A program made the position numbers and the translations under genes. This document shows positions 1 through 55,830 of a DNA stretch of 55,830 bases, piece by piece (the first letter of the stretch is position 1; every line of letters starts with the position of its first letter). This stretch comes from Zetaproteobacteria bacterium. Its GTDB lineage: Bacteria > Pseudomonadota > Zetaproteobacteria > Mariprofundales > Mariprofundaceae. The stretch covers positions 1 through 55,830 of the forward strand of contig QIFG01000035.1 in assembly GCA_003228735.1 (NCBI GenBank). Reading direction: 5' to 3'. A model generated the notes under the pieces. That model was not told the DNA's origin and made no database searches. It saw nothing but the letters and a program-made list of their open reading frames with translations.

Positions 1-187
1 TTGGCCACGGCCAGTCCTGCACTCGCACGCCTTGCCGCACATCCCGCCAGAACTCGCTGATAGTGCGCTCTTCTACGGGATAGGACACTAGAGGCATAGC
101 CGTAGCTACGACTTGCAGCGGAAGGCGCACATCCGGCGCGGCTGGCCAAACAAGCCGCCACAAAATGCGAATCGCCTTGTCAGCCAT
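1..187 (-). CDS. Partial hypothetical protein (N-terminus only)
   Basis: An open frame starts at an ATG at 187 and runs off the left edge of the window without a stop (62 codons). An AGGAAG ribosome-binding site sits just upstream of the ATG, so the start looks genuine. The protein begins MADKAIRILWRLVWPAAP and has no motif or signal peptide that I recognise. The function is unknown, and the gene cannot be judged without the sequence to the left. The 158 bases between it and the diguanylate cyclase gene show no other gene. Confidence 0.5.
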   Translation of the reverse strand, partial: MADKAIRILWRLVWPAAPDVRLPLQVVATAMPLVSYPVEERTISEFWRDVRQGVRVQDWPWP

Positions 188-345
188 TCGACTTCCTGCA
201 AAGACAATGCCTTGAGTCAACAGCAATCTATCCAACCCCCGCATGGTCTTCATGAAAAATCATGATCGTTGTGCTTGTGGCGGTGGTGTATTTCGTGCGA
301 CCACTGCTGCCGCAAGGTTGAGTCAGTGATATCCCTGAGCGGCTA

Positions 346-1761
346 TCAGACCTTTCCGATCTCCGCTGAATTGAAAAACTGATAGTTCTGCTTGCCTTGG
401 CGCTTGGCCACATACATCGCAGCGTCAGCATGGTTGACCAATGTGTCGTCATCCTTGCCGTGATCGGGGTACATCGCAATGCCGATACTGCAACCGACAC
501 GGCATACATGACCGGTAAATTCAAAAGGTTTGGACAAGGCTTTCAGCATCTTTTCGGCGACCAGTGCCACTCCTTGGGTATTATGGACTTCAGTCAGGAT
601 GCAGGTGAACTCATCACCACCCATGCGGGCCACCGTATCCATTTCACGCACACAGCCAAGCAGGCGCTGCGACATATCCCGCAACAGTTGGTCGCCAACA
701 TGATGACCCAACGCATCATTGACAGTCTTGAAGTTATCGAGATCCAGAAACAGCACAGCGAATGTCTGCTTATGGCGGCGCGCCTGGGCTAATGCCTGGC
801 TGAGGCGGTCAAAAAACAGAACGCGGTTGGGCAAACCCGTGAGGTTGTCGTGACTGGCCATATGCTCCAGCCGGAACTCAACCTCTTTGCGGTCGGTGAT
901 GTCCTGCACGGTGCCAATAGACCGCAAAGGCGTGCTGTCATCACCATAAAAGGTTTCGCAGCGCTCATTAACCCATTTGACGCTGTCATCCTGCATTCGG
1001 AGGCGGTGTTCGATGTCGTATGGGGTTCTGTTTCTGACAGAATCCATATACGCCTTGTCCACTTCTTTCCGATCATCTGGATGAACGGTGTTCAAAAAAG
1101 CCTCATAGGAAGCGCCGAACTTTTCCGGCTTCATTTCGAATATCCGGTAAACCTCATCAGACCAGACCAGTTCGTTCTTCACCAGATCAAGGTCCCAGTG
1201 CCCCATCCGGGCGATACGCTGGGCCTCCATCAGGCTCTCCTGGCTTTTGCGCAATGCCTCTTCAACTCTTTTCCGCTGCAACTCCGCGCCGGCGCGTCCG
1301 GCAAAGATTCTCATCAACTCCAGTCGATATTCGTCTTCAGGCATGGGCTCCCGGTCGAGTATAGCCATATGCCCGACAAGCGTTCCGGAGGGATCAAAGA
1401 ATGGGATACCGAGATAACTTTCAGCTTCCATATCTACCAAAAGAGAATCATCAGGGAAGCGGGCCTGAATGCCTTCGGAGAAAAAGCAAACTTCTCCTTT
1501 TGCAACATCGGCACAAGGCGTGCCCGCAAGCTCGTATTCTATGTTGTCAGCGAAACCCTTATCCGCCCAGAGGGCAAGCGTCCGGATCTTCGTGCGGCTT
1601 GCATCCAGTTCGGAAATAAATGCATAAGACACCTGCATGGCCTTGGCCAAGTGACGGACAAGCTCCCGGAAAAAAGCTTCTCCTGTTGCCTCTGCCGTAC
1701 CCCCGACCAGTTCTCTGAGGATGTCTCCACTGAGCAACGCTTCTCTTGCTTTATGTTTCAT
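346..1761 (-). CDS. GAF-PAS-GGDEF diguanylate cyclase
   Basis: Predicted cytoplasmic diguanylate cyclase making c-di-GMP from two GTP. Numbered from the chosen start, a GAF domain lies at about residues 25-165, a PAS/PAC domain at about 175-290 and a GGDEF domain at about 300-470. The catalytic GGDEF motif is intact near residue 381. An RxxD inhibitory I-site (REMD) lies exactly five residues before it, so product inhibition is likely. There is no EAL domain and no membrane segment, so input probably reaches the soluble GAF and PAS domains. The frame stays open to a GTG at 1803, but that GTG has no ribosome-binding site. The ATG at 1761 follows a clear AAGGAAG, so I prefer it (471 residues). 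It lies downstream of the reductase gene on the same strand. Confidence 0.85.
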   Translation of the reverse strand: MKHKAREALLSGDILRELVGGTAEATGEAFFRELVRHLAKAMQVSYAFISELDASRTKIRTLALWADKGFADNIEYELAGTPCADVAKGEVCFFSEGIQARFPDDSLLVDMEAESYLGIPFFDPSGTLVGHMAILDREPMPEDEYRLELMRIFAGRAGAELQRKRVEEALRKSQESLMEAQRIARMGHWDLDLVKNELVWSDEVYRIFEMKPEKFGASYEAFLNTVHPDDRKEVDKAYMDSVRNRTPYDIEHRLRMQDDSVKWVNERCETFYGDDSTPLRSIGTVQDITDRKEVEFRLEHMASHDNLTGLPNRVLFFDRLSQALAQARRHKQTFAVLFLDLDNFKTVNDALGHHVGDQLLRDMSQRLLGCVREMDTVARMGGDEFTCILTEVHNTQGVALVAEKMLKALSKPFEFTGHVCRVGCSIGIAMYPDHGKDDDTLVNHADAAMYVAKRQGKQNYQFFNSAEIGKV

Positions 1762-1829
1762 GACTTCCTTCTTCGATTTTGCCCGTTCTACGATGATGTC
1801 CACCCGCGACGGACAGTGCGGGGATAACC

Positions 1830-2651
1830 CTATTCACAATAGGTATACTGGGCAAAGATTTGGCCAGCATTGAGCGTGCCGTCGTAATACAGTGAAACAA
1901 GATTCATGCGACCGGCCTGCTCCAGCTTGCCGGAAAAGATGGTATGAAACTGGTTCCCGCCGATCAGACTATGGTGGGTGGTCAAAAACAGGCGGTCAAG
2001 TACGCCGGCTTCAAGCAGCATTGCATGCACCTCGGGGCCGGCAATCATGTAGGCGCTGCCAAATCCGAGCTGCGTCAACATGGCCTTAAGCGCATGACCA
2101 GTAATATCTTCTCCATCGGCCCGAATGCACTGCACGCCGTGCTGCGTTAGCTGCGCCACCTTGCCTTCATCCGCTGCCGATGTGGTCAGCACGTAAATGT
2201 CGCGGTCGGAAACCTTGTCCAAAGCTTTCAGTGGAATATCCAGACTTCGGCTCAGGATGATGATGGCGGGCTGGTCGCTTAACCCCTCCCTGCGGCGGAA
2301 TTCGAGCAGATCGGCATAGGCCTTCTCCTTCCCCACGGGCAACAAATCCTGGGCCTGCCCTTTGGCCAACTGGCGAAAATATCGGGCAGAAGTAATCATC
2401 ACATCGCATTGCGCCGCCAGTTCCTGGTACAGCCGCCAGTCTCGCTTGTTGGCAATCGCATCCGGCACCTTGAATTCTCCCGTTTCTTCATCCTTTACTG
2501 AAATGCGGCCATCCAGGCTGGCGATGTAGTTCGAGTAGATCAGCGGGTTTTCCGGCGAGCCCTGTTTGTGCAGGCCAAGCTGCAGGTACGCGCCTTCAAG
2601 CGCTACTTCCTCTTGCGGTGCCGGATACAACCGCAGGATGGGTACACTCAT
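1830..2651 (-). CDS. RibD C-terminal-like (DHFR-fold) reductase
   Basis: A 273-residue protein with the dihydrofolate-reductase-like fold of the RibD C-terminal domain. Family landmarks are the IYSNYIASLDGRIS segment near residue 40 (substrate and NADPH binding) and a later GPEVHAMLLEAG segment. It lacks the zinc-dependent deaminase domain, so it is a stand-alone reductase and not a full RibD. A true bifunctional RibD is encoded at 29434-30582, so this one may act on a different pyrimidine or pterin substrate; that is inference. It begins with an ATG and lies 68 bases upstream of the diguanylate cyclase start on the same strand. Confidence 0.75.
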   Translation of the reverse strand: MSVPILRLYPAPQEEVALEGAYLQLGLHKQGSPENPLIYSNYIASLDGRISVKDEETGEFKVPDAIANKRDWRLYQELAAQCDVMITSARYFRQLAKGQAQDLLPVGKEKAYADLLEFRRREGLSDQPAIIILSRSLDIPLKALDKVSDRDIYVLTTSAADEGKVAQLTQHGVQCIRADGEDITGHALKAMLTQLGFGSAYMIAGPEVHAMLLEAGVLDRLFLTTHHSLIGGNQFHTIFSGKLEQAGRMNLVSLYYDGTLNAGQIFAQYTYCE

Positions 2652-2828
2652 TCATGGCCTATTAACACAAATTCTAACCGCAGGGCTGCGCCCCGGCTGT
2701 GTCCAATAAAGACGAGGCCATCCAGCGTTGCTTGTCGTTTATTTGGATTCACCAAACTTTACTCCTCGCGCCTTGACTGGCCTCATTTGGGACAGCAGCG
2801 CTTCAGTCTGAATGAGTGTAAGCAGACC

Positions 2829-5800
2829 CTACATCAATACCCGTTCGATGCCGCCCTGCTGCACGCGTTCGATGAATACCTGCTGCCAGTTGTCGCCATG
2901 CAGCCGGCGCACAAGCTCAACGACGATGTAGTCCGCCTTAATGCCGGTTTCGCCCTCCAGGCGGTTCAGGCCCTGCAGGCAGGACGGGCAGGATGTCAGC
3001 ATCCTGACCTTCTCGCTGCCGGATTCGCCGAAACGATGCTTCGCCTTGAAGATTTCCTCTTCCTTGCGGGCGCGAATCTTGCCGGCGATGGCCGGACTGG
3101 CCACGGCCAGGGTTCCCGCCTCGCCGCAGCACTGCTCGCTGGCCTGTGATTCAGAGCCGAGAAGACTCTCGATCACGGCTTCGCTGCCATGGCGCTTCAG
3201 AGGCGTATGGCAGGGCTCGTGGTACATGTATTGCGCACCGGCAACGTCCCCGGCCTGCACACCTTTCCCCATCAGGTATTCATGAATGTCGATCAGCGGC
3301 GCGCCGGGAAACACTTGTCCCAGTTCATAACGGGCGAGTTGATCGAAACAGGTGCCGCAGGAAACGATCACGGCCTCAAAATCAAGATACGAAAGCGCAT
3401 TCCTGATGCGATGAAAGAGCACGCGGTTTTCATACGAAACCCGGTTGCCGCGCTTGGCGTCACCGCTGGCCGTCATGGGATAGCCGCAGCACAGGTAACC
3501 GGGCGGTAACACCACATTCAGGCCCAGATCGAACAGCATGGCCTGCGTGGCCAGGGAAACCTGCGAAAACAGCCGTTCAGAGCCGCAGCCGGGAAAATAA
3601 AACACCGCTTTCCCGTTGGCCTTCCCGGGATCACGAAGGATTGGCACCATATTTTTCTCGCGCCCCTCGATGCCGAGGGCGACACGCGCCGTCTGCGCCG
3701 GAAGATTCGGCAAGGGCCGCTCCACGAAGTTGATGACCTGCGCCGGAATGCCTTCCAAATTCCGCATGGCTGCCGGTTCCGGCCTGATAATGCCCGCCTT
3801 CTTCGCCAACTGGTGCAGCAGGCGGTGACCGACATAACCCCAGCGGATCACAGTCTGCCGCATCAGGCGCACGGCATCCGGCTGCTGCATGGCCAGAAAC
3901 ATCAGTGACAGCTTCGAGCCAATATTAAATCTTGCCTGCCCCTTGTCCTTGAGCAGGGTGCGCATCATCTCGGTGACAACGCCGAAATCGATATTCACAG
4001 GGCACGGCGATTCGCACTTGTGGCAGATCGTACAGTGATCGGCCACATCCTGCAGGCCGGCGAACTGGTCGAACGAGATGCCGCCGCCGGTCTGCGATTC
4101 ATACAGAAACGCCTCAATGATAGCCGCACTGGACTGAATCTTGTTGCGCGGCGAATACAGCATGGAGGCGCGCGGGAAATGCGTATTGCACACCGGCTTG
4201 CACTTGCCGCAACGGAGGCAGGGTGAAATCACCTCGGACAGCTCGGTCAGGTCGGCCGCCTCCAGGATAATCGCTTCCATCTCCAGCAGGTTGAAGCTGG
4301 GCGTGTAGGTGAACTGCAAATCGGCGCCCGGCAGCAATTTGTCCCGGTTGAACAGGTGTTCAGGATCACTCTTGGCCAGATAATCGGCCATCTCATCCAG
4401 ATAGGCTGCTGGCATATAAGCCAGTTTGGTGATGCCGATGCCGTGCTCACCGGAGATGACGCCTCCCAATTCCACAGCCTTGGCCATGATCTGTTCGACC
4501 ACGTGATGCGCCCTGGTCATCATCTCGTAGTCATTCGAGTTGACCGGGATATTCGTGTGCACGTTGCCGTCGCCGGCATGCATATGCGTCGCAACAACAA
4601 TACGCCGGGAAAGAAACTCCTTGTGTGCGCGCGTAACGCCATCGCGCAGCAACTCATGGCCGCGCAACAGATCCATCAGCGGCTTTCTCACATCCTGCCG
4701 GTAGGAGATACGCAAATCGCCGCGCTGGATGATACGGAACAGGTTTTCTGCCGGGTCAAACGGAACATCCGCAAGCCATGCCGCCTGCTCGCCTGCCGGC
4801 TTGTCCAACCCGTCAAGAAATGCCTGCCAGCGCGATGCGGCCTGACCCAGCACTTTCCGGCACTGATCCAGCTTGGCGCTGATGAAGTTGTCGTCCTCGA
4901 TCCCGAGTTCGGCCTGCAACATGGCGTCGCCCGCCGCCAGCTTCTCCCTGATGCTGTCCAGATAGGAAGCGATGCCACCGATGATTTCCAGCTTGTTGGC
5001 AATCGAATTGCTGATATTCAGCCATTCGATGTAATCGTTGTATTCGGCCAGGCGCGGCAACGGGATGACGACATCCTCGTTGAGCTTGAAGGCGCGCGTA
5101 TGCCGGGCGATGGCCGCCATGCGGCCACGATCCGCCCAGAAGCGGCCGCGATCCGCTTCATTGATAGCAACAAAACCATCGCCGTTTCCTTCCGAGGCGA
5201 TGCGGCAGATATCCACACAGGCGGCCGCCACTGCCTTCTCTTCAACGCCGGAAATATCAATCAGCAGCACGACACGCGGCCGTTGACGGCGGGTCGACTT
5301 TGCCCTGTATTGGATGGCTTTGACGTATTTCTCATCGAAATGCTCCAGCCCCTCCAGATGCACGCCTTCCAGTGCATCGACATGCATCTTGATGTCGACC
5401 ATGGCGCGCGTGGCCTCGGAGAGCTCCTGGCCGAAAAATTCGCAGCAGACCGTGCGCATACACGGATACGGCTCGTGCAACACGAATGTAGCCTCGGTAA
5501 CAAAGCCGTCCGTGCCCTCCTTCTGGATGCCGGGCAGGCCGCCCAGGGCCTTGCGCGTCACATCCTTACCCAGCCCTGCCTGCCGGAAAATCGCGCCCGG
5601 CAGCGTCAACTTCTCGGGTTTGCCAAGCTGGGTGATGCCGTCCGGGCCGAAGCGCGTCAGTTCAAACTGCACGTCTTTGTCCGGCGGGATACGTCCCATG
5701 TTGTGTTTCAGGCGCTCGACAGCCAGCCAGTTACCATCCGCCGTCACCATCTTCCAGGACAGCAGGTTGTCGATGCAGGTGCCCCAGATAACGGCATGCT

Positions 5801-6638
5801 TGCCGCCTGCGTTGGTGGCGATGTTGCCGCCGATCGTGCAGGCCCACAGGCTCGTCGGGTCGGTAGCGAAAACATGCGGCTTCGAGGCTTGCATGACATG
5901 CCCGGTCACAGCGCCGGCCTGGGCCGTGATCGTGGCGACCTTGCGCCGGCCGATCTTGCGCGACGCTATGGCCCCGATGCGATCCAGTTTCTCGACATTG
6001 ATCATCACCGAATCGGCATGCAGCGGCACGGATCCCCCGTTCAGGCCAGTGCCGCCACCGCGCGGAATCACGGTCAGGCCGAGTCCGGCCGCCGCTTTGA
6101 TCAGGCCCGGAATCTCCTCCGGCGTATCCGGCGTCAGCACGCAGAACGGGCATTCCTGCCGCCAGTCGGTCGCGTCCGTAGCATGATGCGTCAGCGTAAA
6201 TGCATCAAAATGAATGTTGTTCGCATGCGTATGTTTGGCAAAGGCGCGCCTGGCCCGCTTGCGGCGCTGCGGCTCCTTGTCAAACCAGCCGTAGAAATCT
6301 GAGAGCATGCGTCTGGCCGAGGCGGTCACACGTCCGGCGCACTCGTTGCCGCCGGCCGCAGCTTCGATACGGGCCAGCCGGTCTTCATGCAGTTCGCGCA
6401 TGGATTTCAAGCGGCGACGGTTGTGCAGCAGGTCGTTGCGCAGATGGGGATTACGCGCCGTTACCCAGATATCTCCGAGGATTTCAAACAGCATGCGGGC
6501 GCTTCTTCCAGTGCGCCGCTGATCGCGCAGCACATTCAAATCTTCCCATGCTTCCTCGCCCAGAAAGCGCAGCACGATCTCGCGGTCCGAATAGGAGGTG
6601 TAGTTATAGGGAATCTCACGGATATTCTCGGTCGGCAA
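2829..6638 (-). CDS. DUF3683-type FAD-linked oxidase / Fe-S dehydrogenase fusion
   Basis: A giant fusion dehydrogenase, predicted to oxidise a 2-hydroxy acid such as lactate or glycolate and pass electrons through Fe-S clusters to the respiratory chain. An N-terminal DUF3683-like region comes first (REIPYNYTSYSDREIV). Next is an FAD_binding_4 domain with RGGGTGLNGG at about residue 193, then an FAD-oxidase C domain ending at the GEHGIGITK region. Two 4Fe-4S motifs follow (CLRCGKCKPVC near 807, CTICHKCESPCP near 869), then a GlpC/LldE-like CCG region (YFPGCG near 1013, EPCH near 1141, CCGEAG). This is effectively a D-lactate/glycolate dehydrogenase flavin subunit fused to its Fe-S subunit. The frame extends to a TTG at 6686, but the TTG at 6638 follows GAGGAG at five bases and gives a 1269-residue protein that starts near the conserved region. 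The substrate is not determined. Confidence 0.8.
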   Translation of the reverse strand: MPTENIREIPYNYTSYSDREIVLRFLGEEAWEDLNVLRDQRRTGRSARMLFEILGDIWVTARNPHLRNDLLHNRRRLKSMRELHEDRLARIEAAAGGNECAGRVTASARRMLSDFYGWFDKEPQRRKRARRAFAKHTHANNIHFDAFTLTHHATDATDWRQECPFCVLTPDTPEEIPGLIKAAAGLGLTVIPRGGGTGLNGGSVPLHADSVMINVEKLDRIGAIASRKIGRRKVATITAQAGAVTGHVMQASKPHVFATDPTSLWACTIGGNIATNAGGKHAVIWGTCIDNLLSWKMVTADGNWLAVERLKHNMGRIPPDKDVQFELTRFGPDGITQLGKPEKLTLPGAIFRQAGLGKDVTRKALGGLPGIQKEGTDGFVTEATFVLHEPYPCMRTVCCEFFGQELSEATRAMVDIKMHVDALEGVHLEGLEHFDEKYVKAIQYRAKSTRRQRPRVVLLIDISGVEEKAVAAACVDICRIASEGNGDGFVAINEADRGRFWADRGRMAAIARHTRAFKLNEDVVIPLPRLAEYNDYIEWLNISNSIANKLEIIGGIASYLDSIREKLAAGDAMLQAELGIEDDNFISAKLDQCRKVLGQAASRWQAFLDGLDKPAGEQAAWLADVPFDPAENLFRIIQRGDLRISYRQDVRKPLMDLLRGHELLRDGVTRAHKEFLSRRIVVATHMHAGDGNVHTNIPVNSNDYEMMTRAHHVVEQIMAKAVELGGVISGEHGIGITKLAYMPAAYLDEMADYLAKSDPEHLFNRDKLLPGADLQFTYTPSFNLLEMEAIILEAADLTELSEVISPCLRCGKCKPVCNTHFPRASMLYSPRNKIQSSAAIIEAFLYESQTGGGISFDQFAGLQDVADHCTICHKCESPCPVNIDFGVVTEMMRTLLKDKGQARFNIGSKLSLMFLAMQQPDAVRLMRQTVIRWGYVGHRLLHQLAKKAGIIRPEPAAMRNLEGIPAQVINFVERPLPNLPAQTARVALGIEGREKNMVPILRDPGKANGKAVFYFPGCGSERLFSQVSLATQAMLFDLGLNVVLPPGYLCCGYPMTASGDAKRGNRVSYENRVLFHRIRNALSYLDFEAVIVSCGTCFDQLARYELGQVFPGAPLIDIHEYLMGKGVQAGDVAGAQYMYHEPCHTPLKRHGSEAVIESLLGSESQASEQCCGEAGTLAVASPAIAGKIRARKEEEIFKAKHRFGESGSEKVRMLTSCPSCLQGLNRLEGETGIKADYIVVELVRRLHGDNWQQVFIERVQQGGIERVLM

Positions 6639-6734
6639 CCTGGCTCCTCGATGGCTTGTTGTTCTGCAACTTATGCAGACTGCCAAAGGATAACAGCCGC
6701 TTGAGGAAATATCCGCCTCTGGCAGAATCGTTGC

Positions 6735-7937
6735 ATGCTGAAACTATCCCACCGCGTACAACAAGTTAAACCCTCGGCCACGCTGGCCATCACCGCCAAG
6801 GCCGCCGAACTGCGCGCCGCCGGACGCGACATCATCTCGCTCTCCGTCGGCGAGCCGGACTTCGACACGCCGAAAGCCGCCTGTGAGGCAGGCATCGAGG
6901 CGATTCGTTCCGGCTTCACGCGCTACACGGCCGTGCCCGGCATTCCTGCCCTGCGACAGGAAATCGCCGCCAAGTTCAAGCGTGACAACGATCTCGACTA
7001 TGAAGCGGACGACATTCTTGTGTCCACCGGCGGCAAGCAGTGCATCTACAATCTGCTACAGGCCATGATTGATGCCGGTGACGAGGTCATTATCCCGGCT
7101 CCATACTGGGTTTCATACCCGGATATGGTGCTGCTGGCTGAAGGCGTGCCCGTCACCATCAACACGACAGCCGAGGGCGATTTCAAACTAACCGCCACGC
7201 AACTCGAAGCGGCTATCACAGATAAAACCCGGCTGTTGATTCTCAACTCACCATCGAACCCGACCGGCATGGCTTACTCGGCGGCCGATCTGAAGGCGCT
7301 GGGCGAGGTGTTGGCCAAATATCCCGACATCGCCGTAGCGACCGACGACATGTACGAGAAAATCCTGTTCGACGACAATACATTCGCAACCTTTGCGCAA
7401 GTTAACCCTGATCTGAAAGATCGTACGATTACACTGAACGGAGTGTCCAAGGCCTATTGCATGACTGGCTGGCGCATCGGCTACTGCGCAGGCCCCCGGC
7501 ATCTAATCAAAGCCATGAGCAAGATTCAGGGACAAAGCACCTCGAACCCCTCATCCATCGCCCAGAAGGCGGCATTGGCGGCCCTGACCGGCCCGACCGA
7601 CGAGTTGGACGAGATGGTGCGCACCTATGAATCCCGCCGTACCTGGCTGGTGGACAGGCTGAACACCATTGCCGGCATGTCCTGCCTGACGCCGGACGGC
7701 GCCTTTTACGTATTCCCTTCCATCGAAGGCTGGCTGGGCAAAACCACATCAAGCGGCGTAGAGTTGATGGATGATCTGGCTGTCTGCGCATGGCTGCTTG
7801 AAGAGGCGGGCGTGGCGCTGGTGCCCGGCGCCGAGTTCGGCGCACCCGGCTTTATGCGCATCTCCTATGCCGTCAGCCAGGAAATGCTGGAGGATGCCGT
7901 GAATCGCATTGCCGAGGCTGCGGCAACGCTGACCTGA
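6735..7937 (+). CDS. aspC: Aspartate aminotransferase (PLP, class I)
   Basis: A 400-residue fold-type I PLP aminotransferase, the usual family length. It transfers the amino group between aspartate and 2-oxoglutarate; enzymes of this subgroup may also use prephenate. Visible motifs are LSVGEPDFDTP near the N-terminus, NSPSNPTGM in the middle, and SKAYCMTGWRIGY, where the lysine at about residue 239 should form the PLP Schiff base. It is divergent from the large dehydrogenase gene, with about 96 bases between the two starts. No strong ribosome-binding site precedes the ATG. The enzyme class is firm; the symbol rests on general family resemblance. Confidence 0.85.
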   Translation: MLKLSHRVQQVKPSATLAITAKAAELRAAGRDIISLSVGEPDFDTPKAACEAGIEAIRSGFTRYTAVPGIPALRQEIAAKFKRDNDLDYEADDILVSTGGKQCIYNLLQAMIDAGDEVIIPAPYWVSYPDMVLLAEGVPVTINTTAEGDFKLTATQLEAAITDKTRLLILNSPSNPTGMAYSAADLKALGEVLAKYPDIAVATDDMYEKILFDDNTFATFAQVNPDLKDRTITLNGVSKAYCMTGWRIGYCAGPRHLIKAMSKIQGQSTSNPSSIAQKAALAALTGPTDELDEMVRTYESRRTWLVDRLNTIAGMSCLTPDGAFYVFPSIEGWLGKTTSSGVELMDDLAVCAWLLEEAGVALVPGAEFGAPGFMRISYAVSQEMLEDAVNRIAEAAATLT

Positions 7938-8084
7938 GCCTGATCTGAGGAATAAAAAGGGCGGCCACCTCATAACCCCCTGACGACTCTGAAACTGGCC
8001 GAGGTGACAATGATATCCAGCCGCTTACCCCGGCCGATCGCATACATCAGCCATTCCTCATCGGGAACATGCTAGAATAAGAAT

Positions 8085-9365
8085 ATGGATTTACAGTTGA
8101 ATGTTCTGACCCCTGCTTTGGCGGCCCTCGGCATCGGCCTGCTTATCGGCCTGGAAAGGGAATACGGCCAGCGGCGGGTAAATGGCCGGGTAAAGCATAT
8201 TGAAGCAGCCGGCATCCGAACCTTTGCCCTCGTTGCCCTGTCCGGCAACCTGCTGACCTGGCTGCCGGAGAATCTGATGCCATGGGGTATCTCCCTGGGC
8301 CTGGCCTTCACGGGCCTGGTCGCGCTTCTCTCATACCGCAGCACCAGCCGTGGCGACTCCGCCGACAAGGGCATCACCTCCGAAGTCGTTCTTGTGCTGA
8401 CCTTCATACTCGGTGCGCTGACCGGCATGGGTTATGCCTTGCCTGCCACCACCATGGCAGTGGTCGTCTTCTGCCTGCTGCGGTTCAAGAAAGTGCTGCA
8501 TCACTTCTCGCATTCATTGTCCAAGATGGATCTCAAGCAGGCCACGCAATTTCTCATCATCTCCGTGGTCGTTCTGCCTATTCTGCCAAACGAGGCCTTT
8601 GGCCCTTATGAAGCCCTGAATCCGCAACGTATCTGGCTGATGGTCGTGCTGATCTCCGGCATCGGCTTTGCCGCCTATGCCGCTATCAAGGTGCTCGGCC
8701 AACGCGTCGGCCTGGGAATAACCGGCATCCTCGGCGGCCTGGCCTCCAGCACGGCAGTGACACTGACCATGTCCCGCCTGAGCAAGGACAGCCCGGCGCT
8801 GACAGCGACCTGTCAGCTCTCCATCATCGCCGCCTGCGCTACCATGTTTCCCCGCGTGGCGGTAATCGCCCTGCTTTTCAGCCCTGAAGTCTCGATGCTG
8901 CTGCTAATACCCGTTGCGATCGTCACCACCTGCGCATTTGGAACCGCAGCCTGGCTCTGGCGCCGAAGCGCAAGTGAGCAAAGCGACTCGGGGAAATACC
9001 AGCCGGAGATGAACCCGCTGTCCTGGCGTATGGCCCTTTCCTTCGGCGCCTTCTATGCCCTGATACTATTTCTGACCCACATGGCCCAGGCTGAATTCGG
9101 CGAGGGCGGCATCATGTCCGTGGCCGGATTGTCAGGGCTGACGGATGTGGACGCCATCACCCTTTCCGTCAGTGAGATGAGCCGGGAGCGCCTGAGCGCC
9201 ATACTGGCTGCACAGGCAATCCTGCTGGCCTGCGCCTCCAACTCGCTGGTCAAATGGGGAATGGGGATGGTCTTCTCCGATCGATCCGCCCGCCTGGGAC
9301 TCAGCCTGGGCCTGCTGCCCATGGTCGTCCTGAGCCTGGCCGCCATATTCGCCATCGGCATGTAG
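8085..9365 (+). CDS. MgtC/SapB-DUF4010 family membrane protein
   Basis: A 426-residue inner-membrane protein. The first 140 residues match the MgtC/SapB domain, with GIGLLIGLEREYG and the GIRTFALVALSGNLL stretch. The rest is a DUF4010-type multi-span region with about ten hydrophobic segments, including GILGGLASSTAVTLTMSRL. The family is linked to magnesium homeostasis and virulence in some bacteria, but the transported substrate of these longer proteins is not established. It starts about 150 bases after the aminotransferase and ends 25 bases from the convergent iron permease gene. Confidence 0.8.
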   Translation: MDLQLNVLTPALAALGIGLLIGLEREYGQRRVNGRVKHIEAAGIRTFALVALSGNLLTWLPENLMPWGISLGLAFTGLVALLSYRSTSRGDSADKGITSEVVLVLTFILGALTGMGYALPATTMAVVVFCLLRFKKVLHHFSHSLSKMDLKQATQFLIISVVVLPILPNEAFGPYEALNPQRIWLMVVLISGIGFAAYAAIKVLGQRVGLGITGILGGLASSTAVTLTMSRLSKDSPALTATCQLSIIAACATMFPRVAVIALLFSPEVSMLLLIPVAIVTTCAFGTAAWLWRRSASEQSDSGKYQPEMNPLSWRMALSFGAFYALILFLTHMAQAEFGEGGIMSVAGLSGLTDVDAITLSVSEMSRERLSAILAAQAILLACASNSLVKWGMGMVFSDRSARLGLSLGLLPMVVLSLAAIFAIGM

Positions 9366-9390
9366 GCGAACAGCGGCATTCAGAGCGCCT

Positions 9391-10932
9391 TTAGAACTCG
9401 CAGGCAAACACCAGCTTGAGGTTGCCGTCTGCGGCACCCTGCGTCAGACCGAACAGATAGCCCAGTTCATATTCGAAATGCCTGAAGAGCTTGCCACTGA
9501 TGACGGGGCCAATGATGTGGCTTTGCCGGGACAGACTGTCAGCATTGCCCAACTCGCCCATAGTGCCATAGGCCTCAAAGCCCGGCTCGAACTCACGCAT
9601 CCAGCGCCATTTGCTGCGCCATGCATAACCCAGCTTGGTACTTTTCGTAGCCAGCACACCAAGCTCTTTTTTGAATATCAGATTGCCCGTATGAACAAGA
9701 CGGCCCATCTCTTTTTCAAGCAACAGCTTGAATTCCAATAGATCCGGTTTTTGTTGAGCAGCATCAGGAATTTGATATTCAAGATAAAAGCCCGAATCGA
9801 GCCAGTGCTCTCCCTGTTCAAACAGCTGGTAAATATTCGCCCACTTGAACCGGTCATACTGGAACCCTTTCCCCGGCTTTCTGGTAAAAACACCATAAAC
9901 CTCGGTTGCCCAGCGATCTGTAACGGCATACTCGACCGCAAATTGATGCTTGGCCGAGCCGTCCACGGCCGGATCGCCATCAAACGCAACATCCAGAAGA
10001 TATTCAATCTCCACCTCACCCCGCTCCACGACCGGCGAATAAACTTTCTTTGCCTGCGCCGGATCAACATCTCCCAGCATCAACGCTCCGGCCAGAAAAA
10101 TGCCCGCCACGGCTCTCACCGGCCTCTTGGGAGCGCCATTTATCCTTCTGCTCAGCATCATGACGGTTACCAGCATGGCGGCGAAGGAAATCACCTGCAT
10201 GCCGCTCGGCCGGTCATCATATCCGATCAGCGCATGCAGCAACTGCCCGATAACGCCGGATTCCGGCAGCAGGTGTGAAGAATCCCAGACCGGCTGGCCC
10301 AGCGCCGGCAACACGTCCACCATAACCAGATAATGCGTGGCCTGCGCAGTCATGCCCGCCGCCAGCAATGTCAGCAGCCAGCTTGTCACGCCGAACAGGT
10401 GCTTATGCGGAATGCGAACCAGTCCAGCATAGGCCACTGCCGACAGCAGGCCAGCGGAGAACAGGCCGAGTGCGCCGCCAAACAGCATCGAAGCGGCATC
10501 CTCCTGCCCGGCCGCCACAACTCCGTATAAAAACAGTACAACCTCGGAGCCCTCGCGCAGCACGGCCAGACCCACAATCATGGCCAGAGTCATGCGCGGT
10601 AAGCCGCCGTCAGCTACGGACCGGCCGACACTCTGCACATGCGCGGACAGCTCCCTGCCATGCCTGCGCATCCAGACCACGGTCCAGGCCAGCAGACCCG
10701 CAGCCAAAAAGAGAACCGCTGCATTGAATATCTCCTGGCCCATGCCAGCAACGGCAGCAGCAATGGCCCCTGCCAGCCCGGCGACTACCACGGCGCCGGC
10801 CAGGCCTGCAACTGCCCCGGCAGCAATCCATCGGCGGCTGGCGGATAACTCACGCGTGGCGGCCAGAACGATGCTGATGACAAGCGCCATCTCCAGTACC
10901 TCGCGGAAAACAATGATCAATGTTGAAGTCAT
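9391..10932 (-). CDS. FTR1-family iron permease fused to a C-terminal beta-barrel domain
   Basis: Residues 1 to about 280 are an FTR1/EfeU-like iron permease with about seven membrane segments. Both conserved REXXE iron-binding motifs are visible: REVLE near residue 10 and REGSE near 125. At about residue 270 the frame continues into a signal-peptide-like stretch (KRPVR, then a hydrophobic core, then DPAQA before KKVYSP). The remaining 220 residues look like an outer-membrane barrel, with alternating beta strands and a terminal FACEF. The usual FTR1 length is about 270-300 residues, so the protein is about twice as long as expected. I see no stop, ribosome-binding site or frameshift at the junction. 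Signal peptidase could release the barrel after synthesis. The gene is last in the fur-cupredoxin-ftr1 operon, implying iron uptake under Fur control. Confidence 0.8.
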   Translation of the reverse strand: MTSTLIIVFREVLEMALVISIVLAATRELSASRRWIAAGAVAGLAGAVVVAGLAGAIAAAVAGMGQEIFNAAVLFLAAGLLAWTVVWMRRHGRELSAHVQSVGRSVADGGLPRMTLAMIVGLAVLREGSEVVLFLYGVVAAGQEDAASMLFGGALGLFSAGLLSAVAYAGLVRIPHKHLFGVTSWLLTLLAAGMTAQATHYLVMVDVLPALGQPVWDSSHLLPESGVIGQLLHALIGYDDRPSGMQVISFAAMLVTVMMLSRRINGAPKRPVRAVAGIFLAGALMLGDVDPAQAKKVYSPVVERGEVEIEYLLDVAFDGDPAVDGSAKHQFAVEYAVTDRWATEVYGVFTRKPGKGFQYDRFKWANIYQLFEQGEHWLDSGFYLEYQIPDAAQQKPDLLEFKLLLEKEMGRLVHTGNLIFKKELGVLATKSTKLGYAWRSKWRWMREFEPGFEAYGTMGELGNADSLSRQSHIIGPVISGKLFRHFEYELGYLFGLTQGAADGNLKLVFACEF

Positions 10933-10941
10933 GCTGAAATC

Positions 10942-11319
10942 CTATTCTGCAATAATTTTGCCCTGCGCCGTATCCATATTGAACTCACCAAAGAACGGAT
11001 AGATGCCGGGATCCAACGGCCCGATATAGATATAGGCATGGGACCCGCCGGGGATGATCTTTTCGCGATTCAACTCATAGCTTTCAAACTCTTCGGGCGT
11101 GGCATCCAGATTTCTGACCAGAATTCGCAGGCGCTCACCAGCCGGAATGATCAGCTCGGCTGGCTCAAAGCGATGGTTCTTGATCACAAGTTCTGCCTCG
11201 GCCGCTGATAATTCCGGTGCGCTCATAGCCACCACAACTGTTGCCAGGGCGCATCCGGCAGCCAGCCGTAAAAGGTTCAGCTTTGCAGCCCTGGTCTTGA
11301 TTCGCTGATAGTGCGTCAT
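10942..11319 (-). CDS. Periplasmic cupredoxin-like protein (FTR1 partner)
   Basis: About 125 residues: a signal peptide (RLAAGCALATVVVAMSAPELSAA) followed by a single cupredoxin-fold domain. The start is the ATG at 11319, which overlaps the fur stop codon (ATGA), indicating translational coupling; a further in-frame upstream start would lie inside fur. The mature part has the beta-strand pattern of Cupredoxin_1 but no cysteine, so it is not a classical blue-copper site. It resembles the cupredoxin domain of EfeO-type proteins that accompany FTR1 permeases. A role delivering or oxidising iron in the periplasm for the downstream FTR1 gene, nine bases away, is inferred. Confidence 0.75.
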   Translation of the reverse strand: MTHYQRIKTRAAKLNLLRLAAGCALATVVVAMSAPELSAAEAELVIKNHRFEPAELIIPAGERLRILVRNLDATPEEFESYELNREKIIPGGSHAYIYIGPLDPGIYPFFGEFNMDTAQGKIIAE

Positions 11320-11699
11320 GACTGCTGACCACAACGGGCACAACAACCGAACAGAATCAGTTGGTGACCGCTCATCTGAAACCCCTTCTCATGTGCCACC
11401 ACCTTCTGCAGGGCCTCGATGGTGTCATTGGCAAACTCTTCGATGCTGCCGCACTTTGTGCACACCATATGATCGTGATGCTTTTTAACCGCCCGCTCGT
11501 AACGCTTTTTGTCAGCCAGTTGAACACTGTTGACCAGGCCATCCGTCTCCAGAGCAGCCAGGCCGCGATAGACCGTGGCAATGCCGATCTTGTGACCACG
11601 GATGATAAGTTCACGCGCCAGTTCATCGGCATCCCAGTGCTGATTCGATGCATTGATCAGGTTAAGAATCGTTTGTCTCTGTATTGTTAACTTTGCCAT
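11316..11699 (-). CDS. fur: Fur-family metal-responsive repressor
   Basis: A 127-residue Fur-family regulator. The winged-helix DNA-binding half (residues 1-80) contains the GIATVYRGLAALETDGLV recognition region. The metal-binding half has the HHDHMVCTKCG motif and a second CXXC pair near the C-terminus (CCARCG), which should hold structural zinc. It is slightly short for Fur (about 140-150 residues), so it could be a Zur- or PerR-like paralogue. It is first in an operon with the cupredoxin and FTR1 genes, which favours iron as the signal. The divergent region just upstream carries Fur-box-like inverted repeats, suggesting autoregulation. Confidence 0.85.
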   Translation of the reverse strand: MAKLTIQRQTILNLINASNQHWDADELARELIIRGHKIGIATVYRGLAALETDGLVNSVQLADKKRYERAVKKHHDHMVCTKCGSIEEFANDTIEALQKVVAHEKGFQMSGHQLILFGCCARCGQQS

Positions 11700-11704
11700 G
11701 GGTG

Positions 11705-11750
11705 CGAACGATAACCATTATCGCTATCAATGCAAGCACATTATCGTTCG
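11705..11750. promoter_or_regulatory. Fur-box-like inverted repeats in divergent promoter
   Basis: CGAACGATAA at 11705-11714 and TTATCGTTCG at 11741-11750 form a perfect 10-bp inverted repeat. A compact CGATAACCATTATCG at 11709-11723 is itself palindromic and close to the GATAAT-type Fur consensus. The sites lie just upstream of the fur start and about 100 bases upstream of the carbonic anhydrase start. They could therefore control both genes. Assignment to Fur is inferred from sequence and neighbourhood. Confidence 0.65.
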
Positions 11751-11843
11751 GCCGCTTTATGCATGGCCAGGGCATTGATAGACAACGAACAAAGCATAGC
11801 ATGCTGCCTGAAGGCATCATCTAAAAATCAGGGAGGATACCTT

Positions 11844-12581
11844 ATGTCCAAGCGCTTAATCTTTGCCGCCTGCATGACCATGGCATGCGCCACCCCAAGC
11901 TTGGCGGATGGCGCCAACTGGGGCTATAAAGGAGGCGGCGGACCGAACTACTGGGGCGACCTGAAAAGCAGCTACGCCGCCTGCAAGAACGGGATGGCGC
12001 AATCGCCAATCGATATTACAGATGCCAGGCAGGAAAACCTGCCGTCCATTAAATTCCACTATGCGTCAGGCGGCAACCCTGCCGCTGTCAACAACGGTCG
12101 CACCATCAAGGTCAGCGTCCCGCAGGGACGCTATATCGTCATCGGTGGACAACAGTTCAATCTACTGCGATTCAATTTCCACGCCCCGAGCGAAAATACC
12201 GTGGAAGGCAAGACCTTTGATATGGAAGCTCACTTTGTGCATGCCAACGCCGGAGGAAAATTGGCAATCGTGGCCGTGCTGTTTGAGGAGGGCGCAGCAA
12301 ACCCCGCACTGAACAAGATTTGGAAAAAGCTCCCCATGCATGCCGGAACCAAGGCCGGCTTCCACACCGTGGATGTGGCCCCTTTGCTGCCAAAGGATAA
12401 GTCGTATTACCACTTTATGGGTTCGTTGACGACACCGCCGTGCACAGAGGGTGTACGCTGGTATGTACTTAAGACACCTGTTTCCGTTGGCAAAAAACAA
12501 CTGAAGAAATTCCACGAAATATATAACGGCAATGTGCGTCCGGCGCAGCCATTGAACGGCCGGGAAATCAAAGCCAACTAG
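11844..12581 (+). CDS. Alpha-class carbonic anhydrase, periplasmic
   Basis: A 245-residue alpha carbonic anhydrase with a signal peptide ending near PSLADG. The start is the ATG at 11844, preceded by GGGAGGA; the frame is open further upstream without a ribosome-binding site. Family motifs are intact: SPIDI, HAPSEN, MEAHFVH and GSLTTPPCTEGV. The family normally coordinates zinc with three histidines, two of them as HFH before the PSE motif. Here that segment reads RFNFHAPSE, so the first ligand position is Asn111; His113 and His130 remain. Catalysis (CO2 hydration) may be reduced or the metal changed. The gene is divergent from the Fur iron operon, and a terminator follows the stop. Confidence 0.85.
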   Translation: MSKRLIFAACMTMACATPSLADGANWGYKGGGGPNYWGDLKSSYAACKNGMAQSPIDITDARQENLPSIKFHYASGGNPAAVNNGRTIKVSVPQGRYIVIGGQQFNLLRFNFHAPSENTVEGKTFDMEAHFVHANAGGKLAIVAVLFEEGAANPALNKIWKKLPMHAGTKAGFHTVDVAPLLPKDKSYYHFMGSLTTPPCTEGVRWYVLKTPVSVGKKQLKKFHEIYNGNVRPAQPLNGREIKAN

Positions 12582-12603
12582 ACAGAGTTTTCACTTATCG
12601 AGG

Positions 12604-12627
12604 CCCGCCTGATCAGGCGGGTTTTTT
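12604..12627 (+). terminator. Rho-independent terminator after carbonic anhydrase
   Basis: A perfect palindrome CCCGCCTGATCAGGCGGG at 12604-12621 is followed by six T on the plus strand. It ends carbonic anhydrase transcription. The T-run overlaps the stop codon of the convergent phoR gene. Confidence 0.9.
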
Positions 12628-13789
12628 ATGTTACTGCCAGGGGAATGTGCATTTTCACCCTCAACCCATGCGGCTTGCGGTTGCTCAGATCTATGCTGCC
12701 GCCATGCGCCTCAAGCATTTCACTGGCAATGGCCAGCCCCAGGCCGTGACCGCCATAGCCACGAGCCTCGTCCACGCGGTAAAAACGTTCTGTGGCGCGA
12801 GCCAGATGTTCCTCATCCATGCCCGGCCCATCATCAGAGATGTCCACCAGGCAATCTCTGTCCGATGAGCCAATACGCAACCGAACCACTCCCTTCTCAG
12901 GCGAGTGGCGCAGGGCATTGCTGAGCACATTTTCCAGCACCCGATGCAAATCATCAGCATGCATGGCCACCGGCGACAACGTATCAGGCTCATCCGTTTC
13001 AATCTTCAGGCCCCTTGCCTCGCATTGCGGAGCCAGCGCATCGCACACCTGCCGCAGAACCCCTGCCATCTCCGCCCTCGCCTCACCGCCGGGTTGCTTG
13101 TATTCAATCTGATCCAGGGTCAACAACGCATCCAGCAGGCTGTTTACACGCTTGGCCTCATCCGCAATAACTCCCGCTGCTTCATGCTGCAACTCAGGCT
13201 TGTCACCAAACGACTGGATACTGCGGGCATACCCCAGCATGGATGTCAGCGGGGTTTTCAGATCATGCATGATATTGGAGACAAATTGCTTGCGTTGCTT
13301 TTCCAGCAGCGCCTGCCGGGTTACATCAAGACAAAGCAGCAGCGCCTGTTCCTTGCCCAATGGCGCCAGGCGCGCCGCAAGCACTCTGCCTTCAATATGG
13401 ATATCCGGCAGTGATGATGCCTCAGGCAAGTCATGCAAGGCATCCATGAACGAGCGATACCAGTCCGGCTCACGGTAAAATATCAGCATGGACTGAGGTA
13501 AATCGTGTGCCTTATCCATCTTGAATAAAGACCGTGCCTGGGCATTCGCCGCCAATACTCGCCCCAGGCGATCCACCCGCATGACTGCTTCGTTGATGGC
13601 TGAAAACAGAACATCCAGCCGCCGGCCACGGCGCTTAACCACAGATTCGAGATCGTCCCGAGTTCGTTCAAGCTGGTCGATCCGGGTCTGCTTTTCCTTA
13701 AGATCGCGTTTCAGGCGATGCGCATAGCGGCTGTAGATTGCCAGCACGGCAATCAACGCAGCAACAGCCAGCAATATGGATGAATTCAC
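12626..13789 (-). CDS. phoR: Phosphate regulon sensor histidine kinase PhoR
   Basis: A 387-residue membrane sensor kinase. One N-terminal hydrophobic segment comes first, then a short coiled-coil linker, a PAS domain at about residues 55-165, and HisKA and HATPase domains. The phosphoacceptor histidine is in MHDLKTPLTSM near residue 174. The N-box is NVLSNALRHSP and the G-boxes are DDGPGM and GGHGLGLAIA. The single membrane span with a cytoplasmic PAS domain and no large periplasmic loop is the PhoR layout, in which the Pst complex and PhoU supply the phosphate signal. It follows phoB by three bases, and the whole pst operon is divergent next to it. Confidence 0.88.
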   Translation of the reverse strand: MNSSILLAVAALIAVLAIYSRYAHRLKRDLKEKQTRIDQLERTRDDLESVVKRRGRRLDVLFSAINEAVMRVDRLGRVLAANAQARSLFKMDKAHDLPQSMLIFYREPDWYRSFMDALHDLPEASSLPDIHIEGRVLAARLAPLGKEQALLLCLDVTRQALLEKQRKQFVSNIMHDLKTPLTSMLGYARSIQSFGDKPELQHEAAGVIADEAKRVNSLLDALLTLDQIEYKQPGGEARAEMAGVLRQVCDALAPQCEARGLKIETDEPDTLSPVAMHADDLHRVLENVLSNALRHSPEKGVVRLRIGSSDRDCLVDISDDGPGMDEEHLARATERFYRVDEARGYGGHGLGLAIASEMLEAHGGSIDLSNRKPHGLRVKMHIPLAVT

Positions 13790-13792
13790 TCT

Positions 13793-14491
13793 TTACTGCT
13801 CTTGCCTGTCAGCGAAGCGATAACCGATGCCCCTGATCGTCTTGATACAATTGGCGGCTCCGGCCACGGATAATGATTTCCGCAGCCTTTTTACGGCCAC
13901 ATCCACCGTCCGTGGCTCGACAAATGCATCCCTTCCCCACACGTGATCGAGAAGATATTCGCGCCGGCATACCTTGCCCGCCTTCTTCATCAGTTCATGC
14001 AGCAGTTGAAACTCCAGCCTGCGAAGGTCGATGACCTGGCCGTTTACGCGCACCTCGGGCACATCCGGATCAAGGTGAATATCAGCTACAGTCAGCCCCG
14101 CCGAGACAGGCTCGGAGCGGCGCAGCAAAGCACCTACCCGCGCCACCAGTTCTTCCGGCTCAAATGGCTTCGCCAGATAGTCGTCTGCACCTTCGCTCAA
14201 TCCATGCACACGTTCACTGGTCTGCCCCAGAGCCGTCACCATCAGTACGGGCACACGATCTTTCTGTTTGGAGTTGTTCAGCCAACGCAGGACTTTCATA
14301 CCACTGGTTCCCGGCAGCATACGATCCAGAACAACCAGCCTCCACCTCCGCTCCTGCAACAGACGCATGGCATCACTGCCATTGCCGCAGGTTGCCACCC
14401 GATATCCCGAAGCTCTCAGGTTCAGTGCGATCAGGCGCGCAATTGCCTCATCGTCTTCGACAACCAGAATCTCTTCCTGTTCGCTGTGCAT
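13793..14491 (-). CDS. phoB: Phosphate regulon response regulator PhoB
   Basis: A 232-residue OmpR/PhoB-family response regulator. The receiver domain has the acidic pocket (EDDEA) and the phosphoacceptor aspartate in VVLDRMLPG, with the conserved lysine in LAKPFEPEEL. The C-terminal winged helix ends with VDVAVKRLRKSL and the GIGYRF signature. It should bind the Pho boxes seen near 15106-15148 and activate oprP-pst under phosphate limitation. It lies directly before phoR and downstream of the cyclic-nucleotide-binding-like gene, probably in one transcript. Confidence 0.9.
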   Translation of the reverse strand: MHSEQEEILVVEDDEAIARLIALNLRASGYRVATCGNGSDAMRLLQERRWRLVVLDRMLPGTSGMKVLRWLNNSKQKDRVPVLMVTALGQTSERVHGLSEGADDYLAKPFEPEELVARVGALLRRSEPVSAGLTVADIHLDPDVPEVRVNGQVIDLRRLEFQLLHELMKKAGKVCRREYLLDHVWGRDAFVEPRTVDVAVKRLRKSLSVAGAANCIKTIRGIGYRFADRQEQ

Positions 14492-14544
14492 GTTGCGTTC
14501 GATAATGGGTGAAGCCTTGCCTCAAGACAAGACCGCCTTGGGCG

Positions 14545-15060
14545 CTACCGGTGGCAGCCCAGCGCATATTCCCGCAGCGCGGCATATTCGATCTCCAGCT
14601 TCAGGGCCATGCGGGAGAGCAGCCGGAACATAAAGCGGAGAAGCTGGCCGCCAAGGTTCGGATGTTCCAGGGTGATGACATCGAAATATTTGCGATTGAT
14701 TGTCAGCACCGTCAGGTCGGATTCCGCTCGTACCGCTGCGGAGTGCAGGCGATCCTGATCCAGAAACGAGAACAGTCCAAACACATCGCCTGCACGCAGG
14801 CTTGCATAAACATGACGGGAGGTATCTGAAACTGAAACGCTGCCCTCAAGGATCAGATGCATTACATTGTCAGATTTCTCTCCAGCCTTGTAAATTACTG
14901 TGCCCTGTTTGATAACGCATTCCTCAAAGCACATAAACAGGAGTCTGGCATCACTTAATTTTAGCTCCTGCGCCACGGGTAAAGAACGGAAACGTGTGAA
15001 GCTTGGATTCGCCGTTACTGCGGCCTCAAAACTGATGGCCATATTATCTTCCTTATTCAT
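14545..15060 (-). CDS. Cyclic nucleotide-binding-like domain protein without DNA-binding domain
   Basis: A 171-residue protein that is almost entirely one cNMP-binding beta-roll (residues 40-150), with no helix-turn-helix and no enzyme domain. The start is the ATG at 15060, preceded by GGAGGTGGAT. The phosphate-binding cassette is weak: the usual FGE is FGLFSF here, so the conserved glutamate is missing, although an arginine follows in DRLHSAAV. Cyclic nucleotide binding is therefore doubtful and another ligand or a protein partner is possible. It sits first in front of phoB-phoR, with Pho-box-like repeats upstream, so it is probably phosphate-regulated and may tune PhoR or PhoB. That role is inference. 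Confidence 0.7.
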   Translation of the reverse strand: MNKEDNMAISFEAAVTANPSFTRFRSLPVAQELKLSDARLLFMCFEECVIKQGTVIYKAGEKSDNVMHLILEGSVSVSDTSRHVYASLRAGDVFGLFSFLDQDRLHSAAVRAESDLTVLTINRKYFDVITLEHPNLGGQLLRFMFRLLSRMALKLEIEYAALREYALGCHR

Positions 15061-15105
15061 ATCCACCTCCATCTGTGGTTTCGGACGGCAGGTTGCTGCA
15101 ACAAC

Positions 15106-15148
15106 ATGACACGTTGATGACATGACACGCATGTCACACGCGGGTCAC
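15106..15148. promoter_or_regulatory. Back-to-back Pho-box-like repeats
   Basis: On the minus strand TGTCAT occurs at 15117-15122 and again at 15106-15111, an 11-base period. On the plus strand TGTCAC at 15132-15137 and GGTCAC at 15143-15148 also have an 11-base period. This matches the PhoB Pho-box layout of 7-bp direct repeats with 4-bp spacers. The minus-strand site faces the cNMP-like gene and phoBR; the plus-strand site faces oprP and pst. PhoB binding is inferred from pattern and context. Confidence 0.65.
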
Positions 15149-15220
15149 ATAACTCCTCTACGTTGCGCCACGTCAGAACAACAACTGATTCAATATATCC
15201 GGAAGGGAAGGAGAAATGAC

Positions 15221-16489
15221 ATGCACAAAACAATGATAAAATTAGAGGTGCTGGCGCTGGCGCTCATGCTTGGCGTAATACCAGGCAGAGCCATGGCCGC
15301 CAGCAGCAACACCCTTACCGACCTGCTAGAGGCCAAGGGAGTGATCACCAGCGACGAGGCCAAACAGGCCAAAAAGGAAGCAAAAAAAGCCGAAAAGGAA
15401 AAAAGCAAGAAACTGAAGTTCGGCGGACGCATCCAGGCGGATGCCGCCTTCTATAAGGACGATCCGGGCCTGGATATGGGTGACGGCGCCGAATTCCGCC
15501 GCGCACGTCTGTTCGCCAAGGGCAAGATCGGTGATTTCCACTACAAGGCTCAGTACGATTTCGCCGGTAATAAGACGACGATCAAGGACCTCTACATCCA
15601 GTACACGGGGCTACCCGTCCATATCAAGGTTGGCAACTTCAAGGAACCGTTCAGTCTGGAAGAGTTGACCAGTTCCAAGTACATCACCTTCATGGAGCGT
15701 GCGCTGCCAAACGCGTTCGCACCCAGCCGTAATATCGGCGCCGCCTTCTCCGGGCACGGCGATTCATGGAGCGCCGCCGCAGGCGTCTTCACCAATGGCG
15801 CTTCCGGCACAACGGAGGGTGTGGATTCCAAGTTCGACGCCACCGGCCGCCTGACGTTTGCGCCAATGCACGAGAGTGGCCGTGTCATTCATCTGGGTGC
15901 TGGCATCAACTACAACCTGCCGGACTCCACAAGGACACTGAGATTCCGTGCACGTCCGGAATCCCACATTACGCACAAGCGCCTTGTGGACACCGGCAGC
16001 ATCGCGAATGTAGACAGCATCCTGAAGTACGGCTTGGAGGCGGCGGCCGTCTTCGGCCCCGCATCCATACAGGGCGAATATGTCCGCACCGATGTAAGTT
16101 TCCAGAATGGTGTCACTAACGAGCCAAGCTTCAGCGGCTACTATATCTTCGGAAGCTGGTTCCTCACCGGTGAGTCGCGTCCGTATAGCGTCAAAAAGGG
16201 CAGCTTTGGCCGCGTACATCCGAACCACAACTTCCAGCTTGGCGCGGACGGCTGGGGTGCATGGGAAGTCGCCGCACGTTTCAGCCAGATGGATCTGGAA
16301 GACACTGGATTTGCCGGCGGCAAGGAGCAGAACATCACCGTCGGTCTGAACTGGTATCCGCATCCGCACCTGCGCTGGATGCTCAACTGGGTGCATGCTT
16401 CGACGGACCGCTCACCCCTGGCTCCGGCCACAGCCACCAGCAACTTCGGTCCGGATGTGTTCCAGATGCGGGCGCAGGTAGATTTCTAA
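15221..16489 (+). CDS. oprP: Phosphate-selective porin, OprP/OprO family
   Basis: A 422-residue outer-membrane porin for phosphate or polyphosphate uptake. The start is the ATG at 15221, after GGAAGGGAAGGAG. A signal peptide (cleaved near RAMAASS) is followed by a short Lys/Ala/Glu-rich coiled-coil segment (residues 45-65). The barrel then opens with the OprP-typical LKFGGRIQADAAFY and RRARLFAKGKIGDF, and includes KVGNFKEPFSLEELTS. It ends with the strand RAQVDF and a C-terminal Phe typical of barrels. It heads the oprP-pstSCAB-phoU cluster behind a Pho-box-like site, fitting phosphate-starvation induction. Confidence 0.87.
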   Translation: MHKTMIKLEVLALALMLGVIPGRAMAASSNTLTDLLEAKGVITSDEAKQAKKEAKKAEKEKSKKLKFGGRIQADAAFYKDDPGLDMGDGAEFRRARLFAKGKIGDFHYKAQYDFAGNKTTIKDLYIQYTGLPVHIKVGNFKEPFSLEELTSSKYITFMERALPNAFAPSRNIGAAFSGHGDSWSAAAGVFTNGASGTTEGVDSKFDATGRLTFAPMHESGRVIHLGAGINYNLPDSTRTLRFRARPESHITHKRLVDTGSIANVDSILKYGLEAAAVFGPASIQGEYVRTDVSFQNGVTNEPSFSGYYIFGSWFLTGESRPYSVKKGSFGRVHPNHNFQLGADGWGAWEVAARFSQMDLEDTGFAGGKEQNITVGLNWYPHPHLRWMLNWVHASTDRSPLAPATATSNFGPDVFQMRAQVDF

Positions 16490-16500
16490 CTGGCTGAAAG

Positions 16501-16541
16501 GGCCAGGCGGGAAGAACGTATCTACCCGCCTGGCCTTCTTT
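16501..16541 (+). terminator. Intercistronic hairpin between oprP and pstS
   Basis: GGCCAGGCGGG (16501-16511) and CCCGCCTGGCC (16525-16535) form a perfect 11-bp stem with a 13-base loop, followed by TTCTTT. It should terminate or attenuate oprP transcription and may set the oprP:pstS ratio. No obvious Pho box lies between it and pstS. Confidence 0.8.
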
Positions 16542-16572
16542 ACAATACATTTTCAATAAAAGGAGAAACAAT

Positions 16573-17604
16573 ATGAAAAAATCGTTGATTGCTTTTGCTC
16601 TGATTGCATCTTTCGCGGTCCTGGCAAATCCAGCCGTGGCCCGCGACCAGATCCGCATCGTTGGTTCATCCACGGTTTACCCCTTCGCCAGCTATACGGG
16701 AGAAGAGTTCGGGGCTACCACCCGCTACAAAACACCTGTGATCGAGTCCACCGGTTCAGGCGGCGGATTCAAGCTGTTCTGCGCCGGCGACGGCATGGAT
16801 ACACCGGACATCACCAATGCATCGCGCCGCATGAAAGCCAGGGAGTTCAAGCTTTGCGGAGAAAATGGCGTACATGGAATCACTGAAGCTGTCATCGGTT
16901 ACGATGGCATCGTACTGGCCCAGAACAAGAAAGCAGGCCCTGTTAACCTGTCCCGCAAGGACATTCTGCTTGCTGTTGCAGCCGATGTGCCGAATAAGGA
17001 TGGCAGCGGTCTGATTCCGAACCCGTACAGGTTCTGGGATCAGATCAATCCGAAGCTGTCGCACCGTCCGATCCTGATCTATGGCCCACCAACCTCCTCC
17101 GGCACACGTGACGCCTTCGAGGATCTGGCCATGAAGCATCTGACCAAGAAGATGGACGCCTATAAGGCGGTCACCAAAAAATATCACAAAATACGTCAGG
17201 ATGGCGTTTATGTGCCATCGGGTGAGAATGACAACCTGATTGTGCAGCGGCTTGTGAAGGATGCGAAGGCCATCGGCATCTTCGGCTACAGCTTCCTGGC
17301 AGAGAATGCGGACACCCTGATCGGCGCCATGATTGACGGCGTTGGAGCAACGCCGGCCACGGTAAGTCATGGCACCTATCCCTACTCCCGCTCCCTGTAT
17401 TTCTATATCAAGAAATCACATGTGGATCAGGCGCCGGGCATGAAGGAGTACACCAAATTGTTCATGAGTGAAGAGATGATCGGCGAGGGAGCAGCGCTGT
17501 CCGAAATCGGCCTGATTCCGCTGCCGGCGAAAGCACGTGAGACATCCCGCAATCGCGTACTGGAGCTGAAAGACCTTTCACTTGACGCCCTGAAGAAGAA
17601 ATAA
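16573..17604 (+). CDS. pstS: Phosphate ABC transporter substrate-binding protein PstS
   Basis: A 343-residue periplasmic phosphate-binding protein with a signal peptide (cut near AVARDQ). Binding-site landmarks are IVGSSTVYPF near the mature N-terminus, STGSGGGFKLFCAGDG, and PPTSSGTRDAFEDLA for phosphate contacts in the second lobe. The ATG follows AGGAG. It delivers phosphate to PstC and PstA. A G+C hairpin follows the gene, so its transcript may be more abundant than the downstream permease genes. Confidence 0.93.
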   Translation: MKKSLIAFALIASFAVLANPAVARDQIRIVGSSTVYPFASYTGEEFGATTRYKTPVIESTGSGGGFKLFCAGDGMDTPDITNASRRMKAREFKLCGENGVHGITEAVIGYDGIVLAQNKKAGPVNLSRKDILLAVAADVPNKDGSGLIPNPYRFWDQINPKLSHRPILIYGPPTSSGTRDAFEDLAMKHLTKKMDAYKAVTKKYHKIRQDGVYVPSGENDNLIVQRLVKDAKAIGIFGYSFLAENADTLIGAMIDGVGATPATVSHGTYPYSRSLYFYIKKSHVDQAPGMKEYTKLFMSEEMIGEGAALSEIGLIPLPAKARETSRNRVLELKDLSLDALKKK

Positions 17605-17630
17605 GCACGAGTTACATTCTCCGAAAAGAT

Positions 17631-17656
17631 CGGCCGGGTAACCCCCGGCCGGTTTT
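17631..17656 (+). terminator. Weak hairpin after pstS
   Basis: CGGCCGGG (17631-17638) and CCCGGCCG (17644-17651) form an 8-bp stem followed by GTTTT. It lies between pstS and pstC and probably attenuates rather than stops transcription, because pstC has no separate promoter that I can see. Confidence 0.6.
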
Positions 17657-17720
17657 AACTTGAGAGTAGTCAACAGATAGAAGAGAGTTGTTACTTCGCA
17701 GCCATCCTGTCGGGAGACCT

Positions 17721-18962
17721 ATGAGCACAGCAAACATCCTGTTTATCATCACTGCAGGCATTTTCCCCTTGGCATTTATTGCCTACAGGCTTGGTACGAA
17801 AAAGGCGCTGTCCGGGAATGGCGGCGTTTCTTTACACTCACGGCCGGGCTATTACGGCTGGGTCGCAGTCGTCGGCCTTTGCTTCCCGGCCATTGCCGCT
17901 TCACTTATCGCCAGCCTGTTGCACCTTACAGGCCTGTATACCGTGCCGTTACCCATGCTTATTACCGCTGGCCTGATACTGGGCGCTGGCGGACTGTGGC
18001 TGGCATTACGTGCCATCAACCCTGAACTCCGGGCTCGTAATTTTGTCGAGGCCATCATCAAGTGGCTGCTGCTGATCGCCTCAACCATTTCGATCTTCAC
18101 AACCATCGGCATTGTGGCCTCCATACTGTTCGAAGCGCTGCATTTTTTCAATATGGTCGGCTTCTGGGACTTCATCACAGGCACCGAGTGGGACCCCGAT
18201 ACAGCCTTTTTGGCTGGCGCCGGACGCGGCGCCGAAGGCGTAGCACAAGCCCAGTTCGGCTCCGTGCCGATCTTCGCCGGCACCTTCATGATCACGGCCA
18301 TTGCGATGCTCGTGGCAGCTCCCGTTGGCCTGTTTTCGGCTATCTTCATGTCCGAATATGCCAGCCACCGTGTTCGCAGCTGGCTGAAGCCAATGCTTGA
18401 GGTGCTGGCCGGCATTCCCACAGTGGTCTACGGCTTTTTTGCCGCCATCACGATCAGCCCAATGATCGTCAATCTGGCGGAAAGTATGGGCCTGTATGCA
18501 GAAGCCACAAACGCGCTGGCTCCGGGCATCGTCATGGGAGTGATGATTATCCCGTTCATCTCATCGCTCTCCGATGATGTGCTGAACGCCGTACCTCAGG
18601 AACTTCGCGATGGTTCGCTGGCGCTAGGCACGACCAAGGCTGAAACCATCCGCAATATCGTGCTGCCCGCTGCCCTTCCGGGAATTGTGGCTGCCACCCT
18701 TCTGGCCGTTTCCCGCGCTGTCGGCGAAACAATGATCGTGGTGATGGCGGCAGGGCTCAGGCCAAACCTGACATGGAATCCGCTCGAAGGCATGACGACG
18801 GTAACCGTACGCATCATTGATGCGTTAACCGGCGACCAGGCATTTGATAGCCCACTGACGCTTTCAGCCTTTGGCCTCGGACTTGTGCTTCTCGTACTGA
18901 CACTGATTCTCAACATAATCTCGATTTCCGTAATTCGGCGTTTCAGGCTCAAATATGAATGA
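17721..18962 (+). CDS. pstC: Phosphate ABC transporter permease PstC
   Basis: A 413-residue inner-membrane permease with several spans, longer than the E. coli protein because of extra N-terminal membrane segments (residues 1-120). The BPD_transp_1 domain contains the EAA loop that contacts PstB (QELRDGSLALGTTKAETIRN). It also has the phosphate-transport segments GIPTVVYGFFA and AVSRAVGETMIVVMAAG. The ATG at 17721 follows CGGGAG; the in-frame codons before it lack a ribosome-binding site. The gene overlaps pstA by eight bases, so translation is probably coupled. Confidence 0.92.
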   Translation: MSTANILFIITAGIFPLAFIAYRLGTKKALSGNGGVSLHSRPGYYGWVAVVGLCFPAIAASLIASLLHLTGLYTVPLPMLITAGLILGAGGLWLALRAINPELRARNFVEAIIKWLLLIASTISIFTTIGIVASILFEALHFFNMVGFWDFITGTEWDPDTAFLAGAGRGAEGVAQAQFGSVPIFAGTFMITAIAMLVAAPVGLFSAIFMSEYASHRVRSWLKPMLEVLAGIPTVVYGFFAAITISPMIVNLAESMGLYAEATNALAPGIVMGVMIIPFISSLSDDVLNAVPQELRDGSLALGTTKAETIRNIVLPAALPGIVAATLLAVSRAVGETMIVVMAAGLRPNLTWNPLEGMTTVTVRIIDALTGDQAFDSPLTLSAFGLGLVLLVLTLILNIISISVIRRFRLKYE

Positions 18963-20118
18963 CATCTTGAGCAACCCTGCCATTCGGAAGCGCTACGCTA
19001 CGGAAAAACGATTCCGCGCCATGTGCTTTGGCGCAGTTGTCTTCGCCTTGCTATTTCTGGTCTTCTTTTTCGCTGATCTGATCAGCAAGGGCTGGCCGGC
19101 TCTGCAACAGGCCGAGATGCAAGCCGAAGTGAGTTATTCGGAGGCAGTCAGGGACGGAAAATACCGGCTGGCCGTCGATAAGCGATTGCGCAAGATCGTA
19201 AGCCGGGGATGGCTCAGAGCCCTGCCGCTTTACCTGGAAGACCATCCCGAACTGGTCGGCACAACCACCACAAAGTGGGTTGTTGTTATTGCCGAAGTGG
19301 ATCAATACCTCAAAGGGCATCCGAACAAGCTGAAGCCAAAATATAAAAAACTTGTGGATGAGCTTCAGGCTGACGGCAAGGTACAGCTTGCCTTCAATAC
19401 CTATTTCTTTACCCGTGGTGATTCAAAGATGCCGGAGCTTGCCGGCATCAAGTCGGCAGTTGTTGGCACCATTTACGTGTTGCTGCTAACGATGTTGTTC
19501 TCGCTGCCTGTCGGCATTATGACAGCAATCTATCTGGAGGAGTTCGCCCCGGACAATCACTTCATCCGATTTATTGAAGTCAATATCAACAACCTTGCAG
19601 CCATTCCATCGATCCTGTTCGGCTTATTGGGCTTGGCTATTTTCATCAATTTCTTCGGCGTACCGCGCTCCTCAGCACTGGTGGGCGGCCTGACGCTGTC
19701 GCTGATGACGCTGCCCGTCATTATTATCAGCGCCCGGGTAGCACTGGAGGCTGTGCCTGATTCGATCCGTGAAGCGGCCCTGGGTGTCGGGGCCTCACCC
19801 TGGCAGGCCGTATGGCACCACATACTACCATTAGCCATGCCCGGCATTCTCACCGGCAGCATTATCGGGCTTGCCCGCGCCATGGGAGAAACAGCACCCC
19901 TGATCATCGTCGGCATGGTCGCCTTCATTCCGGATGCACCTTCTTCGATCCTTGAAGCAGCGACAGTGCTGCCTGCCCAGATATACACATGGACCGGTGA
20001 GCCGCTACGCGCTTTTGCCGAACGCACCTCTGCGGCCATTCTCGTACTGCTGGCTGTGCTGCTGAGCCTGAACGCTGTAGCTATCTGGCTCAGGCAGCAC
20101 TTTGAGCACAAGTGGTGA
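18955..20118 (+). CDS. pstA: Phosphate ABC transporter permease PstA
   Basis: A 387-residue permease, partner of PstC. After the first membrane segment it carries a long extracytoplasmic insert (about residues 45-155, rich in Lys and charged residues) that is absent from short PstA proteins. The permease core has the EAA loop ([19 protein letters not shown]), [15 protein letters not shown] and [20 protein letters not shown]. The insert may contact PstS or the cell wall, which is inference. Its stop overlaps the pstB start by one base. Confidence 0.92.
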
Positions 20119-20924
20119 TGCCGATGAACGATTCAATCCATATGGAGCAAACGGACATGCAGGAAGCAGCCAAGAAAATTTCGATCAGTGCCCTGAAACT
20201 ATGGTATGGTGAAAGCCGCGCCCTGCATGGCATCTCGCTGGATATCGAGGCAAAGAGGGTCACCGCCCTCATCGGGCCCTCCGGCTGCGGCAAGTCCACA
20301 CTGCTGCGCTGCATCAACCGAATGAACGATCACATTCCAGGTTGCCGTATTGAAGGCAAGGTGACCCTCGAAGGACAGGATATCTATGCCGAAGACGTGG
20401 ATGTGGTGCAGCTCCGCAGCCAGGTCGGCATGGTGTTCCAGAAACCGAACCCGTTTCCCAAAAGCATTTATGAAAATATCGCCTATGCGCCGCGCATCCA
20501 TGGGATCGCCAAAGATGGCCCGGAGATGGACGCGTTGGTTGAGTCGTCCTTCAAAAAGGCAAGCCTGTGGGACGAGGTCAAGGACAAACTGCAGCAGCCG
20601 GGCACAGCACTATCCGGCGGACAGCAGCAGCGCCTATGCATTGCCCGTACAATTGCCGTCCGTCCCGAGGTTATCCTCATGGATGAACCGTGCTCGGCGC
20701 TCGACCCCATTGCGACAGCCAAGATCGAGGAATTGATCGACGAGTTGAAAAATGAATTCACAATCATCATCGTCACGCACAATATGCAGCAGGCTGCGCG
20801 CGTGTCCGATTTCACCGCTTTCTTCTATCTTGGCGACTTGATTGAGTTTGGCAATACAAACACGCTGTTCACTTCGCCTGCAAACAAACAAACCGAAGAT
20901 TACATTACCGGTCGGTTCGGATAA
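20118..20924 (+). CDS. pstB: Phosphate ABC transporter ATPase PstB
   Basis: An approximately 268-residue cytoplasmic ATPase that powers PstCA. Walker A is GPSGCGKST, the Q-loop region is [13 protein letters not shown], the signature is [15 protein letters not shown], Walker B is [13 protein letters not shown] and the H-loop is IIIVTHNM. All catalytic positions are intact. The likely start is the ATG at 20118, overlapping the pstA stop; an ATG at 20124 is an alternative. It ends with the PstB-typical [10 protein letters not shown]. Confidence 0.95.
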
Positions 20925-20935
20925 GGAGCCCTGAG

Positions 20936-21634
20936 ATGCCACAACATACGATGAAACGTTTTGATGCCGAGCTGGATCAACTGAAAGAGCATATCCTTAC
21001 CATGGGCGGCCTGGTCGAGAACGCCATCAGGGATTCCGTCGAATCGATGCTGGAACAGGATCAGGAGCTTGCGGAAAAAACCATTGAGCGTGACAAGGCC
21101 ATCAACGCGCTCGAAGTTCAGAGCGACGAGTTGACGCGAAGCATCCTTGTCCGGCGTCAACCCGCAGCAGGCGACCTTCGCTTTATCATTGCCGCCATCA
21201 AGGTGGTCACCGATCTGGAACGCATGGGAGACCTCGCCGCTGGAATAGCAGAAGGCATGCTCAGAACCCGCAAGTTCCCGCCAACGGAATATTCAAACCT
21301 GGAAATCATTGGTGAAAAGGTGCTGCTGCAGGTTAACCGGGCGCTGGATGCCTACTCTCGTGGCGATATCGACCTGGCTATGGAAGTCATCGAGAAGGAC
21401 AAGAAAATCGACAAGCGTTACAAGACCATGTACCGCGAAGTACTGACCTATATGATGGAAGACCCCCGTTCGATCAGCTCATCGCTCATCCTGACCAATG
21501 TCGCCAAAAATCTGGAACGCATTGCCGATCATGCCACCAATATTGCCGAAATGGTGGTCTATATTATACGTGGCCATGATATTCGCCATGTCGATCATGA
21601 AGCTGCCGCCAGGCTATTGACCGAAGGCGCTTAA
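20936..21634 (+). CDS. phoU: Phosphate transport regulator PhoU
   Basis: A 232-residue cytoplasmic all-helical protein of two PhoU repeats. It has the acidic metal-binding stretches ITMGGLVENAIRDS-like near the start, DLERMGDLAAGIAEG and NLERIADHATNIAEMV. PhoU links Pst activity to PhoR and represses the Pho regulon when phosphate is sufficient. The ATG follows AAGGAG and lies eleven bases after pstB, as the last gene of the pst operon. The next 217 bases hold no gene. Confidence 0.93.
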   Translation: MPQHTMKRFDAELDQLKEHILTMGGLVENAIRDSVESMLEQDQELAEKTIERDKAINALEVQSDELTRSILVRRQPAAGDLRFIIAAIKVVTDLERMGDLAAGIAEGMLRTRKFPPTEYSNLEIIGEKVLLQVNRALDAYSRGDIDLAMEVIEKDKKIDKRYKTMYREVLTYMMEDPRSISSSLILTNVAKNLERIADHATNIAEMVVYIIRGHDIRHVDHEAAARLLTEGA

Positions 21635-21851
21635 CCTGCTTCCTAAACGGGTGACGTGAAGTCCATGTAAGGTTATCTTTCCAGTAGATTTGCTGCTGGG
21701 GAGGCTCATGTTTCTTCGTGAAAATATTTGAAATCCAGCAATGCTTTGGCTTTCCGCTTTCCACAAACCGGACTGCGAACTGTTACGGCTGCCATAAAGG
21801 CAAGCCGGGATTGCCCGTGAAATATCGCCATCATCTAGTCAGGAGGAAACT

Positions 21852-22628
21852 ATGTACATAAAGTTTGGATTTTCTACTGCTGTACTGGCCCTGACAGCCA
21901 TGCTCAGCGCCCCAGCCTTTGCCGGCGGCATCACGCTGGACAGCCAGGGCAAACTAACCATGAGCTTCAAGAGTTTCATCAATATCACCTCGCTCACAGA
22001 AAAACAGAATGGCGTTAACACCAATGACAAAACCGGCCTGCAGCGGCAAATGAATGTGTTCCTCAAGTACGCCTACCTGCAGGGTGACTTCTCGCGCGCC
22101 ATGCGATTACGTCTGGGCCTTGCATCAACCCCATGGATCGGCTACGAGCAGAAACTGTGACGGCGCCGCTATGTAAGCAAGGTGTTCACGGATCAGTACT
22201 CATTGGATGACTCCGCCGACTACGGCGTCAATCTCTCCGGCAGGCTGTTCCAGGCTTTGATCTCTTACGGTCAGGATAACTACCGCTTGGGAGGCAATTA
22301 CATCAGCAACAGGAGCAATGAGTCTTCCACCTCCATCGTGACAAAGGACACCGGCTACAGCCTCTGGGGCTGGACACAATTCATGCCGGAATATGGCTTT
22401 TTCGGCCGTTATGAGTTCAAGGATCACACCGTGACAGGCAACGGCGCCAAAGGTACAACCGACCGTTTCCTGCTCGGCCTTGAATACCTGGCCATGCAAA
22501 ACCTGCGTTTTTCGCTGGTCTACGACCGCAGTAAATTCAAAAACTCACAAACCGCCAATGCCGTGCCTGCAACGACCGACAACGGGTCTTCCACCCGCTT
22601 CGGTCTGTTCTCCGAGTTCAGCTTCTAG
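21852..22628 (+). pseudogene. Broken porin (in-frame TGA, internally shortened)
   Basis: A signal peptide (cut near APAFAGG) and OprP-like barrel strands start at an ATG preceded by AGGAGG. After 102 codons the frame meets TGA at 22158-22160, and the same frame then continues for 155 codons to a barrel-like FGLFSEFSF end. The stop sits where I would expect a tryptophan (YEQKL, stop, RRRYVSK), so a TGG to TGA mutation is likely. The combined length of about 258 residues is short for this porin type, and two places look internally deleted, around residues 55 and 135. It stands between phoU and DUF47-pit, implying a former phosphate porin. A sequencing error could explain the stop but not the short length. 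Confidence 0.7.
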
Positions 22629-22682
22629 GGAACATCCGGAAGGCCCGGCCTTACATATCTCGATCTCCAAAGGAGGGAGTTC

Positions 22683-23363
22683 ATGGTTCGCAGAAGCGCA
22701 ATTACAAAAATGTTTGCAACATCGCCCGTACGGCCCCTGCAGCAACACATGGCCAAGGTGCAGGCCTGTGTGGATGAGCTAATCCCATTCTTTCAGTCTG
22801 TTGCAGCCGGGAATTATGAGCAGGCAGAGACCACCCAGTTGCACATATCCAAACTGGAAACCGAGGCGGATAAACTCAAACTCGACCTGCGCATGCACCT
22901 GCCCAAAAGCCTGTTCATGCCCATGCCGCGCGAGAACATCCTCGATGTGCTGACCATGCAGGATAAAATCGCCAACAAGGCCAAAGACATTGCCGGCGTA
23001 GTCACCGGCAGAAAGATGGAGCTTCCCGAACAGATCAGCGACCTGTTTCTGGGCTTCGTTGAACGCTCCGTGGACGCCTCCCGGCAGGCGAAAAAGGCCA
23101 TCAATGAGCTGGATGAGCTTGTGGAGACCGGTTTCCGTGGCCTTGAAGTGGCAAGCGTGCAAAAAATGATTCGCAAACTGCACAAGATTGAAGCCGAAAC
23201 GGACAAGCTGGAATTGCAAATCCGGCATGCCCTGTTCGCCATCGAAAAGGAGTTGCCGCCGATTGATGTGATGTTCCTGTATCGCATCATCGACTGGGTC
23301 GGTGAAGTTGCCGACATTGCCCAGCGTGTAGGCAGCCGCCTGCAGCTGATGCTGGCGCGCTAG
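22683..23363 (+). CDS. DUF47/PhoU-like regulator of PiT transporter
   Basis: A 226-residue all-helical DUF47 (TIGR00153) protein, a PhoU relative usually encoded next to PiT phosphate transporters. Helical segments include HMAKVQACVDELIPFF and the acidic EIADIAQ-type end (GEVADIAQRVGSRLQL). It begins with an ATG after AGGAGG and ends nine bases before pit, so the two form an operon. It probably modulates the PiT transporter from the cytoplasm. The family role is known only from genetics and linkage in other bacteria. Confidence 0.88.
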   Translation: MVRRSAITKMFATSPVRPLQQHMAKVQACVDELIPFFQSVAAGNYEQAETTQLHISKLETEADKLKLDLRMHLPKSLFMPMPRENILDVLTMQDKIANKAKDIAGVVTGRKMELPEQISDLFLGFVERSVDASRQAKKAINELDELVETGFRGLEVASVQKMIRKLHKIEAETDKLELQIRHALFAIEKELPPIDVMFLYRIIDWVGEVADIAQRVGSRLQLMLAR

Positions 23364-23372
23364 GGGACAATC

Positions 23373-24626
23373 ATGGAATACGCAGTCGTTTATATTGGTC
23401 TGGCTGTTGCCTTCGGCATGTTCATGGCCTGGGGCATTGGCGCCAACGATGTGGCCAACGCCATGGGCACATCGGTGGGCTCGAAAGCGCTCACTTTCAA
23501 ACAGGCGGTCATTATCGCTGCCGTCTTCGAGCTGGCCGGCGCCGTGCTGGCTGGCGGCGAGGTCACCAAAACCATCCGCAAGGGCATTGTGGATGTCACG
23601 CCATTGGCCGGAACACCAGACCTGCTCATCTACGGCATGCTGGCCTCACTGCTTGCCGCCGGCATCTGGCTGCTGGTGGCTTCACGCATGGGCTGGCCTG
23701 TCTCCACCACGCACTCCATCGTCGGCGCCATTGTCGGCTTCGCCATGGCAGGCATCGGCATGGATGCCGTGCATTGGGATAAAGTCGGCACTATTGCGAT
23801 GAGTTGGGTGACCTCCCCGCTTCTGGCCGGCATCATCTCTTTCGCCGTGTTTACCAGCGTGCAGAAGCTGGTAATTAACACGGATGATCCGATTGCCAAC
23901 GCCAAAAAATATGTGCCTTTCTATATCTTTCTGGTCGGCTTCATCATCGCCATGGTTACCCTGATGAAGGGCCTGAAACATATCGGCCTGCAGCTGTCCT
24001 TTGAGCAGGATCTGATGATTGCCCTTGGCGTCGGCGCTGCTATCTCTCTCATCGGCGCCCTCCTGATCAAACGGATCAAGATCGATCCCGAGGCAGACCG
24101 GAAATTCCATTATGCCAACATGGAAAAGATATTTGCCGTGCTGATGATCTTTACCGCCATTTCCATGGCATTTGCGCACGGCTCCAACGATGTCGCCAAT
24201 GCCATCGGACCGGTTGCTGCCATTGTCGGTATCGTGCAGTCAGGCGGTGAAATCGCCAGCAAATCAGCCCTGCCGATATGGATTCTGATTCTTGGCGGTG
24301 TAGGTATCGTTATTGGCCTGGCCACCTATGGCCACAGGGTAATGGCCACAATTGGAACCGGCATTACCGAGCTGACGCCAAGCCGCGGTTTTGCCGCCGA
24401 GTTGGGCGCAGCCACCACGGTCGTTTTCGCCTCCGGCATTGGACTGCCAATTTCCACCACGCATACGCTGGTGGGCGCCGTGCTTGGCGTTGGTTTTGCC
24501 CGCGGTATCGCCGCATTGAACATGAGCGTCATCCGAACGATCTTCATGTCCTGGATCGTGACGCTGCCAGCAGGTGCACTGCTGTCGATTCTGTTCTTCT
24601 TCTTCCTGAAAAGCGTGTTCATGTAA
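23373..24626 (+). CDS. pit: PiT-family inorganic phosphate transporter
   Basis: A 417-residue inner-membrane phosphate transporter driven by ion symport. It has the duplicated PHO-4 signatures GANDVANAMGTSVGSKAL near residue 22 and GSNDVANAIGPVAAI near 270, each starting one half of the inverted repeat. The hydrophobic spans include GWPVSTTHSIVGAIVGF and its counterpart GLPISTTHTLVGAVLG. It gives a low-affinity route alongside the high-affinity Pst system. It ends just before a strong terminator shared with the convergent lysC gene. Confidence 0.92.
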   Translation: MEYAVVYIGLAVAFGMFMAWGIGANDVANAMGTSVGSKALTFKQAVIIAAVFELAGAVLAGGEVTKTIRKGIVDVTPLAGTPDLLIYGMLASLLAAGIWLLVASRMGWPVSTTHSIVGAIVGFAMAGIGMDAVHWDKVGTIAMSWVTSPLLAGIISFAVFTSVQKLVINTDDPIANAKKYVPFYIFLVGFIIAMVTLMKGLKHIGLQLSFEQDLMIALGVGAAISLIGALLIKRIKIDPEADRKFHYANMEKIFAVLMIFTAISMAFAHGSNDVANAIGPVAAIVGIVQSGGEIASKSALPIWILILGGVGIVIGLATYGHRVMATIGTGITELTPSRGFAAELGAATTVVFASGIGLPISTTHTLVGAVLGVGFARGIAALNMSVIRTIFMSWIVTLPAGALLSILFFFFLKSVFM

Positions 24627-24656
24627 AAAAAGCAGCCGCAGCCTTGGCTGCGGCTG
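24625..24656 (-). terminator. Rho-independent terminator for the lysC operon
   Basis: CAGCCGCAGCC (24633-24643) and GGCTGCGGCTG (24646-24656) form a perfect 11-bp stem. On the minus strand the hairpin is followed by seven T (24631 down to 24625). It terminates lysC transcription and may also slow convergent pit transcription. Confidence 0.9.
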
Positions 24657-24671
24657 TTCATTCAGGAAGAA

Positions 24672-25883
24672 TCAGGCATCCAGATCAAAGGCCGTGTGCA
24701 GGGCGCGCACGGCCAGATCTACCTGGTTCTCATCAATCACCACCGTAATCTTGATTTCACTGGTGGTGATCATCTCGATATTGATTTTTTCCTTGGCCAG
24801 CGTATCAAACATCTTCTGCGCCACGCCGGAATGCGAACGCATGCCGACGCCAATGATTGACACCTTGGCAACCGTATCGTCGCCACTGACTTTACGGCCA
24901 CCCATCTCCTCGCAACTCTTGCGCACAATATCAAGGGCGCTCTGGAAATCCTGCCTTGGCACCGTGAAGGTGATATCGCTATGCCCTTCCTCACTGATGT
25001 TCTGCACGATGACATCGACATTGATGCCGGCCTCGGCAACCGGACCGAATACCCGGGCGGCAATGCCGGGATGATCGGGAATGCCGCGGATGGTGATCTT
25101 GGCCTCATCGCGGTTGTAGGCCACGCCGGTGATCTCTGCTCGTTCCATAGTCTCATCCTCTTCCGTCACAATCGTGCCCGGGATATTTTCAAAACTGGAG
25201 CGCAGGTGAATAGGCATCTTGTAGCGCATGGCCAACTCCACGCTGCGTGACTGCAACACCTTGGCCCCCAGCGAGGCAAACTCCAGCATTTCTTCATAGC
25301 TGATTCGGTCGATCTTGCATGCAGACGGCGCAATGCGCGGATCAGTGCTGTAGACGCCATCCACATCGGTATAGATATCGCAACCATCCGCTTTCAATGC
25401 AATTGCGATAGCAACCGCCGAGGTGTCCGAGCCTCCTCGCCCCAGCGTGGTGATATTGCCATGCTCATCCACACCCTGAAACCCGGTAAGGATGGGCACC
25501 TCGCCCTGCTCTACATGCGCCAATAACTTGCCGGCCTCCACATTGCGAATGCGGGCGCGGGAATGCTGACTGTCGGTTCGGAAACCCGCCTGCATGCCGG
25601 TATATGAATAGGCTGGAATGTCACGATTCTGCAGCTCAATGGACAACAGGGCAGCGCTGACCTGTTCGCCGGTAGAGACAAGCACATCCAGTTCCCTCGG
25701 CTGCGGCCTGTTCGACAACTCATTCGCCATGCCGAGCAGGCGATTCGTCTCACCGCTCATGGCGGAAACCACGACGGCGGTCTGGACGCCGTCCTTCCAG
25801 CTTGCTTCAACAATATCTGCCGTCTTCCTGATACGGTCGACATTGCCGACTGAAGTACCACCAAACTTCTGCACAACCCTCAC
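24672..25883 (-). CDS. lysC: Aspartate kinase
   Basis: A 403-residue monofunctional aspartokinase that phosphorylates aspartate, the first step to lysine, threonine and methionine. The kinase domain starts VVQKFGGTSVGN and has GRGGSDTSAVAIA and TDVDGVYSTDPR. Two ACT domains follow, with SIIGVGMRSHSGVAQKMF typical of lysine/threonine feedback sites. The start is a GTG that overlaps the exbD stop (GTGA). Its place behind exbD and exbB is chromosomal linkage and not a shared pathway. Confidence 0.93.
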   Translation of the reverse strand: MRVVQKFGGTSVGNVDRIRKTADIVEASWKDGVQTAVVVSAMSGETNRLLGMANELSNRPQPRELDVLVSTGEQVSAALLSIELQNRDIPAYSYTGMQAGFRTDSQHSRARIRNVEAGKLLAHVEQGEVPILTGFQGVDEHGNITTLGRGGSDTSAVAIAIALKADGCDIYTDVDGVYSTDPRIAPSACKIDRISYEEMLEFASLGAKVLQSRSVELAMRYKMPIHLRSSFENIPGTIVTEEDETMERAEITGVAYNRDEAKITIRGIPDHPGIAARVFGPVAEAGINVDVIVQNISEEGHSDITFTVPRQDFQSALDIVRKSCEEMGGRKVSGDDTVAKVSIIGVGMRSHSGVAQKMFDTLAKEKINIEMITTSEIKITVVIDENQVDLAVRALHTAFDLDA

Positions 25884-26296
25884 TGGCCAGACTCCAAATC
25901 CTGTATGGTGGCGATGGCCACCTTGCCTATGCCGAGCTGGCGCAAGGTATCGAGCACAAACACCACGCGCTTGTGCGCAGCATCGCCATCAGCGCGCAGC
26001 ACCACGCGTATGTTCGGATTGCCTTTGCTCGCATTCAGCACGCGCTTGCGCAAGTCCTCGTCGGCCACCTTCTCCTCACCGACATAAAACTGACCATCGG
26101 CGCTGATGCTGACTACGACCTCCTCGGTTTCCGTTACCTGCTCATGCGATTTACTGGCCGGCAACTCAAGCTTGAGGCTCGTCGCCACACTGAAACTCGT
26201 CGACACCATGAAGAAGATCAGCATCAGGAACACCACGTCCACCAATGGCGTGATGTCCACCATATAATCGATTTTGCGCTTTCCGCGCAGGCGCAT
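25880..26296 (-). CDS. exbD: ExbD/TolR-family biopolymer transport protein
   Basis: A 138-residue inner-membrane protein with one N-terminal span. The proton-relay aspartate lies in VDITPLVDVVFLMLIFFMV, and the rest is periplasmic. It works with the adjacent ExbB/TolQ-like protein, using proton flow to energise TonB or Tol at the outer membrane. It begins where exbB stops and overlaps lysC by four bases. No tonB or tolA gene lies nearby in the window, so TolR and ExbD roles cannot be separated. Confidence 0.88.
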   Translation of the reverse strand: MRLRGKRKIDYMVDITPLVDVVFLMLIFFMVSTSFSVATSLKLELPASKSHEQVTETEEVVVSISADGQFYVGEEKVADEDLRKRVLNASKGNPNIRVVLRADGDAAHKRVVFVLDTLRQLGIGKVAIATIQDLESGQ

Positions 26297-26901
26297 CAGC
26301 GTTCGCCTTTGAGCAGTTCGACAAAGCGTAGCGCATGCTGCTCGATTTCGACAACAAAGCGGTTAACGCGCGCCTCGAATGCGCGGTAGGCCACCAGCGC
26401 CGGAATGGCCACGGTCAGGCCCACTGCCGTCGTGTTCAGCGCCTTGGAAATACCACCGGCCAGCACACCGGCCTTGCCCACGCCTTCAATCGAGATCACC
26501 GAAAACACCTCGATCATGCCGATCACCGTGCCCAACAGGCCGAGCAGCGGCGAAATGGCGGCGATCAGGCCCAGAACGCCGATATACCGCTCCAGATGCG
26601 CCACTTCCTGGCGGCCGATTTCTTCCAGGATTTCCTTCATCACCGGCCGGAGCACGCCGCGGTTCTGCAAGGCCACCCAGAGAATGCGGCTCATGGCCGT
26701 ATTGCGCTGCTTGCAAAGGGCAATGGCATCTTCCACCTTGCCGGCCAGCACAGCCTTTTCGATCTCTTCGATATCCCTGGTGGGGAGAACTACCGAACGC
26801 CTGAGGCTCCAGCTTCGCTCGAAAATAATCGTCAGGGCCAGGACGGAGCACCCCAGAAGCACAAACATGACCACGCCGCCCTGTAAAATGAATTCGTACA
26901 C
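26296..26901 (-). CDS. exbB: MotA/TolQ/ExbB-family proton channel protein
   Basis: A 201-residue protein with three membrane segments: residues 8-28, then two after residue 105. The conserved ISPLLGLLGTVIGMIEVF and ALNTTAVGLTVAIPALVAY segments of the MotA/TolQ/ExbB channel are present. It partners ExbD in a proton-driven motor. The stop of this gene and the start of exbD overlap. In many proteobacteria this pair neighbours comEC, as here. Confidence 0.88.
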   Translation of the reverse strand: MYEFILQGGVVMFVLLGCSVLALTIIFERSWSLRRSVVLPTRDIEEIEKAVLAGKVEDAIALCKQRNTAMSRILWVALQNRGVLRPVMKEILEEIGRQEVAHLERYIGVLGLIAAISPLLGLLGTVIGMIEVFSVISIEGVGKAGVLAGGISKALNTTAVGLTVAIPALVAYRAFEARVNRFVVEIEQHALRFVELLKGER

Positions 26902-26953
26902 TTATACCTCCGCCATCAGCCCGCCTGTAATCATGCCCGGACAGGGCGAACGA

Positions 26954-29356
26954 TTATAGGTGGCCCTGCCACCACTGCAATGCGCGCGTGCGCCTGGCGC
27001 TGCCCGGATACGTATATTGTTCGATGCCAAGCCCGCTTTTACCCTTGTCCGAAAACGTCAGCATGACCGCTCCGTCAGCCGTATTCCAGACTTGTGCACC
27101 CTTTTTCCGGTAACGCTCAACGATCTCCTGCGCGGGAAATCTGTAGCGGTTGGCATATCCACTCTGGGCAATAACAACATCAGGCTTCACAGCCTTGACC
27201 CACACGCTTGAACTCGATGTGCGGCTGCCATGATGCGGCATTAATACAACGTCGTGTGGAATCAGGCCCGACTGGGCAATCCGGCGCTCGGCATCGGACT
27301 CGATATCGCCCGGCAACAACAGTCTTTGCCCGCCCGGCAGCAGCATAGACAACACCAGAGAGGTATTGTTTTGTCTGGCAAAGCGAAAGCCCTGTGGCGG
27401 CCACAACACATTCACATGCACATCACCAAACGCCAGTTCATCCCCCTGCTTCAACCAGCGCACTTTCCCGCCCTGCGCCTGCAGACGGCCCACGATCTTC
27501 CCGACACCGGCATGCTCACGATTGCCCGGCACATCGGCCAGCCAGATTTCGCCGACATTCCGCACCTGATCGAAAAGGCGACCTGCCCCTCCCATATGAT
27601 CTGACTGCGCATGCGAGAGCACGAGCACATCGACGTGCGCCACGCCAAGGGCGCGCTGGCCTGCCGCCACAATCACGCCACCGTTGAACCGGCTTCCCCG
27701 CCTGCCCGGCGCATCAACCACCATCGTTCGTCCATCGGGCAACAGCAGACTGCTGGCCGCACCCTGTCCCACATCCCAGGCGATAAACTGAGGCGTTGCC
27801 GGCGGTCGCTCGGCCACTGCCATGAACACATAGACAACCACAATAGCTGCCGCACAGCCGAGAGCAGGGATATGACGCCTGAGCAACAACAGCCATCCGG
27901 CTACGAGCATGCCAAGACCATAGAATATCCCCATCCTCAAAGGCGTTGCCGGAATCCACAAATTGCCGCCGGGCAGCGTATGCAGAAAAGACAGTACACG
28001 GCTTCCCCACTCCACCAGGGCTCCCGCCCCAGCAAACAGAAGCTGGGCTACTTCGCCTAGGCCAAGCAGTGCGGACAACTCACCCAGCAGTGCCATGGGC
28101 AGCACGGCCAGGGAGTAGAGCGGCACCAGTAACAGGTTTGAAATCAGGCTGTAGGTAGGCAGGCGTCCAAACACATGTGCGACCAGAGGCAGGGTTGCCA
28201 GTGTGGCCAGCAGGCTTACCCACAGCATGCCGGTCATCCAGCCCCGCAATGTGACAGCATCGGATCGGGATTCGTTCCCGGCCCAGACAAGCAAGGCTCC
28301 GGCAGCGGCAAAGGACAACCACAGTGAAATCGAAGCCACCGCGCCCGCATCCATGATGAGGATCAGCATCAGGGCCGCCAGTAGTGTGTTAACGGGCTCG
28401 GCATGATTGCGGAACCACCAGGCTGCGGCGGCAGCCCCCAGCATCATAACCGCCCGCTGTGCCGGTAGCGGCCAACCGGCCAGCGTGGCATAGGCAATGG
28501 CGCAGCCAAGCCCTGCCAGCAGGCTTAGTTTCCTGACCGGGAACCGTACAATCCAGGCCTCGCGTCGGGTCAGAGTCCACCAGAACAGTAATCCGGCAAA
28601 AGCTGCAGCCATGCCGACATGCAAACCTGAAATAGCCAGCAGGTGTGCCGCGCCACCGGCAGCAAATATCTCCCAGACTTGTGTGGAAATACGGCTCCTG
28701 TCAGCCAGAAGCAGGGCGGCGAGCACCCCTGCCTGCTCGTTTGGTTGCCCCTGCAGGACTTCGCGGACACGCTGGCGCATAGACTCAAGCCATGAGGCCT
28801 CATCATCAGCGATGCGAATGCCGCCACGCAGGCTTCCGATCAGGGCGATGTGCCGGTCGAAACAGTATGATTGATAATCGAAGGTGCCGGGATTGTTGTA
28901 GTTACGCGGCAACCTCCACCTGGCTACGGCTTCAATAACCTGTCCTGCCTGAATGCCTTTTCGGGTATCCCCGTAAACGTACAGCAGGGCATTACCTGCA
29001 AGCCTCACGCCATCCTGCCGCTCGATATCACTCAGCAGCAACCGCACATAGGCAGGGTATTGTTCGGCCTTTTCCACTTTGGCCGTGATGTCTTGATTTC
29101 CTTCCAACCAGTCATCACCCACCGCAACCTGCCGGGCATCCCACATAAGGGCTGCCCCGCCCCAGGTCATCCCCAAAAGCCCCGCCATACAGACAATGCG
29201 CACCTGTCTGTTTCGCCAGACCATTGCAAACAACAATGCTCCCGCCAACCACGGCAAAGTCTGCCAGGGAAAAACATCGGTACGCGCAGCCGCAATGCCC
29301 AAAACCCAGCCGGTTGCTGGCAGAAGCAGCGGAAACCGGGTAGGGAAAGCACTCAC
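26954..29356 (-). CDS. comEC: ComEC/Rec2 DNA-uptake channel protein
   Basis: An 800-residue membrane protein expected to move transforming single-stranded DNA across the inner membrane. An N-terminal DUF4131-like region with hydrophobic segments and an OB-like domain comes first. The Competence domain follows, with LLLADRSRISTQVWEIF, AGGAAHLLAISGLHVGM and about ten spans. The C-terminal metallo-beta-lactamase-like domain (from about residue 540) carries LSHAQSDHMGGAG. The length is typical of full ComEC. The other competence genes are not in this window, so active natural transformation cannot be judged. Confidence 0.9.
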   Translation of the reverse strand: MSAFPTRFPLLLPATGWVLGIAAARTDVFPWQTLPWLAGALLFAMVWRNRQVRIVCMAGLLGMTWGGAALMWDARQVAVGDDWLEGNQDITAKVEKAEQYPAYVRLLLSDIERQDGVRLAGNALLYVYGDTRKGIQAGQVIEAVARWRLPRNYNNPGTFDYQSYCFDRHIALIGSLRGGIRIADDEASWLESMRQRVREVLQGQPNEQAGVLAALLLADRSRISTQVWEIFAAGGAAHLLAISGLHVGMAAAFAGLLFWWTLTRREAWIVRFPVRKLSLLAGLGCAIAYATLAGWPLPAQRAVMMLGAAAAAWWFRNHAEPVNTLLAALMLILIMDAGAVASISLWLSFAAAGALLVWAGNESRSDAVTLRGWMTGMLWVSLLATLATLPLVAHVFGRLPTYSLISNLLLVPLYSLAVLPMALLGELSALLGLGEVAQLLFAGAGALVEWGSRVLSFLHTLPGGNLWIPATPLRMGIFYGLGMLVAGWLLLLRRHIPALGCAAAIVVVYVFMAVAERPPATPQFIAWDVGQGAASSLLLPDGRTMVVDAPGRRGSRFNGGVIVAAGQRALGVAHVDVLVLSHAQSDHMGGAGRLFDQVRNVGEIWLADVPGNREHAGVGKIVGRLQAQGGKVRWLKQGDELAFGDVHVNVLWPPQGFRFARQNNTSLVLSMLLPGGQRLLLPGDIESDAERRIAQSGLIPHDVVLMPHHGSRTSSSSVWVKAVKPDVVIAQSGYANRYRFPAQEIVERYRKKGAQVWNTADGAVMLTFSDKGKSGLGIEQYTYPGSARRTRALQWWQGHL

Positions 29357-29433
29357 CGCGCAGACTCAAAAACGCAGAGATTGCCAGACACTCATTCGCT
29401 CGGTGTCTCTGTGCCTCTGTGGTTCATAAGGCT

Positions 29434-30582
29434 TTAATCCGGGTAGACGATTCGACCACGGATTAACTGGTCGTCACCCAGTCTGCGGCGCTCGATATCG
29501 GTCAGATGTGGCGCATCGCTTAATTGATTAATGCCCAGGCCATGCCACAAGCTTGTGGCTTCCTGGCCGCCAATCAGTATCGGCGCCTGATATAACACCA
29601 GTTCATCGGCTAGCTTAGCCTCGAAAAAAGAGGCATGCAGCCTGCCGCCGCCTTCCAGCAGTACGGCCAGCCGCCCTTCGTCGGCCAAATGCCGGAGCAC
29701 ATCCTCAAGGGTCGTAATCTGCACAACCTCGACCCCGGCCTGCTGCCACATTGCGCCCTGCTTCGACGTCTTTTTTACATAGAGACGGGAAAGTGCTGTG
29801 CCATCGGCAAGCTTGTAATCCGATTTGAATTCGGGGGCCTCAGAACATATGACGGCACGCAATGGCGGCTGCCCACGTCGTCTGGCATGGCGAACATTCA
29901 GAGATGGATTATCACGCCTCAATGTCCCCGCCCCGGCAATGATTACATCGGACTCGGCGCGCAGGCGATGCGCATGACGGCGCGACTGCTCGCCGCTGAT
30001 CCACTGCGACCGACCACCCCCAGTCGCCAGCTTGCCGTCCAGCGATACCGCCGCCTTGGCGATGACATACGGTCTGCCCGTTCGAATAAAATGAAAGAAT
30101 GGCCGGTTCAGTTTGTCGGTCTGCGCTGCAAACACGCTGCCCTGCACTTCAATGCCATGTGCACGCAACACATCCGCTCCCCCGGCCATCTGTGGGCTCG
30201 GATCGTTTGATGCATAAACCACGCGCACCACACCGGCAGCAATAATGGCTTCGGTACAGGGCGGCGTCCGGCCCTGGGCGGCACAGGGCTCCAGCGTGAC
30301 GTACAATGTTGCGTCACGGGTCCGTTCGCCCGCCTTTTGCAAAGCCATGATTTCGGCATGCGGAAGGCCGGGACATTCATGCCAGCCTTCACCGGCAATT
30401 TCACCGCCTGCAACAACGACAGCGCCGACGCGCGGGTTCGGGTGGGTTGTTCCAATACCGCGCCGGGCAAGGGTCAACACCCTGTGCAGCCATCGTTTGT
30501 CCGCTTGTTCCATAAGGTAAGAAGATGGCAAGGGCATAGCCAAAGCGCAAGGGGAGCTTCTGCTTGCTTTCACCTTTTTCAT
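29434..30582 (-). CDS. ribD: Bifunctional riboflavin deaminase/reductase RibD
   Basis: A 382-residue enzyme of riboflavin synthesis. The N-terminal deaminase domain has the zinc site HAEIMAL and LEPCAAQGRTPPC. The C-terminal domain reduces the ribosyl side chain with NADPH and has VSLDGKLATGGG and LLEGGGRLHASFF. The frame opens at an ATG at 30582 without a ribosome-binding site. The family usually starts near MEQADKRWLHR (ATG at 30513), so the first 23 residues may not be translated. No other rib gene is next to it, and I see no FMN-riboswitch-like structure upstream. Confidence 0.9.
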   Translation of the reverse strand: MKKVKASRSSPCALAMPLPSSYLMEQADKRWLHRVLTLARRGIGTTHPNPRVGAVVVAGGEIAGEGWHECPGLPHAEIMALQKAGERTRDATLYVTLEPCAAQGRTPPCTEAIIAAGVVRVVYASNDPSPQMAGGADVLRAHGIEVQGSVFAAQTDKLNRPFFHFIRTGRPYVIAKAAVSLDGKLATGGGRSQWISGEQSRRHAHRLRAESDVIIAGAGTLRRDNPSLNVRHARRRGQPPLRAVICSEAPEFKSDYKLADGTALSRLYVKKTSKQGAMWQQAGVEVVQITTLEDVLRHLADEGRLAVLLEGGGRLHASFFEAKLADELVLYQAPILIGGQEATSLWHGLGINQLSDAPHLTDIERRRLGDDQLIRGRIVYPD

Positions 30583-30625
30583 GCATAGGTTGCGCGCGCT
30601 AATTCACTATGGGAGCTCAAAAAAC

Positions 30626-30816
30626 ATGGCGAAAAAGGTAATAAAAAAGAACTGCTGGAAACCGCGAAAGGTCTGGAGCTTAAGGGTGTGCAAAACCTGA
30701 AAAAGACAGAATTGATTCACCACATCCAGGCTGCCGAGGGTAATAACCCATGTTTCCAGAACATCTATGACTGCTGGGTTAATCCCTGCATGTTCAGAGC
30801 CGAATGCCAGGGATAA
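30626..30816 (+). pseudogene. Small Rho_N/SAP-like protein gene, frame broken at an A-run
   Basis: An ATG at 30626, preceded at ten bases by GGAG, encodes MAKKVIKK and then stops after 24 codons. In the -1 frame the sequence continues as ELLETAKGLELKGVQNLKKTELI up to a TAA at 30814-30816. The joined protein of about 63 residues matches small Rho-N-terminal/SAP-type proteins with a Cys-rich tail (CFQNIYDC, CMFRAEC). The switch falls on ATA AAA AAG, which contains the A AAA AAG heptamer used by dnaX for -1 frameshifting. Either a base was lost from the A-run, by mutation or sequencing, or the site is programmed. A terminator follows. Confidence 0.6.
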
Positions 30817-30848
30817 ATCAGCCCTGACAAACTTGTTTCACACTGGAT

Positions 30849-30875
30849 ACCCCTGCCTCGGCAGGGGTGTTTTTT
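30849..30875 (+). terminator. Rho-independent terminator
   Basis: ACCCCTGCC (30849-30857) pairs with GGCAGGGGT (30860-30868) as a 9-bp stem, followed by G and six T. It closes the small Rho_N-like gene and separates it from the toxin-antitoxin genes. Confidence 0.9.
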
Positions 30876-31006
30876 GTCCATATCTTCTTCTGCGCCAAGC
30901 CACCCTTAAAACCAAACTGGAACAATGCCGGTTGACATTGATAAGGCCAGATGGAACATGTGCTGTTATCAGGTCTTTTGACAGCACCAGATAAAGGAGC
31001 TATGCC

Positions 31007-31276
31007 ATGGGCGTCAAGTTTTCAGAAGATGTGGTCTCATTATCCAGAATCAAGGTTAATCCTGGCCGGGTTGTGAAACAGACAGGTGAAACGCACCGCC
31101 CTGTGCTTCTGACCAGCCGGGGTCAGGGCGTGGCCGTGCTGCAAGCCGTGAGCGATTTTGAACAAGCGCAGGAAGACCGGGACTTCATGCGTGCAGTTGT
31201 TCAGGGTTTAATGGATTTGGACGCTGGCAGGGAAGTGAATCTGGAGGATGCCAAAAAGCGCCTGGGATTAATCTAA
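31007..31276 (+). CDS. Phd/YefM-family antitoxin
   Basis: An 89-residue Phd/YefM-type antitoxin. The N-terminal DNA-binding region contains RIKVNPGRVVKQTGETHRPV, with the typical LTSRGQGVAVLQA strand. The tail DLDAGREVNLEDAKKRLGLI should wrap the toxin. The ATG follows AAAGGAG. Upstream, TGCTGT (30961-30966) and ACAGCA (30981-30986) form an inverted repeat that could be its operator. The toxin gene starts two bases after the stop. Confidence 0.85.
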   Translation: MGVKFSEDVVSLSRIKVNPGRVVKQTGETHRPVLLTSRGQGVAVLQAVSDFEQAQEDRDFMRAVVQGLMDLDAGREVNLEDAKKRLGLI

Positions 31277-31278
31277 CC

Positions 31279-31581
31279 GTGGCACATGCTGCCATCACGT
31301 TGGCCGAGTCGGCACTTGCGGATTTGGAGCAGATGTTGGCTTACTACCGCGATGAAGGAGAACCCGAAATTGGCAGGCGCCTGGCAACCAATGTCATGTC
31401 TGCCATCGAAAACCTTGCTGACTATCCGGATATGGGCCGGGTTGTTCCCCCGTTTGACCAGTCAAACCTGAGAGAGTTGATACGTCCGCCCTTCCGCATT
31501 GTATACCGCCATGATCCGGGAAGGGTTCGGATTGTGCGTATCTGGCGCACCGAACGGCTACTGAAACTGCCTGATGAATAA
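31279..31581 (+). CDS. ParE/RelE-family toxin
   Basis: A 100-residue toxin of the ParE/RelE superfamily, starting at a GTG two bases behind the antitoxin stop. It has the family pattern of two N-terminal helices (SALADLEQMLAYYRDEG), the NLADYPDMGR turn, RELIRPPFRIVYRH and a C-terminal RIWRTERLL strand. ParE-like members poison gyrase and RelE-like members cleave mRNA; the sequence here does not decide which. The pair is probably a stabilising or stress-response module. Confidence 0.83.
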   Translation: MAHAAITLAESALADLEQMLAYYRDEGEPEIGRRLATNVMSAIENLADYPDMGRVVPPFDQSNLRELIRPPFRIVYRHDPGRVRIVRIWRTERLLKLPDE

Positions 31582-31595
31582 ACTGCCTCTATTTG

Positions 31596-32127
31596 TCAGG
31601 GAAGCTCTGAACAAGTCTTCCTTAGCACATCCTCGAAACCGAACTGATACATATCCTTCATGCGCATCGGAAAGAGGATGCCGTCCAGATGATCGCACTC
31701 GTGCTGCACGACACGGGCATGGAAGTTCTCCACCGTACGCTCGATACGCTGGCCTGCCGCATCAAAACCACGATAGTTGATATGCCTGTAGCGCGGCACT
31801 ACCCCCCCTCAGACCCGGCAGGCTCAGGCACCCCTCCCAATCATTCTCAACTTCTTCGTCCGATACAATGATCTCCGGGTTGATAAGCACGGTTTCCGGC
31901 ACGGTTTCCACTTCGGGATAACGCAGATTGTCCTGTACGCCGAAAATCACAAGGCGCAGACCCACACCGATCTGAGGGGCGGCCAGACCAGCACCATTAC
32001 ATGCGGCCATGGTGTCATGCATATCCCGGATCAGGGCATGCAATTCCGGCGCATCAAATGCCTCGACGGGGCTGGCCACATCAAGCAGGCGAGAATCGCC
32101 CATTTTCAACACGTCTTGTGCAGCCAT
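31596..32127 (-). pseudogene. def: Peptide deformylase gene with a frameshift at a C7 run
   Basis: The first frame (32127 down to 31762) encodes [10 protein letters not shown] and EGCLSLPG of peptide deformylase. The second (31799 down to 31596) encodes [12 protein letters not shown], the metal-binding motif. They join at the seven-base homopolymer at 31802-31808 (C on the plus strand); removing one base would give an unbroken 176-residue enzyme ([15 protein letters not shown]). All three catalytic motifs survive. The start overlaps the amgK stop by one base, so translation is coupled. Deformylase is normally essential, so either another copy exists elsewhere, the run is phase-variable, or the extra base is a sequencing error. 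Confidence 0.8.
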
Positions 32128-33101
32128 CAGGCCGGCTCCATCAACAGCAGCGCATTCGCCCCGCCACTGATGGACAATGCCTGCATTTCCTCGCGTAAAT
32201 GTTTGCGGGTCAGTGGAATCTCGTCGAGAAACCGGTTTTTCCCATCGCGGTGGGCCAGTCTTGCAAAGATGCCGATGGCCTTGATATGCCTTTGCAAAGC
32301 CGTGAGTCGCACGGACCTGTGCCAGTCTTCAAAATCGGCGAATGCGGCTTGCAGACCGGCAGGCATGGATTCATAAAAATGCCTGCTCCAGCGCCTGCGC
32401 TCATCCTCCGGATAGTCCTGATAACAGTCATATAGCAGCGAGGCCAGGTCATAGGTCACAGGCCCTGTCACCGCATCCTGGAAATCAATCACCCCCAATG
32501 GCGCCGAACCCTCCGGCAACATCAGGTTGCGGCTGTGATAATCCAGGTGTACGGGAACATATGGCAGGGAAAGCAGTGCCTGCAATACCGGCATCAGACC
32601 TGCATAAAACGCCTCCCGTTCCGCCTCTTCCGGCCTGTGCCCGGCGGCCAGCGGCAAATACCAGTCCAGATAAAGATCACACTCCATGCGCATACGCGCC
32701 ATATCAAAGACAGGCAGCGCAAACTCCGGCTCTTTGGCCTGCAGGCGGTGCAATTGTTGCAGCGCATCCTCGAACAGCGCCTGAGGCGCATGGCCATCTT
32801 GCACATGCGAGGACCAACTGACATCGCCGAAATCTTCCAGCATCAGGAACCCCAGTGCCGCATCCTGCGCCACGAGATGCGGCACGCGCACACCCGCGCT
32901 CTCAAGCCAACTGCGCACATTGAGAAACGGGGCGGCATCTTCCTTGCCGGGCGGTGCATCCATCAGCACCCATGAGCGGTTGTCTTCAATTATTCTGAAA
33001 TAACGGCGGAAAGAGGCATCGCCAGCCAGAGGCTTGATTGAGACATCGGGGCCGAGAACAGACCGGCTCCATTCAAAGCCAGCGAGCGCCCGGTCATCCA
33101 T
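32127..33101 (-). CDS. amgK: Sugar kinase of the APH family, AmgK-like
   Basis: A 324-residue aminoglycoside-phosphotransferase-fold kinase most like AmgK, which phosphorylates N-acetylmuramate/N-acetylglucosamine at the anomeric carbon in peptidoglycan recycling. Visible are [10 protein letters not shown] (ATP-binding loop), [10 protein letters not shown] (catalytic loop with Asp) and [20 protein letters not shown] (metal-binding Asp). The usual partner murU is not seen nearby. It lies between the SPOR gene and def in a minus-strand operon with argS, overlapping def by one base. The fold is firm and the exact substrate inferred. Confidence 0.8.
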
Positions 33102-33137
33102 TTTCAGAGTTTCCCTGGAGGCAACACAGGTGGCCGC

Positions 33138-33857
33138 TTACGGTTTTTTGGACTGCTTAACGATCAGGCCGGTAATGTGCAGCTCTTTCTGTACGGTCGC
33201 CTTGTCGAATTCCGCTTCAGCGCGCGAAGCATAGGGTCCCAGATAAACGCGGTACCACAACCCCAGCTCGGGAACATTGGTTTCTTCAACCGTGCCCGTC
33301 AGGCGGAGCCGGCTCAGTTGACTCTTCAGATCTTCAGCATCGGAACGTTTCTTGTAGGAGCCAACCTGGACCCGCAACCCGGAGGACGCACTTCCTGATT
33401 TGGGTCTTGCCGCAGAATCGGGTTTTGCCGCCATTTCATTTCGAATGATGGCGCTCACATCGTCCTTAGGCTTGGCATCAGAAGACTTTGACGCATCCTG
33501 CTTTGAAGCCGGGCTCAGCGGCTCCGGCGTAACTTCCTGTTCCGGCAACACCTTGTAGAAGGTCAAATCCCCCACGGCAGCACTAGCGGCTTCCAGAACT
33601 TCCTGGCGCTTTCTGGCTTCCGCCTCGTATCGCTGTAGCTCGGCCTCCAGTATCTGAAGCCGGGCCTGCATGTTGCTTGCATCCCCTTTGGCTCCCGTGG
33701 CCCCATCTTTCCTGATGAATTCCATGCCCATCCAGAAACCACCGGCAAAACTGCCGCCCAGAGCCAGCAGTATCAGCACCAGCATAACGGTTCCACCCAT
33801 GCGCGGCCGAGCAGGTCTTTCTCCCACCTCGACCTTGGCAAAATCCTTTTCCGCCAT
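33138..33857 (-). CDS. SPOR-domain inner-membrane protein
   Basis: A 239-residue bitopic protein: a short cytoplasmic tail, one membrane span (VMLVLILLALGGSFAGGF), a coiled-coil and charged linker, then a C-terminal SPOR domain (residues 165-235, GLRVQVGSYKKRSDAEDLKSQ). SPOR domains bind denuded septal glycan, so a role near cell division like FtsN is likely. The ATG directly follows the argS stop with no gap, a linkage common for SPOR genes behind argS. Confidence 0.87.
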   Translation of the reverse strand: MAEKDFAKVEVGERPARPRMGGTVMLVLILLALGGSFAGGFWMGMEFIRKDGATGAKGDASNMQARLQILEAELQRYEAEARKRQEVLEAASAAVGDLTFYKVLPEQEVTPEPLSPASKQDASKSSDAKPKDDVSAIIRNEMAAKPDSAARPKSGSASSGLRVQVGSYKKRSDAEDLKSQLSRLRLTGTVEETNVPELGLWYRVYLGPYASRAEAEFDKATVQKELHITGLIVKQSKKP

Positions 33858-35558
33858 CTACATCTCCTCCGGAGCGCTCACGCCCAAAATATCCAAACCG
33901 TTATCGATTACCTGACGCACTGCGCGCATCAGAAGTAACCGCGCCTGTACCAATGCGGCATCCTCAACCATTACACGGTGCTTATGGTAGTAGGTATGCA
34001 GGCTGGCTGCCAACTCCATCAGGTAAACGGCGACGCGATACGGCTCCAGGCGCACAGCCGCCTTATCCAGCACTTCCGGATATGACAAGAGCTTGGCGAC
34101 CAGCGCCTTCTCTTCATCATTGGCAAGCCGCGACACATCCACATCATCCGAATCGGCCGCCTTGATGCCCTCATCTCGCAGTTTGCGCATGATCGAACAC
34201 ACCCTGGCATGCGCGTACTGCACATAATAAACCGGATTTTCATCGTTCTTCTGTTTGGCCACTTCCAGGTCAAAATCAAGCTGCGATTCGGCGCGGCGGG
34301 TCAGGAAATTGAAGCGCACGGCATCGCGGCCAACCTCGTCCACCACCTCGCGCAGGGTGACGAAGGCGCCGGCCCTTTTCGACATGCGCACAGGTTTCCC
34401 CTCGCGCATCAGGTTCACCATCTGCACCAGCATGACTTCTGGACATTTCTTTTTCCCGGTCAGCGCCTGCATGGCGGCTTGCACCCGCGTAACGTAACCG
34501 CCGTGATCCGCGCCCCAGACATCCACCAGGCGGTCAAAACCGCGAGCTTGCTTATCCTCATGGTAGGCAATGTCGGCGGCAAAATAGGTCGGGCTGCCGT
34601 CCTGCTTGGCCAGCGGCCGATCGACATCGTCACCAAAATCCGTGGTGCGGAATAAAAGCTGTTCAACCGGCTGGTAACCGGCCACCTCTTTGCCCTTCGG
34701 CGGCGGCAGCACGCCCGCATATACCAGTCCCTTGTCTTTGAGATGCTCGATCAACTCCTGTATGCGGCCGGACTCATGCAGTTGCCGTTCCGAATAAAAC
34801 AGATCGAACGAAATTCCAAGCGAAGCCAGGTCGTCGCGGATCACATCCATCATGGCATTGATTGCAAGCGCCCCAAGCAGGGAAAAACGCTCTGTCTCAT
34901 CCATTTTTGATAGTGATTCAAAATCGTGATGAGCCATGATCTGGCGCGCCACATCGATGACGTATTCACCGGGATAAAAACCTTCCGGAAGCGTGATGGG
35001 CTCGCCATTCAATTCGCGCAGGCGCAGCCACACCGATTCGGCCAGCACACCGATCTGGGCGCCGGCATCGTTGATATAATACTCGCGGAACACATCGAAA
35101 CCGCGTGCCGCCAGCACATGCGCCAGCGCATCGCCAACCACCGCGCCACGGCCATGACCGACATGCATCGGGCCGGTCGGGTTGGCCGAAACAAACTCAA
35201 TATTCACCGATTGTCCCGTAGCCTCGGCGCGGCCGTACTCACCGGCCTCGTCGATGATACGTTTAAGCACATCCATTTCCGAGGCATGGTGTAATTGAAT
35301 ATTGATGAAGCCGGGCCCGGCAATCTCGGCGCCCTCTACACCAGCCGGCCACTCGATCCGTTCAAGCAGCATCCCGGCAACGTCATGCGGCTTCTGCTTG
35401 ATGCGTCCGGCCAGAGTCATGGCGATGTTGCAGGCGTAATCGCCGTGCGCCTTCTGACGCGGACGAGTCAGCGCCACCTTGATATCGGCCTCTACACCAT
35501 GCTCTTCGAGCAGGGATGCAACCGCCTGCTGCAATGCCATTTCCAGTTTCTGTTTCAA
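33858..35558 (-). CDS. argS: Arginyl-tRNA synthetase
   Basis: A 566-residue class I arginyl-tRNA synthetase, the usual length. The N-terminal Arg_tRNA_synt_N domain is followed by the HIGH-type motif in GPMHVGHGRG near residue 127 and the KMSKS-like VRMSKRAGAF. The anticodon-binding DALR domain ends with LLMRAVRQVIDNGLDILGV. The start is a TTG at 35558 preceded by a G-run; an in-frame ATG six codons later is an alternative. It heads the argS-SPOR-amgK-def operon. Confidence 0.95.
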   Translation of the reverse strand: MKQKLEMALQQAVASLLEEHGVEADIKVALTRPRQKAHGDYACNIAMTLAGRIKQKPHDVAGMLLERIEWPAGVEGAEIAGPGFINIQLHHASEMDVLKRIIDEAGEYGRAEATGQSVNIEFVSANPTGPMHVGHGRGAVVGDALAHVLAARGFDVFREYYINDAGAQIGVLAESVWLRLRELNGEPITLPEGFYPGEYVIDVARQIMAHHDFESLSKMDETERFSLLGALAINAMMDVIRDDLASLGISFDLFYSERQLHESGRIQELIEHLKDKGLVYAGVLPPPKGKEVAGYQPVEQLLFRTTDFGDDVDRPLAKQDGSPTYFAADIAYHEDKQARGFDRLVDVWGADHGGYVTRVQAAMQALTGKKKCPEVMLVQMVNLMREGKPVRMSKRAGAFVTLREVVDEVGRDAVRFNFLTRRAESQLDFDLEVAKQKNDENPVYYVQYAHARVCSIMRKLRDEGIKAADSDDVDVSRLANDEEKALVAKLLSYPEVLDKAAVRLEPYRVAVYLMELAASLHTYYHKHRVMVEDAALVQARLLLMRAVRQVIDNGLDILGVSAPEEM

Positions 35559-35678
35559 TCAAGCCCCCACAAGTGATAAATCGGACAGGCGGCGCATATT
35601 ACACATAAGGGCCAACCTGAACTATGTGCAAATTAGCCGCTTGCCAACGAAATCTAATGCAAAAAGCACAAGTTGTTA

Positions 35679-35747
35679 CCACGAAGGCACTAAGGCACGA
35701 AGAACAATAGGGAATTTAACCTTTGTGTCTTCGTGCCTTAGTGGTTC
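35679..35747. repeat. Intergenic inverted repeat of the cacgaag/cttcgtg type
   Basis: CACTAAGGCACGAAGA at 35688-35703 and its exact complement TCTTCGTGCCTTAGTG at 35728-35743 form a 16-bp inverted repeat with a 24-base loop. Flanking CCACGAAGG and TTTGTGTC extend the low-complexity pattern. It lies in the 227-base gap between argS and mutM, which has no gene. A related single arm lies near 29391-29430, and a GC-richer relative near 53037-53206. Confidence 0.75.
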
Positions 35748-35785
35748 AATCTTTTATGTTTGATTCCGGCTCCGCTGGCTTAGGG

Positions 35786-36601
35786 CTAATGCTGACATCC
35801 GGGACAATAGAAGGTGCTGCGTCCGGCCTGCACGATTCTCTGAATGACATGACCGCAACGGGGACACGCCTCCCCCTTTCGCCCATAGACCTGAAATCCA
35901 AAGGCAAAATAACCGGGTTTGCCGTCCACCTGCACAAAATCACTGATTGTACTGCCACCGGCTTCGATGGCCTCGTGCAATATCTCTTTCACATGTTGCA
36001 CCAGAAGTTGCAGTCGCCTCAAACTGATACGACCGGCGTGTCTTGCCGGGTGAATGCCGGCCCGGAACAACGCTTCGGAGGCATAGATGTTGCCGATGCC
36101 AACCACGGCCTTCGCATCCATAAGCACATGCTTGATCGGCGCCTGGCGATTGCAACAGCGCTCGTATAAATATTTCCCATCGAATGCATTCGACAATGGT
36201 TCTGGCCCCAGGTTCCTGAACCAGGCATGTTGCTGCCAGCTTTCCGCAGACATCAGGCCCGCATAACCAAACCTGCGAGCATCACGGTAGCGCAGGCTGG
36301 AGCCATCATCGAAATCAATGCGCACATGTTCATGCCTGGCTTTCGGCTCATCCCTGGGAAGCACATGAAACTGGCCGGTCATGCCCAGATGCCAGGCCAG
36401 CAAAAGACCATCATTGAACTCGAACAGCAGATACTTGGCCCGCCGCGTTATCCGTTGGCAACTGAGGCCTGCAAGCACGTCCAGATCCGGCAGCGGGTAG
36501 CGCAGCGCAGGCACGGCACAATGCACGGATTGGATGCGCCGGCCGATCACCAGAGGCTCCAGACCCCGCCGCACCACTTCCACTTCGGGCAGTTCAGGCA
36601 T
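35786..36601 (-). CDS. mutM: Formamidopyrimidine-DNA glycosylase MutM
   Basis: A 271-residue base-excision repair enzyme that removes oxidised purines such as 8-oxoguanine. The chosen start (ATG at 36601, behind a G-run) gives the conserved N-terminus PELPEVEVVRRGLEP, in which Pro2 is the catalytic nucleophile and Glu3 assists. RRAKYLLFEF holds the conserved lysine. The C-terminal zinc finger has four cysteines (CPRCG and CPGCQ). The frame extends 16 codons further upstream, but that would bury the catalytic proline. Confidence 0.95.
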   Translation of the reverse strand: MPELPEVEVVRRGLEPLVIGRRIQSVHCAVPALRYPLPDLDVLAGLSCQRITRRAKYLLFEFNDGLLLAWHLGMTGQFHVLPRDEPKARHEHVRIDFDDGSSLRYRDARRFGYAGLMSAESWQQHAWFRNLGPEPLSNAFDGKYLYERCCNRQAPIKHVLMDAKAVVGIGNIYASEALFRAGIHPARHAGRISLRRLQLLVQHVKEILHEAIEAGGSTISDFVQVDGKPGYFAFGFQVYGRKGEACPRCGHVIQRIVQAGRSTFYCPGCQH

Positions 36602-36688
36602 ATCACCCCCCGAAATCCCTGATTTACAACCCTCAGGTCGTCTGTGCATGATGATGCTTGAACATCGTCAAACGGCAAGGAGGGATGA

Positions 36689-37000
36689 ATGCAGGTAGCT
36701 ATCGTACACGTTCATGTCAAACCGGAATGCGTGGAGGATTTCATTGCAGCCTCGCGCGCCAACCATGAGGCAAGTATTCAGGAGCCCGGTAACCAGCGCT
36801 TCGATGTGCTGCAGTCAGCGGATGATCCCAACCGCTTCGTGTTGTATGAAGCCTATGCCAGCGCCGAAGATGCAGCCGCGCACAAACAAACCGGGCACTA
36901 TCTGACCTGGCGGGAGACCGTGGCCGACATGATGGCCGAGCCGCGCCAAGGCGTGCCGTACACGGGGCTATTCCCCGAACATACAACTGGCCAGGAATAA
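36689..37000 (+). CDS. Antibiotic biosynthesis monooxygenase (ABM) domain protein
   Basis: A 103-residue single-domain ABM protein, probably a dimer with a ferredoxin-like fold. Visible are VHVKPECVEDFIAASRANHEAS, NQRFDVLQSADDPNRFVLYEAYAS and HKQTGHYLTWRETV. Close relatives include YgiN/LsrG-type quinol or signal-molecule enzymes; the substrate here is unknown. The ATG follows AAGGAGG. Two broken C-terminal copies lie at 37570-37679 and 39038-39187, so this is the intact member of a local gene family. Confidence 0.83.
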   Translation: MQVAIVHVHVKPECVEDFIAASRANHEASIQEPGNQRFDVLQSADDPNRFVLYEAYASAEDAAAHKQTGHYLTWRETVADMMAEPRQGVPYTGLFPEHTTGQE

Positions 37001-37044
37001 TTTTCCAGGTACATTACAGGCCCATCAACTTTCGGGAGGAAAAC

Positions 37045-37248
37045 ATGTTACGAAAACTGTTGAGCACCACACTTGCTATCCTGTTTATAGCTTCGATGAG
37101 CACGGCGGCGCTGGCCGATTCAGATCACTCCAACAGCAATAGCAATGCGAACAAGAGTTCAAACTCAAGCAACAAAAATGACCATGGAAACAAAAACAGC
37201 AATTCGAATGAAGATCATGAAGACGATGATGAGGAGCATGACGATTAA
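37045..37248 (+). CDS. Small secreted Asn/Ser/Asp/His-rich peptide
   Basis: A 67-residue protein with a clean signal peptide (KLLSTTLAILFIASMSTAALA). The mature part is about 42 residues, almost only Asn, Ser, Lys, His, Asp and Glu, and ends in an acidic EDHEDDDEEHDD tail. The ATG follows GGGAGG. There is no cysteine and no fold signature; the mature peptide should be disordered and could bind metal ions through its His and acidic residues (inference). A paralogue with a basic instead of acidic tail is encoded at 39260-39427, also just behind an ABM sequence. Confidence 0.7.
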   Translation: MLRKLLSTTLAILFIASMSTAALADSDHSNSNSNANKSSNSSNKNDHGNKNSNSNEDHEDDDEEHDD

Positions 37249-37348
37249 CCAAATGTCTCTATAGCGTTGACGGCAGGCACAGAACACGTGCATGCCGTTG
37301 GCTCACACCATGATTCTTCTTTATCTGAACCGGAATTTCCCTGACATA

Positions 37349-37575
37349 TCAGAAATACAGCTCGGCCTGCAGGGCGCAGAGATTCTCGCGCCGGCCGAAT
37401 TCGCTGATGTTCTTGCCACTGAAAAGCAGTGCAAAGGCGCTGATGTCGAGATTCTCGGCAGCCGACCAACTCAGGTTCGGCAGGAAAAACCGGCTGTTAT
37501 CGCTTGCATCCCAGATGACTGTGCCAGCCAGCCGCCACAACGGCCTGATGTCATAACCGGCTGAAAAGGCGGCGG
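37349..37575 (-). pseudogene. C-terminal fragment of an outer-membrane barrel gene
   Basis: The minus strand encodes the last 70 or so residues of the barrel at 48802-49944 (FSAGYDIRPLWRL, AGTVIWDASDN, FGRRENL and a C-terminal AELYF). Upstream, the similarity stops abruptly at GGCGGCGGC near 37570, where an ABM gene fragment on the other strand begins. It has no start or signal peptide and is a decayed copy. The shared GGCGGC suggests joining at microhomology. Confidence 0.8.
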
Positions 37576-37679
37576 CGCACAAGCTGACCGAGCACTACGA
37601 AACTTGGCGGGAGACCGTGACCGACATGATGGCCGAGCCGCGCCAAGGTGTGCCGTATAACGGCCTGCTGCCTTTATGA
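37570..37679 (+). pseudogene. C-terminal fragment of an ABM monooxygenase gene
   Basis: The plus strand encodes AAAHKLTEHYETWRETVTDM and continues to a GVPYNGLLPL end and a TGA at 37677-37679. This matches the last 35 residues of the ABM protein at 36689-37000. The first two thirds are missing, replaced by the tail of the barrel gene fragment on the opposite strand. It is not expressed as an ABM protein. Confidence 0.8.
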
Positions 37680-37742
37680 ATACAAAATACAGACTTGAAC
37701 CAGCCCCGGTTTAACGGATTTTGTTCATGATTACCGCCACAT

Positions 37743-38981
37743 TCAGGCCTTTTCTTCTTCCCATAATGCACTGATCGGAACAGCAAGCATGCGGTCTCCG
37801 AATGGCAACACCGTGTTACCGGTATAAAGAACGATGCCATGAATGAATTTCTTTCCCGAAGCTTCCGCTAATGTTTGCAGACCTGCAAAATCTCTCAGGC
37901 CAACTTTGGCTGCGGATTTTACCTCGATGCCAACAATACCACCCCCCGAACGCTCCAGAATTAAATCAACTTCTCTACCAGCACTGGTGCGGAAGTGGTA
38001 CATGCGCGCCTGTGTGTGAGACCAGCCCAATTGCTTACGTATTTCCCCAACGATAAAACTCTCCAGCATCGGCCCGGCTAACGGTGACTGCGCCAATTCC
38101 GCCTCATTTTCCAAACCGGCCAGATGGGATGCCAGCCCGCTATCCAGCAAATGAATCTTTGGGGATTTGACCAACCGTTTGGAAAGGTTCCCTGACCATG
38201 CCGGCAGGGGTTGATACAAAAAAGCAGTTTCCAACATTGCCAGATAGCGCCGGAGCGTACTATGCGCAATACCTGTTGAGCGTGACAGCTCCGCCATGTT
38301 CAGCAGACCTGAAGTGCGAACCGCGAGCAATGACAATAGGCGCGGCATCTCCACCAATCCTTCGATATTGGCAAGCTCTCTCACATCCCGTTGCAACATC
38401 GTATTCACATAGGAACGAAACCACGCTGAACGGCGCGAGGTGATTTTTCGCGCTATTGCCTCTGGAAACCCGCCGCGCAACATAAGCGAATGCACCGGAG
38501 CATCCGCCCTTATGCTGGTTACTGGTAATGACTCAGGATCAAATGTCCTGTCCACCCAATTATCCCGCACGCCCAGGATTTCTCCTTGCGACAAGGGCAT
38601 CAAAGTGATGATTTCCATACGTCCTGCCAGTGATTCCGAGATACCCGGCAGCAGCAGCACATTGGCCGAGCCTGTCAGCAGGAATCGCCCGGGACGGCGG
38701 TCTTCATCCACAGCCTGTTTAATAGCCGGAAAAAGCGCGGGGGCGTGTTGCACCTCATCAATCACCGCCATGCCCTGAATGCCTTGAAGAAACCCTTTCG
38801 GATCGCTGCGGGCGGCAGCTAATGTCGCCGCGTCATCCAGGGTGACATATTGACCGCCATGCTCTTTCAGTAGCTGTTGCGCCAATGTGCTTTTTCCAAC
38901 CTGACGGGCGCCATTGAGCAACACAACCGGCGTGTCAGCCAGTGCGGCCTGTATACTTTCCAGGGTATTTCGCCGGTACAT
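37743..38981 (-). CDS. ATPase with C-terminal DUF4143
   Basis: A 412-residue AAA-like ATPase. Walker A is LLNGARQVGKSTL near residue 22 and Walker B is MAVIDEVQHAP. A sensor-like LLTGSANVLLL follows, then DUF4143, whose PD-(D/E)XK-like end contains REVDLIL and GIVGIEVKSAAK. Such genes are common in accessory regions; their cellular role is not established, although a toxin- or nuclease-like function has been suggested. It lies between two ABM gene fragments, so it may have arrived in or split a duplicated unit. Confidence 0.82.
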   Translation of the reverse strand: MYRRNTLESIQAALADTPVVLLNGARQVGKSTLAQQLLKEHGGQYVTLDDAATLAAARSDPKGFLQGIQGMAVIDEVQHAPALFPAIKQAVDEDRRPGRFLLTGSANVLLLPGISESLAGRMEIITLMPLSQGEILGVRDNWVDRTFDPESLPVTSIRADAPVHSLMLRGGFPEAIARKITSRRSAWFRSYVNTMLQRDVRELANIEGLVEMPRLLSLLAVRTSGLLNMAELSRSTGIAHSTLRRYLAMLETAFLYQPLPAWSGNLSKRLVKSPKIHLLDSGLASHLAGLENEAELAQSPLAGPMLESFIVGEIRKQLGWSHTQARMYHFRTSAGREVDLILERSGGGIVGIEVKSAAKVGLRDFAGLQTLAEASGKKFIHGIVLYTGNTVLPFGDRMLAVPISALWEEEKA

Positions 38982-39037
38982 GGCGTATATATAGCCACTC
39001 AGTGGCGATTTTGCAAACCTTTAAGACATCCCTGTTG

Positions 39038-39187
39038 CGCTTCGTGCCGTATGAAGCCTATGCAAACGCCGAGGATGCTGCCGCGCACAAACAGACCGCA
39101 CATTACGAAACTTGACTGAATACCGTGGCAAACATGATGGCCGAACCGCGCCATGGTGTGCCGTACGACGGGCTGCTGCCCCGCTAA
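39038..39187 (+). pseudogene. Second broken ABM monooxygenase fragment
   Basis: The plus strand reads RFVPYEAYANAEDAAAHKQT and ends with PRHGVPYDGLLPR and a TAA. That is the C-terminal half of the ABM protein at 36689-37000. An in-frame TGA at 39113-39115 replaces the tryptophan of the HYETW segment, and the N-terminal half is missing. It is followed, as at the intact locus, by a small secreted peptide gene. Confidence 0.8.
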
Positions 39188-39259
39188 ACATCCGCTTTGT
39201 TTTCTGGTGGAGGTGTTCATTTTCACTTGGTATCGGCGCCCATAATCCGGAGGGTGAAT

Positions 39260-39427
39260 ATGCCGCATAAATTATTCACTTCATTGCCGGCCGTTGCTTT
39301 CATGGCTTCCATAAACCCTGTGGCGCTTGCCGGTTCCAACAATTCAACCGATAATGCGCGCAATGGAAACAAACGGCACAAGCGAAATTCGAAGCATAAA
39401 CCGCAGACCAGTGGTCCGGGGCGGTGA
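39260..39427 (+). CDS. Small secreted Asn/Lys/Arg-rich peptide (paralogue)
   Basis: A 55-residue protein: a signal-peptide-like start (LFTSLPAVAFMASINPVALA) followed by about 32 polar residues with Asn, Arg, Lys and His (NGNKRHKRNSKHKP). The ATG at 39260 follows GGAGGGTGAAT. Position and layout match the peptide at 37045-37248, but this tail is strongly basic whereas the other is acidic. No function is known. Confidence 0.6.
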   Translation: MPHKLFTSLPAVAFMASINPVALAGSNNSTDNARNGNKRHKRNSKHKPQTSGPGR

Positions 39428-39483
39428 TCTGTCAGTCTGTTTCTGTTTGCTAATGGATAGTAAAATCAGCGGGAGAAAACGCG

Positions 39484-41070
39484 ATGGCTCACATTGAAGG
39501 GCTTGGTAAGGGTTTATTGGCCGTAGCCTCAAAATTGGGCAAGCTGGAGATATCGAATGAGCGTATTTCCAAGTCCCGCGAGGAAATCAAGCAGCTACTT
39601 TCAGAATACAAGTCTCAGGCCAGGGACGAGGTCGATCCCCGGCTGAAATCCAAGCTTAAAAACTACCTGAAAAAACTAAACGCAAATTCGCGTGTGCCAT
39701 TTAACTTTCGGCTCGAAGTCATGGACATGTTCACGGATTGCATGGAAATACTCGATGATGATCTGGTTCCTGAGGTTCTCAACTCCTACAAGGTGGCCAT
39801 CGAGGTGCTGTACAGGCACGCATTGAAAGATCAGGAGCTTGCGCCGCCTCTGGCTGAGCTGGCCGCCATGGCCATGACACTGGCAACCCGCACCCTGCGC
39901 AAAACCGCACGGCAGTACAGGCGCACTTCACTTATCGGTATCCGGGAAACACTGTCACTGGCAAAAATCGGGCTGGAGTTGACTGGCAAGTTCAATCTCG
40001 AAGGGACAGAAGGAGCCCACATCTTACGCCAGCAAATTGCCCTGCATGAGATCATTCGCTCGATGCGCACCAGGGCCATGACCGTAATCGATCAGGATAC
40101 GGTGATTGACACCATCCAGGAGAACATGCACGAAGATCATTTGATTGACGTCCGCTTCATTCCGAGGGATTCACACATCGAAGCCCTGGGCTTTGCACTG
40201 ATCGCCGATGTCCAGAAACCCCATTTGCCACCACGGAAAAGTCTCAGACTCAATGAGACAACTCATGACGACATCATTCTCTGTGAGTTGGACCTGCTCG
40301 TGACCAAGCTCATCGAAGAAATGAAAAGTGCGCAAAGTCTCATGGGGAAGTCGGCCAGCCATTATCACGATGAATATGCCTTCGTCAGCGAAAAGCTGAA
40401 TAGATCCATGGTGTCCGGGCTAGCGGTGATAGACATGATGCGGGAAAAAAAACGCATCTATGAGCGCAAACCTCCCAGCCCCGCCATATACATCCAGATC
40501 GAGGAGGATGTGGGACAGGTAATGTCTACGCTGGCCGAAAATAAGCAACGCTCCCCCTTTATCCTGCAGAGCGCTAATACGGGCGAGGCGGGCATCTGGC
40601 TGGCCGTGGACGTTTCCGAAGGAGGTTATTGCCTCGAAAAAATGCCTTCGGATGCCAAAACAGCGCCCTCCCGGTTTGTGGTCAGCGACCTTGTCTATGT
40701 CATTGCCTTAACGCGCGCCGAGACGGGCTCAAAAGACTGGAAGGAGCTCGACCGTTCACTGTGCACCGTATGCTGGTATGAGATGGAGGCCAACAACGTT
40801 GCACGCATCGGCCTTGCCAAGTTGAAGAATGGAGAAATCAGGCACGCACGCATCACGAGCAGCCTGCTTTCAACCGAGGCCCCGAAAGACTTTGCCGCTT
40901 TTGTGGAAAACATTTCAGAAAACAAGCTGGGAATCTGGACTGTTGGAATGGATATGGCTCAAGATGTATGTATTGAAATCCATACGGCAAATGGCGTGCA
41001 GACGGGCAAGATCGGCAAACCCATGAAATGCGGCGCTAACTACACGGTTTACAGCTGCAAGCTGGAATAA
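39484..41070 (+). CDS. Unknown 528-residue cytoplasmic protein, possibly PilZ-like at the C-terminus
   Basis: I do not recognise a family. The N-terminal 90 residues are charged and helical (coiled-coil tendency), and a helical middle part runs to about residue 370. The final 160 residues are mostly beta strands. The segment WLAVDVSEGGYCLE resembles the DxSxxG strand of PilZ-type domains, and the sequence after it has a beta-barrel-like pattern, but the leading RXXXR of PilZ is not clear. There is no signal peptide or membrane span. The ATG at 39484 has only a weak GGGAG further upstream. It sits alone between accessory genes. Confidence 0.6.
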   Translation: MAHIEGLGKGLLAVASKLGKLEISNERISKSREEIKQLLSEYKSQARDEVDPRLKSKLKNYLKKLNANSRVPFNFRLEVMDMFTDCMEILDDDLVPEVLNSYKVAIEVLYRHALKDQELAPPLAELAAMAMTLATRTLRKTARQYRRTSLIGIRETLSLAKIGLELTGKFNLEGTEGAHILRQQIALHEIIRSMRTRAMTVIDQDTVIDTIQENMHEDHLIDVRFIPRDSHIEALGFALIADVQKPHLPPRKSLRLNETTHDDIILCELDLLVTKLIEEMKSAQSLMGKSASHYHDEYAFVSEKLNRSMVSGLAVIDMMREKKRIYERKPPSPAIYIQIEEDVGQVMSTLAENKQRSPFILQSANTGEAGIWLAVDVSEGGYCLEKMPSDAKTAPSRFVVSDLVYVIALTRAETGSKDWKELDRSLCTVCWYEMEANNVARIGLAKLKNGEIRHARITSSLLSTEAPKDFAAFVENISENKLGIWTVGMDMAQDVCIEIHTANGVQTGKIGKPMKCGANYTVYSCKLE

Positions 41071-41100
41071 GTTTCACGGGATGAAACTCGCCGTACTACT

Positions 41101-41491
41101 TTAGAAATAGACCTCTGCCTGCAGGGCATAGAGGTTTTCCCTTCGACCGAATTCGCTTTCTTGTTTGCCGTCAAACAGCAGTGCAAACAGGCTGACATCA
41201 ATATTCTCGGCAGCCGACCAACTCAGGCTCGGCAGAAAGAATTGGCTATTGTCGCTCGCATCCCAAATCACCGTGCCGGCCAGCCGCCACAGCGGCGTGA
41301 TATCGTAGCCGGCTGAAAGGGCGATGGCATGCCTGGCCAGAGAATACAGTCTGTCCACCGGTGCAAGAACAGGAGCCGTACCAGGTGCACCATTGTAAAA
41401 GTATTCGGCAAGCAGGTATAATCCGTCCGGGAAGACATCGTTGCTCAAGGTATAGTCATAGCCAATCGAGGCTTGAGCATAGGCCTTGCCA
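41101..41491 (-). pseudogene. Truncated outer-membrane barrel gene at the island edge
   Basis: The minus strand encodes the last 130 residues of a paralogue of the barrel at 48802-49944 (GKAYAQASIGYDYT, EYFYNGAPG, FGRRENLYALQAEVYF). The match ends abruptly at 41491. The next bases on the plus strand belong to the NiCoT nickel transporter gene, whose stop codon is only three bases away. The missing upstream half is not found beside it. This is the left boundary of the GC-rich CO island. Confidence 0.85.
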
Positions 41492-41494
41492 GAA

Positions 41495-42331
41495 TTAGAG
41501 CGAGGACGACCAAGCCTTCGTCGGTCCGCCAGTGCGGGCGAGGCGCAGGGCGAAGAAGAAGCTCAGCGCAACGACGAGGATGAAAGAAAGGCCGAAGGCG
41601 AGCTCCTTGCCGTCGACCCAGGCGGCGACCTCCGGCGAAGCGTACTTCGCGATGCCGAAGCCGGCCACCAGCAGGGACAATCCGCCCACGGCCAGCCCCA
41701 TCACGCGCGAGGCAACGCAGGCGATGCGGTCGGCGCGGCGGATCAGGCGCGAGATCCACAGGCCGTTGATGCCGTCCGTCAGCATCATGCCGAGCATGAA
41801 GAGCAGGCCCAGCGTGAGCGCGTGCGCCACACCGCCGAACTGCATGCCGGTGAAAGCGAACAGAGCCGTCTGACTCATGGTATCGAAGGAGAAGGCGAAA
41901 AAGGCGCCGACCAGCGCGATCAGCGCGGGGTTGCCGGTACGCTGCAGACGCGCGAAGAAGCGGCCCTTGAGGCCCACTGTCTGCACGACTTCGTTGGGCC
42001 GCGTTGTCAGTACCGCCACGAGATTCAAGGCCCCAAGCAAAGCAAGGAAAGTGATGGATATCCAGGCGCCGAAATCCTCCAGCCACTCCGGCACAGCCCA
42101 GCGCTGCGCCACCGAGCCGACGGCCAGCGCGATGACAATCACCACCGCACCGTGACCGAGCGAAAAGAGCGCGCCGCACCAGCGCGCGAGTTTCGGATTC
42201 TGGCGCGCGTTAAAGCGGGTCAGGCCGTCGATGGTGGCGAGATGGTCGGCATCGAGGCCGTGCTTAACGCCGAGCGTGAACACCAACAGCATCAGTGCCA
42301 GCCAATCGTTGGGCAGAGTATCCATGGGCAT
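41495..42331 (-). CDS. NiCoT-family nickel/cobalt transporter
   Basis: A 278-residue inner-membrane permease with about seven hydrophobic spans. The NiCoT signature HX4DH is seen as KHGLDADHLATIDG at residues 24-30. Later segments (FAFSFDTMSQTALFA, LFMLGMMLTDGINGLW) are also family-like. It probably imports nickel for the CODH C-cluster. It is the last gene of the coo operon, and its stop codon lies three bases from the truncated barrel gene. Confidence 0.85.
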   Translation of the reverse strand: MPMDTLPNDWLALMLLVFTLGVKHGLDADHLATIDGLTRFNARQNPKLARWCGALFSLGHGAVVIVIALAVGSVAQRWAVPEWLEDFGAWISITFLALLGALNLVAVLTTRPNEVVQTVGLKGRFFARLQRTGNPALIALVGAFFAFSFDTMSQTALFAFTGMQFGGVAHALTLGLLFMLGMMLTDGINGLWISRLIRRADRIACVASRVMGLAVGGLSLLVAGFGIAKYASPEVAAWVDGKELAFGLSFILVVALSFFFALRLARTGGPTKAWSSSL

Positions 42332-42360
42332 CTACTGCGCGCTTATGAGGAAAGCTTAAT

Positions 42361-42732
42361 TCATCCTAACGGGGATTCGTGCCAAGACTTCAAACCAGTT
42401 GATTCTTCAGGCATCACCGTTGGTTCGGATGTTCCGTTCCGAAAAGCATCCTGCCGCTTTGAAGATTTTGTAAAACCTTCATAAGCGCCGGCCTCCGTTC
42501 CACCGTCCTTGCCGTCTTGGAGTTCTGGGCCGGGCTGCGGCAGCACCGGCTTCGCGGCAGCCCGAAAAACAGTGTCGTCGAAGAGGTGGGGGGAGGGGAT
42601 ATCGTGATGATCGTGGCAATGGGCCGTCCCGTCGGCATGGATATGCCAGCCTCCGTCCTTCTGGCGGGCACGCCGGGCCTCGTCATCGGGCGCGCCGTTT
42701 TTCGGCTTATCGCAACCGCAACCGTCACACAT
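42361..42732 (-). CDS. Cys/His-rich small protein, putative nickel chaperone
   Basis: A 123-residue protein of no family I can name. It begins MCDGCGCDKPK and then has GWHIHADGTAHCHDHHD: one Cys cluster and one His/Asp cluster within 50 residues. The remaining 70 residues are polar and low in structure. HypB-type hydrogenase maturation proteins have a similar N-terminal Cys plus His-rich stretch but also a GTPase domain, which is absent here. CooJ, a His-rich nickel chaperone in classical coo operons, is the functional analogue I would propose. It overlaps cooC by eight bases, and the ATG follows GGAGG. Nickel binding is inferred. Confidence 0.65.
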   Translation of the reverse strand: MCDGCGCDKPKNGAPDDEARRARQKDGGWHIHADGTAHCHDHHDIPSPHLFDDTVFRAAAKPVLPQPGPELQDGKDGGTEAGAYEGFTKSSKRQDAFRNGTSEPTVMPEESTGLKSWHESPLG

Positions 42733-43543
42733 GGTCGTACCTCCTTTCCTCAGCCTGTCCGGTGCCGGCCAGCGCGCTTTCAATGCTGTCGGCGATGGCG
42801 GCAACGTCCATCGCCAACTGTCGATCGAGTGCGTACAAGACCTGCCCGCTACGGTCGGCTGCAATCGCTTCGGGCGAGGCGTCGAGGCAGCCGATCAGCG
42901 GTATGCCCGGTGCGTTTTCCGCGAAGAAGCGCCGGTCGGCCTCGCTGCCCACTTTGTTGCCGACGAGCAGCAGATTCTCGATACCAATATCCGCAGCAAG
43001 CACTCTGATCTGCTCCACCGTGCGCATGCTGCGGTGAGTCGGCTCCGCTACCGCCAGCATCACATCCACCGCTTCCGCGGTGCCCCGCCCCAGATGCTCG
43101 ACGCCGGCATAGAGATCGAGCAGCACGACCTCGTCGCATTGCAGCACGACATGCTGCACCAGTTGTTTGAGCAACGCGCTCGCCGGGCAGATGCAGCCGG
43201 CTCCACCCTGCTGCACGGCGCCCAGCAGCAGCAGCCGGATGCCGTTGTGCTCCTCGGAAAATCGGTCCGGCAGGTCGCTCACCCGTGGATTGAGCTTGAA
43301 GAAATTACCCGCCACCTCGCCCAAGCTCGATCCGGTGCGTTCGGCGATCAGATCCCGCATTTCCGCGATGGGCGTTAGTTCGAGCATCTTGTCCGCCGGG
43401 AAGCCCAACGCCGCACCGAGGCAGGGAGATGGGTCGGCGTCAATGGCCAGCACAGAACGGCCGCGGCCGGCATAGTGGTAGGCCAACAGGCTGGTCAGCG
43501 TGGTCTTGCCGACGCCACCCTTGCCGGTGATGGCGATCTTCAT
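42725..43543 (-). CDS. cooC: CODH nickel-insertion ATPase CooC
   Basis: A 272-residue MinD/SIMIBI-class ATPase that loads nickel into the CODH C-cluster. The deviant Walker A is ITGKGGVGKTT with lysines at 8 and 13. The CxC metal motif GCICPAS (Cys117 and Cys119) should hold Ni or Zn across the dimer. The ATG at 43543 overlaps the stop of the upstream oxidoreductase (ATGA). The next gene, the Cys/His-rich protein, overlaps its end, pointing to coupled synthesis of maturation factors. Confidence 0.93.
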   Translation of the reverse strand: MKIAITGKGGVGKTTLTSLLAYHYAGRGRSVLAIDADPSPCLGAALGFPADKMLELTPIAEMRDLIAERTGSSLGEVAGNFFKLNPRVSDLPDRFSEEHNGIRLLLLGAVQQGGAGCICPASALLKQLVQHVVLQCDEVVLLDLYAGVEHLGRGTAEAVDVMLAVAEPTHRSMRTVEQIRVLAADIGIENLLLVGNKVGSEADRRFFAENAPGIPLIGCLDASPEAIAADRSGQVLYALDRQLAMDVAAIADSIESALAGTGQAEERRYDHV

Positions 43544-44790
43544 GCCGCCAACCGCGTCGGCAACGGCGGCCGCGGGATCAGGCATCCGTAGCCGAAACCG
43601 GGAGACAGCAGTTCGCTCTCGAAGGAGCCTACATCGACGCCCTTGTTCATCAGTTCGTGGTACAGCCCGGTCGCATTCACGTCGCCGAAGAATTGTGCGC
43701 CGACCACCCTGCCGCTGCTCAGGCTTAACTTCTTCAGGATACCGTTGCCTGCGTAGCGCAGGCTGCGTTCGCCCGCCGAGCTGCCGAAAGAGGCGACCGG
43801 CAGGTCGAAGATGCGCACCACGTTGATGCCGTCGAGTCCGCGAAAACTACGGGTTCGCGCGGCCACCATGTTGCCGCCGGCGATACGGCCGCCATTGACG
43901 GCGTTGGGCCAGATCGGCAGCACCCGGCGTTGCCCCTGGCGATCGAAGCCTTCGACGATGTCGCCGGCGGCATAGACATCCGGCTGGTTCGTTTCCATGA
44001 ACTCGTTCACCAGTATTCCGGTCGCCGTGGAGATGCCGCTGCCTGCCAGCAGCGAGAGATCGGGGCGCACGCCGACAGCGCAGACAACGAGATCGCAAGG
44101 AATTTCCTGTCCGCCGACACGTACGGCGGAAACGCCGGCTTGCCCGCCGAGCACAGCCTCGGCCGGGCTGTTGACGCGCACGTCGACGCCGTGATCGCGC
44201 AGTCGCGTCTCCACCAGCGCCGCCATCTCCGCGTCCAGCATCTGCGGTAGCACCTGGCTGAGCGCCTCGACCACGGTCACCGCCAACCCGCGCCGTACCA
44301 GGGCCTGGGCGGCCTCGAGGCCGATGAAGCCGGAGCCGATGACCACGGCGCGCCGCGCCGCCGGCAGGCGGGCAACGATGCCGTCGGCATCGGCGAGGGT
44401 CTTCAGGGCGAACACGCCGGGCGTGCCGGCGAGCCCGGGAATCGGCGGCATGATGGCGCGGGCGCCGGAGGCGATGAGCAGGCGTTCATAGGGCAGTTCG
44501 GCGGCATCGCTCCCGCTGCCGACGGTGACGCGTCGGGCCGTTGTGCCGATCGCCGTCGCCGGGTGGCCGAAGAATGTCGTGATGTCCTGGTCGCGATAGA
44601 ACTTCTCGTCGCGCAGGAACAGGTGATCGCGCGGCACACTGGCTTCCACGTACTCGGCCAGCGGGCAGGGCGAATAGAAGGGCACCGCTTCCTTCGAGAT
44701 CATCGTGATCCCGCAATGTCCGTCGAGTTCGCGTGCCGCCTCGGCGGCGGCAACCGCCGCCGGGCCGTTGCCGATGATGACGATCTTCAT
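43540..44790 (-). CDS. CODH-associated FAD/NAD(P) oxidoreductase
   Basis: A 416-residue pyridine-nucleotide-disulphide-type flavoprotein without a redox cysteine pair. It has the FAD GXGXXG-type start VIIGNGPAAVAAAEAA, a second Rossmann motif VVIGSGFIGLEAAQAL for NAD(P), and DVYAAGDIVEG. In CODH gene sets with CooF this FNOR-type enzyme is thought to pass CO-derived electrons from the ferredoxin to NAD(P). It lies between cooS and cooC, with ten bases to cooS and an ATGA overlap to cooC. Confidence 0.85.
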   Translation of the reverse strand: MKIVIIGNGPAAVAAAEAARELDGHCGITMISKEAVPFYSPCPLAEYVEASVPRDHLFLRDEKFYRDQDITTFFGHPATAIGTTARRVTVGSGSDAAELPYERLLIASGARAIMPPIPGLAGTPGVFALKTLADADGIVARLPAARRAVVIGSGFIGLEAAQALVRRGLAVTVVEALSQVLPQMLDAEMAALVETRLRDHGVDVRVNSPAEAVLGGQAGVSAVRVGGQEIPCDLVVCAVGVRPDLSLLAGSGISTATGILVNEFMETNQPDVYAAGDIVEGFDRQGQRRVLPIWPNAVNGGRIAGGNMVAARTRSFRGLDGINVVRIFDLPVASFGSSAGERSLRYAGNGILKKLSLSSGRVVGAQFFGDVNATGLYHELMNKGVDVGSFESELLSPGFGYGCLIPRPPLPTRLAA

Positions 44791-44800
44791 GCCGGCGCTT

Positions 44801-46699
44801 TCACAGGCCCAGCGCGGCGCGCTTTTCCTTGATGATTTCGATCACGCCGGCCGCGGCCTTCTCCGGGTCGCACTCGACGAAGACCTTGGCGCCGGTGATA
44901 TTAACCAAGTCCTCGGTCAGCACCTTGGTCACCACTTGGCTGCCGAGTATGCGCGGCGCCGGGGCCACATGCAGCGGCGTACCCAGAGCGAGGAAGGAGC
45001 AACCGATGGAAATGGCCTTCTCCTGCACCAACTCCGGTGCCGAACCCACCGCAGGCAACTGGCTGATTTTTACGCCGAGGCGACTGGCCACCGCGCCGAG
45101 CAGGTCGACGATGCGCGAATTATCGACGCAGGAACCCATGTGCCACACCGGCGGCAGCGGGCCGCCAAGGCCGGCGGCCTGTCCCAGCGCGGTGAGCACC
45201 GCCTTGAGGCCGTCGCCGCAGTACTTGCCGGTCGCCTCCGAGGTGAGCAGGCCGTCCTGGGCGCAAATGTGGGCGATGCAGCCGGTGGTCACCACCAGTA
45301 CGTTGTTTGCCAAAAGCGCCTTGATCATTTTCTCGGTCATGGCGCCGTCGCGGAACTTGATGCTGGCGCAACCGACGATGCCGGCAAAGCCGAGAATGTT
45401 GCCATTGACGACATTGTCGATCACCGGCTTGAGCGGGTCTTTCGCATCCACCTTGGACAGGATGCCGACAATGGCTTCGAGCGAGAGCCCGACCACGGCC
45501 GTGGTCTTGAGCTTGGGGATGTCGACCTGCTTGCCCTTGCGCTTGGCGAAGGCCTCGATGCCAGCCCGGACGATTTCCTGGGCGCTCTCGTTGGCGTGAT
45601 GCGGTTCGAATTCGATGTGCCGTGCGCCCGGGATATGCACCATCTCGTCGGTGGTGATGAAGGCGGTGTCGAAGCACTTGGCCAGTTGCGGCAGCGACGG
45701 CCAGATGCACTGGATATCGACGACCATGCAGTCGACCGCGCCGGTGGCCAGGACCAGCTCCGACTGCGCATTGTGCGCAGCCAGCGGCACGCCGTGGCGC
45801 ATGCTCAGTTCGTTGCCGGTGCAGCACACGCCGACGAGGTTGATGCGGTCGGCGCCGGCGGCTACCGCCTCCTTGTCCAGTTTGCCCGCCCACTCCATGA
45901 TTTTTTCGGAGAGCACCGGGTTGTGGCCATGCACGGCGATATTAACGCTGTTTCCCTCAAGCACGCCAACATTGGATTCGACCGTCGTCACCTGCGGCGT
46001 GCCGAACAGGATGTCCTGCACGTCGGTGCACAGGGCGAGCCCGCTCCAGCCGTCGACCAAGCCGATCTTCAGCGTGCGCAGAAGCAGGGTGACGGGGTCG
46101 GCGTCGTTGCCCATGGACGAGGCGTGCATCGCCGTCTCGATTTCGTTGTGCGGGTTGGAGTAGAGAAGACCGAGCTTCTCCCACATTTCCTGCTCCATGG
46201 CCGGGGCGCGCTTGCTCAGCCAGTTGTTCGGCTTGCCGTCCTGCCGCCCGAAATCCTGCAGGGCGATGTCGACCAGGTCGCGGCAGACGTCCTTGGCCGA
46301 GCGACGCTTGGTGGGGACGCCGAACAATTCCGCCAGGGCAAAAAGCCGTTTTTCGCCGCGAATCTCGTAGGGCGCCTCCCCGTTCAGAGCATCGCGCAGC
46401 GTCAGCAGCAGATGACGGGCGTGGCCGACATGGGAGGCCGCGCCGCCCACTGCCTCGCGCAGCAGATTGCGCGCCACCATGGTGTCGGGGGAAAGGCCGC
46501 ACACGCCTTTCTTCGGGCCGTCGCCAAAGGGATCAATGCGGCACGGCCCCATGTAGCAGATGCGGCAGCAGGTGCCCAGTTCGCCGAAACCGCATTGCGG
46601 CTTCATCACGGCGAGCCGGTCGCGGCCCGTTTCCAAGCCTTTGCTACGGGCGATTTCCAGCAGTTGTTTTTCGGCAGCGGGGGTGACGACGTTATTCAT
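44801..46699 (-). CDS. cooS: Ni-Fe carbon monoxide dehydrogenase CooS
   Basis: A 632-residue anaerobic CODH that oxidises CO with water to CO2. All cluster ligands can be placed with a constant offset of three from the Carboxydothermus CODH-II numbering: D-cluster Cys36 and Cys44; B-cluster Cys45, Cys48, Cys53, Cys67; C-cluster His258, Cys292, Cys330, Cys443, Cys473, Cys523. The enzyme therefore looks fully functional. The start is the ATG at 46699, after GGGAGG and overlapping the cooF stop; the frame upstream belongs to cooF in another phase. It is not the acetyl-CoA synthase-linked type by its neighbours, as no acs genes are present. Confidence 0.96.
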   Translation of the reverse strand: MNNVVTPAAEKQLLEIARSKGLETGRDRLAVMKPQCGFGELGTCCRICYMGPCRIDPFGDGPKKGVCGLSPDTMVARNLLREAVGGAASHVGHARHLLLTLRDALNGEAPYEIRGEKRLFALAELFGVPTKRRSAKDVCRDLVDIALQDFGRQDGKPNNWLSKRAPAMEQEMWEKLGLLYSNPHNEIETAMHASSMGNDADPVTLLLRTLKIGLVDGWSGLALCTDVQDILFGTPQVTTVESNVGVLEGNSVNIAVHGHNPVLSEKIMEWAGKLDKEAVAAGADRINLVGVCCTGNELSMRHGVPLAAHNAQSELVLATGAVDCMVVDIQCIWPSLPQLAKCFDTAFITTDEMVHIPGARHIEFEPHHANESAQEIVRAGIEAFAKRKGKQVDIPKLKTTAVVGLSLEAIVGILSKVDAKDPLKPVIDNVVNGNILGFAGIVGCASIKFRDGAMTEKMIKALLANNVLVVTTGCIAHICAQDGLLTSEATGKYCGDGLKAVLTALGQAAGLGGPLPPVWHMGSCVDNSRIVDLLGAVASRLGVKISQLPAVGSAPELVQEKAISIGCSFLALGTPLHVAPAPRILGSQVVTKVLTEDLVNITGAKVFVECDPEKAAAGVIEIIKEKRAALGL

Positions 46700-47262
46700 T
46701 TCTGGGTTCCTCCCTTCAGACTTCTCCACAAATCGACGTTGCCGGCAACGCGGGCAACGGGCTTGCCGGCTGCGTTCATGGCAGTGGCCTGGCGCCGGTG
46801 GGCGGCCAGTTCTTCCGGCGTTGCGTAAATCATGGCCCGCGTCGGGCAGGCGGCGACGCAGGCCGGGTCTTCGCCGCGCGCCGTCCTGTCCGGGCAGCGG
46901 TCGCACTTGAACGCCTTCTTCGCCACCGGATCGGCGCTGACGCTGCCGAAGGGACAGACCATGACGCACATCCAGCAGCCGATGCACTTGCTTTCATCAA
47001 CATAGACGGCGTTCGTCGCCGCGTTGCGGGTCATCGCGCCCATCGGGCAGGCGGCGATGCAGGCGGCGTCCTCGCAATGCATGCAGCGCGCCGGATAGCT
47101 GTGCACGCCGGCGTTCTCGACACGCACCCGCGGCCGCGGGTGCGGGCTTTCGGCGAGGGCGCCGAACAGGCTCTTGGCCCGGGAGTGCTCGACTGCGCAG
47201 GCGATCTCGCAACCCTTGCAGGCGACGCATCTGTCGATGAAGGTGAAAATGGCTTTGTCCAT
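46696..47262 (-). CDS. cooF: CooF-like ferredoxin with four 4Fe-4S motifs
   Basis: A 188-residue electron carrier with four Cys motifs typical of CooF/HycB-type proteins: CVACKGCEIAC, CMHCEDAACIAACP, CIGCWMCVMVCPFG and the final CDRCPDRT with CVAACPTRA. It should take electrons from CooS. The ATG at 47262 follows GGAGGAGG; longer frames upstream run into the regulatory region. It is first in the coo operon. Confidence 0.92.
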   Translation of the reverse strand: MDKAIFTFIDRCVACKGCEIACAVEHSRAKSLFGALAESPHPRPRVRVENAGVHSYPARCMHCEDAACIAACPMGAMTRNAATNAVYVDESKCIGCWMCVMVCPFGSVSADPVAKKAFKCDRCPDRTARGEDPACVAACPTRAMIYATPEELAAHRRQATAMNAAGKPVARVAGNVDLWRSLKGGTQK

Positions 47263-47520
47263 TCGTCCTCCTCCTGTAACGTGGACATCTCGCGCTCCGT
47301 GCTGGCCGGAGATCGGTGCCCGCCGGTTGATTGTCCAACCGGGATGTGCATCATCGCCCCGGCTAGGGTACTGTTTCCGCATTAAGTCTATTGCAATGAA
47401 GGCATAGGCGGAAACCACAATTTCACGAACAGCGAAACCGGCGCACGAACGGGGGAATGGCTACCCGAACCGCAGCGGGAGCGGTCGAGGCGGGTGCCAT
47501 CATCTGAGAGGAAATTGGAT
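47263..47520. promoter_or_regulatory. Divergent control region between cooF and the RcoM-like gene
   Basis: Both transcription units start within these 258 bases. GTTTCCGC at 47373-47380 and GCGGAAAC at 47408-47415 form a perfect 8-bp inverted repeat with a 27-base spacer. It is the strongest symmetrical element I see here and could be a binding site of the LytTR-type regulator. No clear sigma-70 promoter stands out by eye. Confidence 0.45.
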
Positions 47521-48246
47521 ATGTCACAGCAACAGGACATCCTGAACCGACTGCCGATCGGCATGGTGATGCTCGACCGCGATCACCGGGTGGTCAGCTT
47601 CAGCGGCACCGCAGCCGCAGTTCTGGGTACGGAACGCTTGCGCGAAAGCTTGGGCAAGACCATACAGTCGGTGCACTCCGAGCATTCCCGCAGCAAGATC
47701 GAATGGCTGCTGCAGCAGTCGCACAATGAAGACGCATCCGGCTACGCCTCGATGCTCATCAACGTGCCGGACACGGTCCTGCAACTGCGCATGATCCAGC
47801 TTCATGATGCCAAAGGGATTGGCGGCTATTGCCTGATCCTCTGCGACATCACCGACCTGACCTCGCACCCGGCGGTGCAGGAGCCGCCCGGCGGAAAAAG
47901 CCCCGCCGGGCGCAGGCTCTTCAAGCTGCCGGTGTCCATGCATGGCCGCATCGCATTATTGGACCTCGGCGAGGTGGCATTCCTCCGGGCCGATGGCCAC
48001 TACACCCTGGCCTGCGCTAACGGCAAGCACTATTTCTGCAGCCTGTCCTTGAGCCAATTGGAGTCACGCCTGCCACAGGACTGCTTTGTACGAGTCCATC
48101 GCAGCTACATCATCAATCTCGCCCATGCGTGCGCAGTGCTCCGCCACGACGAGCAGTTCGTGATTTCCATGGCGGGAAACACCGAGGAGAAAATTCCGGT
48201 TAGCCGGGTCAACGTACCGCACCTACGCCGGCTGCTCGGCGTGTGA
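47521..48246 (+). CDS. rcoM: RcoM-like PAS-LytTR CO-sensing regulator
   Basis: A 241-residue transcription factor: one PAS domain (residues 1-115), a linker, and a LytTR DNA-binding domain (about 140-240; LRADGHYTLACANGKHYF, VRVHRSYIINLAHA). This architecture, next to cooF/cooS, is that of RcoM, a heme protein that activates CO oxidation genes. RcoM heme ligands are His74 and Met104 in the Burkholderia protein; the equivalents here look to be His52 (SVHSEHSRSK) and Met78 (SMLINVPD). The RcoM Cys94, a redox-switch ligand, has no counterpart, because the loop is shorter. The start is the ATG at 47521, with GAGAGGA upstream. Confidence 0.78.
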   Translation: MSQQQDILNRLPIGMVMLDRDHRVVSFSGTAAAVLGTERLRESLGKTIQSVHSEHSRSKIEWLLQQSHNEDASGYASMLINVPDTVLQLRMIQLHDAKGIGGYCLILCDITDLTSHPAVQEPPGGKSPAGRRLFKLPVSMHGRIALLDLGEVAFLRADGHYTLACANGKHYFCSLSLSQLESRLPQDCFVRVHRSYIINLAHACAVLRHDEQFVISMAGNTEEKIPVSRVNVPHLRRLLGV

Positions 48247-48503
48247 TCCCCTGCCTAGGGCGATCAACACCCAATTTAGCTTAACAACAGGTTTGCGTAG
48301 TGAAAAAACATGGAGTCAGCGCGGAAGGGTAAGGTGGAATACCGCGCTGGAGAAGACCGAACAGTCAATGGTGTGAAGTTTGCCCGATCAATAGCATGAT
48401 CCTCTGGGTCACGTCGGCGACATTGGTGAGCCCGTGACGGCGGGCATCCCGTTTGAAAGAGTGCGATCTAGCCCGGCCTATTCAATAAAGTGCTGCGATG
48501 ATG

Positions 48504-48578
48504 GACTCGGGCATTCAGCCCTCGGGGCTTGCGCCCCGCCCTTGCGGGCGTCCAAACGGCGTTCCGCCTTTTTGTGCG
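48504..48578 (-). repeat. Copy B of a dispersed intergenic repeat
   Basis: Read on the minus strand, these 75 bases match 53057-53130 on the plus strand at all but a few positions. The shared core includes TTTGGACGCCCGCAAGGGCG and CGCAAGCCCCGAGGG. One copy borders the CO island; the other lies between two ABC permease genes. Neither lies inside a real gene. Confidence 0.85.
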
Positions 48579-48591
48579 CCGGGCATTGATT

Positions 48592-48727
48592 CGCAAAGGA
48601 TTTTTTGACTCGGCACAATCCTGTGCCTCGGGCCCGCCCTTTGGGCGCCCAATTCGGCCATCCTGCCGAATTGTGAAGGTCGATGCGTACTGGTAAGTAC
48701 GTGAGGCCGAGAATAAAATCCTTTGCG
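48592..48727. repeat. Nested inverted-repeat element
   Basis: The outer arms CGCAAAGGATTTT (48592-48604) and AAAATCCTTTGCG (48715-48727) are exactly complementary. Inside are CAATTCGGC (48650-48658) with GCCGAATTG (48665-48673), and CGTACT with AGTACG around 48687-48702. The transcript would fold into a multi-stem structure. It may be a palindromic repeat or the remains of a non-autonomous mobile element. Confidence 0.65.
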
Positions 48728-48801
48728 GAGCAAGGAGCAAGCGAGGGCGCGAGTACATTTGTGAATAGTCCGGGCTAGGAGTCTGCACTTTATACTTGGA
48801 G

Positions 48802-49944
48802 CTAGAAGTAAATCTCGGCCTGTAGTGCATAGAGATTGTTTCGACGCCCGAATTCACTTACTTGTTTGCCGCCAAAAAGCAGGGCAAACAGGCTGATATC
48901 TAGATTCTCGCTGGCCGACCAGGTCAGATTCGGCAGGAAAAACCGGCTGTTGTCACTCGCATCCCAGATCACCGTGCCGTCCAGCCGCCACAGCGGTGTG
49001 ATGTCATAACCGGCTGAAAAGGCGGCCGCATGCCGGGCCAGCGAATACAGTCTGTCCACCGGCGCAAGAACGGGAGCCGCACCCGGTGCGCCGTTGTAAA
49101 AATATTCAACCAGCAGATACAGCCCCTCCGGAAAGGCATCGTTGCTCAGGGTATAGTCATAGCCAATCGAGGCTTGGGCATAGGCCTTGCCGCCCTTCGG
49201 CCAGGCCTGCATGGCTTCGACCCTGAATGTTCCATCTGCGACATTGGCGGCCACATCGCCGCCGAGCACGCGTTCCACCCCAATTTTCCCCACTGTCATC
49301 GAAACATCCGTCTCGCCAATGGTGTCCCTGATTCTTACGGCCAGCTTGTGCGACACATTGTGACTGGCCTTGCCGGGGGCCGCCACGAACTGGACAGCGC
49401 CGAATCCACTGTATCGATATTCGGCAAACAGCGAATCCACGCCGGTCTTCTCTGATGGCTCCAGCGCTGTCGGATCGACCGGATTGAAACGGTCGGCCGG
49501 ATTCCAGATGCGTCCCGTGCCCCAGGCAATCCTCTGCCTTCCTGCCGTTAGCTGCACATTGCCGGCATCAAGGCGCAGCCAGCCCCGGTACAGCCTGTGC
49601 GGCCAATCATGCCGGCTGCCATCGCTGATCCTGCTTTTTGCATCGAGCCAGGTAGGCTCCGGCAGATTCGCCACTGCCGTAAAATCCGGGCTGGAAACCA
49701 GTTCGCCGTAGAGCAGTTCATGATCATAGGCCGCATACCAGGACAGTACGGATGCCGAGCCATCCCAGGTCAGGCGCAGGCGGTTCAGATCGGTTGTCAG
49801 TGATGTGCCTGCCGTGTCCGTGGAATGAAACAGCAGGTTTTTATAACTGCCGCCGAATGTGCTTGACACAGCCGGTTCCGCCGCATCAAGGTGACCCTGC
49901 CAGAACAAAACCAGCAGAAAGACCAGAACGCCAGAACGGCGCAC
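48802..49944 (-). CDS. Outer-membrane beta-barrel protein
   Basis: A 380-residue protein with a signal peptide (LVFLLVLFWQGHLDAA) and a porin-like barrel of about 14-18 predicted strands, ending in AEIYF with a C-terminal Phe. The segment QLTAGRQRIAWGTGRIWNPAD resembles outer-membrane proteins that pair with LolA-like or lipid-export clusters. The start is a GTG with no clear ribosome-binding site. Three copies of its C-terminal coding region exist in the window (37349, 41101 and here); only this one is full length. It is downstream of the ABC transporter cluster, which suggests that it is the outer-membrane partner. Confidence 0.75.
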   Translation of the reverse strand: MRRSGVLVFLLVLFWQGHLDAAEPAVSSTFGGSYKNLLFHSTDTAGTSLTTDLNRLRLTWDGSASVLSWYAAYDHELLYGELVSSPDFTAVANLPEPTWLDAKSRISDGSRHDWPHRLYRGWLRLDAGNVQLTAGRQRIAWGTGRIWNPADRFNPVDPTALEPSEKTGVDSLFAEYRYSGFGAVQFVAAPGKASHNVSHKLAVRIRDTIGETDVSMTVGKIGVERVLGGDVAANVADGTFRVEAMQAWPKGGKAYAQASIGYDYTLSNDAFPEGLYLLVEYFYNGAPGAAPVLAPVDRLYSLARHAAAFSAGYDITPLWRLDGTVIWDASDNSRFFLPNLTWSASENLDISLFALLFGGKQVSEFGRRNNLYALQAEIYF

Positions 49945-50025
49945 ACGTCGATAAAGGTCAATGTTGGTAGTTATTTTCTAACTCTTGCCCAGAGGACTAT
50001 CTGAAACGGGCATTTCCACTCTGGC

Positions 50026-50946
50026 TCATGGCTCGTCCCAGGTATCCTCCCAACTCTGAGAAGATTGGTTCCAGTTTCTGCCCCGATCCCGTTGTTGCGC
50101 ATTCCAGCCCTGAGACTGTTTATTTTGAGAGCCTTGGGGCTGGATGTTCTGATACTGAGGCGGCACATCCCGATCCTGTTGTCGCACACCCCAACCCTGA
50201 GACTGTTGATTCTGAGAGCCTTGAGGTCGGATGTTCTTATACTGGGGCGAAACATTCTGATTCTGAGCCGGTGAACCCCAGGACTGCGATTGTCCACTAC
50301 GGCTCTGCGGTTGAGCACTCCAGCTTTTTGGCGGTGCATTCCGGCTCTGGGCAGGCGTGCTCCAACTGTGAGGCCGGATATTCTGATTCTGGGCGGGCAT
50401 GCCCCAACTTCGGGGTTGAGTATTCCGCTCCTGAGCAGATGTTCCCCAACCGTTGGATTGTTTATTCCAGGGCTGGACTGATTTGTCCGGGCTCGCAGAC
50501 GGCCGCTGCCAGCGGAAAACCCGGCCCGTGGAATCAAAAGTGACGGACGCGCCCTGCGGGTAAAGGTATTTCACTGACTTCGGGTTCGTAGCATCCGTTG
50601 CACTTGGTTTGCCAAGCATTCTTGTGACCTCGGCTTTGGTCATGCCATTATTGAGATTTCCCCACGCCCCTGGCGCCATGGCTGCCCCTCCCCAGCCCGA
50701 TTGGGATTTCCGTCCCCACTGAGATGAAGGCGCTCCCGGCTCGGATTGGGACGTTCGCCCCCATTGAGATGAAGACATGGTTTGCTTGGATTGGCCCGAT
50801 CTTTGTTCCAGTTCTTTTACACGCTGCTCCAGTGCGTTAATCCTCTGTTGAGTCGAATCTGCGCCCTGGCCATGGGCAACGGCAGGAAAGGTATGGGCGC
50901 TCCCTATGACGATAATGGAAACAGCAATCAGGCCTGCTCGTTTCAT
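50026..50946 (-). CDS. Secreted BamE-like protein with Gln/Asn/Trp-rich repeats
   Basis: About 306 residues with a signal peptide and start at an ATG (50946) after GGAGGGAG. Next is a short coiled coil (QRINALEQRVKELEQRSGQ) and a SmpA/BamE-like domain (NLNNGMTKAEVTRMLGKPSA, then SVKYLYPQGASVTF). The C-terminal half is repetitive: four 14-residue units of the form N..P.SWS.PAQ.R, followed by two 29-residue units starting PQYKNIRPQG and PQYQNIQPQG. The repeats are rich in Gln, Asn, Ser, Pro and one Trp each, so they are probably disordered or sticky. The function is unknown; the BamE fold hints at a periplasmic protein tied to the outer membrane. Confidence 0.75.
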   Translation of the reverse strand: MKRAGLIAVSIIVIGSAHTFPAVAHGQGADSTQQRINALEQRVKELEQRSGQSKQTMSSSQWGRTSQSEPGAPSSQWGRKSQSGWGGAAMAPGAWGNLNNGMTKAEVTRMLGKPSATDATNPKSVKYLYPQGASVTFDSTGRVFRWQRPSASPDKSVQPWNKQSNGWGTSAQERNTQPRSWGMPAQNQNIRPHSWSTPAQSRNAPPKSWSAQPQSRSGQSQSWGSPAQNQNVSPQYKNIRPQGSQNQQSQGWGVRQQDRDVPPQYQNIQPQGSQNKQSQGWNAQQRDRGRNWNQSSQSWEDTWDEP

Positions 50947-51087
50947 CGGCTCTCCCTCCACTCCGAAACCTGTCTGGTCATCCCGGAACAACCGGGATGT
51001 CCGTGTCCGTAGCATTAAACACCAGATATGGCACGCATGCAAAGTCAGGCGAGCAGGGCCTCTCCATTGCCAATCACCAGGCCAGCG

Positions 51088-51765
51088 TCATGCATGCTCC
51101 ACAATACGGCCATCCTGCATCTGCACGACCTGCCCTGCTGTTTCAATGACCATCGGATCATGCGAGGCAATCAGAAAGGTGGCGCCATGCTCACGGTTCA
51201 GGCCCTGCATGAGATCGATCAACTCTCCTCCTGTCTGCGTATCAAGGTTCGCCGTCGGCTCGTCGGCCAGCACGATATCCGGCTTTGAAGCCAGCGCACG
51301 GGCCACAGCCACACGTTGCTGCTGACCGCCCGATAGCTGATCCGGCCGCCTGTCGCCAAGGTCGGCAAGCCCCACCTCTGCCAGCAGACCATCGGCTATT
51401 TCAAGCCGCTCACGCTTGTTCATCCCCTGCAACTGCAACACATAAGCCACATTCTCGCGCGCCGAAAGCACGCGAATCAGGTTGTATGCCTGGAAGATGA
51501 AACCGATATGCCTGAGCCGAAACTCGGCGCGGGCATCCCTGGAAAGATTCAGGAAATCCTCGCCCTGAATTCGCACCACGCCTGCATCCGGCATATCCAG
51601 AGCGCCAATCATATTGAGCAGGGTGGTCTTGCCGGAACCCGAACGCCCGGCTACAACCGCAAAACTGCCCGCATCAAGATCAATATCGACACCATTCAGG
51701 GCGGCGACCTCGACCTCCCCAAGCTGGTAATGCTTGCACAGCCCTTTGGCCTCAATCAGCGCCAT
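51088..51765 (-). CDS. ABC transporter ATPase, LolD/MacB-like
   Basis: A 225-residue ATPase of the MacB/LolD group that works with FtsX-type permeases. Walker A is GRSGSGKTTLLN, the signature is [15 protein letters not shown], Walker B is DIVLADEPTANLD and the H-loop is FLIASHDPM. All are intact. It starts one base after the frameshifted permease ends. This group uses ATP to drive mechanical work in the periplasm, such as lipoprotein release or export, instead of classical substrate translocation. Confidence 0.9.
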   Translation of the reverse strand: MALIEAKGLCKHYQLGEVEVAALNGVDIDLDAGSFAVVAGRSGSGKTTLLNMIGALDMPDAGVVRIQGEDFLNLSRDARAEFRLRHIGFIFQAYNLIRVLSARENVAYVLQLQGMNKRERLEIADGLLAEVGLADLGDRRPDQLSGGQQQRVAVARALASKPDIVLADEPTANLDTQTGGELIDLMQGLNREHGATFLIASHDPMVIETAGQVVQMQDGRIVEHA

Positions 51766-51766
51766 A

Positions 51767-53028
51767 TCAAACCTCCCGCATGGCAGACACAGGATTCAGC
51801 CGTGTTGCCCGCCAGGCCGGGTACAGGCCGGCCAGCAGGGCTGCGGCCAGGGTCACACCGATGATCCTGGCAGCGCTGTTAACCGTCAGGATCGGATGCA
51901 CGACCGGGTCCATGTAGATGAAGGTGAAGGCTTCGGAAAAATCGGAGATGTTGATGCCGACTCCGGCATAATGCAGCGACACGGCAGCGCCCAGCAGATA
52001 CCCCAGCAGACTGCCGATCATCACCAGAATGACCGTTTCCCACATCATCATCGCAAACAGTTGCAGCTTGCCGGTGCCGACCGCTTCCATCAGGCCGAAT
52101 TCGCGAATTCGTTCATGCATGCTCATCAGCATCGTATTCAGCACCTCAACCAGCACAATGCCAACCACAATCATCAGGATAAAATACGTGCTGGCGTCGG
52201 CCATCTCCGTCCACTGCTGGATCATCGGATCGATATCGACCCAGCGCATCACCTCGTACTGATCCGCTGACAAATGCTGCTGCAAGTCGGCCTGAACGCC
52301 ATCCGCCATATCGTGCTCGAAGACACGAATCACGACATCGGTAACGCCCTCACCGATATCGAGCCACTGCTGCGCCATGGACAGCGGAATCAGCGCCAGG
52401 GACTGGTCCACAGCAGGCGCGCCGGATTGCAGAACTCCCCGAAGCCGGAACGCCTCGGATACCAGATCGCCGCTCGGAGACTGCGCCATCAATACGATCT
52501 TGTCCCCAGACCGGCATGCAGATGCTCGGCCAGCGTCACCCCAAGCAGCAGGCCGCGCTTATCGTCCCTCGTCAACCATGCACCCTTGCGCACAAACGTG
52601 GACAGGCGGCTGAGCTTTGCTTCAGCTCTTGGGTCAATGCCCATCACCTGCACGCCGGTGCTGGCTCCGGCCACCGAGGCCAGGCCCGAAATGCGTACGC
52701 GCTGACTCACCGCCTGGATACGCACATCGCCTTCAAGCAGGCGCACCACCTCGTCCGGCTTCTTGATGTAATCCTGAACGTGGCGGGAATCCTCGAAACC
52801 CTGCCTGTGCACCTGCACATGACCGGTCTGGGTCAGGATGAAGTTGTCCTTCATATTGAACAGCCAGCCGTCATCAATGGCCACCAGAAACGTCAGAGAA
52901 CCGATGCCCACGATAAAGGCGGCCAGCGTCAGCCCCGTACGCTTGGGATTGCGCCACAGGTTTCTCAAGCCCAGCAGGGCATAGGCGCCAAGTGACAGGC
53001 CGCTTTTTCTGGTTCCTCGTTGTTTCAT
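51767..53028 (-). pseudogene. FtsX-type ABC permease with a frameshift
   Basis: The first frame (53028 down to 52489) encodes the N-terminal membrane segment and the first part of the periplasmic MacB_PCD domain. The second (to 51767) encodes the rest and the last three spans. They meet at 52504-52507, where a G-run on the coding strand is one base too short: CTGGGGACAAG needs one more G to read LGDKIVLMAQ. This matches the undamaged neighbour permease (DVEIGDEVVLLSQ). It ends with YPAWRATRLNPVSAMREV, typical of FtsX-like permeases. Either it is inactive or the missing base is a sequencing error. Confidence 0.8.
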
Positions 53029-53036
53029 GTGACACA

Positions 53037-53206
53037 CCGCGGAGGACGCAGAGGTTCGCACAAAAAGGCGGGAGCCGTTTGGACGCCCGCAAGGGCGGGA
53101 CGCAAGCCCCGAGGGTTGAAAGCCCGAGTCACAAGGGAAGAACGGTTAAGGAAAAAGAAAATCATATCTTTGGTTCTATCTCTACGAACCCCTGCGTCCT
53201 CTGCGG
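53037..53206. repeat. Inverted repeat enclosing the dispersed repeat
   Basis: The left arm CCGCGGAGGACGCAGAGGTT (53037 on) and the right arm (53185-53206) are complementary over about 22 bases with two mismatches. Between them is copy A of the dispersed repeat (53057-53130) and an A+T-rich stretch. The element lies in the 243-base gap between the two permease genes and holds no gene. Confidence 0.7.
53057..53130 (+). repeat. Copy A of the dispersed intergenic repeat
   Basis: These 74 bases match 48504-48578 in inverted orientation with only a few differences and one small indel. The copy sits inside the inverted repeat at 53037-53206, so it may be the payload of a small mobile or palindromic element. 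Confidence 0.85.
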
Positions 53207-53271
53207 TAAAATCTTCTGCCGCAGTTCCCGTCCAGGCGCGCTGAAGCGTAAGATATGTCTGGGACGGAGAA

Positions 53272-54486
53272 CTAAACATGGCGGATGGCCTCAACCGGCT
53301 CCAGGCGCGTGGCCCGCCAGGCCGGATAAGCCGCTGCGATGATGGTGCCCAGCAGCAGCACGCTGACGGTAATAAGCAGATGATCCGTATCGATTTCGGT
53401 ATAGATGACGGGATCGACATAAAAGCGCTTGATCGATTCCATCATGTCGGAAAGGTCGATGCCGATGCGTCCGTATGCCCAGACCAGGCCCAAACCGGCC
53501 GCCGTACCGGTTGCCACGCCGGCAATGCCCAGCATGGCGGATTCAAGCATGACCATGATACCGATCTGGAAGCCTTTGACGCCGAGCCCCATGAGAATGC
53601 CGAACTCACGCGTACGTTCGAGCATCGAAGCCAGCACCGTGTTCAGCACACCGGCCACCACTATCATCAACACGATGCCGATAAAGATGTAGAAAAAGGC
53701 GTTATCGAGGCGCACCCACTCCTTCATGATCGGGAACATATCAAACCAGCGCAGCACTTCGAAGCCACGCCCTTTCAGGGCAGTTTGTAATTGCAAAGCG
53801 CGGTCATCAAGGCTGTTTTTGTCGATCAGGGCGACGACACCGGTAATACGCCCCTGCATGGACAGCATCTCTTGCGCTGCGGCAATCGGCACGATGACCA
53901 GGCCCCGGTCAATGCCAACCTCCCCGGAATCAAGAATGCCGATCAACCGAAAACGTTCGGCGGCCAGACTGTCGAAGCGATCCTGCGACAGCAGCACAAC
54001 CTCATCACCGATTTCCACATCCAGATTACGGGCCGCGCGCGCGCCGAGCAGGCAGACATTGCCATCCCCGGCCTGCAGGAACCTTCCACGGCCGACCTTG
54101 CCGGCAAGCCTGGTCACCAGCAGTTCGCGCTCGGGATCGAGCCCCATCATCATGACGCCGGCTGAGGTGTCATCGCCTGCGGCCAGGGCAAAGGTCTGTA
54201 ATCGCGTGCTCCAGCGGGCAATACCCGCCTCATCGAATACACGCGTGATCTCAGCCGAATTGGCGATGTGATCGCTGAGCCGCGGATGTTTGAAAAAACC
54301 CTGTTTATGCACCTGCAGGCTGCCGAGCAGGGCCTCCTGAATATTCAGCATCATGCGATTATGGGAGCCGTCATTAAATCCCCACAGGAACAGTAAAGCA
54401 GCCAGGCCCACAGCAATACCGATAACCGTCAACAGGCTGCGGCGCAGGTTGCGCAGGACATTCCGCCAGGCCATGGACAATAGCAT
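53272..54486 (-). CDS. FtsX-type ABC permease (MacB/LolC-like)
   Basis: A 404-residue permease: one N-terminal span (LLTVIGIAVGLAALLFLWGF), a periplasmic MacB_PCD domain (residues 45-265), then three spans ending in AAAYPAWRATRLEPVEAIRHV. It should pair with the downstream frameshifted permease and the ATPase as a heterodimer. It starts four bases after the LolA-like gene, implying one operon. Confidence 0.87.
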   Translation of the reverse strand: MLLSMAWRNVLRNLRRSLLTVIGIAVGLAALLFLWGFNDGSHNRMMLNIQEALLGSLQVHKQGFFKHPRLSDHIANSAEITRVFDEAGIARWSTRLQTFALAAGDDTSAGVMMMGLDPERELLVTRLAGKVGRGRFLQAGDGNVCLLGARAARNLDVEIGDEVVLLSQDRFDSLAAERFRLIGILDSGEVGIDRGLVIVPIAAAQEMLSMQGRITGVVALIDKNSLDDRALQLQTALKGRGFEVLRWFDMFPIMKEWVRLDNAFFYIFIGIVLMIVVAGVLNTVLASMLERTREFGILMGLGVKGFQIGIMVMLESAMLGIAGVATGTAAGLGLVWAYGRIGIDLSDMMESIKRFYVDPVIYTEIDTDHLLITVSVLLLGTIIAAAYPAWRATRLEPVEAIRHV

Positions 54487-54490
54487 CCGC

Positions 54491-55237
54491 CTACCGCTTC
54501 CTCTTCAGGTTTGCCCGCTCAAAGGTTTCGGCGGGAATGGGAATATCGAAGGCAATGCTCTCGATGATCATGATGGTTTTTTTGCCGGGCTTGTTCATCG
54601 GCTGCATAACCCAGCGTGTGGGAATGCGCCTGCCGCCCATGTTACGCACCGCCTCGAAGGCCATGCGCCGTATCAACTTGCCATGTTCATCGAAATACTC
54701 GGCCTCAATGGGCATGCCATCGGCCATTATCCGGTGAACCAGTTTCCCCCATACGACCGGCGCCTCAGGTTTCGGCAGGGATTCCACCACCAGCACCTTG
54801 TCCGTACGCTCGATAATCCGGTGCGTGTAATCCTCGACAATGGATGAGGATTTGACCAGATCATCGTTGGTGAAATCCGACCCCATCCACGAGGACAGCA
54901 TCATCGAAGGCGGAATGCGGATATCACGTTCCAGCTTCGGGATATACATCCACAGATTCGGGCCGACCTTGAGAAAGCTTGTGTCCCTGTCTTTCTTGGG
55001 ACTCAGGATACGGATAAAGAAGCTGTCGTTCGGCCGATCGTCCCAGCTGTCCATACGGATATCACGCTGCCAGGACGGGGTTTCCACGCGCATGGAGTAG
55101 CGCGCCTGATTGGTATCCGAACGCAGCAGCCGGTCGAGCTTTTCGATGACGGCCTGCGCTTCAGGGTCATCTGCTGCATGGACGGGACATGCCAGACCCA
55201 GGAAGACAAGGCCTGCAAGTAGTAAACGGATCAACAT
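54491..55237 (-). CDS. Periplasmic LolA-like lipoprotein-sorting family protein
   Basis: A 248-residue protein with a signal peptide (LLLAGLVFLGLACPVHA) of the COG2834/LolA-like family. Conserved stretches include SFFIRILSPKKDRDTSFLKV, NLWMYIPKLERDIRIPPSMM, and WMGSDFTNDDL. Such proteins form a half-barrel that shields a lipid or lipoprotein on its way through the periplasm. It is first in a cluster with two permeases, an ATPase and, further on, an outer-membrane barrel. The cargo is unknown. Confidence 0.85.
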   Translation of the reverse strand: MLIRLLLAGLVFLGLACPVHAADDPEAQAVIEKLDRLLRSDTNQARYSMRVETPSWQRDIRMDSWDDRPNDSFFIRILSPKKDRDTSFLKVGPNLWMYIPKLERDIRIPPSMMLSSWMGSDFTNDDLVKSSSIVEDYTHRIIERTDKVLVVESLPKPEAPVVWGKLVHRIMADGMPIEAEYFDEHGKLIRRMAFEAVRNMGGRRIPTRWVMQPMNKPGKKTIMIIESIAFDIPIPAETFERANLKRKR

Positions 55238-55356
55238 CCGTACAATCTAGACCGTTTTGGACTCCGTCGCATTTGGTATGCCACCTGATCCATCAGCCGA
55301 ACAGCCTTAGGGCGAAACCTGGCATCCTGATTGCCCCTCAATGGATAACGCGGCAT
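55231..55356 (-). pseudogene. Integron-integrase-like N-terminal fragment
   Basis: An ATG at 55356, behind a strong AAGGAG, starts a 41-residue frame, MPRYPLRGNQDARFRPKAVR, followed by LMDQVAYQMR. The RPK..RLMDQV segment resembles the start of integron tyrosine recombinases (IntI). After it the sequence diverges, and the frame stops at 55231, inside the start of the LolA-like gene. The recombinase body is missing. The identification rests on few residues and on the attI-like site and cassette-like ORF next to it. Confidence 0.45.
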
Positions 55357-55453
55357 GCTGGCTCCTTGTTTGCAATTTAATATGAGATATGACGGAAAAC
55401 AAGGGCGTATATAGGGGGGTAATACATGGAAAATCAAGTACACGTATTACCAA

Positions 55454-55460
55454 GTTAGGC
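55454..55460 (+). other. attI-like core recombination site
   Basis: GTTAGGC at 55454-55460 fits the integron core GTTRRRY. It lies 98 bases from the start of the integrase-like fragment and nine bases before the ATG of the next ORF, the usual spacing of attI and a first cassette. A 7-base match alone is weak; the spacing adds support. Confidence 0.4.
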
Positions 55461-55468
55461 AATAAAAA

Positions 55469-55747
55469 ATGATACCAGACGCAGACGACAGAATTGAGAA
55501 ACTAAATAGCTTTCTACAGCTACTTGATGAATGGGGAAGAACACATTCTGATGGCGTTCGGGCGCGCATAAATCAAACGAAAAATTCAGTACAACGTGAA
55601 GTTGTCGAAGCTGGTTGTATATACACAATGACTATATCGCCACCTCCAGCAGTAGGTGGGATGATCATGCAAAATGTAAACCCATTCGATATGATTTTTC
55701 AACAGGTATATTTGCAGAGCCTTAACTCCCACGTAAGAGAGGCGGAT
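55469..55747 (+). CDS. AT-rich hypothetical ORF, possible gene cassette, cut by an IS
   Basis: An ATG at 55469 opens a frame MIPDADDRIEKLNSFLQLLD that runs into the IS30-family sequence at the right edge. About 90 residues belong to it; no family is recognised. Its base composition is much more AT-rich than the window, unlike the gene families to the left, which suggests foreign origin. Its position right after the attI-like site fits a first integron cassette. The true 3' end is unknown because the insertion sequence joins somewhere before 55748. Confidence 0.45.
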
Positions 55748-55830
55748 TCAACTGCCAAGTGCAACATCGGTGAGTCGCGATGTGGTATTGAAGAACACTT
55801 CATGGGGTGTTCTGTAGCCCAGCGTTTTTC
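55748..55830 (-). mobile_element. IS30-family transposase C-terminus (partial)
   Basis: Read on the minus strand, the last 27 codons before the TGA at 55748-55750 give KTLGYRTPHEVFFNTTSRLT followed by DVALGS. This is the standard C-terminal end of IS30-family transposases (RKTLGYRTP). The rest of the element lies beyond the right edge of the window, and its terminal repeat was not identified. Confidence 0.85.

Follow-up and report, generated by a model that had tools for sequence, protein, structure and literature searches.

A probably acquired CO dehydrogenase island with its own predicted regulator and nickel supply in a zetaproteobacterium

Gene content and layout of the coo island

The window (the whole stretch of DNA that was analysed, 55,830 nucleotides of a zetaproteobacterial contig) carries a seven-gene island at 41495-48246. 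In this island an rcoM gene diverges from the minus-strand series cooF-cooS-FNOR-cooC-(Cys/His)-NiCoT (Table 1). The ORF calls and the family searches agree on the gene content and on the divergent position of rcoM, both as stated in the original prediction. The tight operon that had been described is also found: three junctions overlap (cooF/cooS and FNOR/cooC by 4 bp each, cooC/CysHis by 8 bp) and two are separated by small gaps (cooS/FNOR 10 bp, CysHis/NiCoT 29 bp). The cooF/rcoM intergenic region measures 258 bp. For rcoM, an alternative upstream GTG start at 47494 is possible. Matches to sigma-70 promoters and to terminators within the island did not clearly exceed chance, and no promoter is therefore claimed for it. 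The host genome itself is an incomplete draft of 100 contigs, in which the 16S gene was not found.

Table 1. Positions of the island genes, the predicted operator and the features around the insertion (window coordinates)
Feature	Position	Strand	Description
mutM (fpg)	35786-36649	-	left chromosomal neighbour of the insertion
barrel fragment B	37349-37591	-	truncated 3' end (about residue 301 to end); similarity to the intact copy
barrel fragment A	41101-41490	-	truncated 3' end (last 129 codons); similarity to the intact copy
NiCoT nickel/cobalt permease	41495-42331	-	NicO, PF03824
Cys/His gene	42361-42732	-	HypB-prefix-like; predicted nickel carrier
cooC	42725-43543	-	CODH maturation ATPase; GKGGVGKTT and CxC motifs
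FNOR	43540-44790	-	FAD/NAD(P) oxidoreductase, Pyr_redox_2
cooS	44801-46699	-	monofunctional Ni-CO dehydrogenase, TIGR01702
cooF	46696-47262	-	ferredoxin-like, Fer4_11; 16 Cys
predicted RcoM operator	47422-47469	-	three octamers, starts 20 bp apart
rcoM-like CO-sensing regulator	47521-48246	+	haem PAS and LytTR
MITE-like element	48469-48777	.	309 bp; terminal inverted repeat TAGCCCGGxCTATTCA
intact outer-membrane barrel-like gene	48802-49944	-	right neighbour of the insertion; no family

Distribution and syntenic relatives

Within the class, CooS exceeds the cut-off in one of 78 genomes, namely that of the host itself. The same is true for NiCoT, of which the other 77 contain no relative. Across 399 evenly sampled genomes of the phylum, CooS was found in two, the host and G041. 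In the named collection, the sole close relative of CooS lies on a 6-kb contig of a Rhodoferax sp. MAG (L012), and the next one, from Carboxydocella, shares 50% identity. No CooS was found among the viral contigs. A plasmid-borne origin was considered and rejected: CooS occurs in two plasmid records only, both below 43% identity, and the Cys/His protein has no plasmid match.

A search for the core as a syntenic block recovered it in L012 and in L014, the locus of the pseudomonadotal genome G041, with the identical order rcoM<- ->cooF-cooS-FNOR-cooC-Cys/His. Identity to L012 and L014, respectively, amounts to 89% and 75% for CooS, 68% and 67% for FNOR, 80% and 76% for CooC and 71% and 62% for RcoM; at the DNA level, the homology to L012 spans about 42606-48227 of the window. 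Downstream of the Cys/His gene the window contains NiCoT, whereas L012 contains a HupE/UreJ-type permease (PF04955), and no permease was seen at this position in L014. G041 is the sole genome of its order and provides no further neighbours from that lineage. As the gene beyond the Cys/His gene differs in the three lineages, the six-gene core appears to move as a unit. This core, from rcoM to the Cys/His gene, would be derived from outside the class, with the nickel permease as an exchangeable add-on.

The CO dehydrogenase and the predicted electron route

CooS scores 646 bits against TIGR01702 (curated cut-off 478). As had been claimed, all its cluster ligands can be placed. In an alignment to CODH-II of C. 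hydrogenoformans, the ligands of the D-cluster (C36, C44), the B-cluster (C45, C48, C53, C67) and the C-cluster (H259, C293, C331, C444, C474, C524) are conserved, together with the catalytic residues H90, H93, H96, D216 and K561. The Cys that is absent from CODH-V-like proteins is present here. The best PDB match is ChCODH-IV (6elq, 50% identity), which its authors describe as CO-scavenging and O2-resistant.

The 16 Cys of CooF suffice for four [4Fe-4S] clusters, and FNOR matches PF07992 with 211 bits in a profile search. Both proteins match subunits of one solved complex (8c0z_C and 8c0z_E, FNOR to 8c0z_E with 6e-43), an aldehyde oxidoreductase that combines an Fe-S relay with an FAD/NAD subunit. 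The catalytic subunit and the substrate of that complex are different. In extracts of Geobacter sulfurreducens, which has a homologous cluster of the same five families, CO-dependent NADP+ reduction was observed (PMC4703632). These data support the route originally put forward, in which the electrons of CO would pass via CooF and the flavoprotein to NAD(P). The Geobacter extracts favour NADP+ (PMC4703632); in the present FNOR, the Glu that follows strand two of the nucleotide fold may point to NAD+.

With cooS, cooF and FNOR in one operon and no ACS or ECH genes, the island contains a CODH/CooF/FNOR module, a combination found in several CODH clades (PMC6344411, PMC13240472, PMC13056359). The original statement that hydrogenase and acs genes are lacking is correct for the island, and acsB/CdhC had no match in the draft genome of the host. 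It does not hold for hydrogenase in the genome as a whole: contig C10 encodes a cytoplasmic NAD(P)-type [NiFe] hydrogenase with sulfhydrogenase-type NAD(P)-binding subunits, plus HypA, HypB and HypF.

A predicted nickel supply

The operon contains a nickel permease, in line with the original view of an island with its own nickel supply. NiCoT reaches 62.1 bits against PF03824 (gathering score 27.7) in the profile search and stays below the stricter TIGR00802 cut-off. In CooC, both hallmarks of the family are present, namely the deviant Walker A motif GKGGVGKTT and the metal motif CIC at residues 117-119.

This view can be extended by the small Cys/His protein, whose gene directly follows cooC in the window, L012 (5535-5729) and L014 (15503-15700). 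All three proteins begin with M-C-[DE]-G-C-G-C, followed by W-H-x-H-A-D-G-T-x-H-x-H-x-H; in the window protein an M-C-x-G-C-G-C start is combined with an HxHADGTxHxHxH stretch. The start conforms to the HypB N-terminal pattern M-C-x-x-C-G-C, and the N-terminus of the host's own HypB reads MCTYCGCGQPDAHLHHHSHDH. HypB_prefix_1 (NF053667) ranks first among the families for each of the three, aligned from residue 1, with scores of 11.0, 26.2 and 16.9 bits that all remain under the curated 30-bit cut-off; the E-values, from best to worst, are 1.6e-5, 0.013 and 0.89 (the last for the window protein). The protein is likened here to the nickel site of HypB on the basis of its motifs and is not filed as a member of HypB_prefix_1.

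The CXXCGC motif of E. coli HypB binds Ni(II) with a sub-picomolar Kd (PMC7055735), and nickel binding by CooT proceeds via Cys2 (PMC6006190). The Cys/His protein is probably a free-standing nickel carrier for CODH that would take the place of CooT/CooJ. No description of a HypB-prefix-like protein in a CODH operon was found in the literature. The window protein matches HypB_prefix_1 poorly and its C-terminal tail is unconserved, and the GC3 of its gene is low (see below); for these reasons, this copy may be decaying.

RcoM and its predicted operator

RcoM is a single-component regulator with a PAS and a LytTR domain. Its residues H52 and M78 are invariant in the three orthologues and may correspond to the haem ligands His74 and Met104 of RcoM-1. 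The cooF/rcoM intergenic region contains three TTCNNG octamers with an exact 20-bp periodicity and 12-bp spacers. On the coo-operon strand they read TTCGGGTA (47462-47469), TTCGTGCG (47442-47449) and TTCGTGAA (47422-47429). Base shuffling produced three TTnnnG at 20-bp spacing in a fraction of 0.0006 of the copies; with any equal spacing between 9 and 22 bp allowed, the fraction was 0.009.

The published RcoM1 site is composed of three octamers TTCNNGCA with spacers of 12-13 bp (PMC11347149). The window octamers match this architecture, but all three lack the CA at the end of the consensus, which is kept in L012 and L014. The repeats of L014 are located at 46, 67 and 87 (TTCAGGAA, TTCGCGCA and CTCGCGAT), while two of the three are present in L012 (TTCACGCA and CTGGTGAA). 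The island thus has an RcoM-like regulator together with a matching predicted operator.

Composition and insertion site

The island is richer in G+C than its flanks, as the original prediction had it: the GC content is 0.643 inside (41491-48250), compared with 0.564 on one outer side and 0.565 on the other. The GC3 values agree, at 0.78-0.85 in the island versus 0.66 +/- 0.05 in 35 flanking genes, which places the six large island genes 2.3 to 3.4 standard deviations above the flanking genes. The exception is the Cys/His gene, where GC3 is not raised (0.60).

On its right, the island is followed by the intact barrel gene, which adjoins an ABC/LolA-like operon; in relatives within the class, homologues (mostly 44-53%) are likewise next to these ABC genes. 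In the relative G016 (L027), the barrel gene lies 11 bp from mutM, which represents the empty site. In the window, mutM and the intact barrel gene are about 12 kb apart; the DNA between them comprises the island, further cargo and two copies of the 3' end of the barrel gene that are truncated at their 5' side. The homology of fragment A to the intact gene ends abruptly after 390 nt, at 41490, which is four bases short of the stop codon of NiCoT; the 5' edge of the fragment forms the left edge of the island. Fragment A shares 83% nucleotide identity with the intact gene (dN/dS 0.09, dS 0.76), fragment B 80% over 213 nt (dN 0.10, dS 1.0). A dN/dS of 0.09 at a dS of 0.76 indicates that the copies diverged as functional genes and were truncated later.

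Between rcoM and the barrel gene lies a MITE-like element with 16-bp ends. Its terminal repeat was matched twice (0.03 expected), its fold has a z of -7.6, and it has relatives elsewhere in the genome, including an 84% copy at C67:8924-9236.

The order gene - coo island - 3' fragment - other cargo - 3' fragment suggests that two insertions followed one another and that a barrel 3' end was left behind each time. The coo block would have entered beside the outer-membrane gene and left a truncated 3' copy of it. Single-crossover integration of DNA with a related barrel end would yield this arrangement; old tandem paralogues plus insertions also fit. In the latter case, to which slightly less than an even chance is given, barrel paralogues once stood in tandem, the 3' fragments are what remains of them, and the island simply landed in their midst, without a mechanism directed at gene ends. 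The dS of 0.76-1.2 between the barrel copies points to an old divergence, the fragment breakpoints differ, which speaks against a fixed att site, and no integrase was found among the ORFs of 36.6-49 kb. For the same last two reasons, the island does not qualify as an integrase-driven genomic island. However, each of the two cargo blocks terminates at a barrel 3' end that is truncated on its 5' side, with the same orientation in both cases, as single-crossover integration would give directly, and the low dN/dS implies that the copies were functional until recently.

Four observations bear out the original idea of a portable module: none of the other 77 genomes of the class has the island, its gene order recurs in two distantly related pseudomonadotal genomes, a relative shows the empty site, and the composition is deviant.

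Proposed function and alternatives

It is considered likely that the island was acquired horizontally and acts as a CO-inducible CO-to-NAD(P)H module. In the proposed mechanism, RcoM would bind CO on a His/Met-ligated haem and activate the divergent coo operon through the three direct repeats. The NiCoT permease would bring in nickel, which the HypB-prefix-like protein would hold, and the CooC ATPase would aid its insertion into CooS. CooS would oxidise CO to CO2, with the electrons leaving via the B- and D-clusters to CooF. CooF would subsequently reduce the FAD of FNOR, and FNOR would reduce NAD+ (or NADP+). In an autotroph that grows on a weak electron donor, such a module could supply reducing power directly and remove a respiratory poison. 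A more far-reaching version is put forward only tentatively and is rather doubtful: a microaerophilic iron-oxidising zetaproteobacterium would have gained a CODH-IV-like, O2-resistant CO-to-NAD(P)H module and, with it, a bypass of uphill electron transport. This module would include a dedicated nickel chaperone for CODH that is of a new type, with a free-standing HypB-type M-C-x-G-C-G-C/His peptide in place of CooT/CooJ.

A mainly protective role is unlikely. As proposed for CODH-IV of C. hydrogenoformans, the module would then scavenge CO or use its electrons for oxygen/ROS detoxification, and not serve energy gain or biosynthesis. CooS is indeed closest to ChCODH-IV, with the properties given above, the ChCODH-IV operon holds CooF, FNOR and rubrerythrin, and RcoM proteins have a nanomolar CO affinity. 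The island, however, contains no rubrerythrin or peroxidase, and catabolic formation of NAD(P)H agrees just as well with the complete nickel supply and with the Geobacter data. The protective and the catabolic readings are not mutually exclusive.

That the island was joined to this genome by a chimeric assembly or a binning error, and stems from another organism in the sample, is highly improbable. The 100 contigs of the draft, the different composition and the repeat (MITE) at the right edge would suit such an artefact. Against it, the class's own barrel gene occurs on both sides of the island on one contig, and the flanking genes are syntenic with those of class relatives. Fragment A (83%) and the second MITE copy (84%) are moreover too diverged to mislead an assembler easily. 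Reductive use, with CO2 converted to CO for the carbonyl branch of Wood-Ljungdahl carbon fixation, would be chemically feasible as the CODH reaction is reversible, but is rejected as next to impossible given a draft genome with no CdhC/AcsB match and a monofunctional operon with a CO-sensing regulator.

Relation to known systems

The core module, CooS-CooF-FNOR with RcoM and CooC, is already known from Geobacter. The cluster GSU2095-2099 of G. sulfurreducens (PMC4703632) shares RcoM, a monofunctional CooS, CooC, CooF and the FAD/NAD(P) oxidoreductase; it is also free of hydrogenase and ACS, and a CO to NAD(P)H route was proposed for it as well. Its gene order is different, however (cooS-cooC-cooF-FNOR, versus the window with its divergent rcoM), a Cys/His protein or nickel permease is not described for it, and the host belongs to another phylum. 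The CODH-IV operon of C. hydrogenoformans (CHY0735-0738) has CooF and FNOR in common with the island, in addition to the nearest solved CooS, but includes a rubrerythrin-like gene, and RcoM, CooC and a nickel permease are not reported there. In cable bacteria (PMC11247825), a transferred CooS-CooF-FNOR set is likewise present, without RcoM and with a CooS affiliated with Bacillota. The cooFSCTJ genes of Rhodospirillum rubrum resemble the island in the cooF-cooS-cooC operon, the dedicated nickel proteins and the induction by CO. They differ in the regulator (CooA instead of RcoM), the nickel proteins (CooT/CooJ instead of the HypB-prefix-like protein) and the ECH hydrogenase as electron sink.

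New are the host group, the small nickel protein that resembles HypB and the insertion scar that can still be seen. A literature search at the level of titles and counts returned no paper on Ni-CODH in Zetaproteobacteria.

If the proposed reading is true, the range of Ni-CODH extends to a class whose members are probably autotrophs and of which one genome in 78 was seen to encode it. For the host, which is probably an iron-oxidising bacterium, CO would be a candidate electron donor that yields NAD(P)H directly where electrons otherwise have to go uphill. The small Cys/His protein would become a testable candidate for nickel delivery to CODH without CooT or CooJ, and the module, being compact and equipped with an operator and a nickel supply of its own, would be a practical unit for heterologous CODH production.

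Elsewhere in the genome, an NAD(P)-type [NiFe] hydrogenase (group 3b-like) is found at locus L066 (G000:C10, a contig of the same genome; 1769-9687), together with HypF, HypA and a HypB that is rich in His. Within the window, 9391-11699 encodes an FTR1-type iron permease and, after it, a cupredoxin-like protein and a Fur-like regulator.

Features around the coo island
Feature	Position	Strand	Remark
3' end of barrel gene	37349-37591	-	5'-truncated, nested; borders cargo block
AAA_14/DUF4143 ATPase	37743-38981	-	second cargo block, beside coo island
528-aa protein	39484-41070	+	second cargo block, beside coo island; no family matched
3' end of barrel gene	41101-41490	-	5'-truncated, nested; borders cargo block
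MITE-like element	48469-48777		16-bp inverted ends
Outer-membrane barrel gene	48802-49944	-	intact copy of the gene

The MITE-like element folds very strongly; a second copy lies at G000:C67:8924-9236, and pieces of it occur about 40 times across the genome. The barrel gene adjoins a repeat-rich, QSW-rich protein (50026-51042, minus strand) with repeat periods of 42 bp and 87 bp. The barrel-gene locus is possibly an insertion hot spot with gene-end duplication, operating without an integrase.
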